Below are positions 1 through 64,000 of a DNA stretch of 64,000 nt, one piece after another. Source of the stretch: Asparagopsis taxiformis (taxonomy: Eukaryota; Rhodophyta; Florideophyceae; Bonnemaisoniales; Bonnemaisoniaceae). Under the pieces are notes generated by a model. It was given only the letters and a program-made list of their open reading frames with translations, did not search any database and was not told the DNA's origin. The number at the start of each line of letters is the position of its first letter. The first letter of the stretch is position 1. Made by a program: the position numbers and the translations under genes. The stretch spans positions 1 to 64,000 of the forward strand of contig JALQPE010000346.1 of the NCBI GenBank assembly GCA_030407315.1, read 5' to 3'.

Positions 1-1
1 C

Positions 2-662
2 TGTAGTATACGTGGCAATTCCGAAATTGCAAATATTTACGTTTTTCCGCGGAATTCGAATCTCGCGGCGGACACGACCGGCGACAGCAATGAACGAACA
101 TTGCTGGCGCATGCGCGCGCGCAACCTGCACACGTGTGCAACGAACGTATTGGCAACGGCCAACGGACCAACGGGTCCCTACGTGTGACCCACAAGGTCC
201 CTTCCCATTCGGGGACGTTACGAGCAGTGTTTACACTGTAAAGCGATGCCATCGTGGCTATATAGGTATTGGCATCGTGCCGGGAGGGAAAGGGGACAAG
301 ACAACGATCGAGCAACGGCTCTAGTCTACGACTGACTTCTACGTTTTACGTTTACGTTCTGCCTAACGAGGCCTCGTCTCCGTCGAGCTGCGTACTCCCT
401 ACCCATCGCCGCACGTAGGCTGATTGCGTGTAGTGCCTCCGGGCTTGGTTGAGAGCGCCTCCGGTGACGTGCCACCTCGTTTACCGAACGTAATCCTCAC
501 GTGGATTGTTGCGTCGTGACGCTCGTGTCTACTCGCTAACCTATCTCTACCTTTCTACCTAACATACAGTCAAACACCAGCGGGTGGACTGCTCGTTTCG
601 TTTCGTAAGGACAGCGTGTCCGTAGCTCGTACCAGCTATCTAGAACTAACGTGGTTCCACAC
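2..662 (+). repeat. 5' LTR of Gypsy-A
   Basis: Matches 12458-13119 almost base for base. It begins TG and ends near CA just before the primer site. The copy here starts TGTAGTATACG where the 3' copy has TGTGTAGTATACG. A TATATA motif at 259-264 is a plausible core promoter and is preserved at 12715-12720. Hairpins of 5-bp stems around an AACG loop (for example TTGGC-AACG-GCCAA) lie near 150-170. Confidence 0.9.
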
Positions 663-680
663 TGGTCTCTCGACCTAGAA
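663..680 (+). promoter_or_regulatory. Primer-binding site of Gypsy-A
   Basis: The 18 bases TGGTCTCTCGACCTAGAA start with TGG, the complement of a tRNA CCA end, directly after the LTR. The same 18 bases follow the Gypsy-B2 5' LTR at 50211, so both families probably prime from the same tRNA. I could not name that tRNA. Confidence 0.75.
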
Positions 681-760
681 GTTGCTACGAGCATAACGAC
701 AACCAACGAGGTTGAGCTCTTTTACGTTAACGAAAAGCTACGTGCTACAGACGACGGTCT

Positions 761-1498
761 ATGAATTACGCTGTGTCGAATTCCAGCGCGTCGCCCAGGC
801 AACCGTTGCCAACGTCAGCGGACGCCGAAGCCGACGTGGCCTTGTCAGCAGAAGCGATCTTCGCGACTGATCGATCTATCCCGCCGGATATCGAGGCGAT
901 CGGCCAGCTACCACGTACGGTAAGCCCGTTTGAGTCCGTGAGTATGGACCCCGCAACGCGCGGTCAGCTCAACGAAGGGAACGTGACTCCCACGGCACTA
1001 CGTGTAGTGTACGAAGACCTTCGAGGTCACATCGAAAGGGCGAGCGACGCGGCCGTCGACGAAGCCGTAAGGCAGAGACTCGGAGTCTCGGAGCGCGAAG
1101 CTCGTGCGTTACGTGAACGCTCAGCGACCCTCGAACGGGAAAACGAAGGTTTACGAAACCGCCTCTCCGCCGTGGAGGGAAGACTCGACTCGTTTGTCGT
1201 AGTATTCAACGAAATCGTCGCCGGACGTTCCGCTCCGCCGAGCGGAAGCGATCCGAATTACGAAGGCTCGCGCGCCTATAACTCGCAATCCTCCCCGGCC
1301 GTTCCGGGAGGATACCCACCACACCCGGTCCGACGACCCCGACAACGTACGGAAGGGGGGCGACAGTGCAACGAGCCATCGCCCACCCCGACGAGACGCC
1401 ACGAAGGCAATTACGTTTTAACGATACGCCAGACCACGCGCGGTCGGCGGACGCAGCACGTGCTGCGCAACTCGATACGAGAGCTCCCCGCCACGTGA
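761..1498 (+). CDS. Gypsy-A gag, N-terminal part (frame-broken)
   Basis: 245 codons from the first ATG after the leader. Residues about 85-155 are rich in Glu, Arg and Leu with heptad-like spacing (a likely coiled coil), as expected for the N-terminal oligomerising part of a gag. The remainder is polar and proline-rich. The frame closes at 1496-1498, while the gag capsid-like region continues in another frame downstream, which is open well upstream of 1614. A G-run near 1350 is a possible indel site. The equivalent Gypsy-B gag is one uninterrupted 641-codon ORF, so Gypsy-A gag has most likely suffered frameshifts. I infer gag identity from position and the pattern of Gypsy-B. Confidence 0.65.
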   Translation: MNYAVSNSSASPRQPLPTSADAEADVALSAEAIFATDRSIPPDIEAIGQLPRTVSPFESVSMDPATRGQLNEGNVTPTALRVVYEDLRGHIERASDAAVDEAVRQRLGVSEREARALRERSATLERENEGLRNRLSAVEGRLDSFVVVFNEIVAGRSAPPSGSDPNYEGSRAYNSQSSPAVPGGYPPHPVRRPRQRTEGGRQCNEPSPTPTRRHEGNYVLTIRQTTRGRRTQHVLRNSIRELPAT

Positions 1499-1613
1499 AA
1501 CGTACATTCCGTGGCTGGGTACTTTCGGCACGACGGACACGCGAGTCCACGAAAACGAACGTGCCGACGCGGTACGCTTACCAGGGAACGCCCTCGGACC
1601 CGTTTGCCACGCG

Positions 1614-2405
1614 TTGGCAGAGCACACGACAATGCTCGACGCATTTGCGAACGTGGTGTCGTACCGCATGTACCGACTCAACGATGTACGTGAACATCTC
1701 TACGTGAACGAGAGTCAAAGCGTACATAAGCTCAAACGTGAGCTGGAGGGACTTTTCCCTACGTTAAAGCCGTTCTCCGGCCGGAATCCGATTACGTTAC
1801 TCGGATTCCTCGCCCAAATACGTGATGGGTTCAGCACACTCGGAGTGTGCGAGGGAGTGGCAGTACGTGCGCTGCACTTCTTCCTCGAAGGGGACGCCCG
1901 ACGGTTCTACGATTCCCAGTGTACGACTGGTGTGATCACGACTGATCCGACGAAGAGGTTCTCGTGGCCTCACGTAATCAACGCGTTGATCAAACGATAT
2001 CTGCAAGACGACGTGCTGCAGGAGGCCTACGAAAAGGTCACGATGATCACGCAGAGTCCTAACGAGGACGAGAATCAGTACGCTGATAGACTCGACACCG
2101 CCACGCGGGCGTGTAACTACGTGTTTACGGATCGACTCCTCGTTCACCACTACGTACGTGGTTTGCTGCCCTCGACGCGGGCAGCAGTGACGGAACGACT
2201 CCGGTCACTCCCCGAACGAGAGAGGAACGACCTCACCGTTGTGAGACGATTGGCGACGGCCGAAGGAACGACCTTCCGTGCACGTACGGCAGCTGTCGCG
2301 TCAGCCGCGAAACCGAAAGTGCGGTTTCCGGTGAAGCCTACGTTGGCTATTTCCGACCACGAGTCGAGGAAGTTCGCGGACTACGATGAGTCCGTACTTA
2401 CGTAA
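1614..2405 (+). CDS. Gypsy-A gag, capsid-like central part
   Basis: 263 codons from a non-ATG start; the frame is open further upstream, so this is an internal gag segment, not a separate gene. It aligns with the capsid region of Gypsy-B gag: the VVSYRMYRL stretch matches VVSYRYYRL, and there is a shared 'ITLLGFLAQI...GVCEGVAVRALHFFLEG' pattern (VSEGEATKLLKYFLEG in Gypsy-B). This is the Ty3/Gypsy gag (retrotrans_gag) region that builds the particle shell. It stops at TAA 2403-2405 and gag continues in the next frame, where the following ORF overlaps by 20 bases. Confidence 0.75.
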   Translation: MAEHTTMLDAFANVVSYRMYRLNDVREHLYVNESQSVHKLKRELEGLFPTLKPFSGRNPITLLGFLAQIRDGFSTLGVCEGVAVRALHFFLEGDARRFYDSQCTTGVITTDPTKRFSWPHVINALIKRYLQDDVLQEAYEKVTMITQSPNEDENQYADRLDTATRACNYVFTDRLLVHHYVRGLLPSTRAAVTERLRSLPERERNDLTVVRRLATAEGTTFRARTAAVASAAKPKVRFPVKPTLAISDHESRKFADYDESVLT

Positions 2406-3159
2406 TGAACGGGCTAACGAGCCCAGTTACCACGATGGTAACCTGAACATCCCCGCGAGGGACGACGACGACGTGTCGCTCGCTGCGGTTCACGTTGCCG
2501 AGAATTTGGAGGCGATCCTCTTCACGAACGGGCCGCCGCCCAACGATACGAAAACGGCAAACGAAAAGCCGGACGAGCTCGAAGCTCGATTGAACCGTCC
2601 ATGCGAGGACGTGCCGAAGCTCACGAGCGAGCAGACGCAATTGGCGCACTCCGTAATCCCGAATGATTACTGGACGCTGTCGTGTTGGTCATGCCGCGAA
2701 GATGGCCACTCGACGTTTACGTGTCCGCGTCTGACGCCAGATCAACGGATCTTTTTCGCGTACAAGTACTACCTCTTCCACGTGAAGAGCAACCCACGTC
2801 AGGCTGAGTACTTCCGCCAACGAATGGCTAAACGTAACCAGGAACGACCTGGCGAGCGAGGGAACGTGACCCCGCGGAGGTACGGCACGCCGCCTACGAT
2901 ACTCCGAAACCCCAATCGTGACGGGGGAAGGCCCTTCGACAGGCGCCGCGGCGATTTTCGTAATGACCGACGTGACCCCCGCCCGTGGGCGAACGAACGA
3001 AATGGCCAGCGTAATGGCCGCAGCGGAGTCTACGTGACGACCTCCGCTGACGAAACGCCACTCGAGGTGGAAACGAGTCACGATGACGAACGAGCTTCGT
3101 GGGCTCACGACGACAACGTGTCGAACGGCCCCGCGCCGGGAAACGACCAGGCGATGTAG
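2386..3159 (+). CDS. Gypsy-A gag, nucleocapsid part with CCHC knuckle
   Basis: 257 codons. Around residues 103-116 it has a C-X2-C-X4-H-X4-C zinc knuckle (CWSCREDGHSTFTC), the nucleic-acid-binding signature of retroelement nucleocapsid. It is followed by an Arg/Asn-rich basic tail. The matching Gypsy-B knuckle is CSGCRQPGHVLYTC. The ORF overlaps pol by 61 bases, with pol in the -1 frame. A GGGAAAC heptamer lies in phase at 3138-3144, so this end of gag is the likely frameshift point into pol. Confidence 0.8.
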   Translation: MSPYLRNERANEPSYHDGNLNIPARDDDDVSLAAVHVAENLEAILFTNGPPPNDTKTANEKPDELEARLNRPCEDVPKLTSEQTQLAHSVIPNDYWTLSCWSCREDGHSTFTCPRLTPDQRIFFAYKYYLFHVKSNPRQAEYFRQRMAKRNQERPGERGNVTPRRYGTPPTILRNPNRDGGRPFDRRRGDFRNDRRDPRPWANERNGQRNGRSGVYVTTSADETPLEVETSHDDERASWAHDDNVSNGPAPGNDQAM

Positions 3160-6100
3160 GTCACGAGCCACCCACATCGCCTGAACCCTTACGTAAAAGG
3201 GGGACGACCGACGTCGATGATTGGTCCTCCGCAGGCTCACCGATGAACGAGAGCTACGTAAAGCTCACGGCCGCGAAGGCCAACTCGAGTCACACGACAC
3301 CCGACGTGGGGGAAGAAACGAAGTCCGACGGGACGAACGAACCTCACACGAAGAGGAAGCCTCGCAGACGAGCGAGACGCGCTACCCGGAAGCACGACGC
3401 TTCCGAGCGCGAGAAAGCCAAACACGCGGCTTATACGAAGCGTGTCGACGCAAAAGAAGCCATACGGGCTCACACGATGAAGCGACGAACCGCTAGCGAA
3501 GACGTAGACCGCGCGCCGGTCAGGACCGAACCGTTGGTCCTCGACGGGCATACGTGCCTACTTGCGTCGAAGCATTATATCGTATCCGGAACGATCGGAC
3601 TAGACCTCAACGTGATGAGGGCGATTACCATCGCGATGGATACGTGCAGCGGCTACAACTTGATACGAACAAGTTTACTACCCTACGACTGGGTCGACCG
3701 CTGTCTACGTGACGAAGAGCTGCCGAAGCTCGGAGACGCCAACGGGCGACGTTTGCCTATCGAAGGCGCCATCCTGCTTCGTGTCAGGCTGGGGAACTCG
3801 CTGTTCCGCGTAAAATTCTTCGTAGCCAACACGCTGGCTGTCCCCGTTATAATGGGCACGTCGTTCATGTCGAAGCATGTCGATGCTATACGCTGTCGAG
3901 CGCAGACAATCGACCTCCATCGGGGGGATACGATACCCATTATCGCGGAGGGCGATACGACGACTCCGTACGAGGAGGGGGAGGAGACGAATCCAAACGT
4001 GGAGCCCCCGAAACGCCGCGAGCGTAACGCGGCCTCGAATAGGCCGAGCCGAACGTTCTCGGTTCGCCTGACGAAGTACACGCGTGTACCGGCGATGTCG
4101 CAACGGACCGTCAACGTGACGACGGATGCGACCGGACTCGTGTTCCTCGAACCGAAAGCGTCGGTGCAATTCCGGCATGGGCTGCGCATAGCCAACGGAG
4201 TGGTCGACGTAGGACCGAGAGAGACGTTCTCTATCATCGTGTCGAACTTCACGAAGAAGGACCGCGAATTGCCGAAAGGCGCAACGATTGCGTACGCGGT
4301 ACGCTCCCCGTTGGGAATCGTCCCACTCAAGCGTGAGGGCGGCGAAGCCCTCGCGAAGGTCTTGAACCTACCGCTAGTCGACGCGACGACACGGACGAAT
4401 ACGAACGGGTTGGGCGACGAAACGCCAGACCCGTTGGTCAACGAAAAGGGGAACGACCCCGCCACGGATTGGCAGTCGACAATCGATTTGTCGCACCTCG
4501 ACGACGAGGATTTACGAAAGCGCATCAACGAGATGCTAGCTACACATTCGTCAATGTGGACGAGCGGACGCCTCGGCGAAATCAATGCTACGGAGCATCG
4601 AATCGAACTCGAACCGGGCACGCGGCCCATACGTTCAATGCCCTATCGTCAGGGTCCGGCTTTACGTACGATAGCCGAGGAGCAGATCACGAAGATGCTC
4701 AACGAAGGGGTTATCGAACCCGCGTCCAGCGAATGGGCGTCACCAATCGTGTTGGTGCCGAAGAAGGACGGATCCTTACGTTTCTGTGTCGATTACAGGC
4801 GTTTGAACGCGAAAACGATCGCTGATTCGTACCCGCTTCCTCGTATGGAAGACTGCCTTGATTCGTTGGGCGACGCCGCCATCTTCACGACACTCGATTG
4901 TAACGCCGGTTACTGGCAAGTGCCCGTCTCCGCCGAGGACCGTGATAAGACAACGTTTACGTCTTTCATGGGAACGTATCGCTACGTGCGAATGCCATTC
5001 GGGCTACGAAATGCCCCCGCTACGTTTCAGCGGACGTTGGACATCATCCTCTCCGGAGTACGTTGGCAATCGTGCCTGGTCTACTTAGACGACGTAATCG
5101 TCTTTTCGAAAGACCTCGAGTCTCACCTGGGTCACGTTGACCAGGTGCTTTCCCTGCTACGCGCAGCGGGAGTAACGTTAAAGCTCACGAAGTGCTCGTT
5201 CTTTCAACCACGAGTTGACTACCTGGGGCACGTGATTACCCCAGGGAAGCTGCACGTCGCAGCTCGGAACAAGGAAGCCTTTCGTACGGCTACGTTCCCA
5301 CGCGACAAGACGCAATGTCGATCGTTTTTGGGCGCGGCCAACGTTTACCGCCGTTTCGTAAAGGCGTATGCCGAGATCGCTCGGCCACTCAACACGATGT
5401 TGAAGAAGGACGCTTCCCCCGATTGGACGAACCCAACGGACTCGCAAACGAATGCGTTCGAAACGTTGAAGACAATACTGGTGTCGCCACCAGTATTGCA
5501 CCTTCCGAAGGCGGGACGTCCGTTCATGATCGATACCGACGCGTCGGCGTATCAGCTGGGAGCTACGTTGCTCCAACAGCAGAACGAAGATAAACCCAAC
5601 GAATGGGTGCCGATTGGGTACTGGTCGAAGACCCTCAACGAAACCGAACGCGGTTACTCGGCAACGGAGCGCGAGTGTTACTCAGTCGTTTGGGCGATAA
5701 CGTCGCTCCGACCCTACGTAGAGGGTCAACGATTTACCGTACGTACGGATCACGAAGCCTTACGTTGGCTGATGACGTTGACGGACGCGTCCGGACGACT
5801 ACTACGATGGAGGCTACGCGTTGCCGAATTCGATTTCGAAGTCACGTACAGGCCTGGGCGCGTGCACCAGGTACCTGACGCTTTATCACGTGTGATATCT
5901 ACGTATGACGACGGTCGACCCGTCGACGATGACGTACCATCGTACGGGGACACGGTCCTCGTGACGACTCGCAGTCGGCGACAACCCACACGAAATGGGC
6001 AAGGACGAACGACGTCCGTACGTAAAAAGGCAACGAATGCCAGGGGTCACGACGACCCGTCGAACGAGACTCGTGATGAACGAACATCGGCCACGACGGC

Positions 6101-7688
6101 TGGCCACGATGGCCTCGAGTTCAACCGCGACGCGACGCTCGATGACGTTCTCGACGAGGAACCGGATTTCCTCGACGAACAGCGCGCTGCCGAAGACGAT
6201 TCGGCACGCGTGCCACCAGCTGACGTTCAGCTTCCCATTACGAGGGACGAGCTTATCGAAGCTCAACGCGAGGACGCGTTCTGTCAAACGATACTGACAC
6301 GACAGTCCGAGACGCAGGACGCTGCATTCTTCGAAGGCCACGATGGCTTACTCCGACGCCGGAACCCTCACGGTGAGGAACGTACACAAATCGTTGTGCC
6401 GGCTTCGTTACGGCCGCGGCTGCTGGAGTTAACGCACCACCACGTCCTCGCTGGACATCCCGGGCAAACGCGTATGTACTATACCCTACGGAGGACGTAC
6501 TACTGGCCCGCGATGGCCGCCGACATCCACGCAACGGTACGAAACTGCGTTGGATGTGCGAAGAACCGCGTGAAGCTTCGCAAACGGACGAACCCGTTAC
6601 GTTTATTTCCGGCTACGGAGCCGCTGCGAGACCTATGTATCGACATACTAGGTCCGCTTACGAAGACCACGCGTGGTAACCGATTTATCCTCGTGATAAC
6701 GGACCGCTTCACGAAGCTGACTAGAGTCGTACCTCTACGAAATATCGATTCCGCCAACGTGGCGAGCGCGTTCGTCAACGCGTGGGTCTTCTCGTATGGA
6801 CCCCCACGGACGCTCATAAGCGATAACGGAAAGCAGTTCGCTGCTAAGTTTTTCCAGCGCGTCTGCAACGAAATCGGCGTGACGAACGTCTTTACGTCGA
6901 CGTACCACCCCCAAACGAACGGGCAGGTGGAGCGCTACAACAGGACGATCCTGGCGATGCTGCGCAATTACGTGAACGAAAACCAGAACGACTGGGATCG
7001 ATACGCATCGGCGTTAACGTTTGCGTACAACACGCATGTGCATTCGAGCACGGGCACGACGCCCTTCGATTTGATTCTCACGAATCCACCGCCACCGTTG
7101 GCGCTACACACGTCGGTAACGAACCGCGAACTACCCGACGGGGGAGGGCGAGCCACTTACGTTCGTGAGCTCGCCACAACGATGGACAATGCGTATCGAA
7201 CGCTGAAGGCCGCGCAGGCACGTTATAAACGAAATTTCGACAAACGAGTCCGTGTCTCGAATCGAAACATCCGCGCGGGAGAATACGTATTCATCGACCC
7301 GACGGACGGGACCACGAAGGGCACGAAGCTCGGCAACCACGCGTTGGGACCGTTCCGCGTACTACGTAACGACGTACGAACGTTCGTCATCCAACGAGGA
7401 GACGTAGTTGAACGTGTCAACTCGGACCGCGTTGCGTACGCGCCAACGCCGGCGAACGCGCCCCCGCCGGAGCCATACGATGCCACCGAGGCAGACCTCG
7501 ACAAGAACCGCGACGGTCCAGCGTATGTAGTAGACGACCTACTCAACCACCGCGTGAACGAGGACGGAACGTTAGACTTCCTCGTGAAGTGGGTCGGGTA
7601 TCGTAACCCTACGTGGGAACCCCGCCGGAACGTATCTGAAGAGAGCGTCTCTCGATACTTCGCACGCGTGCGACGAGCAACAACGTGA
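3099..7688 (+). CDS. Gypsy-A pol: protease, RT, RNase H, integrase, chromodomain
   Basis: 1529 codons, intact. Aspartic protease near residue 178, but with DTCSG where DTGSG/DSG is usual. RT has FCVDYRRLN near 562 and catalytic YLDD near 661. RNase H begins IDTDASAY near 810. Integrase has an HHCC zinc domain from about 1112 (HHVLAGHPGQ...C..C), core Asp near 1181 (IDILGP), Asp near 1242 (SDNGKQF) and Glu near 1277 (PQTNGQVERYN). A C-terminal chromodomain at about 1475-1522 has the WV-GY-NPTWEP motif that in chromoviruses binds methylated histone H3. Expression is probably by -1 frameshift from gag, because the ATG-like start lies inside the gag overlap. Confidence 0.96.
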   Translation: MGSRRQRVERPRAGKRPGDVGHEPPTSPEPLRKRGTTDVDDWSSAGSPMNESYVKLTAAKANSSHTTPDVGEETKSDGTNEPHTKRKPRRRARRATRKHDASEREKAKHAAYTKRVDAKEAIRAHTMKRRTASEDVDRAPVRTEPLVLDGHTCLLASKHYIVSGTIGLDLNVMRAITIAMDTCSGYNLIRTSLLPYDWVDRCLRDEELPKLGDANGRRLPIEGAILLRVRLGNSLFRVKFFVANTLAVPVIMGTSFMSKHVDAIRCRAQTIDLHRGDTIPIIAEGDTTTPYEEGEETNPNVEPPKRRERNAASNRPSRTFSVRLTKYTRVPAMSQRTVNVTTDATGLVFLEPKASVQFRHGLRIANGVVDVGPRETFSIIVSNFTKKDRELPKGATIAYAVRSPLGIVPLKREGGEALAKVLNLPLVDATTRTNTNGLGDETPDPLVNEKGNDPATDWQSTIDLSHLDDEDLRKRINEMLATHSSMWTSGRLGEINATEHRIELEPGTRPIRSMPYRQGPALRTIAEEQITKMLNEGVIEPASSEWASPIVLVPKKDGSLRFCVDYRRLNAKTIADSYPLPRMEDCLDSLGDAAIFTTLDCNAGYWQVPVSAEDRDKTTFTSFMGTYRYVRMPFGLRNAPATFQRTLDIILSGVRWQSCLVYLDDVIVFSKDLESHLGHVDQVLSLLRAAGVTLKLTKCSFFQPRVDYLGHVITPGKLHVAARNKEAFRTATFPRDKTQCRSFLGAANVYRRFVKAYAEIARPLNTMLKKDASPDWTNPTDSQTNAFETLKTILVSPPVLHLPKAGRPFMIDTDASAYQLGATLLQQQNEDKPNEWVPIGYWSKTLNETERGYSATERECYSVVWAITSLRPYVEGQRFTVRTDHEALRWLMTLTDASGRLLRWRLRVAEFDFEVTYRPGRVHQVPDALSRVISTYDDGRPVDDDVPSYGDTVLVTTRSRRQPTRNGQGRTTSVRKKATNARGHDDPSNETRDERTSATTAGHDGLEFNRDATLDDVLDEEPDFLDEQRAAEDDSARVPPADVQLPITRDELIEAQREDAFCQTILTRQSETQDAAFFEGHDGLLRRRNPHGEERTQIVVPASLRPRLLELTHHHVLAGHPGQTRMYYTLRRTYYWPAMAADIHATVRNCVGCAKNRVKLRKRTNPLRLFPATEPLRDLCIDILGPLTKTTRGNRFILVITDRFTKLTRVVPLRNIDSANVASAFVNAWVFSYGPPRTLISDNGKQFAAKFFQRVCNEIGVTNVFTSTYHPQTNGQVERYNRTILAMLRNYVNENQNDWDRYASALTFAYNTHVHSSTGTTPFDLILTNPPPPLALHTSVTNRELPDGGGRATYVRELATTMDNAYRTLKAAQARYKRNFDKRVRVSNRNIRAGEYVFIDPTDGTTKGTKLGNHALGPFRVLRNDVRTFVIQRGDVVERVNSDRVAYAPTPANAPPPEPYDATEADLDKNRDGPAYVVDDLLNHRVNEDGTLDFLVKWVGYRNPTWEPRRNVSEESVSRYFARVRRATT
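3138..3183 (+). promoter_or_regulatory. Candidate -1 ribosomal frameshift signal between gag and pol
   Basis: GGGAAAC at 3138-3144 reads G-GGA-AAC in the gag frame, the X-XXY-YYZ form of a -1 slippery heptamer. The -1 frame is the pol frame. After 3 bases, CAGGCGATGT (3148-3157) pairs perfectly with ACATCGCCTG (3174-3183) across a 16-base loop. The gag stop codon is at 3157-3159. The spacer is shorter than the typical 5-9 bases, though partial unwinding would lengthen it. Confidence 0.6.
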
Positions 7689-9636
7689 AAGGCCACGACG
7701 GCCCCCGAAAACGCACACGAGCGTCGGGTTAAGCGCACGCGTGCGCGACGTTGCACGATGCAACAAACGAAGGCGACGAGCCGCACGAACGAGAAGCGAA
7801 GGCACAACGAGTGGCCGGGACGTCCACCCTTGCGTTGGGGGGGCGCGATGCGTGCTAGAGCCGTCGCTCTTTTCGTTTTCGACACCATACGTTGGTGGAG
7901 GCACGAGCGCCAACGAAAGATTGGACGACGAGTCCACGCGCGGACGATTCACACGATGTGAAGAGCCACGACTGGCTCGACAGTGTTGACCGTCCCACGG
8001 GCAAAGGTGACGACACCACGGGCCACGGACGGACAACACGTCAGATTTTTCGCGCGAAAAATTATACTTGGGCCAACGGGCCATGGACGCACGGTACGAA
8101 AAATCGGGCCGATTACAGTGCGCTAATCCGGCCAAATCTCGGGACACGCGTGCCCCGAAAATTTCGTAATTTTGGCATGTCACGTGAGCCATCGTACGTC
8201 CCCGTGGACAGCCGCTGACAACGAGTCGCATCGACCAACGAGGTCAACGCCAAACAGCTCGCGAGCTAACGGCAACGTGACGCCGGTAGGCGGAGAAACG
8301 ACGTAGGACGGACGCGTCCCCAGCGAAGATGGCAACGGCCTCATTACGAAACTCCCCGCACGAAGCGGAACGAAGCTATACGTTAGCCGACGAATTAGAC
8401 CAACGGGTCTCAGCGCACGAAGCGCGCGAGTAAAGCGTGCGAAAGACGAGCCAACGAGGCCGCGACGACGGACGGCGAACCGTATCGCCATCGTGAGGCA
8501 CGACGCCGAACGCGGTAGCCACGTACGGCAACCACGGAACGACACAACGGTGTCCTGCCACGCGGGCATAACGAACGACGCGCGAAAGCGAAAAGCCCGC
8601 CGGCCAGTCGAACGCACGTAACGAAACACGAATACGCAACGGCGTACAAGCTGGTAGCCAACGTAAACGGCACAGCTGAAGGCAACAAGCCGACGAAAAG
8701 TTGGCTCACGTAACAGCCTCAAACGCCCGCGGGCATGCGAAACGACTTCGTCAATCGCGTCCCCGTCGGGTTCGCAAGTCGAATGAACGAATACGCAACG
8801 GCGTAAAGGTCGAGCATTACGTATGCCCAGGTGCACGTCGCACCACATAACGAACGAGCTAACGAAACGCTCCTCGGACGCCGCGGCGAACGACGCCGCC
8901 ACGCGAAACGGACTAGCGCAGCGATTGCGCCACCGGCTAACGTGAAGCCGCGGCAACGCGAAGCGCGACGGCGCTAATGACGTCAACGGCTATACGAAAA
9001 GCCAAGCCCGCCGGCCACCACGTCGTCAACGAAACCGCAACGTACTGCGACGAATTACTGCGTACACGCCACGGCGTAGAACGTCAAACCGACTCACACG
9101 CCCGTCGGTCTGACGTTCGACGAAATTTTCGCCCAGCTCATCGGAGCAAATTAAAATGGGCACCGATGTGCTACGCGCTAAGGAGCTCGAATGCTCAACG
9201 AAATCCGACACCCGACGGGGTTATCCGAACGAGAAACGACGGCGGAAACGATTTGCGAGTTAGTTACTAAATGATACGCACGCCAACGGGCTCTAAGATC
9301 GAGGTTAACGTACCACTCGCAGTGAAAAGCCGCCGCTACGCGCCGCCGCTTTGCCGAATAATTGCGTGTGTTACGAACCTGCCAACGGGCACGCGCCGCC
9401 GCGAACTCGAAACACGGGCTACGTAAGCCTTACGACACCCGACGGGGTAGACGCCACAACAAAAAAAATTGTGGGGAGGGGCTTAACGCTAAACCCCTCC
9501 TCTGCTGCAGACGACCTGCCAAACGCAAATTACGAAGCTCAACGGAGCCATGCGATTACGCAAAGAAAAAAGACGAAGTTTACGAAGCAATACGATGCTA
9601 GAGCCGACGTGGCCTACGAACTAACCTAGGAACGAC
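7689..9636. other. Non-coding interval between pol and antisense ORF of Gypsy-A
   Basis: About 1.95 kb with no domain-bearing ORF. It is packed with short imperfect hairpins whose loops contain AACG, ACGA or ACGAA (for example GACC-AACGA-GGTC near 8234 and GCGGC-GAACGAC-GCCGC near 8880). Minus-strand ORFs of 219 and 268 codons run through it but have Arg/Val/Cys-rich compositions expected by chance from this base pattern. Confidence 0.6.
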
Positions 9637-11943
9637 CTAGTAGCGACGAGAACGCTTGCCCGCAGGGTCATACGGACCAGGGCCTTCGCCGCGGCTATCG
9701 TGGCTGCGGCTGCGAGTGGGCTGAACGAAGCCCGGCGCGTACGGATCGACGGTCTGCGTGACCACGGGGGCTCGCTCGCGACGAGACGCGGGATCCCTAG
9801 CGTAAGGATCCGCAGTCCCGTGACTGCGCGTATCCGAAGGGCGCGCCGGAGCGGGGTCGCGTGGCAGGTACGCCGCTGCGTGACCATACCCGACGGGGTC
9901 GCCGAAGCCGCCGCCACTCGCGTAACCGTACGGTTCATTACGAACGCCAACGGGCGGCGCGTAACTACGAGTCGCCGCGGCGAGACGCTCCGAAATCGCG
10001 CGTTCCGTTGCCAAGCGGGCAGTCAGGTCCAACGTCTGGGCCCTGAACTCTTCGGCTGCGCGAGCCACGGACGAGATGAGGGAACGGATAACCCAGCCGT
10101 CCGTACGAGGCGGAGCGGACATCGACGTACCGAGAAGCCGGCGGGCATCCTCATCGGAGACGCGGTCGTCCAGGCTAACGAAGCGTGGCGCGCGTTCGGC
10201 CGGCGTGGCCACACTCGGACGACTGACCTGGGCAACGTTGCCCCCTCCCGTAGCCTCGCGTGGCACGACCTCTCGAGGACCCGGCGCACGCGGCGCTTCC
10301 TTTTGATGGCCACGACGGCCAGAACGCGTCCCTCGGGGGCGCTCGTTGCCCCCGAGGCCGCCGAAATAACCGGCACGATTGCCACGACGGCGTTCGGAAC
10401 GGGAAGCGACCCGCGGCACGTAAGCCCCATCGCTACGAACGGAGACGAACTCCTGGTTATCGCCGCTTGCGTAATCGGGACGTATAACCCGATACTCCGG
10501 CCCCAACGCAAGGGCGCCGCGAACCTCAGCCAACGCGCTGGTGACGGAGACAAACGTGTCGGAACCGTCAACCGGGATTGCACGAAGCATCTCGTAATCG
10601 GCCAGGAAGTCCAACGTGGACTCCGGCAGTAGGCACGCGCGCCCGAACACACGACGTTCCACGAATAGCGAGCACGCGAGCATCGCTGCGTGTTCGATGT
10701 CCACGGCCATAAGGAAACGTTCCTTCACGGGGGCAGGCGCGTCCTTCACGGCATCGGTGAAATAATGTACCACGCGTGGTAATAACGTGGACGACCCACG
10801 GGGGTACGGAAACTCCTCGACTACTTCCGGCAACGGCGGGAAGTAGAGCTCGCTCGGGACGACCCACGGAGCTGACGCGTGCGACACACGATAGTCGTCC
10901 GCGTTCACGTGGCGGAGAGCGAAGTGGTCATCGTACGACACGACGCTTTTGGAGATGACGCTCAACGAAAGAGCAGTCTTCCATTCGGCACGTTGCCTTT
11001 CGGAAAGTGTCCGCGGACATACGAATACGGACGACACCGAGATGAACGGCGGTTCCTCGGGCGTCCCCTTCCATAAGTATGCGTCCATACGGTCGACGTA
11101 GATCGCGTCGTTGACGTCACGCAACCACGAGCGGTCGCAACGTATCGACGCCGGGATCTGGTAACGTTCCGATCCCGGCGGCCCGTTGGCGAAACGACGC
11201 CCGGCTGCTCGCCCCCACGTATCTTCGGCGGAACGCATATAGTCGACGACCGCGCGGGCGTCCAGACGATCTCTGGCCAACGTGGCGAGATCGTCATCCG
11301 TGATACCCACGCGGGGCAACGCAGCCCACGCGTGGGTCAGGACGCCTACGTTTAGCGCCGCACCGCCACGTGAGGCGGTGCCGACTGTCCCAACGGGGTC
11401 ACCACCCTCCGGCGAGGGGTCCTGGCGAGGAGAACGCGGCGAGCCATCACGACGAGGCACGCCCGTGCGGGCCGCCGCCACAGCACGACGCGAACGAGCG
11501 GCCGCTGCCATCGCGGCTACACCCATCGAAGGGGCCGTGGCATCCGGAATGATGGGTGACGAATTCCCCGAGTCGGACGCCGTTGCGTCATCATCACGTG
11601 GGACGACGGCCCTAGCAGCCTCGGCAGGCGTCACGGAAGCCACCAGGCGAGACGGAGCCATGGGGCGAGACGAAGAGGCGACGGCCTGCGAAGCAACGGC
11701 TTCTCCCGCCCTCACGGATGGGGCGGGCGCGACGGACGCTTCCGTCGCTGGCGGCGCACCGGCCCCGACGAGGGAGGGAGCGCCCTGCGAAGGGGTTCTC
11801 GCTCCACCTCCAGCAGGGCCGGCGGGCCGCGGGGTGTTAGCATCGGTACTGCGAGTCGTAACCATCGTGGTTACGCTGTACACGATAATTACGACGAGTG
11901 CAACGAGCACGACGACGAGAGCCACGCGGGCTAAACGGAACAA
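9637..11943 (-). CDS. Antisense ORF of Gypsy-A (768 codons, unknown function)
   Basis: Uninterrupted ORF opposite to gag-pol, between pol and the 3' LTR. Residues about 6-24 form a hydrophobic stretch (one candidate membrane segment or signal anchor), followed by ~170 residues rich in Ala, Pro and Ser. A globular region spans about 200-510, and the C-terminal part has a likely coiled coil around 630-680 and an Arg/Pro/Gly-rich tail. The globular part shares ordered motifs with the antisense protein of Gypsy-B1: DAIYVDRM/DALYVERM, NADDYRVSH/TANDYRVFA, and a FTDAVKDAP/FHNSALRDAP helix block. It is therefore a conserved protein and not a chance ORF. I recognise no enzymatic domain. Antisense ORFs are known in some plant Gypsy lineages; homology to those is untested. 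Confidence 0.75.
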   Translation of the reverse strand: MFRLARVALVVVLVALVVIIVYSVTTMVTTRSTDANTPRPAGPAGGGARTPSQGAPSLVGAGAPPATEASVAPAPSVRAGEAVASQAVASSSRPMAPSRLVASVTPAEAARAVVPRDDDATASDSGNSSPIIPDATAPSMGVAAMAAAARSRRAVAAARTGVPRRDGSPRSPRQDPSPEGGDPVGTVGTASRGGAALNVGVLTHAWAALPRVGITDDDLATLARDRLDARAVVDYMRSAEDTWGRAAGRRFANGPPGSERYQIPASIRCDRSWLRDVNDAIYVDRMDAYLWKGTPEEPPFISVSSVFVCPRTLSERQRAEWKTALSLSVISKSVVSYDDHFALRHVNADDYRVSHASAPWVVPSELYFPPLPEVVEEFPYPRGSSTLLPRVVHYFTDAVKDAPAPVKERFLMAVDIEHAAMLACSLFVERRVFGRACLLPESTLDFLADYEMLRAIPVDGSDTFVSVTSALAEVRGALALGPEYRVIRPDYASGDNQEFVSVRSDGAYVPRVASRSERRRGNRAGYFGGLGGNERPRGTRSGRRGHQKEAPRAPGPREVVPREATGGGNVAQVSRPSVATPAERAPRFVSLDDRVSDEDARRLLGTSMSAPPRTDGWVIRSLISSVARAAEEFRAQTLDLTARLATERAISERLAAATRSYAPPVGVRNEPYGYASGGGFGDPVGYGHAAAYLPRDPAPARPSDTRSHGTADPYARDPASRRERAPVVTQTVDPYAPGFVQPTRSRSHDSRGEGPGPYDPAGKRSRRY

Positions 11944-12457
11944 GAGAACGAAAGGAACGGAGGTAGTAGTACCCAGCGGGGGAAGAGGATAAGGGGAACG
12001 AAAGGCAACGGCCTGGATGACGATGGTGAGAGGAAGGGTGAGCGACGATCGCTATCACGTTAAGCCGCCGCTTAAATATCCTTCGGACGACCGTTGTCGA
12101 CATGCCCGCTGGCAGATTCACGAAAAGGCCGCGGCCTGCGCTCGTATCGCGCTGAATTGAAGCACACCCGCGTGGTGGAACTGGACACTGCATCCGTTGC
12201 AGGAAAACGCCTAAGCGAGGCATTGACGTACGACGCCAACGGGCGGGCCGCGATGATTACGAAAGAGCCGGAGCGCACGCGCGCGCTCCGGCGCCGTGGC
12301 GATTCGATCAGCCAACCGGGCCATGTACGTTTCAACGAGATTTTTCGGGACAACTGCCACGTCCGCAGTTGTACCCGAAAAGGCGCCACGGCCCCGTGTC
12401 TCAGGCGCGTCCTGACGGGCCTCGCGTGGCCGGGACGTCCACGTGTGGGGGTGGGGC
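11944..12457. other. Gypsy-A 3' internal spacer with polypurine tract
   Basis: No supported gene. It would contain the promoter of the antisense ORF, which reads leftward from here. The last ~14 bases (GTGGGGGTGGGGC, ending 12457) are G-rich and directly abut the 3' LTR, as expected for the plus-strand priming polypurine tract. Confidence 0.6.
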
Positions 12458-13119
12458 TGTGTAGTATACGTGGCAATTCCGAAATTGCAAATATTTACGT
12501 TTTTCCGCGGAATTCGAATCTCGGCGGACACGACCGGCGACAGCAATGAACGAACATTGCTGGCGCATGCGCGCGCGCAACCTGCACACGTGTGCAACGA
12601 ACGTATTGGCAACGGCCAACGGACCAACGGGTCCCTACGTGTGACCCACAAGGTCCCTTCCCATTCGGGGACGTTACGAGCAGTGTTTACACTGTAAAGC
12701 GATGCCATCGTGGCTATATAGGTATTGGCATCGTGCCGGGAGGGAAAGGGGACAAGACAACGATCGAGCAACGGCTCTAGTCTACGACTGACTTCTACGT
12801 TTTACGTTTACGTTCTGCCTAACGAGGCCTCGTCTCCGTCGAGCTGCGTACTCCCTACCCATCGCCGCACGTAAGGCTGATTGCGTGTAGTGCCTCCGGG
12901 CTTGGTTGAGAGCGCCTCCGGTGACGTGCCACCTCGTTTACCGAACGTAATCCTCACGTGGATTGTTGCGTCGTGACGCTCGTGTCTACTCGCTAACCTA
13001 TCTCTACCTTTCTACCTAACATACAGTCAAACACCAGCGGGTGGACTGCTCGTTTCGTTTCGTAAGGACAGCGTGTCCGTAGCTCGTACCAGCTATCTAG
13101 AACTAACGTGGTTCCACAC
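12458..13119 (+). repeat. 3' LTR of Gypsy-A
   Basis: Near-identical to 2-662. It starts TGTGTAGTATACG after the G-rich tract and ends at the shared GTGGTTCCACAC, after which the two copies diverge. TATATA is at 12715-12720. Confidence 0.9.
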
Positions 13120-13488
13120 CGTCGAATATTAAAAGTATGACAGGAGCAGTAGATAGCATACGAGAAGTATTAAAACATATGCTATTGCTCCCTGCTATGA
13201 AGTTCTGTCTTTCTCATCTCAACATTATTCGCTTAGCCCACCTTTCTATTTTCATCTATACATCTGACCTTCATGTCATAGTTTAGTGCTACTAAGCCTA
13301 TTGATTGCTACTTTTTTGTATTAGTCTACAACTTTACATGATTTCACTAGCTAGACCGTAGGGGGAGACTAGTTTTAGACCTTGACAACCCGTGAGGTTC
13401 GACTATAAGAGACGTTGCTGAGATAACACATGACACAGAATGCTCCTGGAAGCCACTCACAGCCGTACAAACGTTTTGCTGAGCCATG
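13120..13488. other. AT-richer flank after Gypsy-A, no gene seen
   Basis: No supported ORF. Base composition changes sharply at the LTR boundary. An imperfect hairpin lies at about 13140-13200, where a GGAGCAGTAGATAGCATAC-like arm is mirrored by ATGCTATTGCTCC. Confidence 0.4.
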
Positions 13489-14080
13489 TTCCTGACTTCC
13501 CAATTCCTACCTCACCCTTCCCTAGGTGGGAGGGGGACGAAACTCTGAGCCCCTTACAGCGGAAGCCGTTTACCGGGGATTCTTACAGCAAAGTCATCGT
13601 TACGATGACTTTGCTGTAAGAAAGCGTTTCAATTACAGTGGCCAAGAATTTTTTACCGGGTAAAAAAAATCATGGCAGCTGTAATGATTTATTTTCTTAC
13701 AGCAAAGTCATCGTAACGATGTCTTTGCTGTAAGGAAACGTTTCCATTGCAGTGGCCAAAAAAATTTTACCGGGTAAAAAATCAGCAAGAATTTTTACCG
13801 GGTGAAAAATCGGGGCTGCTGTAATGATTTATTTTCTTACAGCAAAGTCATCGTTACGATGACTTTGCTGTAAGAAAGCGTTTCAATTACAGTGGCCAAG
13901 AATTTTTTTCCGGGTAAAAAATCATGGCTGCTGTAATGATTTATTTTCTTACAGCAAAGTCATCGTAACGATGACTTTGCTGTAAGCCTCCCTGGTAAAT
14001 TGCTTCCGCTGTAAGCGGCAGGGACTTCCGTCCTTTTCCGACCTAGGGAAGGGTGAGGAAGGAATTATGAAGTCAGGAAA
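13489..14080. repeat. Fold-back repeat FB1 with four 39-bp palindromes
   Basis: The outer arms are imperfect inverted repeats: the left side (TTCCTGACTTCC ... CTCACCCTTCCCTAGG ... TTACAGCGGAAGC) mirrors the right side ending GAAGTCAGGAA. Inside are four copies of a palindrome with arm CTTACAGCAAAGTCATCGT, one central base pair, then its complement, at 13582-13620, 13696-13734 (one mismatch), 13836-13874 and 13948-13986. Between them are smaller palindromes around TTTTTACCGGGTAAAAA. Nothing in it is coding. It resembles a MITE or fold-back element. Confidence 0.8.
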
Positions 14081-15180
14081 CAGGGTATAGGAATGGTATG
14101 GACGGCTGTAGGCGGCATTTGGTAACACATTGTGTTGTTTACACCCGGTTTGAGCTGGGTGTTGTGTCTAGTATAGTTGGAGGAGTGCACGAAATTTCGA
14201 CCACGTGGTCGGAAATGGTTCAATTTTCTCACGACAGAGATTCTGACTTTCGAAATTCAAACTCGTTAAAGTGGACTGGAGTTGGTGTGAACACCTCCAG
14301 GACCTCTGGGAAGGTTCTGGTAACACATGTCCTGTGACTGCACGCGGTTATCCTCTCTGAAATCAACCATAGATTATCGGAGGGCAAAATCTACTCTTGG
14401 TGCCGTGTGGCACATTGACTATACAAAACCGTCTGTTTCCAGTTTTTTTATACTGTACTCTCGAGTAGATAGGAATTCAGCAGTCCAAGTAAAGAATGGG
14501 CCATATAAATGTTTCATTTCAACACAAGCATTGTGCAATTCAACCTCTTCCAGGTCCAAAAACTTGTCCAGAGTACACTTCCAGGCCATCGCCTGGGAGC
14601 GTACTCTGGACAATGTTTCGGACTAAGTGCACTTTCAAGTGCATGCACTTGGAGGCATCCAGTCCAAATCTACGTCGTTCCGACAAAGTTGAATTTTGGC
14701 CATGGCCGAAATTCATCACATCTGCAGTTCTGAGAATCTGATGACCAAAAATCGATGCATTCTGCCAGCCCTAGTGCGCAAGCCAGAAGCTTTACGGACA
14801 GATAAAACACCTTTCTGTACTCCCCAGAGCCACTCCAGCCCTTATACACTACGGTGTTGAAAAGGGGGCCTCAGACAGTACGGTGAGACAGTGATTTTTA
14901 CTGCCTCACTGTACAATGATCTTCAGTAAGTAGGATATTCTCTAGGCCTAGCACGGGAGAGAAAGATGGAAGCGTAGGCATGCAGAAGTATAGAGGCAAT
15001 AGTATGTGTAGACTATGGCAGTGGTAGAAAAGTATTTCATGCACGAAAAGGACTGGTAGAGTGACACTAGAGAAGTGGTGCTTAGCAGGAAGGGAGGTGG
15101 AGATGATGAAGGAGGACAACAGACATGAGATCGAGGGTTGAGACCAACGGCTTACAGACGGAGCAGTTTACCAGGGATGT
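14081..15180. repeat. Segmental repeat copy 1
   Basis: Non-coding. Blocks at about 14220-14330 and 14420-14600 recur in diverged form at about 15585-15670 and 16110-16240. A single unit of the 172-bp repeat lies at about 14670-14840. The small ORFs here have no recognisable domains. Confidence 0.55.
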
Positions 15181-15470
15181 TTACAGCAAAGTCATCGTTA
15201 CGATGACTTTGCTGTAAGAAAACAATTCATTACAGTAGCCACGATTTTTTACCGGGTAAAAAAATTCTTGGTGATTTTTTACCCGGTAAAAATTCTTCGC
15301 CCACTGTAATGTTTTCTTTTCTTACAGCAAAGTCATCGTAACGATGACTTTGCTGTAAGCATCCCTAGTGAATTGCATCAGCTGTAAGCGGCTGGGAGCT
15401 TTGTCCCTCCCTCACCTTGGGAAGGGTGAGATAGGAATTGTGAAGTCGGGAACATTGTGGAAGGATGGTT
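15181..15470. repeat. Fold-back repeat FB2 with two palindromes
   Basis: A shorter relative of FB1. The TTACAGCAAAG...CTTTGCTGTAA palindrome is at 15181-15217 and 15321-15359, with TTTTTACCGGGTAAAAA-type palindromes between. The right arm (CTGTAAGCGG ... CTTGGGAAGGGTGAG ... GAAGTCGGGAA) is clearly homologous to that of FB1. Confidence 0.75.
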
Positions 15471-16239
15471 TCGACGGCTTCGGGCGGCTTTCAAGAGCAA
15501 TCTGTGTCTTTTTCACCCGGTCTGAGGTATCTAAAAAGTTCAGTATTGCGAGAGGAGCACGCAAAATTTCAACCACGATTTTCTCATGACAGAGATTCTG
15601 GCGGTCGAAATTCAAACTCGTTAAAATGGACTAGAGTTGGTGTGAACACCTCTAGGACCTCTGGAAAGGTACTGCCTGCACATTTTCCGAGGCTACAAGA
15701 GGCTGTTCTCTCCAATATCAAGCATAGATTATCGATGCACAAAATTTACTCCTGGTACTGTGTAGCACATTGACTATACAAAACTGTCCGTTTACCGTTA
15801 TAATACACCCTACTTTCAAGTAGGTAGGAATCTAGATATTCACTTTACATCGATGATTATGAAGCAGGTTAGGCTAGGATAGGAGGGTAGGCATGGAGTG
15901 AAATGAAGGCAGTGGTATGAGTAGACTATGGCAGTGGAAGACAGGTATTTAATTCACAAGAGGGGCGTGTGAAGTGACACCAGAGGCACGGTGTGTCACA
16001 GGAAGGGAGATTGGGATGATGAAGGAGGAGTAGAGACCTGAGAAATGGGTTGTTGAGGAATGATTCTAGCTCCAGTACATAACTACATTGCTCCTCTATA
16101 GGCCACGGCAATCGACTCCAGCAGTCCAAGAAAAATGTACTATACGAATGTTTCATTTCAATATCAGAATTGTGCAGTTGAGCCTCTTCAAGGTCCGAAA
16201 ACTTGTCCAGAGTACGCTTCCAGGCTACTTGAAGGCATT
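15471..16239. repeat. Segmental repeat copy 2
   Basis: Diverged direct duplicate of 14081-14660. It includes the GAAATTCAAACTCGTTAAA block and the GTTTCATTTCAA ... ACTTGTCCAGAGTAC block, with an extra ~270-bp stretch around 15840-16110. No gene seen. Confidence 0.5.
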
Positions 16240-16940
16240 CAGACCACTTGCACATCGTTCCGACAAATTTCAATTTTGGCCATCACATCTCCAGTTGTGA
16301 GAATCTGATGACCCAAAATTGATACATTCTGGCATCCCTACCACGCAAGCCAGAAGCTTTGAGTACAATTAGACCATGTCTCAGTGCTCCCTAGAGCCAC
16401 TCCATCCCTTCTAGACCACTTCCACATCGTTCCGAAAAAGTTCAATTTTGGCCATCACATCTCCAGTTGTGGGGATCTGGTTGCCAAAAATCGATGCTTT
16501 CTGTCAGCCCTAACGCGCAAGCCGGAAGCATTGCGAACGCATAGAACACTTTTCCGCACTCCCCAGAGCCACTCCATCCCTTCCAGACCAATTCCACATC
16601 GTTCCCACAAAGTTCAATTTTGGCCATCATATCTCCAGTTATGAGAGTCTGATGGCCAGAAACCGATGCATTCTGTCAGCCCTAACGCATAATCCAGCAG
16701 CTTTACGAACGCATAGAACACTTTTCCGTACTCCCTAGAGCCACTCCAACCCTTACAGACCACTTCCACATCATTCGGACAAAGTTCAGTTTTGGCCATC
16801 ACATCTCCAGTTGTGAGAATCTGATGGCCAAAAATCGATGAATTCTACCAGCCCTTCCACGCAAGCCAGAAGCTCCTAGTACAATTAAAACACGTTTTAG
16901 TGCTCCCTAGAACCACCCCAACCCTTTCAGACCACTTTCC
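16240..16940. repeat. Tandem repeat, about four units of 172 bp
   Basis: The phrase TTCAATTTTGGCCATCA recurs near 16269, 16441, 16613 and 16785 (a 172-bp step; the last copy has CAG for CAA). Each unit also carries CAGCCCT...CGCA...CCAGAAGC and CTCC(C/T)AGAGCCACTCCA. A lone unit is at about 14670. The paired 62-codon minus-strand ORFs here are echoes of the repeat, not genes. Confidence 0.75.
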
Positions 16941-17035
16941 AGCCTTTTTCGCGGGGTCCGAAATCGCCTCCTTCCCGAGTGAGAAACATCAGTCCCTCTC
17001 ATATGCTTACAGAGAAGTTGGTTTACCATAGTTTC

Positions 17036-17262
17036 TTACAGCAAAGTCATCGTTACGATGACTTTGCTGTAATGTTTTGTTTTCTTACAGCAGAGTCATC
17101 GTTAAGATGACTTTGCTGTAAGCAGCCGGGGTAAACTGCCTTTGCTGTAAGAAAACCGAATAGCAGTTCCGACAGCTTGTCCTGAGAAAGCAAATCCGCC
17201 TTAACGATGACTTTGCTGTAAGAAAACAGAGAAATTACAGTTCCGACAGCTTGTCCTGGAAA
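17036..17262. repeat. Fold-back repeat FB3, palindrome cluster
   Basis: Same palindrome family at 17036-17072 and 17084-17122 (imperfect), with half copies near 17190-17221. It lies in GTAAACTGCC/GTTTACCATAG contexts similar to FB1 and FB2. Confidence 0.7.
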
Positions 17263-18388
17263 CCCCTCCTCCCGGATCAGTTTATATTCTGTTACCTACC
17301 CTAGAGCTCTAATGACGTGCCCAGTCCCAAGTTTCGCATCTGGTGCTAGGCAGAAAGGCTGATTAGCGAACTTCATTCGAAGGATGAAGTCGACATTCTG
17401 TCCCGTCTGCAGCCATTACATGCCGTTGGCGCCGATTACAGCGGTGATTACACCGTTTGTGACGTAGCCATCGGCGCCGATGATTTATGCGCCGTAACAC
17501 TTGAACGCGCCCATCGCACACGCAATTGCGTGTACATTAATGTACTGCCATATTAGGTTTTCCCAAATCCTCGTCCGCCCACACGCTCAATTCATGCATG
17601 CATTCCCTCACCGCCTTCCGCTCCCGTCATACGCACCCTTTCGCCCGTCTCAATGCCCCCTTGCCTTGACATCCCTCCTATATCAACTAGTTCGATTCGC
17701 ACCGCGTTGGTCCACTTAGGATGACCATAGTCTCCGCGCCCATTCTTCGACCACATTCGCCGTCCAGTCGCGCCCAATCCCAACTGCCGCACACATACAT
17801 AAACGAGCTCCCCATGATCACTTTCGCCCGGGCTGTCCCAACGGGCATACGATTCCATCCATACCCTGTCCGCAGATGAGCTCAACTCCCTCGTACCACT
17901 CCCTTGACGCCATTCGCACCTTCCACACACCCACCTCGCTGTTTCTTACTACCCTTCACACACACCTCGCAGCTGCCCAATCACATCTTCCAGTCAGTTA
18001 CACTCGGTGATCCATTATCGATTCTCACTAGAATAGATACACCACTGCTAACCTGATAACACGAACATTTCGTGTACTCTCATTGCTGCGCCAAGCGACA
18101 CTATCCTTCAAACCTAGATTCGGACCTCTCCAGTCAATCCCACTTATCTAGCAACCACGTCTCAGTCGCCTTCGTTGCGAGCACGCCCATTGAAACAGCG
18201 GCATTCATGCATTCACTGCCCCTCTTGGCACCGACGATCACTGTTTAGAGAAGATAAGCGCCGCCCCGTCCCGTACTGCAGCCCACCGTAGCGCCGCACC
18301 GGGCTGCGCAATATACCATGTACAAAGTCGCGCAAATCTCTCTTCAGATATCTGAGTTAGAATTGTGACCGCCAGACTATCCAGCGCG
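17263..18388. other. No gene recognised
   Basis: About 1.1 kb without a convincing ORF. The stretch near 17400-17480 contains several GGCGCCGA/TCGGCGCC-like inverted words. Nothing else stands out. Confidence 0.4.
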
Positions 18389-18895
18389 CTACCAACAAAC
18401 ATGTACACTGCGTCGCACAAACAATTGCAGTATGCGTGCTCGGCAACCAATGGAGCACTCGCACCTGCACCCACAATCATCCACGAAATAATTCGACACA
18501 AAATCCACCCGACGAAGTCTCTCTTAATTTTGAATCCACCCACCAATACCAATATGACATCGACATTGCGCACTATCGCTAACACGTCCATCCAACGTAC
18601 ATTGCTCCATCTCATAAATGAACCCCTGATTCCCTGCATCCGACGCGTTGAACAACCGCAAAGACGCGCACGTAAACCCCAAAGCGTCCTCCAACAACTT
18701 GAGATAACTAATCCCCAGCCCGGAAAACTCATAGCGATCCGTCTTCGACCGCTCCCGATACACAATCGGGCTCTCCAGCAACGTGCAACAGCACAACTGC
18801 AAGCCGTCCAACGGGCGTGCACGCGGGGTCTGCGCCAGCACAACGGCAAGTATCGCCTGAACAACGAGCAATTTCCGCCAGATCATCACTGCCAA
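18389..18895 (-). pseudogene. Broken ligand-binding-domain gene, ionotropic-glutamate-receptor/solute-binding-like
   Basis: The reading frame starts at ATG 18895 with a signal peptide (hydrophobic KLLVVQAILAVVLA). A stretch like receptor lobe S1 follows: ESPIVYRE, then F-SGLGISYLKLLEDALGF, resembling the 'G+.ID.L..LA..LGF' pattern of SBP_bac_3 and iGluR S1 domains. After HIGIGGW the frame has an in-frame TAA, then continues ERLRRVDFVSNYF, matching the family's T-ER-..VDFS.PY motif, and closes at about 18389. The nonsense codon and the missing second lobe and channel make this a pseudogene fragment. It is probably host-derived. Confidence in the fold is moderate because only two motifs are visible. 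Confidence 0.5.
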
Positions 18896-19231
18896 CTACC
18901 AACCATCCTCCATCGCGTCTGTTGGCACGCCTTTTATGCGCCCCAGTACATGAGCCATGTGAAACCGTGTCCTCGTCCCGATTTGCCATCTTACTATGAC
19001 AAGTCGTCCACCCGTAAACGCGGAATCAAGACCGAGCGCGAAGACATGTAACCTATCCACTGTTCGCGCATTGTGTAACCGAGCGGGCGTTTGTGTATGC
19101 CGCATGCGTATCGGACGTGGAATGAGCACACAGAGATACGTCGCGTTTCGTTTTCTGGTTTGTTTCGATCCCATCCGGCGTGAAGCAGCGCGGCGGTTTA
19201 CATTCGTGAAACAAGGATGTATCTGCGTATT

Positions 19232-19273
19232 GCGTGATGCCGCTTGCAACTTAAGTTGCAAGCGGCATCACGC
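19232..19273. repeat. Perfect 42-bp palindrome
   Basis: Arm GCGTGATGCCGCTTGCAAC followed by TT|AA and the exact complement; no loop. It could extrude as a cruciform. It is not part of the neighbouring repeat families I can see. Confidence 0.85.
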
Positions 19274-22200
19274 TATGATAATTATGCTACGTGTACGACA
19301 TACACGCACGCACCCGTGCCAACGCGCTGTCATTCGCGTTTGGTTGCCCCTGTTTTCGTACGGCGTTTCCGCACATCTGAGATCGCTGCACACATCCGTA
19401 CATTGTCCGAAACATGTCCTTTGCACAAACGCTTCCACACCGTCCAAATGCACCCGCTTCCTGCGCAGGATACTTGCACGGCACCCGTTTCGTTCTCCGG
19501 ACAGCGCGCGTCATAACTAGAATGCACATCGGTACGTACAGCAACCATGGTTGGTGACTGTTAGGCTGCTATACGACGTCGTCCACGCACGCACTTAGTT
19601 ACCCCCATCGCGATGCTTTTTGCCGTGTGATTGCCGCTGCTACGCTCGCTGCCCACCGCTCGCTTTCGCGCTTGCTTCCTCTGCCCACAGCATGCACAAA
19701 GAATAGCAAAAGCAGTAGTACAAGTTAGTTGACTTTTGTGCAAACTTAATCGTGCACGCAGCGGCCGTAATCTTGTGGATAATTGTGGTGATCGTAAAGG
19801 CGCAAGCTTCGAAGGTACAAATACACAAATTGTTGTTATTTAGGCTTGCAATCTGGCTGACTGGCATTGCATGAAGTGAAAGGCGGTGAACTCTGTGAAT
19901 GTGCTGTCACCGAGAATATTCGTCGTGTAATGGGCAATTTCGCCTGGCTCCTGCCGAATAACCCAGGAATATAAGCATATCTAGCGTGCAGTACATTTGG
20001 TCAAACTCGCCGTTACTGAAAACAAGCCGATGCCAATGTTCAATCCAGCCTTGGTCGTCGCAATGAGGCAGGGTCCAGAAGAGGGTGACTGTGTAGTTGT
20101 AAATGAGAAGTAAAAACGAGGCATCACTCCAGACAATGAGCTACGCGTCCATGGCACGTGCACCGCCCGTACATGTGCTGAATGTTCAACAATAGATGCG
20201 TATTGCGCAGGTGAGAATCCTTGACGGCGTGGAAGTAACGAAAGAGCGTGTGGGTGCTTTGCATGCAGAAAGGTGCAATGTATTCGTGTTCAAGTGAAGC
20301 GGAGAGAGGGATTGAAAGTGAATTTGAGTTTCAGATCTCGTGGGGATTAGATCTAGTACGAATCGGGCGTGCACTTGCTGTGTGGTAATAGCTCCCCGGG
20401 TGTGTGACCAATCCATTTACACATGAAATATGTGCTCACGTGCTGGTCATTGGCATTGGGTAGAGTAAGAGCCGTGCGCTTAGAGGTAGATCTGGCGATA
20501 ATGCCGGACATATTACATGCCATCTCGACTCGATGTTTGGTTATGGGAGTAATCAAATCGTAGCTACAAAATCCTAAAGTATTCTTGCATTTTAGATGCG
20601 CACGCAGAACCGTCAGAAAATGGAGATGATATCGAGCTCCTGGCGGTTCACGAAAGGTGGGGGGTGTTGACACCACGCTCAGTGGACAAGGTATACAACG
20701 CTGCATATGCGCCTAAAATAGTAGTGAATAACTGGAACAATACGAAACTGTTTCTCCAGCGTGACAGTCTCAAAACCTACTTGGAGAGGGACAAGGTGAA
20801 CTTGCGCGGCGGGGATAACGAGGGGCGGACGGAGGTGATTGCGACTATGCAGAAGGGTCCGACCAAGGTGTTTTTCTCACATGCATCGATGAAACTTTGG
20901 ATGCTTGTAGGAGACTGAGTGAATCATAACCCAGGGCGACCCAATTCTCCTTCACATATCCGGTGCCGAATGATAACCTGCCTTCGTTCGAAATCACGTT
21001 AATCGATAGATACTAGGAAGTGAGAGGGCTATCCAGCTCGCGAATTGCAGCTTGGTCGCGGACAGCGGTTGCGCGTGTGTTTACGCTTGGCGGACTTCTA
21101 GTTCCAAAGTGGAACCTTTGGTATGCGAATCCATCATCTCACGCGTCTTACACGTTTCAAAACTCTGTACATACGGCTGTTCCGGCAGTGTCGGCAGATT
21201 CATCTGTTCAAATAAATTGAGAATCGTGGGATATCACGCACTCTTGTCACACTCCTCTAAATAGGAAATAATTATTGAATTCATCAAAACCTCTACTCAC
21301 GCTCTTTCCTGATCCAAGCATAGAACTTTGAACTCTACAATATACCTATAGTACCCCATTTTCTTATACGCTCACTACACTGTCTCTTTCCGGCCACACA
21401 AATTCTACTAGGGCATCCTGAGATGTATTGCACACTTGCACAGCAGTCGCCCATCCCTGGACAGCGAGCCAGTCGTTGCACTCGCGTGCCAATCAAGTAA
21501 ATTCAGTGTGTCAACGTGCCTTGTGCAAACACTTGGGCCAGCTCTTGCGTCCCTGCCACTGCTCAAGCGTATCCAGATACTTGAATGTGCCAGTCCAGAG
21601 CCTTGATATTCAGGTTGATGCATGTGAGTTGCCAAAATAGTCCAAATGGAACATATGACGATTTACGCGGAACAAACATGTTTTCCTGCACAGCGTTGTT
21701 CTCTAGTGTTGCACACTATACCATCTATGCCTTACTATCTATAAAAACAGCTGAAAACAACGCTACATCTACAAGCACCAGTGGTGGACTGGGGTCGTCT
21801 GTCTTCCAAGTCTTTCCAAAATGGGAAGTGGATATGGTTATGACTTCAACGACGACAGCGTGAGGTGAACGATGAGCGAAAAGTTTGTTTACTCGTTACT
21901 TTCACTCGCAGTCTGCCCGGCGCCATGGTGCAATGCGATACAAATTGCTACTGGGAAAGAAGCTTTACAGAGTGAGGCAATGGTAAGGTGTCGGATACAT
22001 TTCGATGCTTCTCATACAAAGCTATATATGTACAAGTCAGTAGTATAAAGTGCACGTGAGCATTGCATTGCATCGCATCTAGTAAGCGCGCACACGAACG
22101 CACGAATACACATGCACGCACTGCCGATTGATTCACAACGAGCGCAACTAGTCCACACCAACCATTGGATTCAAGCTCTCCAAGTGATTCGAGCAGCGTC

Positions 22201-23179
22201 GCATCTGCAATGGTTAAGACACTGAGCTGTTGGAGAGGACCTGCAAGCAAGTTTCAAACACAAGGCCACAACAGCAGCAGAAAGAAAAAGTACATGTGTA
22301 ATGAAATGCCACCGATATCTTATATCCGTCTTGGATACAGTGCTAGTTTGTGTAGAGCTGCCGCTATGGTGAATAAGAGCGTGCAGTGTGGCAACAAGCG
22401 TATCAAGAAATACATATGTGACTTTGAGCGAAATGCGGTGGCATGTTGGTGCGTTACAGACGGTTAGATGATGATATGGGGGAAGCAGCGATGCACTCTG
22501 TGCATTTCTTGCATGCAACGATACATTGAATATATCCGACGTTAACGAAGCACCCATCGTCTTCCTTCGGCGCGCAGTGGACCTACAGGTACAGGTACAC
22601 CATTTCCCTTTGCTTCACCCCATTTCCAGATGTGTGCTAGACGTCCTAGATTTCTTGACGTTAATTTGCATTGTTCTATCCGTCATCACTTTATTTTGCA
22701 TTGCCTTTGATACTCTGACGTCTCGGCACAATTTTCACAATACGGACAGATTGTAATATTATCCCGTGGTCTACATGGCCTCCATTGACGATTCATTCTC
22801 TCTATAACGTTCCGCTCCAACCAATTGCTTACAATCCCTGTAGTTCCATTCCTTATTTCCCGTCTCAACCTTTCACTGGTCAATAACCCATCAAACTCAT
22901 ACACTTCTCAGCACTTTCTATAGTTTCATCTCCTATCCCAACTGAAATAAACATGATTCTATTCTCTATTGGCAGAATAGGCTTCACTGAGACTAGAAAA
23001 CTCATTCCCATTCTAGCTCGGTCGATTTGCTATCCTCCTGCATTTATCCTCCCTCGTACTAACTTCGCTAACTACAAATATCTGTAAAGCTCGACCACAA
23101 TTACGATGGTCGTATACCACACACCGTTCCAAAATTTACTTACGCACTAGCCATATGCTCTTTATTTCCTCTATAGTAC
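19274..23179. other. About 3.9 kb with no supported gene
   Basis: Only short ORFs without recognisable domains. A 72-codon minus-strand ORF at 22686-22904 ends with a Cys-rich C-X2-C-X2-C...ET...C pattern that faintly recalls the tail of non-LTR retrotransposon proteins, too weak to call. Confidence 0.4.
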
Positions 23180-23584
23180 ACTCCACCAGACAGTGTTTTC
23201 AACCAATGCACGGTGCTACCCGAAGACAGTACAATTTGCTATCTACACCACTGTATCCAGATTTCCCCAGACAGTGCGGTAATACAGTACAACGTATTGT
23301 CTCAGACAGTAAAATGTACTGTCTGCACATACTGTCCGGCGACAACACTTCCGGACAGTAATATTTACTGTTCTGGACAGTAAATTTTACTGTTTTTGGT
23401 ATGGACAGTAAATTTTACTGTTTTTGGTACTGTCCAGATTTCGTGCCAGTTTATTGCTGCAGCAGTATTCTGAAATTTCCAGACAGTAAATTTTACTTTC
23501 TCCGCGCACTGTCTTGGCCAGACAGTAATTTTTACTGTCTCAGACAGTAAATTTACTGTCTTTTTCCATTCCCAACACCGTAGT
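23180..23584. repeat. Palindromic ACAGTAAA/TTTACTGT subterminal-like repeats
   Basis: At least six copies or variants of ACAGTAAATTTTACTGT (a 17-base palindrome) and GACAGTA/TACTGTC words crowd into 400 bases and stop exactly where Gypsy-B1 gag homology begins (23585). Such dense short inverted repeats are typical of the ends of DNA transposons, so this may be the terminus of an element that cut into Gypsy-B1. Confidence 0.65.
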
Positions 23585-25344
23585 GCACCGTCGTCTAGAA
23601 GACTGTTCAAGACCGCAGGGCGGAAATCGTAGACGCTACGGTCGAAACCGTCATGGAACTGGTCGAGCCAAAGCTGATGGCCGCCAGCCGAGAAGCCACC
23701 CAAGATCGGGACGCCGAGTTCCTAGCGGAAACCTGGAATCAGGTCAAAGCCGAATTCGCTAAACGCGTATCCCTTTTGGAAACTCGTCTGGAGGAGCTTT
23801 CGATTCACGGCTTTAATGCCAGTCCATTAGGACAACAGGAGGTTCCTGCTCGCCGCATCCGATCGTCTGATTTCCCTGACCCTACATCCGGTAGGGAGGA
23901 AGAAGAAGATCCCCGATTGGATCAAGTCGCAGAAGCAACCCGACATCTGTCCGACCGTGTCGACGCCCTCGCCGAATCACTATCCCAAACAGGGAATATC
24001 TATCGCACGAGACAGCACACTCGTGCCACCGGATCTGCACCGGAAAATCCCTCGTGGGATGATGAAGAAGGACCTCTTGAGGAAGGCTTAGTGCCTTTGA
24101 AGGCCCGCGAACCCGCGTTCGACCTAGTGGTCTCCTATCGGTACTACCGACTCAAGAACAAGTCCCTAACGACTGATACCCCAACGGGTAAATCGAGAAG
24201 CTTGTATAAGCTAACGGAGAAGATCCGTAATTTCAACGCGTCATTCACGCTGTTCGATGGTACGGAACCCATCGATATCCTCCGGTTCCTCGCGGAATTT
24301 CAAGATGCATGTGATTCATGCGGAGTCTCGGAGGGAGAAGCTACCAAGTTACTCAAGTATTTCCTGGAAGGAGAACCTCAACGGTTTATCGCCGCTGAGG
24401 CGCGAAAGCGCAAGCTTCTCAGCCACCTGCACCAGCAGATCACTTGGCCTCAAGCCGTTAACGCCCTTCTGGCTCGCTACGCGACGGACAATGTCCTAGC
24501 GGACGCATATGACGCAGTAACGCGTATACGGCAAGGGCCGGATGAAGACGAGGCTGCATACGCAGACACACTGCAGGACGCTGCACTCCTGTGTGCGAAC
24601 GTCTTCTCGGAAAGAGACTTGGTCAACTACTACCTCAAGGGCCTACGCCCAGAGGTTAAACACACCGTCAAGGTGACTATAGGCCGCAGTGGCGGAGAAG
24701 ATTTCCTTGCTGTCCGTAACCTTGCTAAAGGACTCGGGGACTCTTTAAGAGCTTCGCTACCCGCAAAGCCGAAGGCTTACCCTACTCGGGAAATCGCGGA
24801 ACGCAAGCGCAAAGCGTTGCTCGCTACCGTACCCGGAGAACCGGCCGTGATACCGCGGACCCCGCCGCCGACCTTACCTTCCCCTACGGGGAACCCAATG
24901 GGCGCGCCAATGCAGGCCCCTACCCTAACGGGAGAACATCTTAAACTCGCTGAGAGTATGATCCCCGAAGGGGCTGTTACTTGGAGATGCTCTGGCTGTC
25001 GCCAACCAGGGCACGTGTTATACACTTGTCCTTACCTACCACCCTCAGTGGGAACTTACTTCGCCTTTGCGAACTACGCTTACCAGCAAGAACCGGAGCA
25101 GGTTATGCGCCGCCAACAGCGCCAGTCCAATCGGTTCAACCGAAAAAGGGATTACCCTAAAGCCGTGCTCCAACGGTCAAACCCTCCAACACGCATGGTT
25201 GCGTTCGCCGATGACGAAACTCATCCCAAATCGGGCCCTCTGAGGCGAGACGTTTTAGAACGTAACGGATCTTCCGTAACGGCTCAAGACGTTGCCGACG
25301 CCTTGGAAACCTCCGACGACTCCGACACGTCGTCGGAAAACTAA
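23585..25344 (+). pseudogene. Gypsy-B1 gag, 5'-truncated
   Basis: Homology to the intact Gypsy-B2 gag begins at 23585, corresponding to 50453. A G-to-T change creates an in-frame TAG near 23594, so only 563 codons remain open from ATG 23653. It retains the capsid region (VVSYRYYRL ... FLEGEPQRF) and the CSGCRQPGHVLYTC zinc knuckle. It ends in TAATG, shared with the pol start. Few substitutions separate it from Gypsy-B2 (for example Thr for Arg in an AYAD-LQD context). Confidence 0.88.
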
Positions 25345-28300
25345 TGACGGGGAGTGAGGTGTCGCACTCCCGTCAGGAGGTGGAGCGATTACGCTACTCG
25401 GTGGACATCTCACCACAACCACCTCCGCAGGAAAAGGCTGCAACTCCCTCTAGGGACCAAAGTCTTTCCCAGACACCAACCCCTTCGGGTTCCCCCACAG
25501 GGACTCGAGCCTCAAGGCCGAAAGCCTCATGCCTGCTTAAGGCCGCCCATTACGTAGTAATGGGTTCCATCGGACTCGATCCGTCAATTCTCACGCCTAT
25601 GCGTATGGTGATGGACACCGGGTCCGGACCATCGGTCATCCATGAAAGGAGCTTACCCCACAATTGGGAACAATTCCAAGTCCCTACGGGGAAAGTTCCG
25701 CAACTGGCCGATGCTAACGGCAATCCTCTTCGGATAAAAGGCAAGATAATACTGTCCTTACAGTTAGGCCACAAGTCCTTTGAGGAAGAATTCTTCGTCG
25801 CGCCTAAGTTGGCCGTACCCCTCATCTTGGGAACTGGGGCAATGAATACCCACGTAGACGCAATTAGGTGCCGGGCCCAACGAATTGATATTCACGACGG
25901 CGGGTCGATAGCTATCCTAGTGATGTCGCCTACGCGTAAAACATCCCCCACCCTTTCGTGCTACGTGGATGCCTCGCGACCCTCTAATGGGATTAACTTA
26001 GACCGCCAGCCTCATGGCATTCGATTGTCACAAAGTGTGAATGTTCCTCCGCGGAGTCAAGTAACAACTACTGTTGTATGCGCCGGTGGCGGCTTGAGTA
26101 TACTCTCACCGAGAGATCGGATCCTCCACCGACATCGTGTCTCTATCCCGAATGGGGTTGCGGAAGTCATCCCGCGACAGGAATTCCTGACTATATTAAC
26201 TAACTTCGGTACATCCGACAAGTACCTCCCTAAAGGGACCATTATAGGCTATGCCCTCCGGGCACCCGAACGGCCAATGCGCCCCATGGCTCTCAGCCGT
26301 TCTACCCCTTCCTCCCAAGAGGCCTCCACTATGGTGACTACTCTCCATCAGGAGCAAAAGGCCGAGGCCACACAACCATCAAGTTGGAAGCAAGAAGTCT
26401 CTCTAGACCACCTTGGTCAACTCCCGTTGAGGGAACGCATCCTTAGCATGCTATCTCGACACGAGTCTATGTGGGATGGATCCCTAGGGGACATCCGCGC
26501 TACGGAACACCGAATCGACATAGTCGAAGGGAGCAAGCCTAGACGACAACAACCCTACCGGATGGGACTCGCTCGCCGAGAGATTGCCCGTAAGGAAATA
26601 ACCAGCATGCTGGAAAAAGGAGTGATCGAACCGTCGACCTCTGAATGGGCTAGCCCAGTGGTTCTTGTCCCGAAGAAGGATGGTAAATTACGCTTTTGCG
26701 TCGACTATAGGGGTCTTAACGACATCACTGTCAATGATGTGTACCCCCTTCCACGAATGGATGATTGTATTGACTCCCTCGGAGATGCTCAAGTATTCAC
26801 CACATTGGATTGTAATTCTGGCTATTGGCAGATCCCTGTTGCACAGGACGACCGTGACAAAACGGCATTCACCTCCCATTTGGGGACATATCGCTTTAAG
26901 CGTTTGCCTTTTGGCTTAAAGAATGCTCCGGCAACGTTTCAGCGTGCCATCGACATTATTCTTAGCAGCGTTCGCTGGCAGACCTGTCTGATTTATTTAG
27001 ACGATGTGATCGTATTCTCTCGGGACGAGGCCGAACATCTCCACCATGTGGACCAAGTACTCTCCCTCCTACGGGAAGCAGGTGTCACCCTGAAGTTGAC
27101 AAAGTGTCATTTCTTCGAAAAGAAGGTTGATTACCTGGGACATGTCGTGATGCCAGGAAAGCTAGCTGTTGCACAGAACGCCACTTCGGCTATCGCTGAC
27201 GCGATCTTTCCGCAAACGCCTACGCAAATGCGATCCTTCCTCGGAAGCTGTGGCGTCTTTCGACGATTCATCAAAGGGTATGCCGCAATTGCGCACCCCT
27301 TGAACGAAATGCTGACCAAAGACAGCCTCCCTAAATTCGGGAAAGAACCTCCTACCGAGGACCAACAGCGCGCGTTCAACGCTCTCAAAGAGGTCATGAT
27401 CAAGCCGCCGATACTGGCTCTACCCAAGTTGGGTCATCCCTACACCGTAGACACGGACGCTTCCGCATACCAAATAGGATGCGCTCTGCTTCAGCAGCAA
27501 GGGGAAGAGAACGATCTCAAGCCAATTGGCTATTGGTCGCGTACGCTGACTAAACCTGAAAGAGGTTACTCCCCTACGGAGCGTGAATGTCTAGCCGTCG
27601 TATGGGCTGTCACTATCCTACGTCCATACTTGGAGCAAACAAAGTTTGTAGTCCGGACGGACCATAACGCACTGCGTTGGCTTATGAATATCAATGACCC
27701 TTCAGGGAGACTATGCCGCTGGCGCCTCCGACTTGCGGAATTCGATTATCAAATAGTCTACCGTCCCGGTCGGGTTCACCAACTACCTGACGCCCTTTCG
27801 CGTGTTGAAACTAACGGCGAGACGCCTGTCATCATCGATGATGAAATACCAACTCTGTTGGCCACGCACGCACCGCAAGGTGAAACATCCTTGGATGATG
27901 ACACTGATGTTTGGTTCTACGACCTTTCTCTAGCAAGAGACCACGCCGAGGAGGCACCTAATCGCAACGGTACACCCGTCTTAACAACTCATCCGCAAAC
28001 GGAAAACTACTGCCCGATAACTCTCCAAGAGTGGCTCGAAGAGCAAAGAACGGACGACTTCTGCCAACAGGCCCTGGCCTCGCAGAAGTCTGACTCTCTC
28101 TTCTTCGAAGATGAAGACGGCGTCCTTTGTAGGAAGTCCAAATTGGACGGGTCATCCCAAATTGTGGTACCCAAAGCCTTGCGGCTACGTCTATTGACGA
28201 TGTGTCATCACGGAATCCTAGCAGGACATCCTGGTCAGAATCGCATGTACGACACGATGCGCCTATCGTACTACTGGCCTGCAATGGCTGCGGATATAAC

Positions 28301-28766
28301 CGGAACGGTTGAACGCTGTTCAGCGTGTGCGAGAAACCGATTACGGTTGCGCAAACATGCGAGTACCCTCCAGCTGTTCCCAGCTACCACACCATTGGAT
28401 GACGTTGCAATTGACCTCCTCGGTCCTCTACCTCGTACCAAGAAGGGTAACGTGCACCTACTGGTGATTTCATGTCGCTTTTCCAAGCTCACCCAAGTGG
28501 TGCCCCTGCGAAGCATTACGGCTTACCATGTGGCAGTAGCCTTTTGTACACATTGGGTGTTTAAGTATGGTCCTCCACGGACATTACTATCCGATAACGG
28601 TCCGCAATTTGCGTCAAAGTTCTTCCAGGCTGTCTGCCTCCAGTTAGGAACGAAGAACGTCTTCACGACGGCTTATCATCCCCAGACAAATGGGCAAGTC
28701 GAACGGTATAACCGTACTCTGTTGAGCATGCTACGTAATTACGTTAATGATAACCAGGACGACTGG
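25344..28766 (+). pseudogene. Gypsy-B1 pol, part 1 (protease to integrase core)
   Basis: Starts at ATG 25344, whose A is the last base of the gag TAA, so pol may be translated by termination-reinitiation. Protease VMDTGSG is near residue 90. RT has FCVDYRGLN and catalytic YLDD near 551. RNase H starts VDTDASAY. The integrase HHCC zinc domain and core D (AIDLLGP), D (SDNGPQF) and E (PQTNGQVERYN) are all present. The frame is native up to DNQDDW; the next codons (to a stop at 28784) come from the inserted transposon. The remainder of the protein resumes at 40104 in the native frame. Confidence 0.95.
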
Positions 28767-30561
28767 AACTCTCATTTGGAGTGAAACAGAATCATACTTT
28801 TTGAGAAACAGAATAAATTTAATCGTGAACTGGAGGTTATTGTCACGCACTGTCACCCAGGTGTCACCCTGGACCTTTTATAGTAACGGGTCTTTCTCGA
28901 GTATTGTATACAATATAATACAGCTTAGTTTCAATGACAGTGTCACTGCTAATTCTAATTCTTTTAATGATATCACCTATACCTGAATGAGCAGTTGACA
29001 TTCTAATAGAAATTTCGTAACAGCGTGTCCCATTTATATGATATGATGCGCGTATCAACAGACCAGCATTGCATTCTTTTCTGCAGCGGTTGAGATGGTG
29101 AAGTTCAGAAGTAATAAATTGCAAATTTAAATTTCCACCAATCCCATTGAATTGGTGGGGTTGCAATCCTGCCAAATTTAAAGTTGTTGAATGGAATAAA
29201 AGAAAGAATTGGTGTGCTGGACGCGCTTTGATTCGGCGAAAGCATGCTTCTTTGGATCCACTTTTTGGATCTCTGATTCAGTTTCCGGTAGTTTTGCAGA
29301 CAGGCTCGATGTGATGCAATCCGCACGAGGTAATAATAATATGAAACACACATCAGTGGAGCACTACGTCAGGTGCACGCCTCAAAGCTACTGCGTCAGC
29401 TAGTAGTGCTAAGCGTTCCCGATCATCAGATTTTCGCGGGAGGCTTGGTGGTGTTATGCACGATATATATGTTCGCGCAGTCGGACACTACACACTACAT
29501 TTCTGGCACGCTTCATTGATGAACACAGCGGCATTGAATGACACGAGAATATTGAGGCACTGCCTATACTGCCAGTATAATTCGCATAACTGGCTGATAC
29601 TGCACCCACAGTGTTGCGCGCGCATTGCTCTGTATTCCTGACTGTCGAGATATTGAGTTTGCTATTCACTGCTTGGAAATTGGTTGGTTAGTGCATGCTT
29701 TTGTCAACTTATTTGTTGTTATGTGCACATACCCATGCATAAGGCTGGTTTTCCAGCGAGTAGTTCATTGTGTGAACGGTTCGGAAATAGTTCTACTCCT
29801 GTGCTCCAAACCTCTGTCAGTATTTGAATAATTTGTGGATTCTACATCGACGTACCAGAGTTTGGCGTAGAGGCTGTGCAGACCACACACTTCAACATAT
29901 GCGCCAATTGACGCATAGATCATGTACATCGCCATGGAATCTGTTCACATTATAACCATCCTGCGATCTAAACCTGATTTCTGAAGGTCATTTGGATTCA
30001 ATACCAATCCATCTAAAGCGCCGCTGAAATGAATTCAGAATTCAGAATCCCACCGCATTAATGCGGTGGGTACTCAAACTCAACAGAGCTTCATGTGCTT
30101 CATAACTCAACCATTGCACTTTTGATCATAAATGAAATGCAGACTTGAGATTCAATTGTTGCAATTTACTGCCGTCAGACCAACGGAGCTGAATCGCGAG
30201 CGAAGACACATGTACCGTAAACTATTCCAGTGCAGCTTTCCTCCAACATCATTCTGGTTTCACTGAAACCAGCCTGGCAGGCACGTTTAGCCAGTTCATA
30301 TCTGTACCTCAATGGGAGTACCACAACTGCAAGCATTTTATACTCATTCATTTGATTACAGCTTGTTTCATCGGAGCCTCATGCTGTTGGATCGAAGTAA
30401 TGGCTTGGAGCTGATAAATTCTACTTGTAACATGAACTATACAGTTGCTGCTGATTTATCGGAATGTCCTACACTCATGTATACTCAAGAATACTCAAAG
30501 AGAAAGCTTTCTAGAGTAATATCATACAACTGGATTGAATACAGTTAGCTTCTCTATTGGG
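28767..30561. repeat. Left terminal inverted repeat
   Basis: Inverted copy of 38306-40099, with a 1-bp indel near 29467 and a substitution near 29022. It contains a perfect 22-bp palindrome (arm CCCACCGCATT) at 30049-30070 and a hairpin CCACCAAT/ATTGGTGG near 29137-29160. ORFs of 60-103 codons here are mirrored in the right TIR and show no domain. Confidence 0.93.
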
Positions 30562-30861
30562 AGCTGATTCTCTAGTTTTGAGCACTAGTCCGCAGCTTTT
30601 AATCTGCATTTTGAGTTCGATTCGTGAATCATATGAGAATGAAAAGTCAAAGACAGTTTCACACATTCTCAAGGCTAGCTACTTAGCTGGAGATACATAT
30701 GATGACAAAAGGTTTTATATGAAGCTGGGAAGGTGAAAGAATTCATATTGTTTATTCTCGAGTATAATGATCTGTGGAGTGACTGTTCCACGCTCCAGGA
30801 CATGATGCGATTACTAAATCATTCCTATCCCTCGCTATCCACATTTTACTCCCGCCTTGGA
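30562..30861. other. Spacer between left TIR and methyltransferase gene
   Basis: About 300 bases of unique sequence downstream of the minus-strand methyltransferase stop. No gene. It would hold that gene's 3' untranslated region. Confidence 0.4.
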
Positions 30862-33816
30862 CTAAGTTGCAGAGGATGTTACCATTCGAAGCTCCCCTGC
30901 ATCCCAGGCATAGAAACTGTCTACCATGTCTGCCAGAGTTTTTGGCTTCTCTTCAACACCAGGCATTTCATAAGGGTATGGCTTGTTTTTCATTTCTTGA
31001 ATTATGCGCACTCTCCAGATGACAACTAGACATTGATCTTCTTTGGATATATCTGCAAGGTTTCTGTTGTGGAGTAAACGACGCACAGGATATTCTTCAC
31101 CAGGCGCTGGGATGGCCAACTGCGCAAGCCCAACAAACTTCCCCTCCCGAAAGATCTCAACATCATTTCCGGGACGCAAACTTTCAAGTTTGTGCTCCCG
31201 AACAGCGTGTTCGACGACAGGTTTCATGGTAGCGGCATCTCCCGACTTCGTGGACTTGGAATCAATGATAGACACCTCGTTTTGCAGTACCCTTTGCTGC
31301 TTTCTCGGAGGACCATCAGTTTCCATTGTCTTCGAGCGGTCTGCAGATCTTTTCAGAGCAGCTACTTTCTTCCTGAGTCTTGCATGTGCATGCCTAAAGC
31401 ATTCCGCGTCTTTCTCAACCGATAAGCATGAACGCCCTGTCTCCATGCACGCCAATGCGGTCGAAAACGTTCCTCCGTAAGCGTCAAGCACCGAACCACC
31501 ATCGGGACAGAAGGTCGTCATCAGCTCAATCAATAGATCTGGGTTTTTTTCTTCTACTCTCACGTTTGTCTTCTTCCCGGGATGCTTTAGCTTATTGGAA
31601 GGGACTGGAACGTTTGTAATGGCAGCAAAACGGCGCGGAAGTGGACATGGAATGCGGTGGTACGGACTGATGAAGTCTGGCTCAAACTGTTGTGGATGCG
31701 TCCCTCCTTTTCGGGCCACGATTCCATATTCAGTGATGTTTTGGGGGAAAACAGAGAGCCGATGAAACTGTATTCGTTTTGAGCACTTTGTGATGCTGTA
31801 AATGTGGCTCATAGTTTTGAATCCAGAGTCTCTGAGACAGGATATCCACTTTTGTAAGTAGCGCACCGAGGAAAAGATGAAAATGAAACCTCCGCTCTTC
31901 AAAACACGGTGAGAGAATTGGCAGAATGCAGACATTTCTTTGTCGTCCAGCTTATCATTGTAGTTTTGACCCGTTCCTGAAGCATTCGGTTCCAATCCGT
32001 ATGGTGGATCAGTGAGTATCATGTCAATCTTGGCATCGTCTGACTTACGTACTCTCACATCGTACTCCTGCCAAGTCATCTGGTGACATTCAACTCCCTT
32101 TTCCTGTAACATCCGATATGGTGAAATTGACTCGCATGGATCGTCGTTGTCCGCATTGATTTCTTTTCCTTTCACAGGATGAATTGTGTCCAGTCTTTCC
32201 GAAGTTTGTGTCTGCTGATTTCCCTCACAGTTGTCATTTTTTTGCGATAATACCGGCTCTCCTTCTTGGCCACATTCAGCTTCGTTTTCATCTGACATAG
32301 GAGCAGATACTAGAAAATCACCAAAGCTCGGGGCCAAGTCATTACTCGGGAAATTGGATTCTAGCACATGCTTGTCAGCCTTCTTGTCATTCTTGTCAGT
32401 GGTAGACACAAGATCCATACCACCAGGAGTTTTCTTCTTCTTCGCAGTAGTCTCTCTTCCATCCAGCTCTACTTGAGGACTATTAGGATAATCATTCCGT
32501 CCTTTTATGGGAGGATCTGTCTCACTATCCTCTGTACATTTTGAAACGCAAAACTGTGTTCGATACTTCGCTTCCTTCATTGGACCAGAAGAGGGGTACA
32601 GTTTGAAGTACAAGCTACGGAGAACGGGGAGAATTTCATTGTCGTTTCCGCTGTTTTCTTCAACATCATTGTCTAGTCTTGTCGTCCTCAACAAATTTTC
32701 ACGCGTAGCCTCCATGTCAGTTGGCCAGGTGTTGCTGTCCAGAAATTTTCCGAACTTAATTGCCTCTTGGAGAGCATTAGAAGCCTTCTTGTATTGTTCA
32801 GATACGACCGTGTGTTGTACTGGTTTGTAGCGCCTCTCCTGACATATTTCTCTGACACGATAAAGAGTGTTAATTTGAATTTGTTCTCCATGTTCACCTT
32901 CGGCCTTCATAAAGATTGTGGACTGCTTCAAAGATGTTATATTGATAAACTTCCGGAAACCCCTGCAGTCTACTTTGGAAGTAATCGTCTCTCTCGTTAC
33001 GGTGTAGTCCATGCGATTCTGTCCAGCTAGCTGTACCGCTGCAAGCTCAATAAGTTCCTGATTCATAATGCTTCCGATCGTATCAATTACTGGGTGAGAG
33101 AGCCTAGCTGCTGTGGCAGCAATCTGCTTCATAGTACTTTCCTTTGCGTGGCTAGCACCATCGTAAGCAGCTGCAACTTCGGCAATGGTGATCTTTTTTG
33201 CACTCTTTTCGCTCTGCAGTCGATCATACTCCTCCCGAAGCCCAGAAAGGACATCATAGAATGTTGGCTCCACATAGAAGCAATCTGAGTGCTTTTCATT
33301 CTGGGATCTTGCCAGCTGCTTCAGTGTTAATAAAGAGAAGCCTCCCTTCAACATGGTTACCGGCCACTTGAATTTTTCCCATTCAGATCTAACATCTATA
33401 TTCTCATCATTCATCAATTCCACGATCGCTGTGTGGCGATGAACACCGTCTACAATGCCATACCATTCTTGGCGGGAGTTTATCTTCTCCTTGGCCTCAT
33501 CAGAGCACAACCCTAGATTCTGAAAGTGGGAAGATAGATGATGGCGATGTGCTCCAGTGAGAGGCATTAAGATCGCCAGCTCTGAACCCGATGTGAATCC
33601 TGTTGCCGAAAATATGGCTTTGAGACGGTCTACTCCAGATCGCGATAAGTTTCTGATCTTTGTGAGCGGTACGCATGCATCTGGTTCTACTGTTGTGTTG
33701 ACGGAATCGTTGATCACGTTGGAAAAACGTGGAGTTGATGTCTGTTTCTTGACGGCATTCTTCAACGAGGAAGACCTCGTTTCTTGAGATCTGAGATTTC
33801 TACGGCTCATCGGCAC
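30862..33816 (-). CDS. ParB-like domain plus beta-class DNA (adenine) methyltransferase, 984 aa
   Basis: Intact ORF. Residues about 50-170 resemble a ParB/Srx N-terminal domain, with the signature IVDGVHRHTAIVEL at 121-134. A helical middle and an acidic, Lys/Ser-rich linker follow. The methyltransferase begins near 595 with catalytic LTDPPYG (601-607). It continues with a LKSGGFIFIFSS strand, an HPGKK/LL segment near 745 and SAM-binding motif I VLDAYGGTFSTALAC at 776-790. This order (catalytic motif before SAM motif) defines the beta group. DPPY favours N6-adenine over N4-cytosine, by family knowledge. A basic stretch after 815 could be a nuclear signal. It has no intron-like breaks. Its role as transposon cargo (self-marking or protection) is inference. 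Confidence 0.9.
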   Translation of the reverse strand: MPMSRRNLRSQETRSSSLKNAVKKQTSTPRFSNVINDSVNTTVEPDACVPLTKIRNLSRSGVDRLKAIFSATGFTSGSELAILMPLTGAHRHHLSSHFQNLGLCSDEAKEKINSRQEWYGIVDGVHRHTAIVELMNDENIDVRSEWEKFKWPVTMLKGGFSLLTLKQLARSQNEKHSDCFYVEPTFYDVLSGLREEYDRLQSEKSAKKITIAEVAAAYDGASHAKESTMKQIAATAARLSHPVIDTIGSIMNQELIELAAVQLAGQNRMDYTVTRETITSKVDCRGFRKFINITSLKQSTIFMKAEGEHGEQIQINTLYRVREICQERRYKPVQHTVVSEQYKKASNALQEAIKFGKFLDSNTWPTDMEATRENLLRTTRLDNDVEENSGNDNEILPVLRSLYFKLYPSSGPMKEAKYRTQFCVSKCTEDSETDPPIKGRNDYPNSPQVELDGRETTAKKKKTPGGMDLVSTTDKNDKKADKHVLESNFPSNDLAPSFGDFLVSAPMSDENEAECGQEGEPVLSQKNDNCEGNQQTQTSERLDTIHPVKGKEINADNDDPCESISPYRMLQEKGVECHQMTWQEYDVRVRKSDDAKIDMILTDPPYGLEPNASGTGQNYNDKLDDKEMSAFCQFSHRVLKSGGFIFIFSSVRYLQKWISCLRDSGFKTMSHIYSITKCSKRIQFHRLSVFPQNITEYGIVARKGGTHPQQFEPDFISPYHRIPCPLPRRFAAITNVPVPSNKLKHPGKKTNVRVEEKNPDLLIELMTTFCPDGGSVLDAYGGTFSTALACMETGRSCLSVEKDAECFRHAHARLRKKVAALKRSADRSKTMETDGPPRKQQRVLQNEVSIIDSKSTKSGDAATMKPVVEHAVREHKLESLRPGNDVEIFREGKFVGLAQLAIPAPGEEYPVRRLLHNRNLADISKEDQCLVVIWRVRIIQEMKNKPYPYEMPGVEEKPKTLADMVDSFYAWDAGELRMVTSSAT

Positions 33817-35594
33817 GAGGTGGATGAAGGGCGTAACAACAGATGTATTTCAGATACAAAGTTTCCTGATCTTAGTCTATTATTTTGTATACGCAAAGCT
33901 AGAGTTGCTTATTAGATCTCTTTGTATCTTGAGTTCTGGCTTTCGATAGCAGATGGAAAACTTATGAAAATGGAGTTGCAGTATTCATCTGCCCCTAATT
34001 TTAGTTCTTAAACTACGCATATATCATAATTCAACTGGATTGGTACGTGAAAAGTGTACTAAACCGAATTCTGTACGCCCTTCTACGTGGGCCGCTTCAC
34101 TTCATCACGAACGAGACTTGACACTAAGATGAAACTTCGGAAGTAAAATTGATTGAATTAATAGTTTCCATCATCCAATGCGATTAGAAAGTCACCTAAC
34201 TCGCTGACCTGGATGAACCCGTCAAGATGAAAAGCGTGGGGCAGAAAAAATTGTAACGTTGCGTATACGTGGAGTCATTATTTCGAAGAACATGGAAACA
34301 TGCATGGACGCAGCCAACAGAATAGGGGCCAAAATGATGACAAGTAACACTTCCCTTTGGGTCATCCTGAAAATTACAAGAGCCTGTGAGAGTGACTTCT
34401 CATCACATGCGACGTGGAGACACGAAACTTCACGTTTCAGCAGAGCTGCACACTCTTCAGTAAGGAGTTCAGATTTGAACGTTGCTTAGTATGCTTGCTC
34501 TGCGAATGAAGTCATTCGCACATTCAGTGAATAAATACTGCATAATTCTAGTTTTGTGTTCTCAAACATTGTAAAAATATCCCGATAAAGCCAATTGAAA
34601 AGTTGATACTCCCGCACAGGGAGTCACCTTTCTTAATTGGTTTCAGTTTTAAGCATTCAAGCTAACTGAATGTAAAAGAAGTAGAAGTTGTATAATATCA
34701 GTTGGGGTACCAAGTAGAGCTTCTTTGTCACAGTAGACCTCTGAAATGTACTGAATGTCATCTGAGTGCAGAGGATACACAGATCCCATAATTTTATCTA
34801 CTTCTCGCGCAAAAAAGATTGACAGATGACGTATGCACAGCGAGTACGAAATTGATACAACACTGGAGCTGACAGCGATGAGAGGTCAAGCTCAACTACC
34901 AAACTAACCGTATGGGGCTGGAACGAGTCATAAATATACACATCACAATAGGATGGAGATCATCAGACACTGACGTGAGTACTGCCCCATAAAATTTGAA
35001 TATCAATATCCATATACTGCACAACACGATACTCGAATTTTTTTGATAAAAATAAGTGTACTGCATGTTTCTTTGGTGAGAGTGGTGTACTGTTCATCAC
35101 ATTTAACGACGAATGATTCGTTGGAGGACAGGAAAACGTGTCAAGCCTCGGGACATCGCAGAAAAGAATCCCATATGAGGATTGTAAAATTGTGTTGTTT
35201 TGAAGTTTATCGAGCTTGTTCTGCTCTGAGCTATTTTAAATTATAGATATCCGACTATAGGTGCATACGTTGTCCGTGTAGTTAACCTGTAATCTACAAT
35301 CCATGGAAGCGTGTACAAAAGTCATGCAGCATACTGTACCCTCTGTCAATGATCACCTTGTGGGTCTTACATCAGAAAGCAGAGCTCTTATTGTGTACCA
35401 TATCTTCAGTGGTGTCATCCAACGGTCATTTTAACGTCCGTTGTTCCTGGTTTGTTGACTTACACCAAAAGAAATAATCCTTCCAAACCGATCTGTTCTA
35501 ATCGAAATAGTGGCTTCTGTAGAAAGGCCTGTACCTTGAGGTACGTCTCCTCTGGAGCATCAGAAGCAGGTTGTATACGTGAATTGAAGACGAA
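33817..35594. other. Divergent intergenic region of the TIR transposon
   Basis: About 1.8 kb, AT-rich, without a domain-bearing ORF. It separates the heads of the methyltransferase (leftward) and transposase (rightward) genes and so presumably contains both promoters. Confidence 0.5.
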
Positions 35595-37319
35595 ATGGAT
35601 TCTCATGGATCTGAGCTTTTCAGCTCAGAGGATTCTTCATACAGCACATCGGAAGAGTCGGAAACTTGGTCCAATCACTCATCCCTTTCGGATACTATGT
35701 CCATCAGACATAGTCAGGCAAAAATCCCATTGAATGAACGACGCAACAGAGAGAACAAAATACCATTGAATCAAAGCATTCTTGCGAGCACTCACCCAAA
35801 TTTCGGAGAGATTAATCTCAAACGTCGCCCGTACCGTTCTTCGAATCGTCGTAAAGTTTCTACGCCACCACCGTCAACTCTGGGAAAAAGGCGAAAGGAA
35901 GCTGCCAATGAAATTACAAACACGGAATTCTCTTCTATCAAGTGCTGTAAGCGTAGGAGGTGCTTCAACGTAGCAGATAACTCCTTTCTCAAGCTGAAGA
36001 TTGAAGATGCTTCTACTATGTCAAACCGCGAGCGTCGTATCTTCCTGGAGAACATGATTCGCTACCGACCCACGAAGAACGGACCAAGACCTTTTTTCTC
36101 TTTCGACGGCAAGTCTGTCTGCGCAACATTTCTGGATAAAGCGTTTAGGTTTTCTCGAGACCTGCAGAGTTCTGTAAAATGCACACCAGGTTTCCTTCTC
36201 AAGTGCAACAAGCGCCTGTCTTCCAAAAACCATGACCGTTCCGCTATTGGTCGTGATTCTGTAATATCTTTCCTAGAGAGGTTAGCAGAAAGGACCGGGG
36301 GAAAGATGCCTGACAGAAGCGAAGAACATTTACCATTTTTAAAGAAGTCTGAGGTATATCGGCGGTTCAAACAGGAGTACAATCTCTTACATTCGACGGA
36401 GCCACCCAGTTCTTCCTACTTCTTCCAGATTTGGAAGCGGTTTTGCCCAAGTATAAAGGTACGGAAAGTTTCGCGGTTTGCAAAATGCTACGTGTGCGAA
36501 GAGATTCGGGTTGCATTACTCCATGCATCAAAACCAGGATTCTCCACCGACTTTATTGTTGCGCGTCGAAATGCTCATATAGAAATGGTGTCACGCGAGA
36601 GATTAGAGTATCAGAAGAAGGCTGAAAAGGCTATTCTGAATCCCCAGCAGTTCTGTTCAATCTGCGTAGACGGAGCCGACCAATCTGCGTTTGGTCTCCC
36701 TCACTTTGCGGTAAGTACGAAGACAATGAGAGGTCGAGCTCTAAGGGTGAAACTTATCGGAATACTGGAACACGCAACGCAAAAGAAACTACACCTGTTC
36801 ACCATGACTGAGGAGTTTCAAACAGGAGCCAACCATATCGTCGAATCTGTCCATAGATTCCTAATGGAACGGAGTCAAAATGTCCCTTTACCTCCAGTAC
36901 TATTTGTACAGCTCGACAATTGTTCGAGAGAAAACAAGAACCGATACTTTCTATCCTTCCTAGAGTCTCTTGTGGCGTGGAATGTTTTTGACGAAGTGCA
37001 TGCTTCTTTCCTGCCTGTAGGGCATACCCACGCGGACATAGACCAAAGCTTTAGTTGCACTTCTCGGCGCCTGCGTTCTTGCGATGCAGTGACACTATCA
37101 GAACTGCACTACGAACTACGTCAGGCATACACCCCAGCACCTATCGTCAGTCACTTGAAACACGTAGCAAACTTCTCCGCTTTGTGTAAGCGAGGAAACA
37201 ACCTCTCGAAAGTCAAAAAGTTCAGCGATTATCAATACTTCAAGTTCAATCGGAGGATGGCAAGAGAGATGTTTCAAGTCCTGCTAGTAAGACTATATGC
37301 CATGTCAAGATACATGTGA
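35595..37319 (+). CDS. Putative DDE-type transposase (DUF7869-like), main part
   Basis: 574 codons from ATG 35595. A basic, Ser-rich N-terminus is followed by a C-X2-C (298-301, KCYVCEE). Then come three conserved acidic blocks of an RNase-H-like pattern: ICVDGADQS (D359/D362), VQLDNCSRENKN (D441) and VGHTHADIDQ (D481/D483), spaced about 82 and 40. The DN-S-ENKN and GHTHADID signatures match a eukaryotic protein family I recall as DUF7869. That it is the transposase of this element is inferred from position inside the TIRs and the DDD spacing. The natural C-terminus is probably downstream (37620-38219), separated by frame changes. Confidence 0.75.
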   Translation: MDSHGSELFSSEDSSYSTSEESETWSNHSSLSDTMSIRHSQAKIPLNERRNRENKIPLNQSILASTHPNFGEINLKRRPYRSSNRRKVSTPPPSTLGKRRKEAANEITNTEFSSIKCCKRRRCFNVADNSFLKLKIEDASTMSNRERRIFLENMIRYRPTKNGPRPFFSFDGKSVCATFLDKAFRFSRDLQSSVKCTPGFLLKCNKRLSSKNHDRSAIGRDSVISFLERLAERTGGKMPDRSEEHLPFLKKSEVYRRFKQEYNLLHSTEPPSSSYFFQIWKRFCPSIKVRKVSRFAKCYVCEEIRVALLHASKPGFSTDFIVARRNAHIEMVSRERLEYQKKAEKAILNPQQFCSICVDGADQSAFGLPHFAVSTKTMRGRALRVKLIGILEHATQKKLHLFTMTEEFQTGANHIVESVHRFLMERSQNVPLPPVLFVQLDNCSRENKNRYFLSFLESLVAWNVFDEVHASFLPVGHTHADIDQSFSCTSRRLRSCDAVTLSELHYELRQAYTPAPIVSHLKHVANFSALCKRGNNLSKVKKFSDYQYFKFNRRMAREMFQVLLVRLYAMSRYM

Positions 37320-38219
37320 TGAAGAATGCTATGTAGCGGAAAGAGTAAGATTGACTCATTCCTCAGATCCCAGTAAGACTAAGATGTACCAATGTTGGCA
37401 TGATGAACATATGACATCCATGTACCGATAAGGAATCGCTAGCTGATGGCATAGCGATAGATGGACCTGAGATGCTTACGTCATCGGACATCAGCGAAGT
37501 ATCTCTGACAGTAGAGATATCACGTACATCATTCCTCAGATCCTGGACATACCTATAGGATCTATGATTTAAGGGATACTCCACCGACCGTAATTTCCTG
37601 TCCAGACGGCGCAAATGAAGTGGAACTGAGATTCCGATCCGAAGAAGGGAGAATAAATTCTTCCGCAAAGATGGATTCGCTTCGAGATATGGCATCCTGT
37701 ATCTTTACTTCCAGAGAGGAGCCGTTTCATTGGGACCTATCGAGAAGCATTGAGATGAAAAGGTGGTTATCTCCCCTCACTGCGACTGCAGCTAGTGAAA
37801 ATGCTCGTGATGAACACTATAACGCAGAAGATGGAAGCTTCCTTGAGCCGGCCAACGAAAGTAGACATGGATACACGGCTAATTCCTTTGTTGCAGTTCG
37901 ACCAGAGGATCCAACGGCGGCATGTCCGTTTTGGATTGGTAGAATATGTAGAATATTGCGCAACGGAGATGGAATCCCATCTAGTCTTGACGTTCATTGG
38001 TACGAGCAGTCTTCCAGCGGAGGTGTTTATAGATGCAAATACTCTCCTTCATATCTCAACTCACGAGATAGGAACTGCACGACCGGGAATCCGTGGAGGG
38101 ATTTGATTTCGACCGAGTCTGTCTTAGTTGAGTTCGACAGCCTTACGAAACGAGGTGAACTACGAATGAACGTAGTCAAACTTCTGCGCACAGAATTCTC
38201 TCCTCTCGATACTCGATAA
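37320..38219 (+). pseudogene. Frame-shifted C-terminal part of the transposase with BAH/Tudor-like segment
   Basis: Three overlapping open frames suggest a continuous coding path broken by successive +1 changes: one over about 37291-37428, a second over 37421-37560, and a third from 37515 to the stop at 38219. The last (199 codons from GTG 37620) contains SFVAVRPED, CPFWIGRICRI, HWYEQS and a VLVEFDSL ending. This is a beta-rich module that in related proteins follows the GHTHADID domain and looks BAH- or Tudor-like. Alternatives are small introns or assembly indels. Confidence 0.55.
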
Positions 38220-38305
38220 AATGAAATTGATAAGCTTGCTAGAATCATTTTCATCTAAACTCCAAGCCACAAACGCCGGAAATCAATAGAGTGAGTGCCG
38301 AAGCC

Positions 38306-40099
38306 CCCAATAGAGAAGCTAACTGTATTCAATCCAGTTGTATGATATTACTCTAGAAAGCTTTCTCTTTGAGTATTCTTGAGTATACATGAGTGTAGGA
38401 CATTCCGATAAATCAGCAGCAACTGTATAGTTCATGTTACAAGTAGAATTTATCAGCTCCAAGCCATTACTTCGATCCAACAGCATGAGGCTCCGATGAA
38501 ACAAGCTGTAATCAAATGAATGAGTATAAAATGCTTGCAGTTGTGGTACTCCCATTGAGGTACAGATATGAAATGGCTAAACGTGCCTGCCAGGCTGGTT
38601 TCAGTGAAACCAGAATGATGTTGGAGGAAAGCTGCACTGGAATAGTTTACGGTACATGTGTCTTCGCTCGCGATTCAGCTCCGTTGGTCTGACGGCAGTA
38701 AATTGCAACAATTGAATCTCAAGTCTGCATTTCATTTATGATCAAAAGTGCAATGGTTGAGTTATGAAGCACATGAAGCTCTGTTGAGTTTGAGTACCCA
38801 CCGCATTAATGCGGTGGGATTCTGAATTCTGAATTCATTTCAGCGGCGCTTTAGATGGATTGGTATTGAATCCAAATGACCTTCAGAAATCAGGTTTAGA
38901 TCGCAGGATGGTTATAATGTGAACAGATTCCATGGCGATGTACATGATCTATGCGTCAATTGGCGCATATGTTGAAGTGTGTGGTCTGCACAGCCTCTAC
39001 GCCAAACTCTGGTACGTCGATGTAGAATCCACAAATTATTCAAATACTGACAGAGGTTTGGAGCACAGGAGTAGAACTATTTCCGAACCGTTCACACAAT
39101 GAACTACTCGCTGGAAAACCAGCCTTATGCATGGGTATGTGCACATAACAACAAATAAGTTGACAAAAGCATGCACTAACCAACCAATTTCCAAGCAGTG
39201 AATAGCAAACTCAATATCTCGACAGTCAGGAATACAGAGCAATGCGCGCGCAACACTGTGGGTGCAGTATCAGCCAGTTATGCGAATTATACTGGCAGTA
39301 TAGGCAGTGCCTCAATATTCTCGTGTCATTCAATGCCGCTGTGTTCATCAATGAAGCGTGCCAGAAATGTAGTGTGTAGTGTCCGACTGCGCGAACAATA
39401 TATCGTGCATAACACCACCAAGCCTCCCGCGAAAATCTGATGATCGGGAACGCTTAGCACTACTAGCTGACGCAGTAGCTTTGAGGCGTGCACCTGACGT
39501 AGTGCTCCACTGATGTGTGTTTCATATTATTATTACCTCGTGCGGATTGCATCACATCGAGCCTGTCTGCAAAACTACCGGAAACTGAATCAGAGATCCA
39601 AAAAGTGGATCCAAAGAAGCATGCTTTCGCCGAATCAAAGCGCGTCCAGCACACCAATTCTTTCTTTTATTCCATTCAACAACTTTAAATTTGGCAGGAT
39701 TGCAACCCCACCAATTCAATGGGATTGGTGGAAATTTAAATTTGCAATTTATTACTTCTGAACTTCACCATCTCAACCGCTGCAGAAAAGAATGCAATGC
39801 TGGTCTGTTGATACGCGCATCATATCATATAAATGGGACACGCTGTCACGAAATTTCTATTAGAATGTCAACTGCTCATTCAGGTATAGGTGATATCATT
39901 AAAAGAATTAGAATTAGCAGTGACACTGTCATTGAAACTAAGCTGTATTATATTGTATACAATACTCGAGAAAGACCCGTTACTATAAAAGGTCCAGGGT
40001 GACACCTGGGTGACAGTGCGTGACAATAACCTCCAGTTCACGATTAAATTTATTCTGTTTCTCAAAAAGTATGATTCTGTTTCACTCCAAATGAGAGTT
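38306..40099. repeat. Right terminal inverted repeat
   Basis: Inverted copy of 28767-30561, ending AAATGAGAGTT before the CTGG duplication. The 22-bp palindrome recurs at 38797-38818. Confidence 0.93.
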
Positions 40100-40103
40100 C
40101 TGG

Positions 40104-41694
40104 GATGTCTACGCATCAGCGTTAACCTATGCGTACAACACGCACGTGCATCGCACAACGGGAACTACACCCTTCGACCTAATCCTAAGCCGACCTCCAC
40201 CGCCATACGCGACACACCATTCGGTGAAAAGGAGGGCAACGCCAGACGCGTTCACGAAGCAAGACTTCTTACGCCGTATTACGGATACCATTGATATGGC
40301 AGGTAAACGCCTTCACAGCGCGCAAGCACGCTACAAGCGTAACTTCGACCGGTCGATCCGGAAGTCTAAACGACTCATCACTGCCGATGATTACGTTTAT
40401 CTGGATAACCCAGAAGTCCGTGAACGGAACAAGCTAACGCCAGTAGCTCAAGGTCCCTACAGGGTTATCCGTGCCGGACGGCGAACGGTTTACATCGACC
40501 GCGATGGTATCACCGAAAAGGTTAGTCTCCATAGAGTTGCACTCGCTCCGCGACCAACCGAGGAACCAACCTTGCCACCTAGGCCACAGTCCGTTAACGC
40601 ACAAGCGTCACCATCAGGTGCAGACGCCCTCGCGCCGAATACACAACCACGCCAGCCGCCGGGCGACGGCCAACAATACGCGCCAAACAAATCACCTTCA
40701 CCAACTCCTAATCAGGAACACCCCTTCAGGGATCAACTATCGTCTCTACGACAACCTACAATTAGGATAACACCTGAAGGTAGTGGTTTGGGACAAACCA
40801 CCCTTCAGGAGGGGGCCCCCGACGCTGTGCGCGTAAGCAAAAATTTTGCAACTCCCTCTCGGGATCAACCTTGTAATCTTCACCCTTCGGTAACTCACCC
40901 ACAATTGGGAACGACGCACACGACCCAAGTCGTTCACCCACCCAGCCGGTAACTACCAACCGCAATCGCACACAATTGCGAAGAAGTCAACAAAGACGCC
41001 GTGACAACTCTGCTGCATGCAGACCAAGACCAAGACGTCAACCCAGACCGGGCTCTTACATCGCACAAGCGAACGTTGCGACAAGACACGACAAATGCGA
41101 CGCTGCTGAAGCCGCCCGAAGACGTTCAAACCCGCACAATTGCGACGAGAGGACAACCATCCAGGTCACGCGTACAGACGCCGATTTCCCACAACGAGAT
41201 GTGAACCCTCCATCGGGAGCCGAACTTCGCATAGCGAACCAAGCAAGTCAAGCACCCGCCCATTTGGCAAAACCCAAACCGGGCCGACACACTCGCTCAA
41301 GTGCGAAGAAGATAGCCACGGCAAAACCGTAAGGTCTTTGGAAGCCACCCCCAATGGGGAACAAGAGAAAGCGCCACAGGGCACGCAGCCGAACTCGGAA
41401 CGAGTAGCTCTCCCTGAAGGGACGAAGGAAACCCCAGAGGGAAGTAGCGACGCCGAACGCGCAACCTCAGAGGAGGAATATCCCATCGATGATCTCCTAG
41501 ATTACGTCACTGACGACGATGGGGAACAATGGTTCCTTGTGAAATGGTATGGCTACCGCAAGCCAACATGGACGCAACGTGCAAACGTTCCCCCCGAATG
41601 GGCATCACGGTATTTCCGTCGAACGCAACACCGCGAAGGTGACCGGCAACCACGCCGAGCGCGCACGCGCAAACCCAAGAGAGGGAAGAAGTAG
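40104..41694 (+). pseudogene. Gypsy-B1 pol, part 2 (integrase C-terminus and chromodomain)
   Basis: Resumes the pol frame directly after the target duplication (SALTYAYNTHVH, then GTTPFDL). It runs to a TAA at 40950, after which the same frame reopens to 41204. The chromodomain (DDLLDYV...FLVKWYGYRKPTW ... WASRYF) is in a different frame, open 41140-41694. So, besides the transposon insertion, this pol carries a nonsense codon and a frame change before its chromodomain. The linker at 40550-41400 is dense in short hairpins such as CCC-TTC-GGG and CACAATTG words. Confidence 0.88.
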
Positions 41695-42001
41695 AGTAAC
41701 CCCACAGGGATAAGAACCTAACAAGGTACCCACTGGGTGGAGCTACCAAACCTCGGAGGGTCAAGCCAAAAAGGGCGCACTTTATCACCGCCAACCGGAG
41801 CCACTGTGGAAATTTAGATTTCAGGAAATGAAAAAATTGACCAAAAAAGGGTTTCAACAAACAAATCCGCACGTCAGCGTGATGATGCATCTTTAATGTA
41901 CCTCAGAGGTGCCTCAGGACTACCTGATGAACAATGGCGCAACGCAAAAGCGTGTTCAAACTACCGTTAGAGGTTATTCTCCCAAAGGCAATTGCCAGTC
42001 C
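41695..42001. other. Short spacer between pol and antisense gene of Gypsy-B1
   Basis: About 300 bases where sense pol and the antisense gene converge. No ORF. Presumably contains both 3' ends. Confidence 0.5.
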
Positions 42002-45000
42002 TTAGCGACGATAATGGCTAGAAGGCCGAGGCCGATGAGAGGCAGACGGTGCCGTAGGGGCAGGAGCGCGTACATTCGTCGAAGGACGAGGATGGCGGGG
42101 TGCAACCCTTGCGAAGATAGGATTACGACGCAAACCGCGTTGCGGAACTGCACTAGAACCCCGACGACGGGCAGGCACAGGGCCATGCGAAGATGCAACC
42201 GCAGAGGCGGATAACCCAACTGCTGGGATGGACGCGGGAGGCGGAGAAACATCTGGCGACTCAGGCGACCCTAACCGGGCATCAAGACGCGCAAGTAAAG
42301 GATTACTAGCATCCGCAGCACCCACGGGGGAATGAAGACGAGTACGCACGTTGCGTTCAGGAAGACCCTCATCGGGAGACCTAGCGCGACGACGCGAGTA
42401 ACCAGGCTGAACTGCCTCCTCGCCACCCTCTTCGGGAATAACTGCTTGCTGCAGTAGACGCCTGGCGTCCTCCAACTCACCTTCTAATTCCCCAACCCGG
42501 GTTCGCAATTCTGCTGCCTCCAGGCGTGCGGCCTCAACCTCCCTATCCGCTGTGCGGCGACGCTCTCGGGCGATGTTACGCTGTTCGCGTCCTTGCTTAT
42601 AGCGAGCAGCTAACGTGATGCACGACAATGCGAGTCCATCCAACGCGGATCTTACGATGTAACGCCCATTGGCAGAGGCAAAAATGGAAGCCACCGTACC
42701 ATCCCCGAGATCATCGGCCAACCGCCGCACATGCGGAATCGATAGCAATTCGCGACTCGACAATTCCCCACGTAGGATATCAACAGCAGGAGGCTGACGC
42801 GTGACTACATCATCACCGTTCACGGATGGCTCAGAGCCTTGGTCGGATGTCAGAAGCGCCTCCATGGCGGGACCCACTTGGGATGAAGGGGCAGCTGTAG
42901 GCTGAGGGGTTGGCGCGGTAGGCGCGACGGTCATAGGGACCTGACTTTCGTACAAGTCATCAGCACCACTGGGTGGTAAGGAAGCAACAGGAGCGAAGCT
43001 CCGTCCTGCGTAAGGCGAACGCCCAGCTGGGCCTCCCGCCTCGGCGGCCGTCCACCACGGACGCGGCACAAATGCCTCGCCAACAGGCTGATATTTGTAA
43101 GAGTCGGGGTGACCGTCGGAATACCTGTCAGGCTCCACGCCGTAATACCCATCTTCGGTGAACTCACCATCTCTGCGATAAGGCGGCAGCTCTGCGACTA
43201 TACCATCTCGATGGTTTAACACGTTAATACGTAACGCCCTCACCGGCAAGTCAACAGTCCTGTAGATAACCACCTTCTCCGGTGCCACTCCCGTGATGTT
43301 GGTACTGACCAATTCCTGCGGATAATCATCACCCCCAAGGGCCACCTTCAGCAACCGACGCACTACCGAACCAGGTAACTCCCGACTATAGGGGACCACG
43401 TCCGACACCGGAACCTTCGGGATATCGTACCAAGTACTACTCACCCTATTGAGGAGTTCCTCCGCCATCACCGGCACAAAGCCCCGCGTCTCGGCGGCAC
43501 GAGCCAACTCGATCCCTATAAGGATATCCCTCTCCAACTCGAGGTATAATCGGAACCTGTCCATTCGCCATTCGGGCGCGTCGCGAAGAGCGGAATTGTG
43601 GAAATACACCAGCGACGGAGGGTCGGCAACGGGCAAACACATCGGTGGAGATGACTTGCCTTCCCAAGTGGGATCATTCCATAGCGGGTCCAAAGCTTCC
43701 CTAGCTACCTTCATGGGCCTAGTGGCCGGCTCAGCAGAGCTACCATGACGGTGCGCGAACACGCGATAATCATTCGCCGTCACCTGACGCCCCATCCTTC
43801 GGGAAGTAACCCTAGCGTGCAAACGCATATGATGCTCGTAGCTACCCGTATCGGGACGTGGAGGGTACGCAAACCAGCGTGACCGAACCATCGGTAGATC
43901 CGCTACGGAGCCTTGGTACGATCCTTCTTGGAACAAGCGACGATTCATACGTTCGACGTAAAGCGCATCTCCGGGATGGAGCAGGAAAGTCCTGTCGCTG
44001 CATAGCGTATGGGGGACACGGAAGTGACGCATAGGGCGACTCGAAGGGAGACGGGCGTAAGCCGACCAACATTCGTTTTGAACCTGATGGTTTTGACCCC
44101 GGAGGGAGCTCATGAGAAGCATATCGCGACGTAACTCGCTTCTCGGGCGATCCGTAAAGTCCCTACGAGGGAGTCGCGCAAACGGGTAGTGTTACCAAGG
44201 AGCGGCGAGCTCACGCCTGAAAGGCAAGGCTTGCGAGTCGAATACCACCAGTTCATCAGCATTGGCTGGGTAGAATTCTCCCATGGAGCGCCAATTGGCA
44301 GTCGGCTTAGGTGCCCGAGGGGGAGTATCGTGTGACGGAACAGCTGGTGCTGGAGCAGACGCAACCGCGTAAGGGTCAACTAAGGCGGTGCCCGACGGTC
44401 TTACGCCTACAGAGGCATCGGCGGCAGCCGCACCAGACCCACTTCGGGTAACTCTGCCAGTAGAGGCATATGGGTCTATGACCTTCTCGACAGGTTGAGC
44501 ATTAGCCTTTTCGGCTGCAGCCTTCTCGGCTTCTGCTCGAGCAGCCTCGCGACGCAATTCTTCTTCCCTACGCTTTCGAGCGTCCGCCAGTATCTGCTGG
44601 TTGCGGCGACCATAGTCCTCATAGGGATTCGCTGAAGCGTCATGACCAGAAGAGGTACGAGCCGCCGGGGCGGAAGGACGAGAAGTAATCGGACGCGAAC
44701 TTGGCGAAGGCCTGACGTTCGGCTGCCTTGTTGGCCTGGGCGTAGCGCCTCCCTCGGCGACGACTTCTATCACCTCCTCGGTGTCGGCCGGCATGGCTCC
44801 CCTTGGGGACGGGCCGGCGGCCTTCGATGACTCACCTTCGCGTGACGGCGGATTAACCGATGACGGTTTGACACTTGCCACTGGGGTGGAAGGCTTCGGG
44901 GAAGCAGGCGATTCAGCCGGAACAGAGTCGCGCTCTTGTGCGCTTGCCCTGGTAGGGGGGACCGTCTCTTCGGAACGTGCTTGCGCACTCACAACCTTGC

Positions 45001-45373
45001 CAGCAGGCGACGCTGGATCAGCGGTGCCTTTGGCGGCAGTCGAACGCGTTCGCGTTTGCGATTGAGCCGCGGTGGCTGACGGCACGCGTGGCGCTGAAGT
45101 CGACGAAGACTTAGCCGGTGTAGGCGGGACCCCGGTGCGGGAAGAGGAAGCCTGGTGGCGAGTCGTGGGACGGCGAACGCTGGAGCGTGTGGTAGGACGG
45201 TTGGGCGAACCCATATTGTCTCCTTCCTCTTCAGAGGATTCGAATTGAATCGGAGCACGAGGGGTCATCCTAAAAGCCAGTAGAGGCGATGACGGACGTT
45301 GATAAAAACCCTGAAGCGGGACGAACAAGTGGCCTATTGGCTTAAGTCTCCGGGAGGGAGCTGCGCTATTCAA
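42002..45373 (-). pseudogene. Antisense gene of Gypsy-B1, split by one in-frame stop
   Basis: Two ORFs in the same frame (393 codons, 45373-44192, and 706 codons, 44122-42002) are separated only by a TAA at 44192-44194 plus 69 open bases, so the original gene had about 1120 codons. The first part is Ser/Pro/Ala-rich, with an Arg/Glu/Ala coiled coil near 270-300. The second holds the globular region shared with the Gypsy-A antisense protein (DALYVERM, TANDYRVFA, FHNSALRDAP ... YLELERDILIGIELA). It then has a strong Arg/Glu/Leu coiled coil (around 42450-42600) and a Pro/Arg-rich tail. It has no N-terminal membrane segment, unlike Gypsy-A. Function unknown. Confidence 0.75.
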
Positions 45374-45768
45374 CCCAGGAAGGGGGATCGCGAGGCAATG
45401 GGCCGAAACGGCGAATGCAAGCCTCGAATTGGCACCGCTCGTGCGATCACGCGGCTAATTATTTAGCAGATGGACGCAAAAACCCTTAGAGGGATAATGG
45501 AAAGGACGCGAATGCGTGGACGCAGTTGGACACCGAAGGGGTGAATACGCTGTGTTGCGTTAGGGCGATGATGGACCTGAAACAGGTATTGATTCCAATA
45601 GGAAACGGTCGGGCGGAACTCGGGAAGAGTCGGATGGACAACACATTTAGTGTGCACGCGCCGCGCGCGGGAAAATTTTGAATTGCACAATGCAACGGCC
45701 ACAGCCAAAAATTGTAATTTTATTTGATCAAATTTTGTCGGGACGACAAATCTCTCAGGAGGGGGCCG
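45374..45768. other. Gypsy-B1 3' spacer with polypurine tract
   Basis: No gene. It would contain the promoter of the antisense gene. The CAGGAGGGGGCCG tract just before the LTR (ending 45768) is the likely plus-strand primer. Confidence 0.6.
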
Positions 45769-46451
45769 TGTCGTACCGCCTGACGGTCCTCGCTGATCGA
45801 GCCGTGTCGCTTCCCTATTGGGTACCCACTTACGGGATGTGCCAATCAGAAGGCACCAGCCAACTGGCGTGTTTCCTATACTTAGGACCAGCTAAGGCTG
45901 ACAAATAACCCCACCCGGGCCTATCGGCCCCGGCCAAGACCCCAAAAGGGGCAAATTTTAACTTAGGCTGACCAGCCATACATTACAATGTAAGCCTATT
46001 GGCAATGACCTCGCGGGTAGGCGAGCGCCAGTAATTGGGTTCTGATTGGTCACTAACTGGATATTTATTCCTAACCACTAACCCTAGCTTACAGTAGACT
46101 TAGTATAAAACGGCCACTGGAATAGCTAGTAGGCACGGTTTCTAGAGTAACGTAAACTCAAGTGGAATTACGACCCACAGGAACAGTGTTCGCATACCTA
46201 TTGTTCAACCCCTCTCCGGGAAAACCTTAGGGTTAGCCAACAGCTCGACGGATTACGTCATCTTGCTCCATTAATACGCACCTCGCGTGAGCGCTATAAT
46301 CGCACAACCCCCTCCGGGTAGCGATACCTTCTCTCTTACGAGATTACCCGCCGGGTACCTATAAGGTTCATCTGCTCTACCGCTTCCTCTACCGAGGCTC
46401 GGGACACCTGTCGGGTGGTTTGCCGCTCTAGCGGATTTTCTACCTGCTACA
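45769..46451 (+). repeat. 3' LTR of Gypsy-B1
   Basis: 683 bp, TG...CA ended. Homologous to 49525-50209 but differing by roughly 6-7% by eye over the first 400 bases. TATAAAA at 46103-46109 is a candidate promoter. It is flanked on the right by Copia RT coding sequence. Confidence 0.88.
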
Positions 46452-48803
46452 GGCTTAGCGTCATTGAGTCTGAAACGCTCCAGGACAGATTGAGTGTAAG
46501 CCGGCTGGGAGATTTTGATTCCTTCAGTAGAGTGTGTTACCTTCCATCCTAGGATGTGTTCCACTGTACCGAGATCTTTTAGTTTGTACTTGGTACGGAG
46601 GTGCATTTTGACGGTGTTGGTGAGGCTTGGGCTGTTTGTGGTGACGAGAAAGTCGTCTACAGTGATGACAAGGAGGAGAAAATGAGAAGGATCCGTATTG
46701 CTGCGTAAGATAAAAGAACAGGAGTCGGAAGAGAGGCGCTGAAAGTCAGAAAGTGTAAGGTGGTCGGCCAGGCCTTCAGTAAAGATCTTGCAGGCCTGGC
46801 GACTGCCGTACATGTTGCCTGCTAACCGAACAATGTGATTGGGATATTTTTCAGAGCCATCGAAACGTCTGGGCTGGTGAAGAAACAGGTTTCTGTTCTC
46901 TGTGAAAAGCTCGTGGAGGAAGGCAGCTTCTAGGTCCCAGTGGTAGACGGAGTAATTATGGGCAGCAGCTAAAGCAAGTGATGAGCGAATCGCGTCTCGG
47001 TGCGCGACTGGGCTTGAGAGGTCTTGAGGATCATAGTGAAGGCCAGCGACTTGGCGGTCACCGCGGATGGTGCATCTAGCTTTGCGGAGCAGTGGATTTC
47101 CGTCACTGTCCTTCTTGAGCTTGAGTACCATAGTGACAGGGAGAAGTTTGGTGTTAGGAGGGAGATTGGAGCGTGGAATAAAGGATATAATCCCTGCGTT
47201 CTCTAGAGTGTCCAGCTCGCTGTTCCACGCGATTGACTATTCAGTAGAATCAGGAGCAGAGCGTGCCTCTTTGATGTTACGGGGTTCAGTGAACTGGGTA
47301 GTAATTTTCCGGGCGTACGTGTTGGCGGTGGTGTAGATAGGGTCATCAGCAGGGTGGTATAAGCTGAAGTCGGCGGATCGGCAGCGACTGATTTTGTTGG
47401 TGTCTGGGTTGAAGAGGAAATAGTGTCTGGAGTCATATCTACCAATGTAGTGGACAAGTGTTGCTCTTGGCTGGAGTTTGTTGTGAGGGGAACGATCATG
47501 AACATATCCCAGTGTGCCGAAAGGGAGGAGGGTGTCTATCTGCGGGGCTTCGTCGCCGTACCATAGAGATACGGGGAGTTGCTTGGTGGCAGAATGTGGC
47601 GTGTGAATGTAGGCGTCAGTGGTAGCGTTGACAGCATACTCCCAGAGGTTCATGGGTACATTGGAAGTTAAGAGACTGGCACGAGCAGATTCCATCAATG
47701 TTCTGTTCACACGTTCAGCAAGAGCATTTTCTTGAGGTGTGTGAGGAATTGTGGGACGGGTGGTAATGTTGTTTGCAGCATAGAATGATTGAAGGTCCTA
47801 AGTGTAGTACTCCTTGGCATTATCAGAGGTAATGTCTGTAATGATGTGAGGGGTGAGAGTATGAACGTGATTGATGTGTGTCTTGATGTATGCTGCTGCT
47901 TGAGATTTGGTGGGTGCGAAGTGTACGCGGAGGAAACGACTGCCTTGGTCTAAGAAAGTGATTATGTACCTATTTCCATGAATGGATGGAGTTGGGAGGG
48001 GACCACAGATGTCGGTGTGAAGGTGCGCTCCTATGGGGTCAGTTCTTAATCTCGCTCGGAAAGGGGCTGCTGCAGTCTTGCCAAGCGCGAAGCCGGTACA
48101 GGAGAGCTTAGGAGGTGGGCGTAAAAGGGATTTGGGGAGGTTGGGAACTAGTTTTTGTTTTTCCATGTGGTGAATTTTCATAGGGTGCGCGTGGTTAAGT
48201 TTGAGGTGCCATTCATGGTAGGCTTGAACAGTGGATGATACGTCAATATGGACGTTTGGATGAGGACGTGAACGTGTGCGTTGATGGGGGCGAGAGGAAT
48301 GTTTTCGGGAAAGACGAGAAGGTCTGCCGCGGCGCACGATTGTTGATTTTCTTAGTGCGCGTTTTGTTATCTTAGGAACAGACGGCGGAGGAAGCTGGGG
48401 AATGGGACGGCCTTTTTTTGTAACTTTGTGTCTAGTCAGAGGGTAGGTGCGAGCCGTTTTGGACATGTTTGCGGTACACGGTGTATCGGTTTGAAGTTCG
48501 AACATGTTGTCCTGGCGTCTGCGTGCAGTGGCGACGATAATGTCTGAGGGTGGGGGAGGTTGAGGGGTTGTAATGAAAGCTCGGTGATGAGTGAAAATGA
48601 CGTCGTGGCCTTTAGTGAGTTGTCCTACGGAGAATAGGTTGTCTTCGAGATGGGGGGCGACGACTGCTTGGTGTGTGATCAAGGAGGAGGTAAAGGTCGG
48701 AATAGTAACATGGCCTTTGGGGGTCACATCGGAGCGGGTGCTGTCTGCCGTTACGGTAGCGGAAGTGGTAGTAGGTAGGTTAAGTGGGGGTGTTGTAGGA
48801 CCT
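46452..48803 (-). pseudogene. Ty1/Copia pol remnant (pre-integrase, integrase, start of RT)
   Basis: One continuous minus-strand frame with two in-frame stops (47798-47800 and 47237-47239). From the right: a protease-tail/GAG-pre-integrase part (NLFSVGQL; WHLKLNHAHP). Its zinc motif has CTGF where CxxC is expected. Then the integrase core Asp (HTDICGPL), Asp (SDNAKEYYT) and Glu (TPQENALAERVNRTL), the C-terminal P-LWEYAV and FGTLGYVHD, and the RT (MVLKLKKDSDG ... DLEAAFLHE ... catalytic VDDF near 46650). It breaks at 46451 where the Gypsy-B1 LTR begins, and is truncated on the right at about 48803. Confidence 0.9.
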
Positions 48804-49524
48804 TAGCCCTTGTAAATGGATTATACCTCCGAGGAGGATTAGAGGATAGGGATAAGGCTTCGAACTCACGAGTGAGAGCGCCGATTCCACGAGGCTGACG
48901 CCTCGTGCGATCCTAGTAGCCCGAGGGCTGTGTCGGGTGGATCGATCCCTCGGAGCCCGGACACCTGTCTCCCAACCCGGTAGCGGGTGGTAGAGCCGGG
49001 TCCGGGACGGCTGGATCTAACCTGCCGGAGGGATCTATCGGCCGTGGCCGTCCTCAACCCACTCAAGGGTTAACTAGGCACTTAGCGCGATGGATCCCCG
49101 CGGGGATTGTGGTCGCCTCCACGCGTGGTTTTCACACGACGTATTCCGCAACTGTGATACCACTGACGGCAGCGGTCGGGACCGTTTGAAAAGCCTGCGG
49201 GCGTTGGCTTCGGTTGACCGGCTGGGGATGCCAACCGACAGCACTCCCAGTCGGCAGCCTTGTCCCGGTGGGCGGAAGGCCCCTCCCGGTCGCCTAGCGG
49301 CGTTAAAAGAAGCGGGAAGGTTCTCCACTACCGTGGAGACGAAATGCCCTAGGGCAATCCACGTGCACCCCCGCCGGAGGAGGCTCGCGGCGGGCAATTG
49401 GGGAAATGTGCGAGCGATCCCCAATTGGAGATCGAAACGGAGCAGCGGGTATCCGGTAAGGGAACTGCCGCCGCCGTTTAGTTGTAAGTTAAACGACCAC
49501 GGTCGAAAGATTTGGAACCGAGAC
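48804..49524. other. GC-rich non-coding segment before Gypsy-B2
   Basis: No supported gene; long overlapping ORFs on both strands extend into the LTR and look like composition artefacts. Dense short palindromes (CCTCCGAGGAGG, CCCCGCGGGG, AACCCACTCAAGGGTT) resemble the Gypsy-A/B style, so this may be a fragment of another member of that clan. Confidence 0.4.
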
Positions 49525-50209
49525 TGTCGTACCGCCTGGCGGTCCTCGCCGATCGAGGCGTGTCGCTTCCCTATTGGGTACCCACTTAAGGGATGTGCCA
49601 ATCACAAGGCACCAGCCAACTGGCGTGTTTCCTATACTTGGGACAAGCTAAGGCTGACAAATAACCCTATCCGGGCCCATCGGCCCCGGCCAAGACCCCA
49701 CAAGGGGCAAATTTCTAACTTAAGCTAACCAGCTGTACATTACAATGTAAGCCTAACTGGCAATAACCTCGCGGGTAGGCGAGTGCCGTTAACTGGCTCT
49801 GGTTGGTCAATAACTGGATATTTATTCCTAACCACTAACCCTAGCTTACAGTAGACTTAGTATAAAACCGCCACTGGAATAGCCAGTAGGCACGGTTTCT
49901 AGAGTAACGTAAACTCAAGTGGAATTACGACCCACAGGAACAGTGTTCGCATACCTATTGTTCAACCCCTCTCCGGGAAAACCTTAGGGTTAGCCAACAG
50001 CTCGACGGATTACGTCACTCGCTCTATCCATACGCCTCTCGCGTGAGCACCCCTTTGTCGCACAACCCTCTCCGGGCAACGACACCTTCTCTCTTACGAG
50101 ACTACCCGCCGGGTACCTATAAGGTTCATCTGCTCTACCACTTCCTCTACCGAGGCTCGGGACACCTGTCGGGTGGTTTGCCGCTCTAGCGGATTTTCTA
50201 CCTGCTACA
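49525..50209 (+). repeat. 5' LTR of Gypsy-B2
   Basis: 685 bp, starts TGTCGTACCGCC and ends CTGCTACA, with TATAAAA at 49861-49867. One base later comes the primer site TGGTCTCTCGACCTAGAA (50211-50228), identical to that of Gypsy-A. Confidence 0.9.
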
Positions 50210-50210
50210 T

Positions 50211-50228
50211 TGGTCTCTCGACCTAGAA
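50211..50228 (+). promoter_or_regulatory. Primer-binding site of Gypsy-B2
   Basis: TGGTCTCTCGACCTAGAA, one base after the LTR. Identical to 663-680 in the diverged Gypsy-A, so it is under constraint. Confidence 0.75.
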
Positions 50229-50286
50229 CCTTGTACCCTCGGGTAAGTCTCTTTGAGAGAAATTTCCCTTCACAATCATCTTCACG

Positions 50287-52212
50287 ATGCCTCGTAACCC
50301 TACAGCGGGACCCTCTAGTGAGGACATAGCGCCTGCCAGCGACTTATCCGATTCGGATCTGATCGCCGAAGAAGGCGTGGTGATTAACACCCTGCAAGAC
50401 CGGGCCGACCGAATCTTCAACGAACGGTTGGAAGAATTCAAGACTGAATTCAGCACCGTCGTCGAGAAGACTGTTCAAGACCGCAGGGCGGAAATCGTGG
50501 ACGCTACGGTCGAAACCGTCATGGAACTGGTCGAGCCAAAGCTGATGGCCGCCAGCCGAGAAGCCACCCAAGATCGGGACGCCGAGTTCCTAGCGGAAAC
50601 CTGGAATCAGGTCAAAGCCGAATTCGCTAAACGCGTATCCCTTTTGGAAACTCGTCTGGAGGAGCTTTCGATTCACGGCTTTAATGCCAGTCCATTAGGA
50701 CAACAGGAGGTTCCTGCTCGCCGCATCCGATCGTCTGATTTCCCTGACCCTACATCCGGTAGGGAGGAAGAAGAAGATCCCCGATTGGATCAAGTCGCAG
50801 AAGCAACCCGACATCTGTCCGACCGTGTCGACGCCCTCGCCGAATCACTATCCCAAACAGGGAATATCTATCGCACGAGACAGCACACTCGTGCCACCGG
50901 ATCTGCACCGGAAAATCCCTCGTGGGATGATGAAGAAGGACCTCTTGAGGAAGGCTTAGTGCCTTTGAAGGCCCGCGAACCCGCGTTCGACCTAGTGGTC
51001 TCCTATCGGTACTACCGACTCAAGAACAAGTCCCTAACGACTGATACCCCAACGGGTAAATCAAGAAGCTTGTATAAGCTAACGGAGAAGATCCGTAATT
51101 TCAACGCGTCATTCACGCTGTTCGATGGTACGGAACCCATCGATATCCTCCGGTTCCTCGCGGAATTTCAAGATGCATGTGATTCATGCGGAGTCTCGGA
51201 GGGAGAAGCTACCAAGTTACTCAAGTATTTCCTGGAAGGAGAACCTCAACGGTTTATCGCCGCTGAGGCGCGAAAGCGCAAGCTTCTCAGCCACCTGCAC
51301 CAGCAGATCACTTGGCCTCAAGCCGTTAACGCCCTTCTGGCTCGCTACGCGACGGACAATGTCCTAGCGGACGCATATGACGCAGTAACGCGTATACGGC
51401 AAGGGCCGGATGAAGACGAGGCTGCATACGCAGACAGACTGCAGGACGCTGCACTCCTGTGTGCGAACGTCTTCTCGGAAAGAGACTTGGTCAACTACTA
51501 CCTCAAGGGCCTACGCCCAGAGGTTAAACACACCGTCAAGGTGACTATAGGCCGCAGTGGCGGAGAAGATTTCCTTGCTGTCCGTAACCTTGCTAAAGGA
51601 CTCGGGGACTCTTTAAGAGCTTCGCTACCCGCAAAGCCGAAGGCTTACCCTACTCGGGAAATCGCGGAACGCAAGCGCAAAGCGTTGCTCGCTACCGTAC
51701 CCGGAGAACCGGCCGTGATACCGCGGACCCCGCCGCCGACCTTACCTTCCCCTACGGGGAACCCAATGGGCGCGCCAATGCAGGCCCCTACCCTAACGGG
51801 AGAACATCTTAAACTCGCTGAGAGTATGATCCCCGAAGGGGCTGTTACTTGGAGATGCTCTGGCTGTCGCCAACCAGGGCACGTGTTATACACTTGTCCT
51901 TACCTACCACCCTCAGTGGGAACTTACTTCGCCTTTGCGAACTACGCTTACCAGCAAGAACCGGAGCAGGTTATGCGCCGCCAACAGCGCCAGTCCAATC
52001 GGTTCAACCGAAAAAGGGATTACCCTAAAGCCGTGCTCCAACGGTCAAACCCTCCAACACGCATGGTTGCGTTCGCCGATGACGAAACTCATCCCAAATC
52101 GGGCCCTCTGAGGCGAGACGTTTTAGAACGTAACGGATCTTCCGTAACGGCTCAAGACGTTGCCGACGCCTTGGAAACCTCCGACGACTCCGACACGTCG
52201 TCGGAAAACTAA
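50287..52212 (+). CDS. Gypsy-B2 gag, intact, 641 aa
   Basis: Starts at the first ATG after the leader. The N-terminal ~150 residues are acidic and helical (likely coiled coil). The capsid-like region is around 215-380 (VVSYRYYRL ... ITWPQAVNALLARY ... YYLKGLRP). A C-X2-C-X4-H-X4-C knuckle (CSGCRQPGHVLYTC) lies near 523-536, with a basic then acidic tail. It ends TAATG, overlapping the pol start by one base. This is the best reference for reading the broken gags of the other two copies. Confidence 0.92.
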   Translation: MPRNPTAGPSSEDIAPASDLSDSDLIAEEGVVINTLQDRADRIFNERLEEFKTEFSTVVEKTVQDRRAEIVDATVETVMELVEPKLMAASREATQDRDAEFLAETWNQVKAEFAKRVSLLETRLEELSIHGFNASPLGQQEVPARRIRSSDFPDPTSGREEEEDPRLDQVAEATRHLSDRVDALAESLSQTGNIYRTRQHTRATGSAPENPSWDDEEGPLEEGLVPLKAREPAFDLVVSYRYYRLKNKSLTTDTPTGKSRSLYKLTEKIRNFNASFTLFDGTEPIDILRFLAEFQDACDSCGVSEGEATKLLKYFLEGEPQRFIAAEARKRKLLSHLHQQITWPQAVNALLARYATDNVLADAYDAVTRIRQGPDEDEAAYADRLQDAALLCANVFSERDLVNYYLKGLRPEVKHTVKVTIGRSGGEDFLAVRNLAKGLGDSLRASLPAKPKAYPTREIAERKRKALLATVPGEPAVIPRTPPPTLPSPTGNPMGAPMQAPTLTGEHLKLAESMIPEGAVTWRCSGCRQPGHVLYTCPYLPPSVGTYFAFANYAYQQEPEQVMRRQQRQSNRFNRKRDYPKAVLQRSNPPTRMVAFADDETHPKSGPLRRDVLERNGSSVTAQDVADALETSDDSDTSSEN

Positions 52213-52541
52213 TGACGGGGAGTGAGGTGTCGCACTCCCGTCAGGAGGTGGAGCGATTACGCTACTCGGTGGACATCTCACCACAACCACCTCCGCAGGA
52301 AAAGGCTGCAACTCCCTCTAGGGACCAAAGTCTTTCCCAGACACCAACCCCTTCGGGTTCCCCCACAGGGACTCGAGCCTCAAGGCCGAAAGCCTCATGC
52401 CTGCTTAAGGCCGCCCATTACGTAGTAATGGGTTCCATCGGACTCGATCCGTCAATTCTCACGCCTATGCGTATGGTGATGGACACCGGGTCCGGACCAT
52501 CGGTCATCCATGAAAGGAGCTTACCCCACAATTGGGAACAA
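52212..52541 (+). pseudogene. Gypsy-B2 pol, 5' fragment
   Basis: Starts at the ATG of TAATG. It is identical in layout to Gypsy-B1 pol through the protease active site VMDTGSG and on to SLPHNWEQ, then breaks at about 52541. The ORF runs to 52760 only by reading through foreign sequence. Confidence 0.9.
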
Positions 52542-52850
52542 CGTCTGTGTTCTCGGAAATGGACGCGGACGTCCACAACCTCTAGTACACCTAGTATTAC
52601 TAGGCGGACGTCCATGTTCTCCAGTATTTTTGGATGTCCGCCTAGAACCGGACGTCCATGCGGTCTAGTACGTCTAGTATTACTAGGGCGACATTCATTG
52701 TTTCTAGTACCACGGATGTCCCCCTCGGGATGGACTTCCGCCATGTCTATGTCCACCTAGGACGGGCGCCGGTTCAGAAATTCAAAAATTTCGACCCCAG
52801 AAATTTCTGCCGCCGTGCTCGACATGGATGTCCGCATCCATCACGGCGAC
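52542..52850. repeat. GGACGTCC-rich junction sequence
   Basis: Several copies of GGACGTCCA and CTAGTATTACTAG-like palindromes in inverted arrangement begin exactly where Gypsy-B2 homology stops. ACCGGACGTCCAT also occurs in every unit of the repeat arrays at 54.2-56.1 and 60.6-61.7 kb, so this may be the edge of the same large element. Confidence 0.55.
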
Positions 52851-54144
52851 CACTCTATTTTTCCTTGTCGGTCGACTCCAATTTCGTCTTTAATTTTTTC
52901 ATCCTCTCGCTCACACCCCCTTCCTGTTGGTGCTCACCTCCCCCGTACTGTACCTCAAACACCCCCAATACCACTCTAGCACGCATTTTCAGATACCTAT
53001 CCCCGCTTCCACGGTGCACACCTCCATTCCATACCTACTTTTCTGCTCTACCGTACAGATTTCGTATAACCAGTCCTCATACTACCTCAGAATAGGGCAA
53101 AACACCCCCTATCTCCTCGACCATGCTCTCCCCCATCACCTTTGAAACGTATTGTTCTTCAGTACCCTCTCTCCTCTACCCTCAACCCCTCTCCTTCGCC
53201 CTCTACACAAACTTCCCCTGCAGCTTACTCTTCCAAAACCTCTCACTCCCCATCCCGTACCCGACCTGCTCCACCCCTCCCTCCCTCAGCTGCTCCATGC
53301 CCCCACGCCATCCGCATCTTCGATACCGTATACACCACCACCACCGGCCCACGCTCCCGCACTGCGGGGTGGCTCCCCCGCCGTCTCCCCAGAAACCTCC
53401 CCGCTCTGAAACACATATCAACCCCCCACTTCGCACCCTTCCTCCCACTCCCCTCCCTCCCCAAATACAATAACCCCCTTCTTCTCCATCACATCCCCAC
53501 TCACCACAGCCAGAACAGACGCCACCCCCTCCCCTTCTTTCTCCTCACTTTCCTAAAAACCCCTCCTCTCGGCGCCTTCAACCGCACCCTCCTACGGTCC
53601 CACCTAAACACCTCCTCCGCCCTCACTACCCCAACACCCCGCAGCGTCTCCCCAATCCCCATAATATGCTTGTCGGCACTCCTCTCCGAATCACAATCCA
53701 TTCTAAACCCGCACTCCGTACATTTCCACCTCCCCCTGTACCATCCCAAGATTCCATCCCCCCACAGAACACATCCTCATACCACAGAAGAATTTTCTTC
53801 CTCTCATACCTCATCCTTAAAACCTCCATCAGCTCCATGTAAATTTCGATGAAAATATTTTCTCTACTATGCAATCTCAAACATGTATGAGCCTATGCCT
53901 TTCCGCTTTGTCAACCCTGAATATTGGTACTCATGTATTCATAAAATAGGGCCACCCACATCCCTATCCCGTTCTGCAAGCTTTACAAACCACTAGACGC
54001 ATACTCCACAACTATACAACAAACACTACTCGCTATTTCAGACGACGCGGTACACAAGTAGCGTAGTGTCAACCTTCCGTGACGCCTTCCCTGATGCGTA
54101 CAAGTGGGAAACACGTCTAGACGTATATCAGAACTGAGTGCGGG
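52851..54144. other. Pyrimidine-rich tract, no confident gene
   Basis: The + strand is very rich in C and T, so ORFs such as 53142-53852 arise by lack of stops and are Pro/Ser/Thr/His-biased. On the minus strand, about 53640-53780 encodes a WKCTECGFRMDC-D...SADKHI segment that vaguely recalls the last zinc-ribbon half and acidic residue of TnpB/Fanzor nucleases. It is isolated and unsupported by other motifs. Confidence 0.35.
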
Positions 54145-56100
54145 AATTTTCGGCACAGGAGATGCTGGGCCACCAAATTGATTTTTCGGAAATTTTAGAA
54201 TTTCTGGGCTGGCCAGCAATGCAATCGAGCTGGACATCCACCGGACGTCCATTTCAGGTTGGTCGCGAGAGGGTGGGGCGGGACCATGATGAAACAAGGA
54301 CCAAGACCTTTCCCTGACGTGTTGAGCCTGAAATCGACCCTTCGTGAGACGCGATTTTGGCTTACAGTTGGTGCTAATAGAGGCCAGTGATAGCCCCGAT
54401 CGGGGCGGCAGCCGGCTCCGGCTTACAGTTGGTGCTTACAGACGCCAGTGATAGCCCCCGATCGGGGCCGGCGGTCGGTTCCTGGGGCCGTTGTGGCCAA
54501 ATTAGACACCCTGATTTGAATTAAAATTTGGGCTATTCTCAAAAACATGCACATGTGAACATGTTTTTGAGATGGGGGTGTGCCGTACGGCACAATCGAC
54601 CGCCCAAATCGTTGATTTTTTACAATTTTTTTGTGCCCGAAATTTTAGAATTTCTGGGCTGGCCAGCAGTGCATCTGAGCTGGACATCCACCGGACGTCC
54701 ATTTCAGGTTGGTCGTGTGCTGCCTACATCCACGCATTGCAGAAACTAAGCCAGCGGGTTCACTACTAATACAAAGTACACGGAATATGAGTAACGTGAT
54801 AGGTGAGTAGTGTTTGTGTTGAGGGAGTAAGGCGGGACCATTATGAAACACGGAAGAAGATGCGTACCTAGCATAACTTAGGCTTGAAGCCTGGAATCGA
54901 CCCATCTTTCGGCGCCATTTAGCCTCACAGTTAGTGCTTACAGAAGCCAGTGATGACCCCGCTCGGGGCGGCGGTCGGTTCCTGGGGCCGTTGTGGCCAA
55001 ATTAGACACCCTGATTTGAATTAAAATTTGGGCTATTCTCAAAAACATGCACATGTGAACATGTTTTTGAGATGGGGGTGTGCCGTACGGCACAATCGAC
55101 CGCCCAAATCGATGTTTTTTGCAATATTTTTCTGTGCCCGAAATTTTAGAATTTCTGGGCTGGCCAGCAATGCAATCGAGCTGGACATCCACCGGACGTC
55201 CATTTCAGGTTGGTCGTGAGAGAGCGGGGCGGGACCATGATGGAACAAGGACCAAGACCTGTCCCTGGCGTATTGAGCCTGAAATTGACCCTTCGTCAGA
55301 CGCCATTTAGCCTTACAGTTGGTGCTTACAGAAGCCAGTGATAGCCCCGATCGGGGCCGGTGGCCGGTGCCTGGGGCCGTTGTGGCCAAATTAGACACCC
55401 TGATTTGAATTAAAATTTGGGCTATTCTCAAAAACATGCACATGTGAACATGTTTTTGAGATGGGGGTGTGCCGTACGGCACAATCGACCCGCCCAAATC
55501 GTTGATTTTTGCAAGATTTTTTGTGCCCGAAATTGTAGAATTTCTGGGCTGGCCAGCAGTGCATCTGAGATGGACATCCACCGGACGTCCATTTCAGGTT
55601 GGTCGTGTGCTGCCTACATCCACGCATTGCAGCAACTAAGCAGGCGAGTTCACTACTCATACAAAGTGCACGGAATACGAGTAACGTGATGGGTGAGTAG
55701 TGTTTGTCGTGGAGGAGTAAGGCAGGACCATGATGGAACAGGGGAAACGATGTCACCCTAGCATAACTTAGGCTTGAAGCCTGGAATCGACCCATCGTTA
55801 GGCGCCATTTAGCCTTACAGTTAGTGCTTACAGAAGCCAGTGATGACCCCGCTCGGGGCGGCGGTTCCGGTGCCTGGGGCCGTTGTGGCCAAATTAGACA
55901 CCCTGATTTGAATTAAAATTTGGGCTATTCTCAAAAACATGCACATGTGAACATGTTTTTGAGATGGGGGTGTGCCGTACGGCACAATCGACCGCCCAAA
56001 TCGATGTTTTTTGCAATATTTTTTTGTGCCCGAAATTGTAGAATTTCTGGGCCGGCCAGGAATGCATCTGAGTTGGACATCCACCGGACGTCCATTTCAG
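54145..56100. repeat. Complex tandem repeat array 1, units of ~390 and ~500 bp
   Basis: The phrase GACACCCTGATTTGAAT recurs at about 54505, 55005, 55394 and 55898 (steps 500, 389, 504). Each unit carries a hairpin CTCAAAAACATG/CATGTTTTTGAG, the palindrome GTGCCGTACGGCAC, and TGGACATCCACCGGACGTCC. Most also carry CCCCGATCGGGG-like or CCCGCTCGGGG words. The two unit lengths differ by which of two unrelated inserts follows the GGACGTCC block. ORFs inside are repeat echoes. Confidence 0.85.
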
Positions 56101-56459
56101 GTGATCGTGTATCGTGCACGTCCAGCCATTACCAGAAGCAAGTTGGCGATGAAGCACGTATAAACCCAATTGTTCTGCTATTTCTAGCATAGACCATCGA
56201 GTCTAGAGATGTGAGGGAATCGTCCTGGAATCATGCTCCAACCCACTAGGGAATGGACAATCTAGTTTGAAAGCATGGAACGGAAGTGCATTATAGTAGG
56301 TTCATAGATTGAAAGTGATAAAGGAGATGATTATATTCTCGATAATTGTTTGCTAAAGTAGTTGTTGTTAAGATATCTAGCCGTCGGAAAACTGTTCTTC
56401 CTCTTCGTCCTCACTATGATAGTGAACTAGATATCCAGGTTGTCCCGGCAGAAGAGGCA
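56101..56459. other. Unique spacer downstream of the dioxygenase gene
   Basis: No gene seen. It lies between array 1 and the stop codon of the minus-strand dioxygenase ORF. Confidence 0.4.
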
Positions 56460-58646
56460 CTACCGGGCCACACTCGGTGTGTGCATTACATCCTTGCGAG
56501 GTTCTGTCGTCTTCATCCGCATCATTCGGAGCTGCCCTGTCTTCGGCCTACCATCTTTCTTGACCGGGATGGGAACAACTGTCTTGTGGCGAACATTGAC
56601 AGGTGCCGGTTGACTTTGCCTTGCAGACCGGCGCGGAGCATTGGCGATGACTTCTTCTTCGAATCCCAACCGCCTGATGAAACCAAACGAAACATTGTCG
56701 GGAATCGGATACGACGCATTCCTGAAATACGTGTGATACCTCGTTGTCGTGTGTGACACAACTCTGTCGACATGCCCTGCCCCGGCATGTTGTACATGGC
56801 CGTGACCGATGAAGACTGAACGTGGCGGAACGATTACCTTCTTCAGCTTCATCGTCTTGGCGTACATATCTAATTCCAGCGCTTTGGAAAAGACGTACTT
56901 GTGGGACCCTGGACACACCCAGATAGGGAATGGGTCATCTCCGTTGGCAATAACAAAGTAACCCGGAAGTTGATCTTTGCGGTCGCGAGGAGGAACAGGG
57001 AAATCATTGTGTGGGACCTGCCGAGGACACCCCTTTCCCGTTATCAAAAACCGTCCCCCAGATGCCGGCATGACAAGTTTTTCTCCCGGTAAACCGCACT
57101 CCTCCAGCCCTATCAGCCGGACAAGGATTCCCAACCACACATCCAGTAGGGCTCGCCGCGTCACAAACTTGAACCGGTCGATATGCGTCTCGTCGTTCTC
57201 TGCATAGTCAACCAGGCACTGGCGTGTAGACGTGAAGCGAGCCCTCCCCTCATTCCGGTTCTTCTCATCTGTTTCATCGTCCCCTGTATTGACAATGGGA
57301 CTCCACAGCTGCCGGTTCCCAGGGTCCTTGTGCACCTGCTCCCCCTCCCATGTTCCCAAGAAGTACCGAAACAATTCCTGGTTAGGAATTTCTTCCATGA
57401 GACCCAAGTCAAAGGGGAACTTGTCCGACGCATCGAGGTAGCTTACATCCGCGAAATTGTGCATCACCGTATACCCTCGCTCGTTGATTTCCGTTCGGCA
57501 ATTGTGGAAGTACGCCATACCAGTGCCGGCCTCATACGAATCCTTCCAGCTTGTAGACATTCGCGCAACCTGGGCAAAGTCCAGCCTCGAGGGTAGAAAC
57601 GTCGATGTAGGCTCACACATCGCCTTGGCAGCCATCTTCCACGCTGCGAAGAACATCGGATAGACGTGATCGATTTCGAATAGCACACGAGCCCGATGTT
57701 CTTCCGGAATATGCAGCCCCTCAAACACAGGGTCCATCGCCACTTGCTTCAAATACCTCACCTCTCTGCCCTCCTCATCGATTTCCACACTCTCCAATAA
57801 CAACCTGAGCTCAATCGGGGGCAGACAGCCAACCCTCACCGATGCGATGACATCCGCGGGACGCTGCGCCAGATGATGCCCTTCGGCTCGGTCTTCGAAA
57901 TCGTCAGGAAGAGACGGCATACGGTCGTCGAAGAGGAGGTCGTCTTCAGAAGGAGAGTCACGAACGATGTAACCGTCTTCATCGACTTCCACTCCTTCCG
58001 GAACAGTGAATGTAATTGTCACTTCGCGGACCCCCTTGCTTTCGACTTGGCCCTCGTCTGCACCCTGTTTGTCTTCCTCGTCCGAAGCGGTATGGACAGA
58101 TTCTTGGTTGGAGGGAGTCGCACCAGCACGTTGGTTATCTTGGGGGACAATCTCAACGGCAGAATCGGGGGAACGGGCGGAGTCTTCGTCAACCTCATCA
58201 CCGGAAGCAGTGGCTTGTTGTTGATCGGTGGGTTTATCAACAACGGCCTGCTCTTCTTCCCCGGCGGATTGTTGTACCACAACCGGCTCTTCTTCCTCGA
58301 GGCGTGTGCTCCCCGTCGAGCGAAGTCGCTGTGAACGGCGGCGGATGCCATGCGAAGCAGGCTCATGTTCGACATTCCGCTGCTTCTTGTGAGTGAGTCT
58401 CACATTGGCAGCAGAAGGGCGGCGTTTGCGTCGAGCCTTAGTCTTCTTCTTCAATGTCGGATTGAAAAACTCTTTCAAGTTCGTTTCCAAATCCTGTAAA
58501 CGCGTGGTTCTCCGTCGCATTCGAACCTCACTGCTCCGGTCGTCCCCTCTATACATTGCAATGGCATTGGTGAGATGCCATTGCAACTCCTTCGGCTGCT
58601 TAACCGACCCAATTGCCATCTCTGTGCTCAGAAATGACTTGCGCAT
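56460..58646 (-). CDS. 2-oxoglutarate/Fe(II) dioxygenase-like protein, 728 aa ORF
   Basis: The N-terminal 200 residues are basic then acidic and disordered. A globular part runs from about 265. The C-terminal core has GRFLITGKGCPRQVPHND, with HxD at 546-548, then GYFVIANGDDPFPIWVCPGSHKYVF. A distal His follows at about 620 (GHGHVQHAGAG) and a 2OG-type Arg near 636 (TTTRYHTYF). HxD...H plus R on a double-stranded beta-helix is the 2OG-Fe(II) oxygenase signature, resembling PhyH-like or TET/JBP-type enzymes in layout. Substrate is unknown. Its start overlaps the end of the ParB-like ORF in another frame, so the two may have been one protein or coupled genes. Confidence 0.75.
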   Translation of the reverse strand: MRKSFLSTEMAIGSVKQPKELQWHLTNAIAMYRGDDRSSEVRMRRRTTRLQDLETNLKEFFNPTLKKKTKARRKRRPSAANVRLTHKKQRNVEHEPASHGIRRRSQRLRSTGSTRLEEEEPVVVQQSAGEEEQAVVDKPTDQQQATASGDEVDEDSARSPDSAVEIVPQDNQRAGATPSNQESVHTASDEEDKQGADEGQVESKGVREVTITFTVPEGVEVDEDGYIVRDSPSEDDLLFDDRMPSLPDDFEDRAEGHHLAQRPADVIASVRVGCLPPIELRLLLESVEIDEEGREVRYLKQVAMDPVFEGLHIPEEHRARVLFEIDHVYPMFFAAWKMAAKAMCEPTSTFLPSRLDFAQVARMSTSWKDSYEAGTGMAYFHNCRTEINERGYTVMHNFADVSYLDASDKFPFDLGLMEEIPNQELFRYFLGTWEGEQVHKDPGNRQLWSPIVNTGDDETDEKNRNEGRARFTSTRQCLVDYAENDETHIDRFKFVTRRALLDVWLGILVRLIGLEECGLPGEKLVMPASGGRFLITGKGCPRQVPHNDFPVPPRDRKDQLPGYFVIANGDDPFPIWVCPGSHKYVFSKALELDMYAKTMKLKKVIVPPRSVFIGHGHVQHAGAGHVDRVVSHTTTRYHTYFRNASYPIPDNVSFGFIRRLGFEEEVIANAPRRSARQSQPAPVNVRHKTVVPIPVKKDGRPKTGQLRMMRMKTTEPRKDVMHTPSVAR

Positions 58647-60454
58647 AATACTCTTTGGGCGCCCAAAACGCAGCGTACAGAGAATTTGCTATTGCAGTCA
58701 CGCGACGGACGTATGTATAAAAGTCGTTCACGTCAAAGCGTCCATCCGGACGTCCGCCATGAGCAGGGTTCAAGTACTCCGAAAGACCACGCAAGACGAA
58801 GACAAAGTTTTCTTCCAGCAACTCGCGCACTATCTTGTGGTCCAGGTGCGTTATCCCAATCTCGTTGCGGCGCTCGGAATTGTTCAGCTCACGCAACACG
58901 TCGTCGAGAACAGGATGCTTCAGCGTTGCTATAGCCAAACGCGTCCACCGCCGAGCCGTGTTCGTCGAATTCATCATCCCCATGAACTGCGCCTCGAACA
59001 ATGTTCGGATGACATCAGACTCACGCAAGTCGCCAGCGTTTTCCACGTTGTTTGCAACAGCAATCGTACGGATGAACTGCTGGATGGACGACAAGATTCG
59101 AACCAGGGAGCGCTCCGTCAGTTGCGTCCCAGTCGTATGGTTCGACTCTGCACTCTTGTGGATGATCTCATGAGGCTGGAGATCACTGTCGTCCTTGCGG
59201 CGAAGGTAGTACACATCCAGAGGCTGAGTAACCCAGCGCAAGCGGTTTGCCTCCTGTGGCAGCTTGGTTCTGTGCATACGGGTGAGGCGCGTGAAGTCAT
59301 CCGCAATGCTATGCATAGCATTGAGACGATGCAGTCCGTCGATCACGGTCACGTTCGCATTGGCATGGAATTTGCCATTCTGGAACAGACGCGTGTCGGC
59401 GGACAAATGCGTGTTCTGCGACCTCAGCACCGTCACAGTGATACGCGAAGAGCTCACATACCCCACCGCCAACATATGTTGCGCAGGTCCTCCACGTGGT
59501 CTTCTTTGACATCGCGAAGGGTCACGGCCGGTTCCACTAGCTGCCTCACCAACACAGTCGCTCCTTCTCCGACGTAATCCGACGTCACAAACTTGGGCAC
59601 CATAATTTGCGTCCCCTGCTGCTCACGAATGCTTTCCGCCACCTCCGGTTCGTCGTCCACCTCGGTTACGTCCTGCGTAGTAGCTTCGGTGACGTTGGAG
59701 CGAGCAGGGTGCTTCGTGCCTCCACTGGAGGCTCTGGCAGAGCGAGCAGGGCGCTTCGTGCCTCCCGAAACCGGGACGGAGCGTCTGGATGCTTCGTACC
59801 CCCCGAACCAGTGATTTCGCCTGCTGGACCGGTACTGGGCATCCGTCCCGAGCTGGCCTGGTTCGTCGCTGCTTTGAAGTTTGACGCTGCAGCAGGGGTA
59901 CGAATGTCGCTAGAGCCATCCTCCGCAGCGGGGCGCATCATCCGAGTATCCCAAGGGTAAAACGCCGCGGCGTATGCTCCACCCATCGTCTCCGGCGGTC
60001 CCTCGGCGCCATCAAACATGTACGGGAACGGGAGGTCCTTGAACTTGTCCTTAGTCGCAATGTTGCGCACGACGATATAGTCGGCCTCGTCGGTTTCCGG
60101 CAGCTTGTGGTTGTGCAGCGTGCGCGGAAGGCCAACATCGCCACCAGCAGTGCTCACCGAAGCCGTCCCAATATGCACAGCCGCACCGTCCACGTCCGCA
60201 AACAAGTCGACATCGACGCCGCGCTTGAGTCCGCGCGACTCCGCTGACGCGCTCACTTGATCGCCGCAAACCGTTGAAAACAAACTGCTGAAATGCGTAT
60301 CCGCCATGGTTGTTGAGTTGGAAAGGAAAAGAGATGGTTGACGTTGACGTATTCGAGTGATGTGGATGGTATGTTTCACGTTAAGTTGAAGAATGGTCGT
60401 GAACGCCAATCGCTGGAAATATAACACAATACAACCGAAATTTGTTAGGTACAC
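58600..60454 (-). pseudogene. ParB-like gene upstream of the dioxygenase, broken in three frames
   Basis: Three overlapping minus-strand frames: 60454-59666, 59660-59454 and 59475-58600. The probable true start is ATG 60307 (MADTHFSSLF). The first ORF has a Pro/Ala/Ser-rich end containing a repeated GGAGGCACGAAGC word. The last has VTVIDGLHRLNAM near its start, the same ParB/Srx signature as IVDGVHRH in the 30862-33816 protein, preceded (in the middle frame) by typical ParB-entry residues and followed by a ~200-residue helical region. The overlaps argue for indels over introns. It may continue in a further frame into the dioxygenase ORF, giving a ParB-dioxygenase protein of about 1300 residues. 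Confidence 0.65.
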
Positions 60455-60639
60455 ACCTATCGTGACCGCTGGAATGCAAGACAGGCAATCGAGATGTGAG
60501 TGTCCGTTCAGAACGGGCCCGAGTCGGGCTCTCGAAACCTGACGAGGTGGCGTGAAGCAGGCAGTGTCCTTGATGTGTAATGTGTTAAAATTACAGCTGT
60601 CAAGCTAGGCGGCTTTTGGGGCGGCTGCGAGCACCCCTT

Positions 60640-61760
60640 TATCCGGGGAACACCCTGATTTGAGTTAAAATTTGGGCTATTCTCAAAAACATGCACATGT
60701 GAACATGTTTTTGAGATGGGGGTGTGCCGTACGGCACAATCGACCCGCCCAAATCGTTGATTTTTGCAAGATTTTTTGTGCCCGAAATTTTAGAATTTCT
60801 GGGCTGGCCAGCAGTGCATCTGAGATGGACATCCACCGGACGTCCATTTCAGGTTGGTCGTGTGCTGCCTACATCCACGCATTGCAGCAACTAAGCAGGC
60901 GGGTTCACTACTAATATAAAGTGCACGGAATATGAGTAACGTGATGGGTGAGTAGTGTTTCTGTTGAGGGAGTAAAACACGGAAGAAGATTTCTCCCTAG
61001 CATAAGTTAGGCTTGAAGCCTGCAATCGACCCATCTTCCGGCGCCATTTAGCCTCACAGTTAGTGCTTACAGAAGCCAGTGATGACCCCGCTCGGGGCGG
61101 CGGCCGGTTCCTGGGGCCGTTGTGGCCAAATTAGACACCCTGATTTGAATTAAAATTTGGGCTATTCTCAAAAACATGCACATGTGAACATGTTTTTGAA
61201 ATGGGGGTGTGCCGTACGGCACAAACGACCCGCTGAAATCGTTGATTTTTTACAATTTTTTGTGCCCGAAATTTTAGAATTTCCGGGCTGGCCAGCAGTG
61301 CAATCGAGCTGGACATCCACCGGACGTGCATTTCAGGTTGGTCGTGAGAGAGTGGGGTGGGACCATGATGGAACAAGGACCAAGACCTGTCCCTGGCGTA
61401 TTGAGCCTGAAATTGACCCTTTGTCAGACGCCATTTAGCCTTACAGTTAGTGCTTACAGAAGCCAGTGACAACCCCACTCGGGGCGGCGGTCGGTTCCTG
61501 GGGCCGTTGTGGCCAAATTAGACACCCTGATTTGAATTAAAATTTGGGCTATTCTCAAAAACATGCACATGTGAACATGTTTTTGAGATGGGGGTGTGCC
61601 GTACGGCACAATCGACCCGCTGAAATCGATGTTTTTTGCAATATTTTTTCTGCCCTGAATTGTAGAATTTCTGGGCTGGACAGCAATGCAACTGAGCTGG
61701 ACATCCACCGGGCGTCCATTTCAACTTGGTCTTGTATTTTGCATCTGCACGCATAACAGC
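60640..61760. repeat. Complex tandem repeat array 2
   Basis: Same units and orientation as array 1; ACACCCTGATTTGA occurs at about 60650, 61134 and 61521 (steps 484 and 387). It carries the same hairpins and the same two alternative inserts. It lies between the head of the ParB/dioxygenase block and the tail of the methyltransferase/SET block, so it may contain the former's promoter. Confidence 0.83.
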
Positions 61761-61951
61761 AACCAAGCAGTCAGGTTCACTGCTCGGACGAAGTGCACCT
61801 AGAGTGTGAACGATTGGTTTTTGACAGGCGAGTACTGCCGAATAGGTTTCACCCTGGACTAATGGTGGCTGGACATTCTGCATTATATGATATACTTCAA
61901 CTCTGGAACGTAGCTTTATTTGTAGTCGAAATGAAAACATCTTTCGTGACC

Positions 61952-62728
61952 CTAATTCCATGCTCTAAACGCTGTCCCATAATGAACGTAGAGCTCCTGC
62001 CCCGGACGGATATCGCGGATTGCACGTACTACAATGATCTTCGGATTTTCTAGGTCCTTCGCCTTGAGCTTCTTCCCCGTCGAACCGCTGCTGTAGTTCT
62101 CGACAAACTCGACGTTGGCCATCCGCCTGGTGTCTTCCGCCGGAGTGTCCTCACCTCGCAAATACCGCGGGTCGTTGATGAACTGCGCCGAACAGAACGG
62201 AGCCGGAACAATCCAAATTGGATGCTCGATGTTTTCGTCGTCCTCCGCTGTTGCATACAGCTTGATAGCATACATCAAGAATGTTTCCTTCGTTATCGCC
62301 ATGTGACCCTCTCCGTACGCGAACCTCATCGACTCCTTGCTCATATCAGAGTACACAACAGTTCCGTAGTATGCACATACTTCGTCACCAACATTAAATG
62401 TCTGTTCAGCGAAGAGCCCTCTTCCTGCATTTGGATGCTTAATCAGCGATGGTCGAACGCTCAATTTTTTCGCAACACAATCGTGTGCCCGCATCACGCG
62501 AGGGTTTTCAGTTTGCAACCAGCGGCGCAGGGAAGGTGGCCAATAATGTACCGGTTTCTCCATGTGCTCGCGCGACGCAATCGACTCTGGGCACAGCTGC
62601 CAGAGGTACTGCCGAATATATTTCGGGAACCTCTGGTACAGGGGAAGGCCAGGTGGGGGTTCGATGATCCTGCGTTCCCTCTGCGTACGCATCGTGACAG
62701 AGGGGGACGCCAAGAAACTTCTCAGCAC
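61952..62728 (-). CDS. SET-domain protein (lysine methyltransferase-like)
   Basis: 258-codon frame. SET motifs in order: KHPNAGRGLFAEQTF (about 97-111, SAM-binding GxG), VCAYYGTVVY, QFINDPRY (182-189, in the position of the RFINHS motif), ANVEFVEN (204-211) and a C-terminal GQELYVHYG (243-251). A pre-SET-type cysteine cluster is absent. The frame overlaps the methyltransferase C-terminal frame by about 220 bases. The residues before the SET motifs look coherent (PPPGLPLYQRFPKYIRQYL), so this may be the C-terminal domain of the methyltransferase, separated by a frame change, and not a free-standing gene. Substrate (histone H3 or other) cannot be read from sequence. Confidence 0.78.
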   Translation of the reverse strand: MLRSFLASPSVTMRTQRERRIIEPPPGLPLYQRFPKYIRQYLWQLCPESIASREHMEKPVHYWPPSLRRWLQTENPRVMRAHDCVAKKLSVRPSLIKHPNAGRGLFAEQTFNVGDEVCAYYGTVVYSDMSKESMRFAYGEGHMAITKETFLMYAIKLYATAEDDENIEHPIWIVPAPFCSAQFINDPRYLRGEDTPAEDTRRMANVEFVENYSSGSTGKKLKAKDLENPKIIVVRAIRDIRPGQELYVHYGTAFRAWN

Positions 62729-64000
62729 TCTGTTTCGCTTCTGTCGTGACCCTCATGTCAGTGTTGTTTGAAAGAATTACACGTGACATGACTGCACACA
62801 GCTTTGGAAGCGATCGTACCACACACAATTTGTCCATGTCACTGCCGACGAAAACACGGTGCTCAGGCAAGCTCATAGCTGCTTTTCCCGTTGCGAAAGT
62901 GCCAGAGAATGGATCGACAAACAATATCACCAGGCTGTGAATGCTGGCTGATCAACTCCATCATGAGAGCGACGCTCTTCTGCTCTGCACGAACTCTGAC
63001 CGTAGCACCGGTTGTGCTCCTTGTTCGCCACACCATCTCATTCGAATCGATGGCGGGCATATTGATGGTGACGTTGCACCACGCCGGGTACGTGCCGTCC
63101 ATGTATCCGTGGTTCCTATAGGCCACCATCTCGCTTCCGGTCTTGAACGGAACACCTCGCTTCCAGAAGTGGATAGCGACCTCTGCCATGTTCATGCGTT
63201 GGTACCTCTTCCGCCCCGGCATTTGATAGAGGTGCCCAGGTAGTCGGACAAACAACAGAGGTACCTCGTCAACGAAGAAAACTGAATTCCGAACGACGTC
63301 CTCCTCCTCCTCGTCCTCCTCCTCATCCGCACTTTCTTCGCCACTGTGCTGCGATGCTTCGGAGTCCGAATTCATGGACGTAACCTCTTCTTCATCCGAC
63401 CCGTCATCACTGGCAGCAGTATCGGTTGGGCCTTCTGACTGCGGTCCTTTGTACGTTTCCAAGTAATGGAACCATTCGTAGAACTGCAAAACCGAGCAGA
63501 ACACGATGCCGTGGCCACCGGGGCGCAACAGCTCGTCAAACACTTCGATGCTAGCCTGCATATCTTCTGCAGTTAGCCTGTCGTACGAAGAGTTGGAATC
63601 GTTCTTCTTCCGACTAACTCTTACGACGAACATTGTAGGGCGGATCAGTCAGAATGAGCTGAACGTTTGCCCGTGATGGGCACGTGTTCTCGGCTCTCGT
63701 CCGGCACTGACCAAATCTTCGAAAGGGACGTCGTACACCCGGCAATACTGACTCATTTTCGAAAGAAAGTCCTTTGCGAGAGCCTGCCCTTCACTTTCTG
63801 CTCTTCTGTCGCATGGGGTGACGGTGACGGGGGAGACGGCCCTTGGGCAGTAAGACTGGTCCTCCCAGGTCCAAGTTGAAGCCTGGTTGTGTGTCTTGTC
63901 GACGGAACCAAACCTCTCCTCCTGTGTTGCGACGAGTGGGAGTGTCATCAACCGGCTTGGGGACCTTTTCTGCGTCCGCGGCTTGTGGTGCCGGCGGGCG
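62508..64000 (-). pseudogene. Beta-class DNA methyltransferase, frame-broken and running off the window
   Basis: Reads leftward from beyond 64000. Catalytic motif LTDPPYN is at about 63630-63650, in a short frame that differs from the ORFs on both sides (63951-63649 and 63633-62863, which share a frame). A GGHGIVFCSV strand and a long acidic insert follow. The SAM motif FVDPFSGTFATGKA lies near the head of the last frame (62930-62508). The motif order (IV before I) matches the ParB-methyltransferase at 30862-33816. At least three frame changes are needed, plus probably one more near 63790, so it is decayed or affected by indel errors. The N-terminus, possibly ParB-like, is outside the window. 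Confidence 0.75.

What the first reader, a model, noticed from the sequence alone, without database searches (positions are those of the whole stretch)
28763..40103. 11.3-kb transposon encoding a ParB-like/DNA adenine methyltransferase next to a putative DDE transposase
The boundaries are exact: CTGG duplication, AACTCTCATTT ends, 1.8-kb near-identical TIRs, and perfect resumption of the interrupted Gypsy integrase frame. Cargo pairs a bacterial-style ParB nuclease-like domain with a beta-class DPPY methyltransferase in one 984-aa protein. A 4-bp duplication with such long TIRs does not fit the usual superfamilies. It could be an undescribed eukaryotic transposon type that methylates its own or target DNA.
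Basis: partly seen in the sequence, partly recalled or inferred. Interest (0 to 1): 0.88.

Follow-up and report, generated by a model that had tools for sequence, protein, structure and literature searches.

The report
Red-alga transposon with own DNA methyltransferase
A jumping gene in a probable red alga carries its own DNA-methylating enzyme next to its transposase; the pairing is real, repeated in many related elements of the same genome, and belongs to a kind already reported from algae, but what the enzyme marks has not been tested.

Summary
Window 28767-40099 is a DNA transposon with 1.8-kb inverted repeats (99.8% identical), AACTCTC ends and a CTGG duplication; the interrupted Gypsy frame reads through the empty site. 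All ten sites here with both ends readable (three families) have 4-bp duplications. The transposase has Pfam DUF7869, a DDD triad on an integrase-like core, and a C-terminal BAH-like domain; it is broken after residue 558 in the window, but 814-aa frames exist elsewhere. The 982-aa methyltransferase is intact here: a DPPY-type N6/N4 methylase with a weakly supported ParB/DndB-like N-terminus. Relatives sit beside DUF7869 transposases in many families, so it is no one-off capture.

4-bp duplications fit the Sola superfamily, and a ParB-methyltransferase gene opposite the transposase was published in 2025 for Sola1-1_Ec32 of Ectocarpus, which cites similar proteins in green and red algae. Sola membership was not tested by sequence. 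The host is probably a red alga. Verdict: new member of a known kind, with added points (BAH domain, two gene layouts, long repeats). Self-methylation remains inferred.

The parts
28763..28766 (.). target-site duplication CTGG, left copy
   Evidence: empty-site frame
28767..30566 (+). left terminal inverted repeat, about 1800 bp, begins AACTCTCATTT
28841..28867 (+). three of this arm's four TGTCAC words, 74-100 nt from the tip; a second family has two at 73 and 86 nt. Read as possible binding sites; enrichment was not tested
30862..33810 (-). 982-aa methyltransferase: N-terminal ParB/DndB-like region (motif DGxHRxxAI, residues 121-129), variable linker about 416-540, N6_N4 DNA methylase 595-808 (DPPY 601-604)
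33811..35594 (.). 1.8-kb intergenic stretch between the two divergent genes, probably the promoter region
   Evidence: gene positions; role inferred
35595..37319 (+). transposase ORF (DUF7869), 574 aa here; broken after residue 558. 814-aa frames exist on C673, C991 and C3119
37671..38219 (+). severed C-terminus of the transposase, corresponding to the BAH-like end of the intact protein
38302..40099 (-). right terminal inverted repeat
40100..40103 (.). target-site duplication CTGG, right copy

Best explanation
It is a copy of a cut-and-paste DNA transposon family, most likely of the Sola (Sola1-like) kind, in a red alga. SHOWN: two-gene elements with AACTCT-type ends, inverted repeats, 4-bp target duplications, a transposase with a DDD triad and predicted integrase-like core and BAH-like C-terminus, and a recurrent second gene with an N6/N4 DNA methylase domain. 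INFERRED: the transposase binds the tips and perhaps the subterminal TGTCAC words, cuts the element out and joins it to 4-bp staggered target sites; its BAH domain ties it to host chromatin; the methyltransferase binds transposon DNA through its ParB/DndB-like region and methylates adenines (or cytosine N4) in element DNA, most likely to keep the element expressible or competent to move, so selection keeps it with the transposase.
Confidence: 0.68

Rival explanations
1. DUF7869 elements are a superfamily of their own, separate from Sola1, that happens to share a 4-bp TSD and to carry the same accessory gene.
For: Arms longer than quoted for Sola; no Sola sequence compared; the mostly GC-containing target sites differ from the AT-rich AWWT sites of the Sola2 elements described in PMC3627910 (passages).
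Against: DDD plus 4-bp TSD is how Sola is described; the Ectocarpus Sola1 element carries the same two-domain gene on the strand opposite the transposase.
Confidence: 0.2
2. The methyltransferase acts mainly on host or target DNA (for example altering host genes or marking insertion sites), not on the element.
For: A ParB-like part could bind any site; nothing here fixes the substrate. Insertions into other transposons of the same kind show no simple self-immunity.
Against: No direct evidence; recurrent linkage to the transposase fits a role in the element's own life cycle.
Confidence: 0.25
3. The methylase has lost catalysis and is kept as a DNA-binding or transposition cofactor.
For: Departure in the SAM motif in all 7 aligned proteins.
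Against: DPPY is invariant in all 7 aligned proteins and the methylase part changes as slowly as the N-terminal part.
Confidence: 0.15
4. The methyltransferase is a recently captured host or passenger gene in this copy only.
For: None found.
Against: 53 match rows of 41-100% identity and 49 more found with P0005, many paired with transposases.
Confidence: 0.02

Closest known systems
Sola1-1_Ec32 of Ectocarpus (Dinatale et al. 2025, PMC12477816; abstract and passages read)
   Same: DNA transposon with a transposase and, on the opposite strand, one protein with a ParB-like domain and an N4-cytosine/N6-adenine DNA methyltransferase domain.
   Different: 21.5 kb and 1104 aa there, 11.1-11.3 kb and 982 aa here; sequences not compared; its TSD and arm length were not seen.
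[quoted passage not shown] Petroll 2025, Bostrychia), known here only through their citation in PMC12477816
   Same: Cited as similar proteins in algal transposons, red algae included.
   Different: Petroll 2025 was looked up and is not held, Iyer 2011 was not looked up; superfamily and details are unknown to me.
Sola superfamily in general (passage of PMC10741241)
   Same: DDD transposase, 4-bp TSD.
   Different: Longer arms; a BAH domain on the transposase is not mentioned in the passage read.
Fungal transposons with TET/JBP dioxygenase (PMC12730594; abstract and outline read)
   Same: A transposon carries a DNA-modification enzyme beside its transposase.
   Different: Oxidation of 5-methylcytosine, not adenine/N4 methylation; the superfamilies named in the abstract do not include Sola.
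Solved DNA methylases (8urk, CcrM 6pbd, DpnA 5hek)
   Same: Related methylase domain by sequence and profile.
   Different: The matched chains are 232-366 aa, without a fused N-terminal region like this one; phage and plasmid matches in the rows listed (15 of 108, 20 of 1040) cover only residues 530-879.

Membership tests
Sola superfamily | 4-bp target-site duplication | tested here: met
   10 of 10 sites with both ends readable
Sola superfamily | DDD catalytic triad | tested here: met
   D359, D441, D481 and D483 invariant in 52 aligned proteins, placed on a predicted integrase-like core; which of D481/D483 is catalytic is open
Sola superfamily | sequence homology to Sola1/2/3 transposases | not testable with these tools
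   no Sola sequence found in what I could reach; Pfam names the domain only DUF7869
Sola superfamily | TIR 11-1124 bp as reported | tested here: inconclusive
   1.8 kb and about 2.3 kb in two families, about 70 bp in the nested one; a reported range, not a defining limit
ParB-methyltransferase accessory proteins of algal transposons | N6/N4 DNA methylase domain | tested here: met
   PF01555 in 7 of 7
ParB-methyltransferase accessory proteins of algal transposons | ParB-like domain | tested here: inconclusive
   invariant D-G-x-H-R-x-x-A-I; weak DndB (3 of 8) and GmrSD_N (2 of 8) hits among other weak hits, no ParB hit; AlphaFold model too poor to use, pLDDT 44
ParB-methyltransferase accessory proteins of algal transposons | linked to a transposase in a mobile element | tested here: met
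active DNA N6/N4 methyltransferases | methylates DNA | not testable with these tools
   no methylation data; motif IV intact, motif I atypical

The most novel reading that the evidence does not exclude
These elements are a self-marking system: the methyltransferase writes 6mA or 4mC on the element, and the transposase, with its BAH chromatin-reader domain, works on copies in a permissive marked state, so a eukaryotic transposon carries its own epigenetic writer and chromatin reader.
Probability: 0.2. Interest if true: 0.8.

Novelty: new member of a known kind. Interest (0 to 1): 0.5.

Why it matters
DNA methylation is often what silences eukaryotic transposons; here many families of one lineage keep a bacterial-type DNA methyltransferase of their own. 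Because near-identical intact and broken copies sit in one genome, native-DNA sequencing of this alga can directly ask whether adenine or N4-cytosine methylation marks the element and depends on it.

Tried and rejected
Rejected: chance resemblance (exact TSD, empty-site frame, repeated copies); one-off gene capture; unknown superfamily as the default reading. Led nowhere: both IMG/VR scans had pattern matches (45 and 43) but no confirmed relative; phage and plasmid searches matched only the methylase part, 23.0-28.3% identity in the rows listed; the last protein search, with alignment A1, returned 5 proteins of which only P0126 was new; PDB search with the N-terminal profile found one irrelevant hit at E 0.94; the methyltransferase structure model is too poor to interpret; Foldseek alone gave no transposase match at E <= 0.001; the substitution spectrum among three copies shows little CpG decay, on small counts; no methylation motif could be inferred from TIR word counts. 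Paper searches made: DUF7869: 0 papers; 0 papers. Rows dropped before counting: 7 second fragments, 2, 1. For TSDs, C16 (right end missing) and C2506 (ends not intact at the expected place) were not counted; places with one flank only were left out (C2121, C986, C250, C245, C2777, C2097/C2098, C225, and C899, C257, C2006, C2210, which repeat flanks of sites C and D); C1974 has the same left flank as C1973, and C2244 the same flanks as C2245.

Full report
CHECK. CTGG lies at 28763-28766 and 40100-40103, the element proper is 28767-40099, and the two arms match over 1800 bp with 3 mismatches and 1 gap. With one CTGG and 120 + 150 bp of flank joined, the Gypsy frame runs on without a stop. The TIR gives 18 matches on 12 contigs of the 141-Mb assembly, the window's own included.

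COPIES. Four distinct sites of the window family have TSDs CTGG, GGAC, CCGG and CTAC; several contigs repeat the same flanks and look like duplicates of one site. Element length is 11,144-11,150 bp on C150, C2244 and C2245, and 11,333 bp in the window because of an extra insertion. A second family, whose methyltransferase is 60% and transposase 64% identical to the window's, has ends AACTCTGCTTTAGAGG, arms of about 2.3 kb and 4-bp TSDs at 5 of 5 sites with both ends readable: AACG, TCGT, CCTG, CACG, CGTC. A third element, nested in the site-D copy on C3119, has ends AACACTG, arms of about 70 bp at 86% and TSD TTAA. In all, 10 of 10. In each of four window-family copies the two arms differ by 2-3 mismatches, fewer than from the arms of any other copy compared, though sometimes by only one mismatch.

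METHYLTRANSFERASE. 982 aa, open in the window, C150 and C899 (the last two share a site); the B-site copies have one stop. PF01555 at 595-808, with DPPY before the SAM motif, which by recalled convention is the beta class. The SAM motif is atypical in all 7 aligned proteins. The N-terminal region has an invariant D-G-x-H-R-x-x-A-I; the hits found in most members, DndB (3 of 8) and GmrSD_N (2 of 8), belong to the ParB-like superfamily by recall, but neither is significant and unrelated families score alike. Between three families dN is 0.21-0.24 in both folded parts and 1.0-1.3 in the linker; dS was mostly beyond estimation. I read this as purifying selection on both parts.

PAIRING. Of 46 methyltransferase rows 38 have a transposase hit on the same contig (33 divergent, 5 same strand; 6 of the 38 lie 8.9-14.4 kb apart). 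The search with P0005 gave 49 rows, and for 12 of the 38 formerly unpaired transposase rows such a gene lies upstream on the same strand. Together 102 rows, 94 after dropping fragments, some on duplicate contigs. Protein identities to the window pair fall together, from 66/73% to 41/46%, with exceptions among partial hits (C2169 54/66, C889 51/64), which suggests long joint inheritance; no tree was built. Both lists are capped, so absence is not shown for the other 26.

HOST. Thirteen phycobilisome-domain matches, 11 on contig C469, point to a red alga; a glaucophyte is not formally excluded. The species was not identified.

COMPARISON. Sola elements have a DDD transposase and 4-bp TSDs (PMC10741241, passage). 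Dinatale et al. 2025 describe the same two-domain accessory gene opposite the transposase of Sola1-1_Ec32 and suggest that such proteins may bind and modify their own transposon (PMC12477816, passages). The kind and the hypothesis are therefore in print. What this genome adds, as far as I could read, is scale, two gene layouts, the BAH-like domain, arms longer than quoted, and signs of selection. Function stays inferred.

Noticed in passing
window 37370-37564: Insertion of a high-copy short repeat (39 other matches listed, 72-76% identity) inside the broken transposase gene; one match on C2121 lies beside another copy of the element.
   Followed up: partly
L043 1-1498 (C16): The second-family copy on C16 is inserted in another DUF7869 transposase gene (67% identical to P0027 over 296 aa), a sequence found in at least 39 other places.
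   Followed up: partly
L021/L022 (C3119 about 10345-21435): 11.1-kb tandem-layout element nested in a window-family copy with TSD TTAA; its methyltransferase is internally deleted.
   Followed up: yes
G000 contig C469: Phycobilisome genes; an identically scoring match recurs 177,170 bp apart, as if a circular plastid genome had been read past its start.
   Followed up: no
G000 contig C2426 119402-122242: 91-96% identical to metagenome protein P0005, so that metagenome contig probably comes from a relative of this alga.
   Followed up: no
TIR arms of four window-family copies: The two arms of each copy differ by only 2-3 mismatches, less than between copies, as if arms are made alike at or after transposition.
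   Followed up: partly
window 42002-44122, minus strand: 706-aa ORF of unknown function downstream of the Gypsy element.
   Followed up: no
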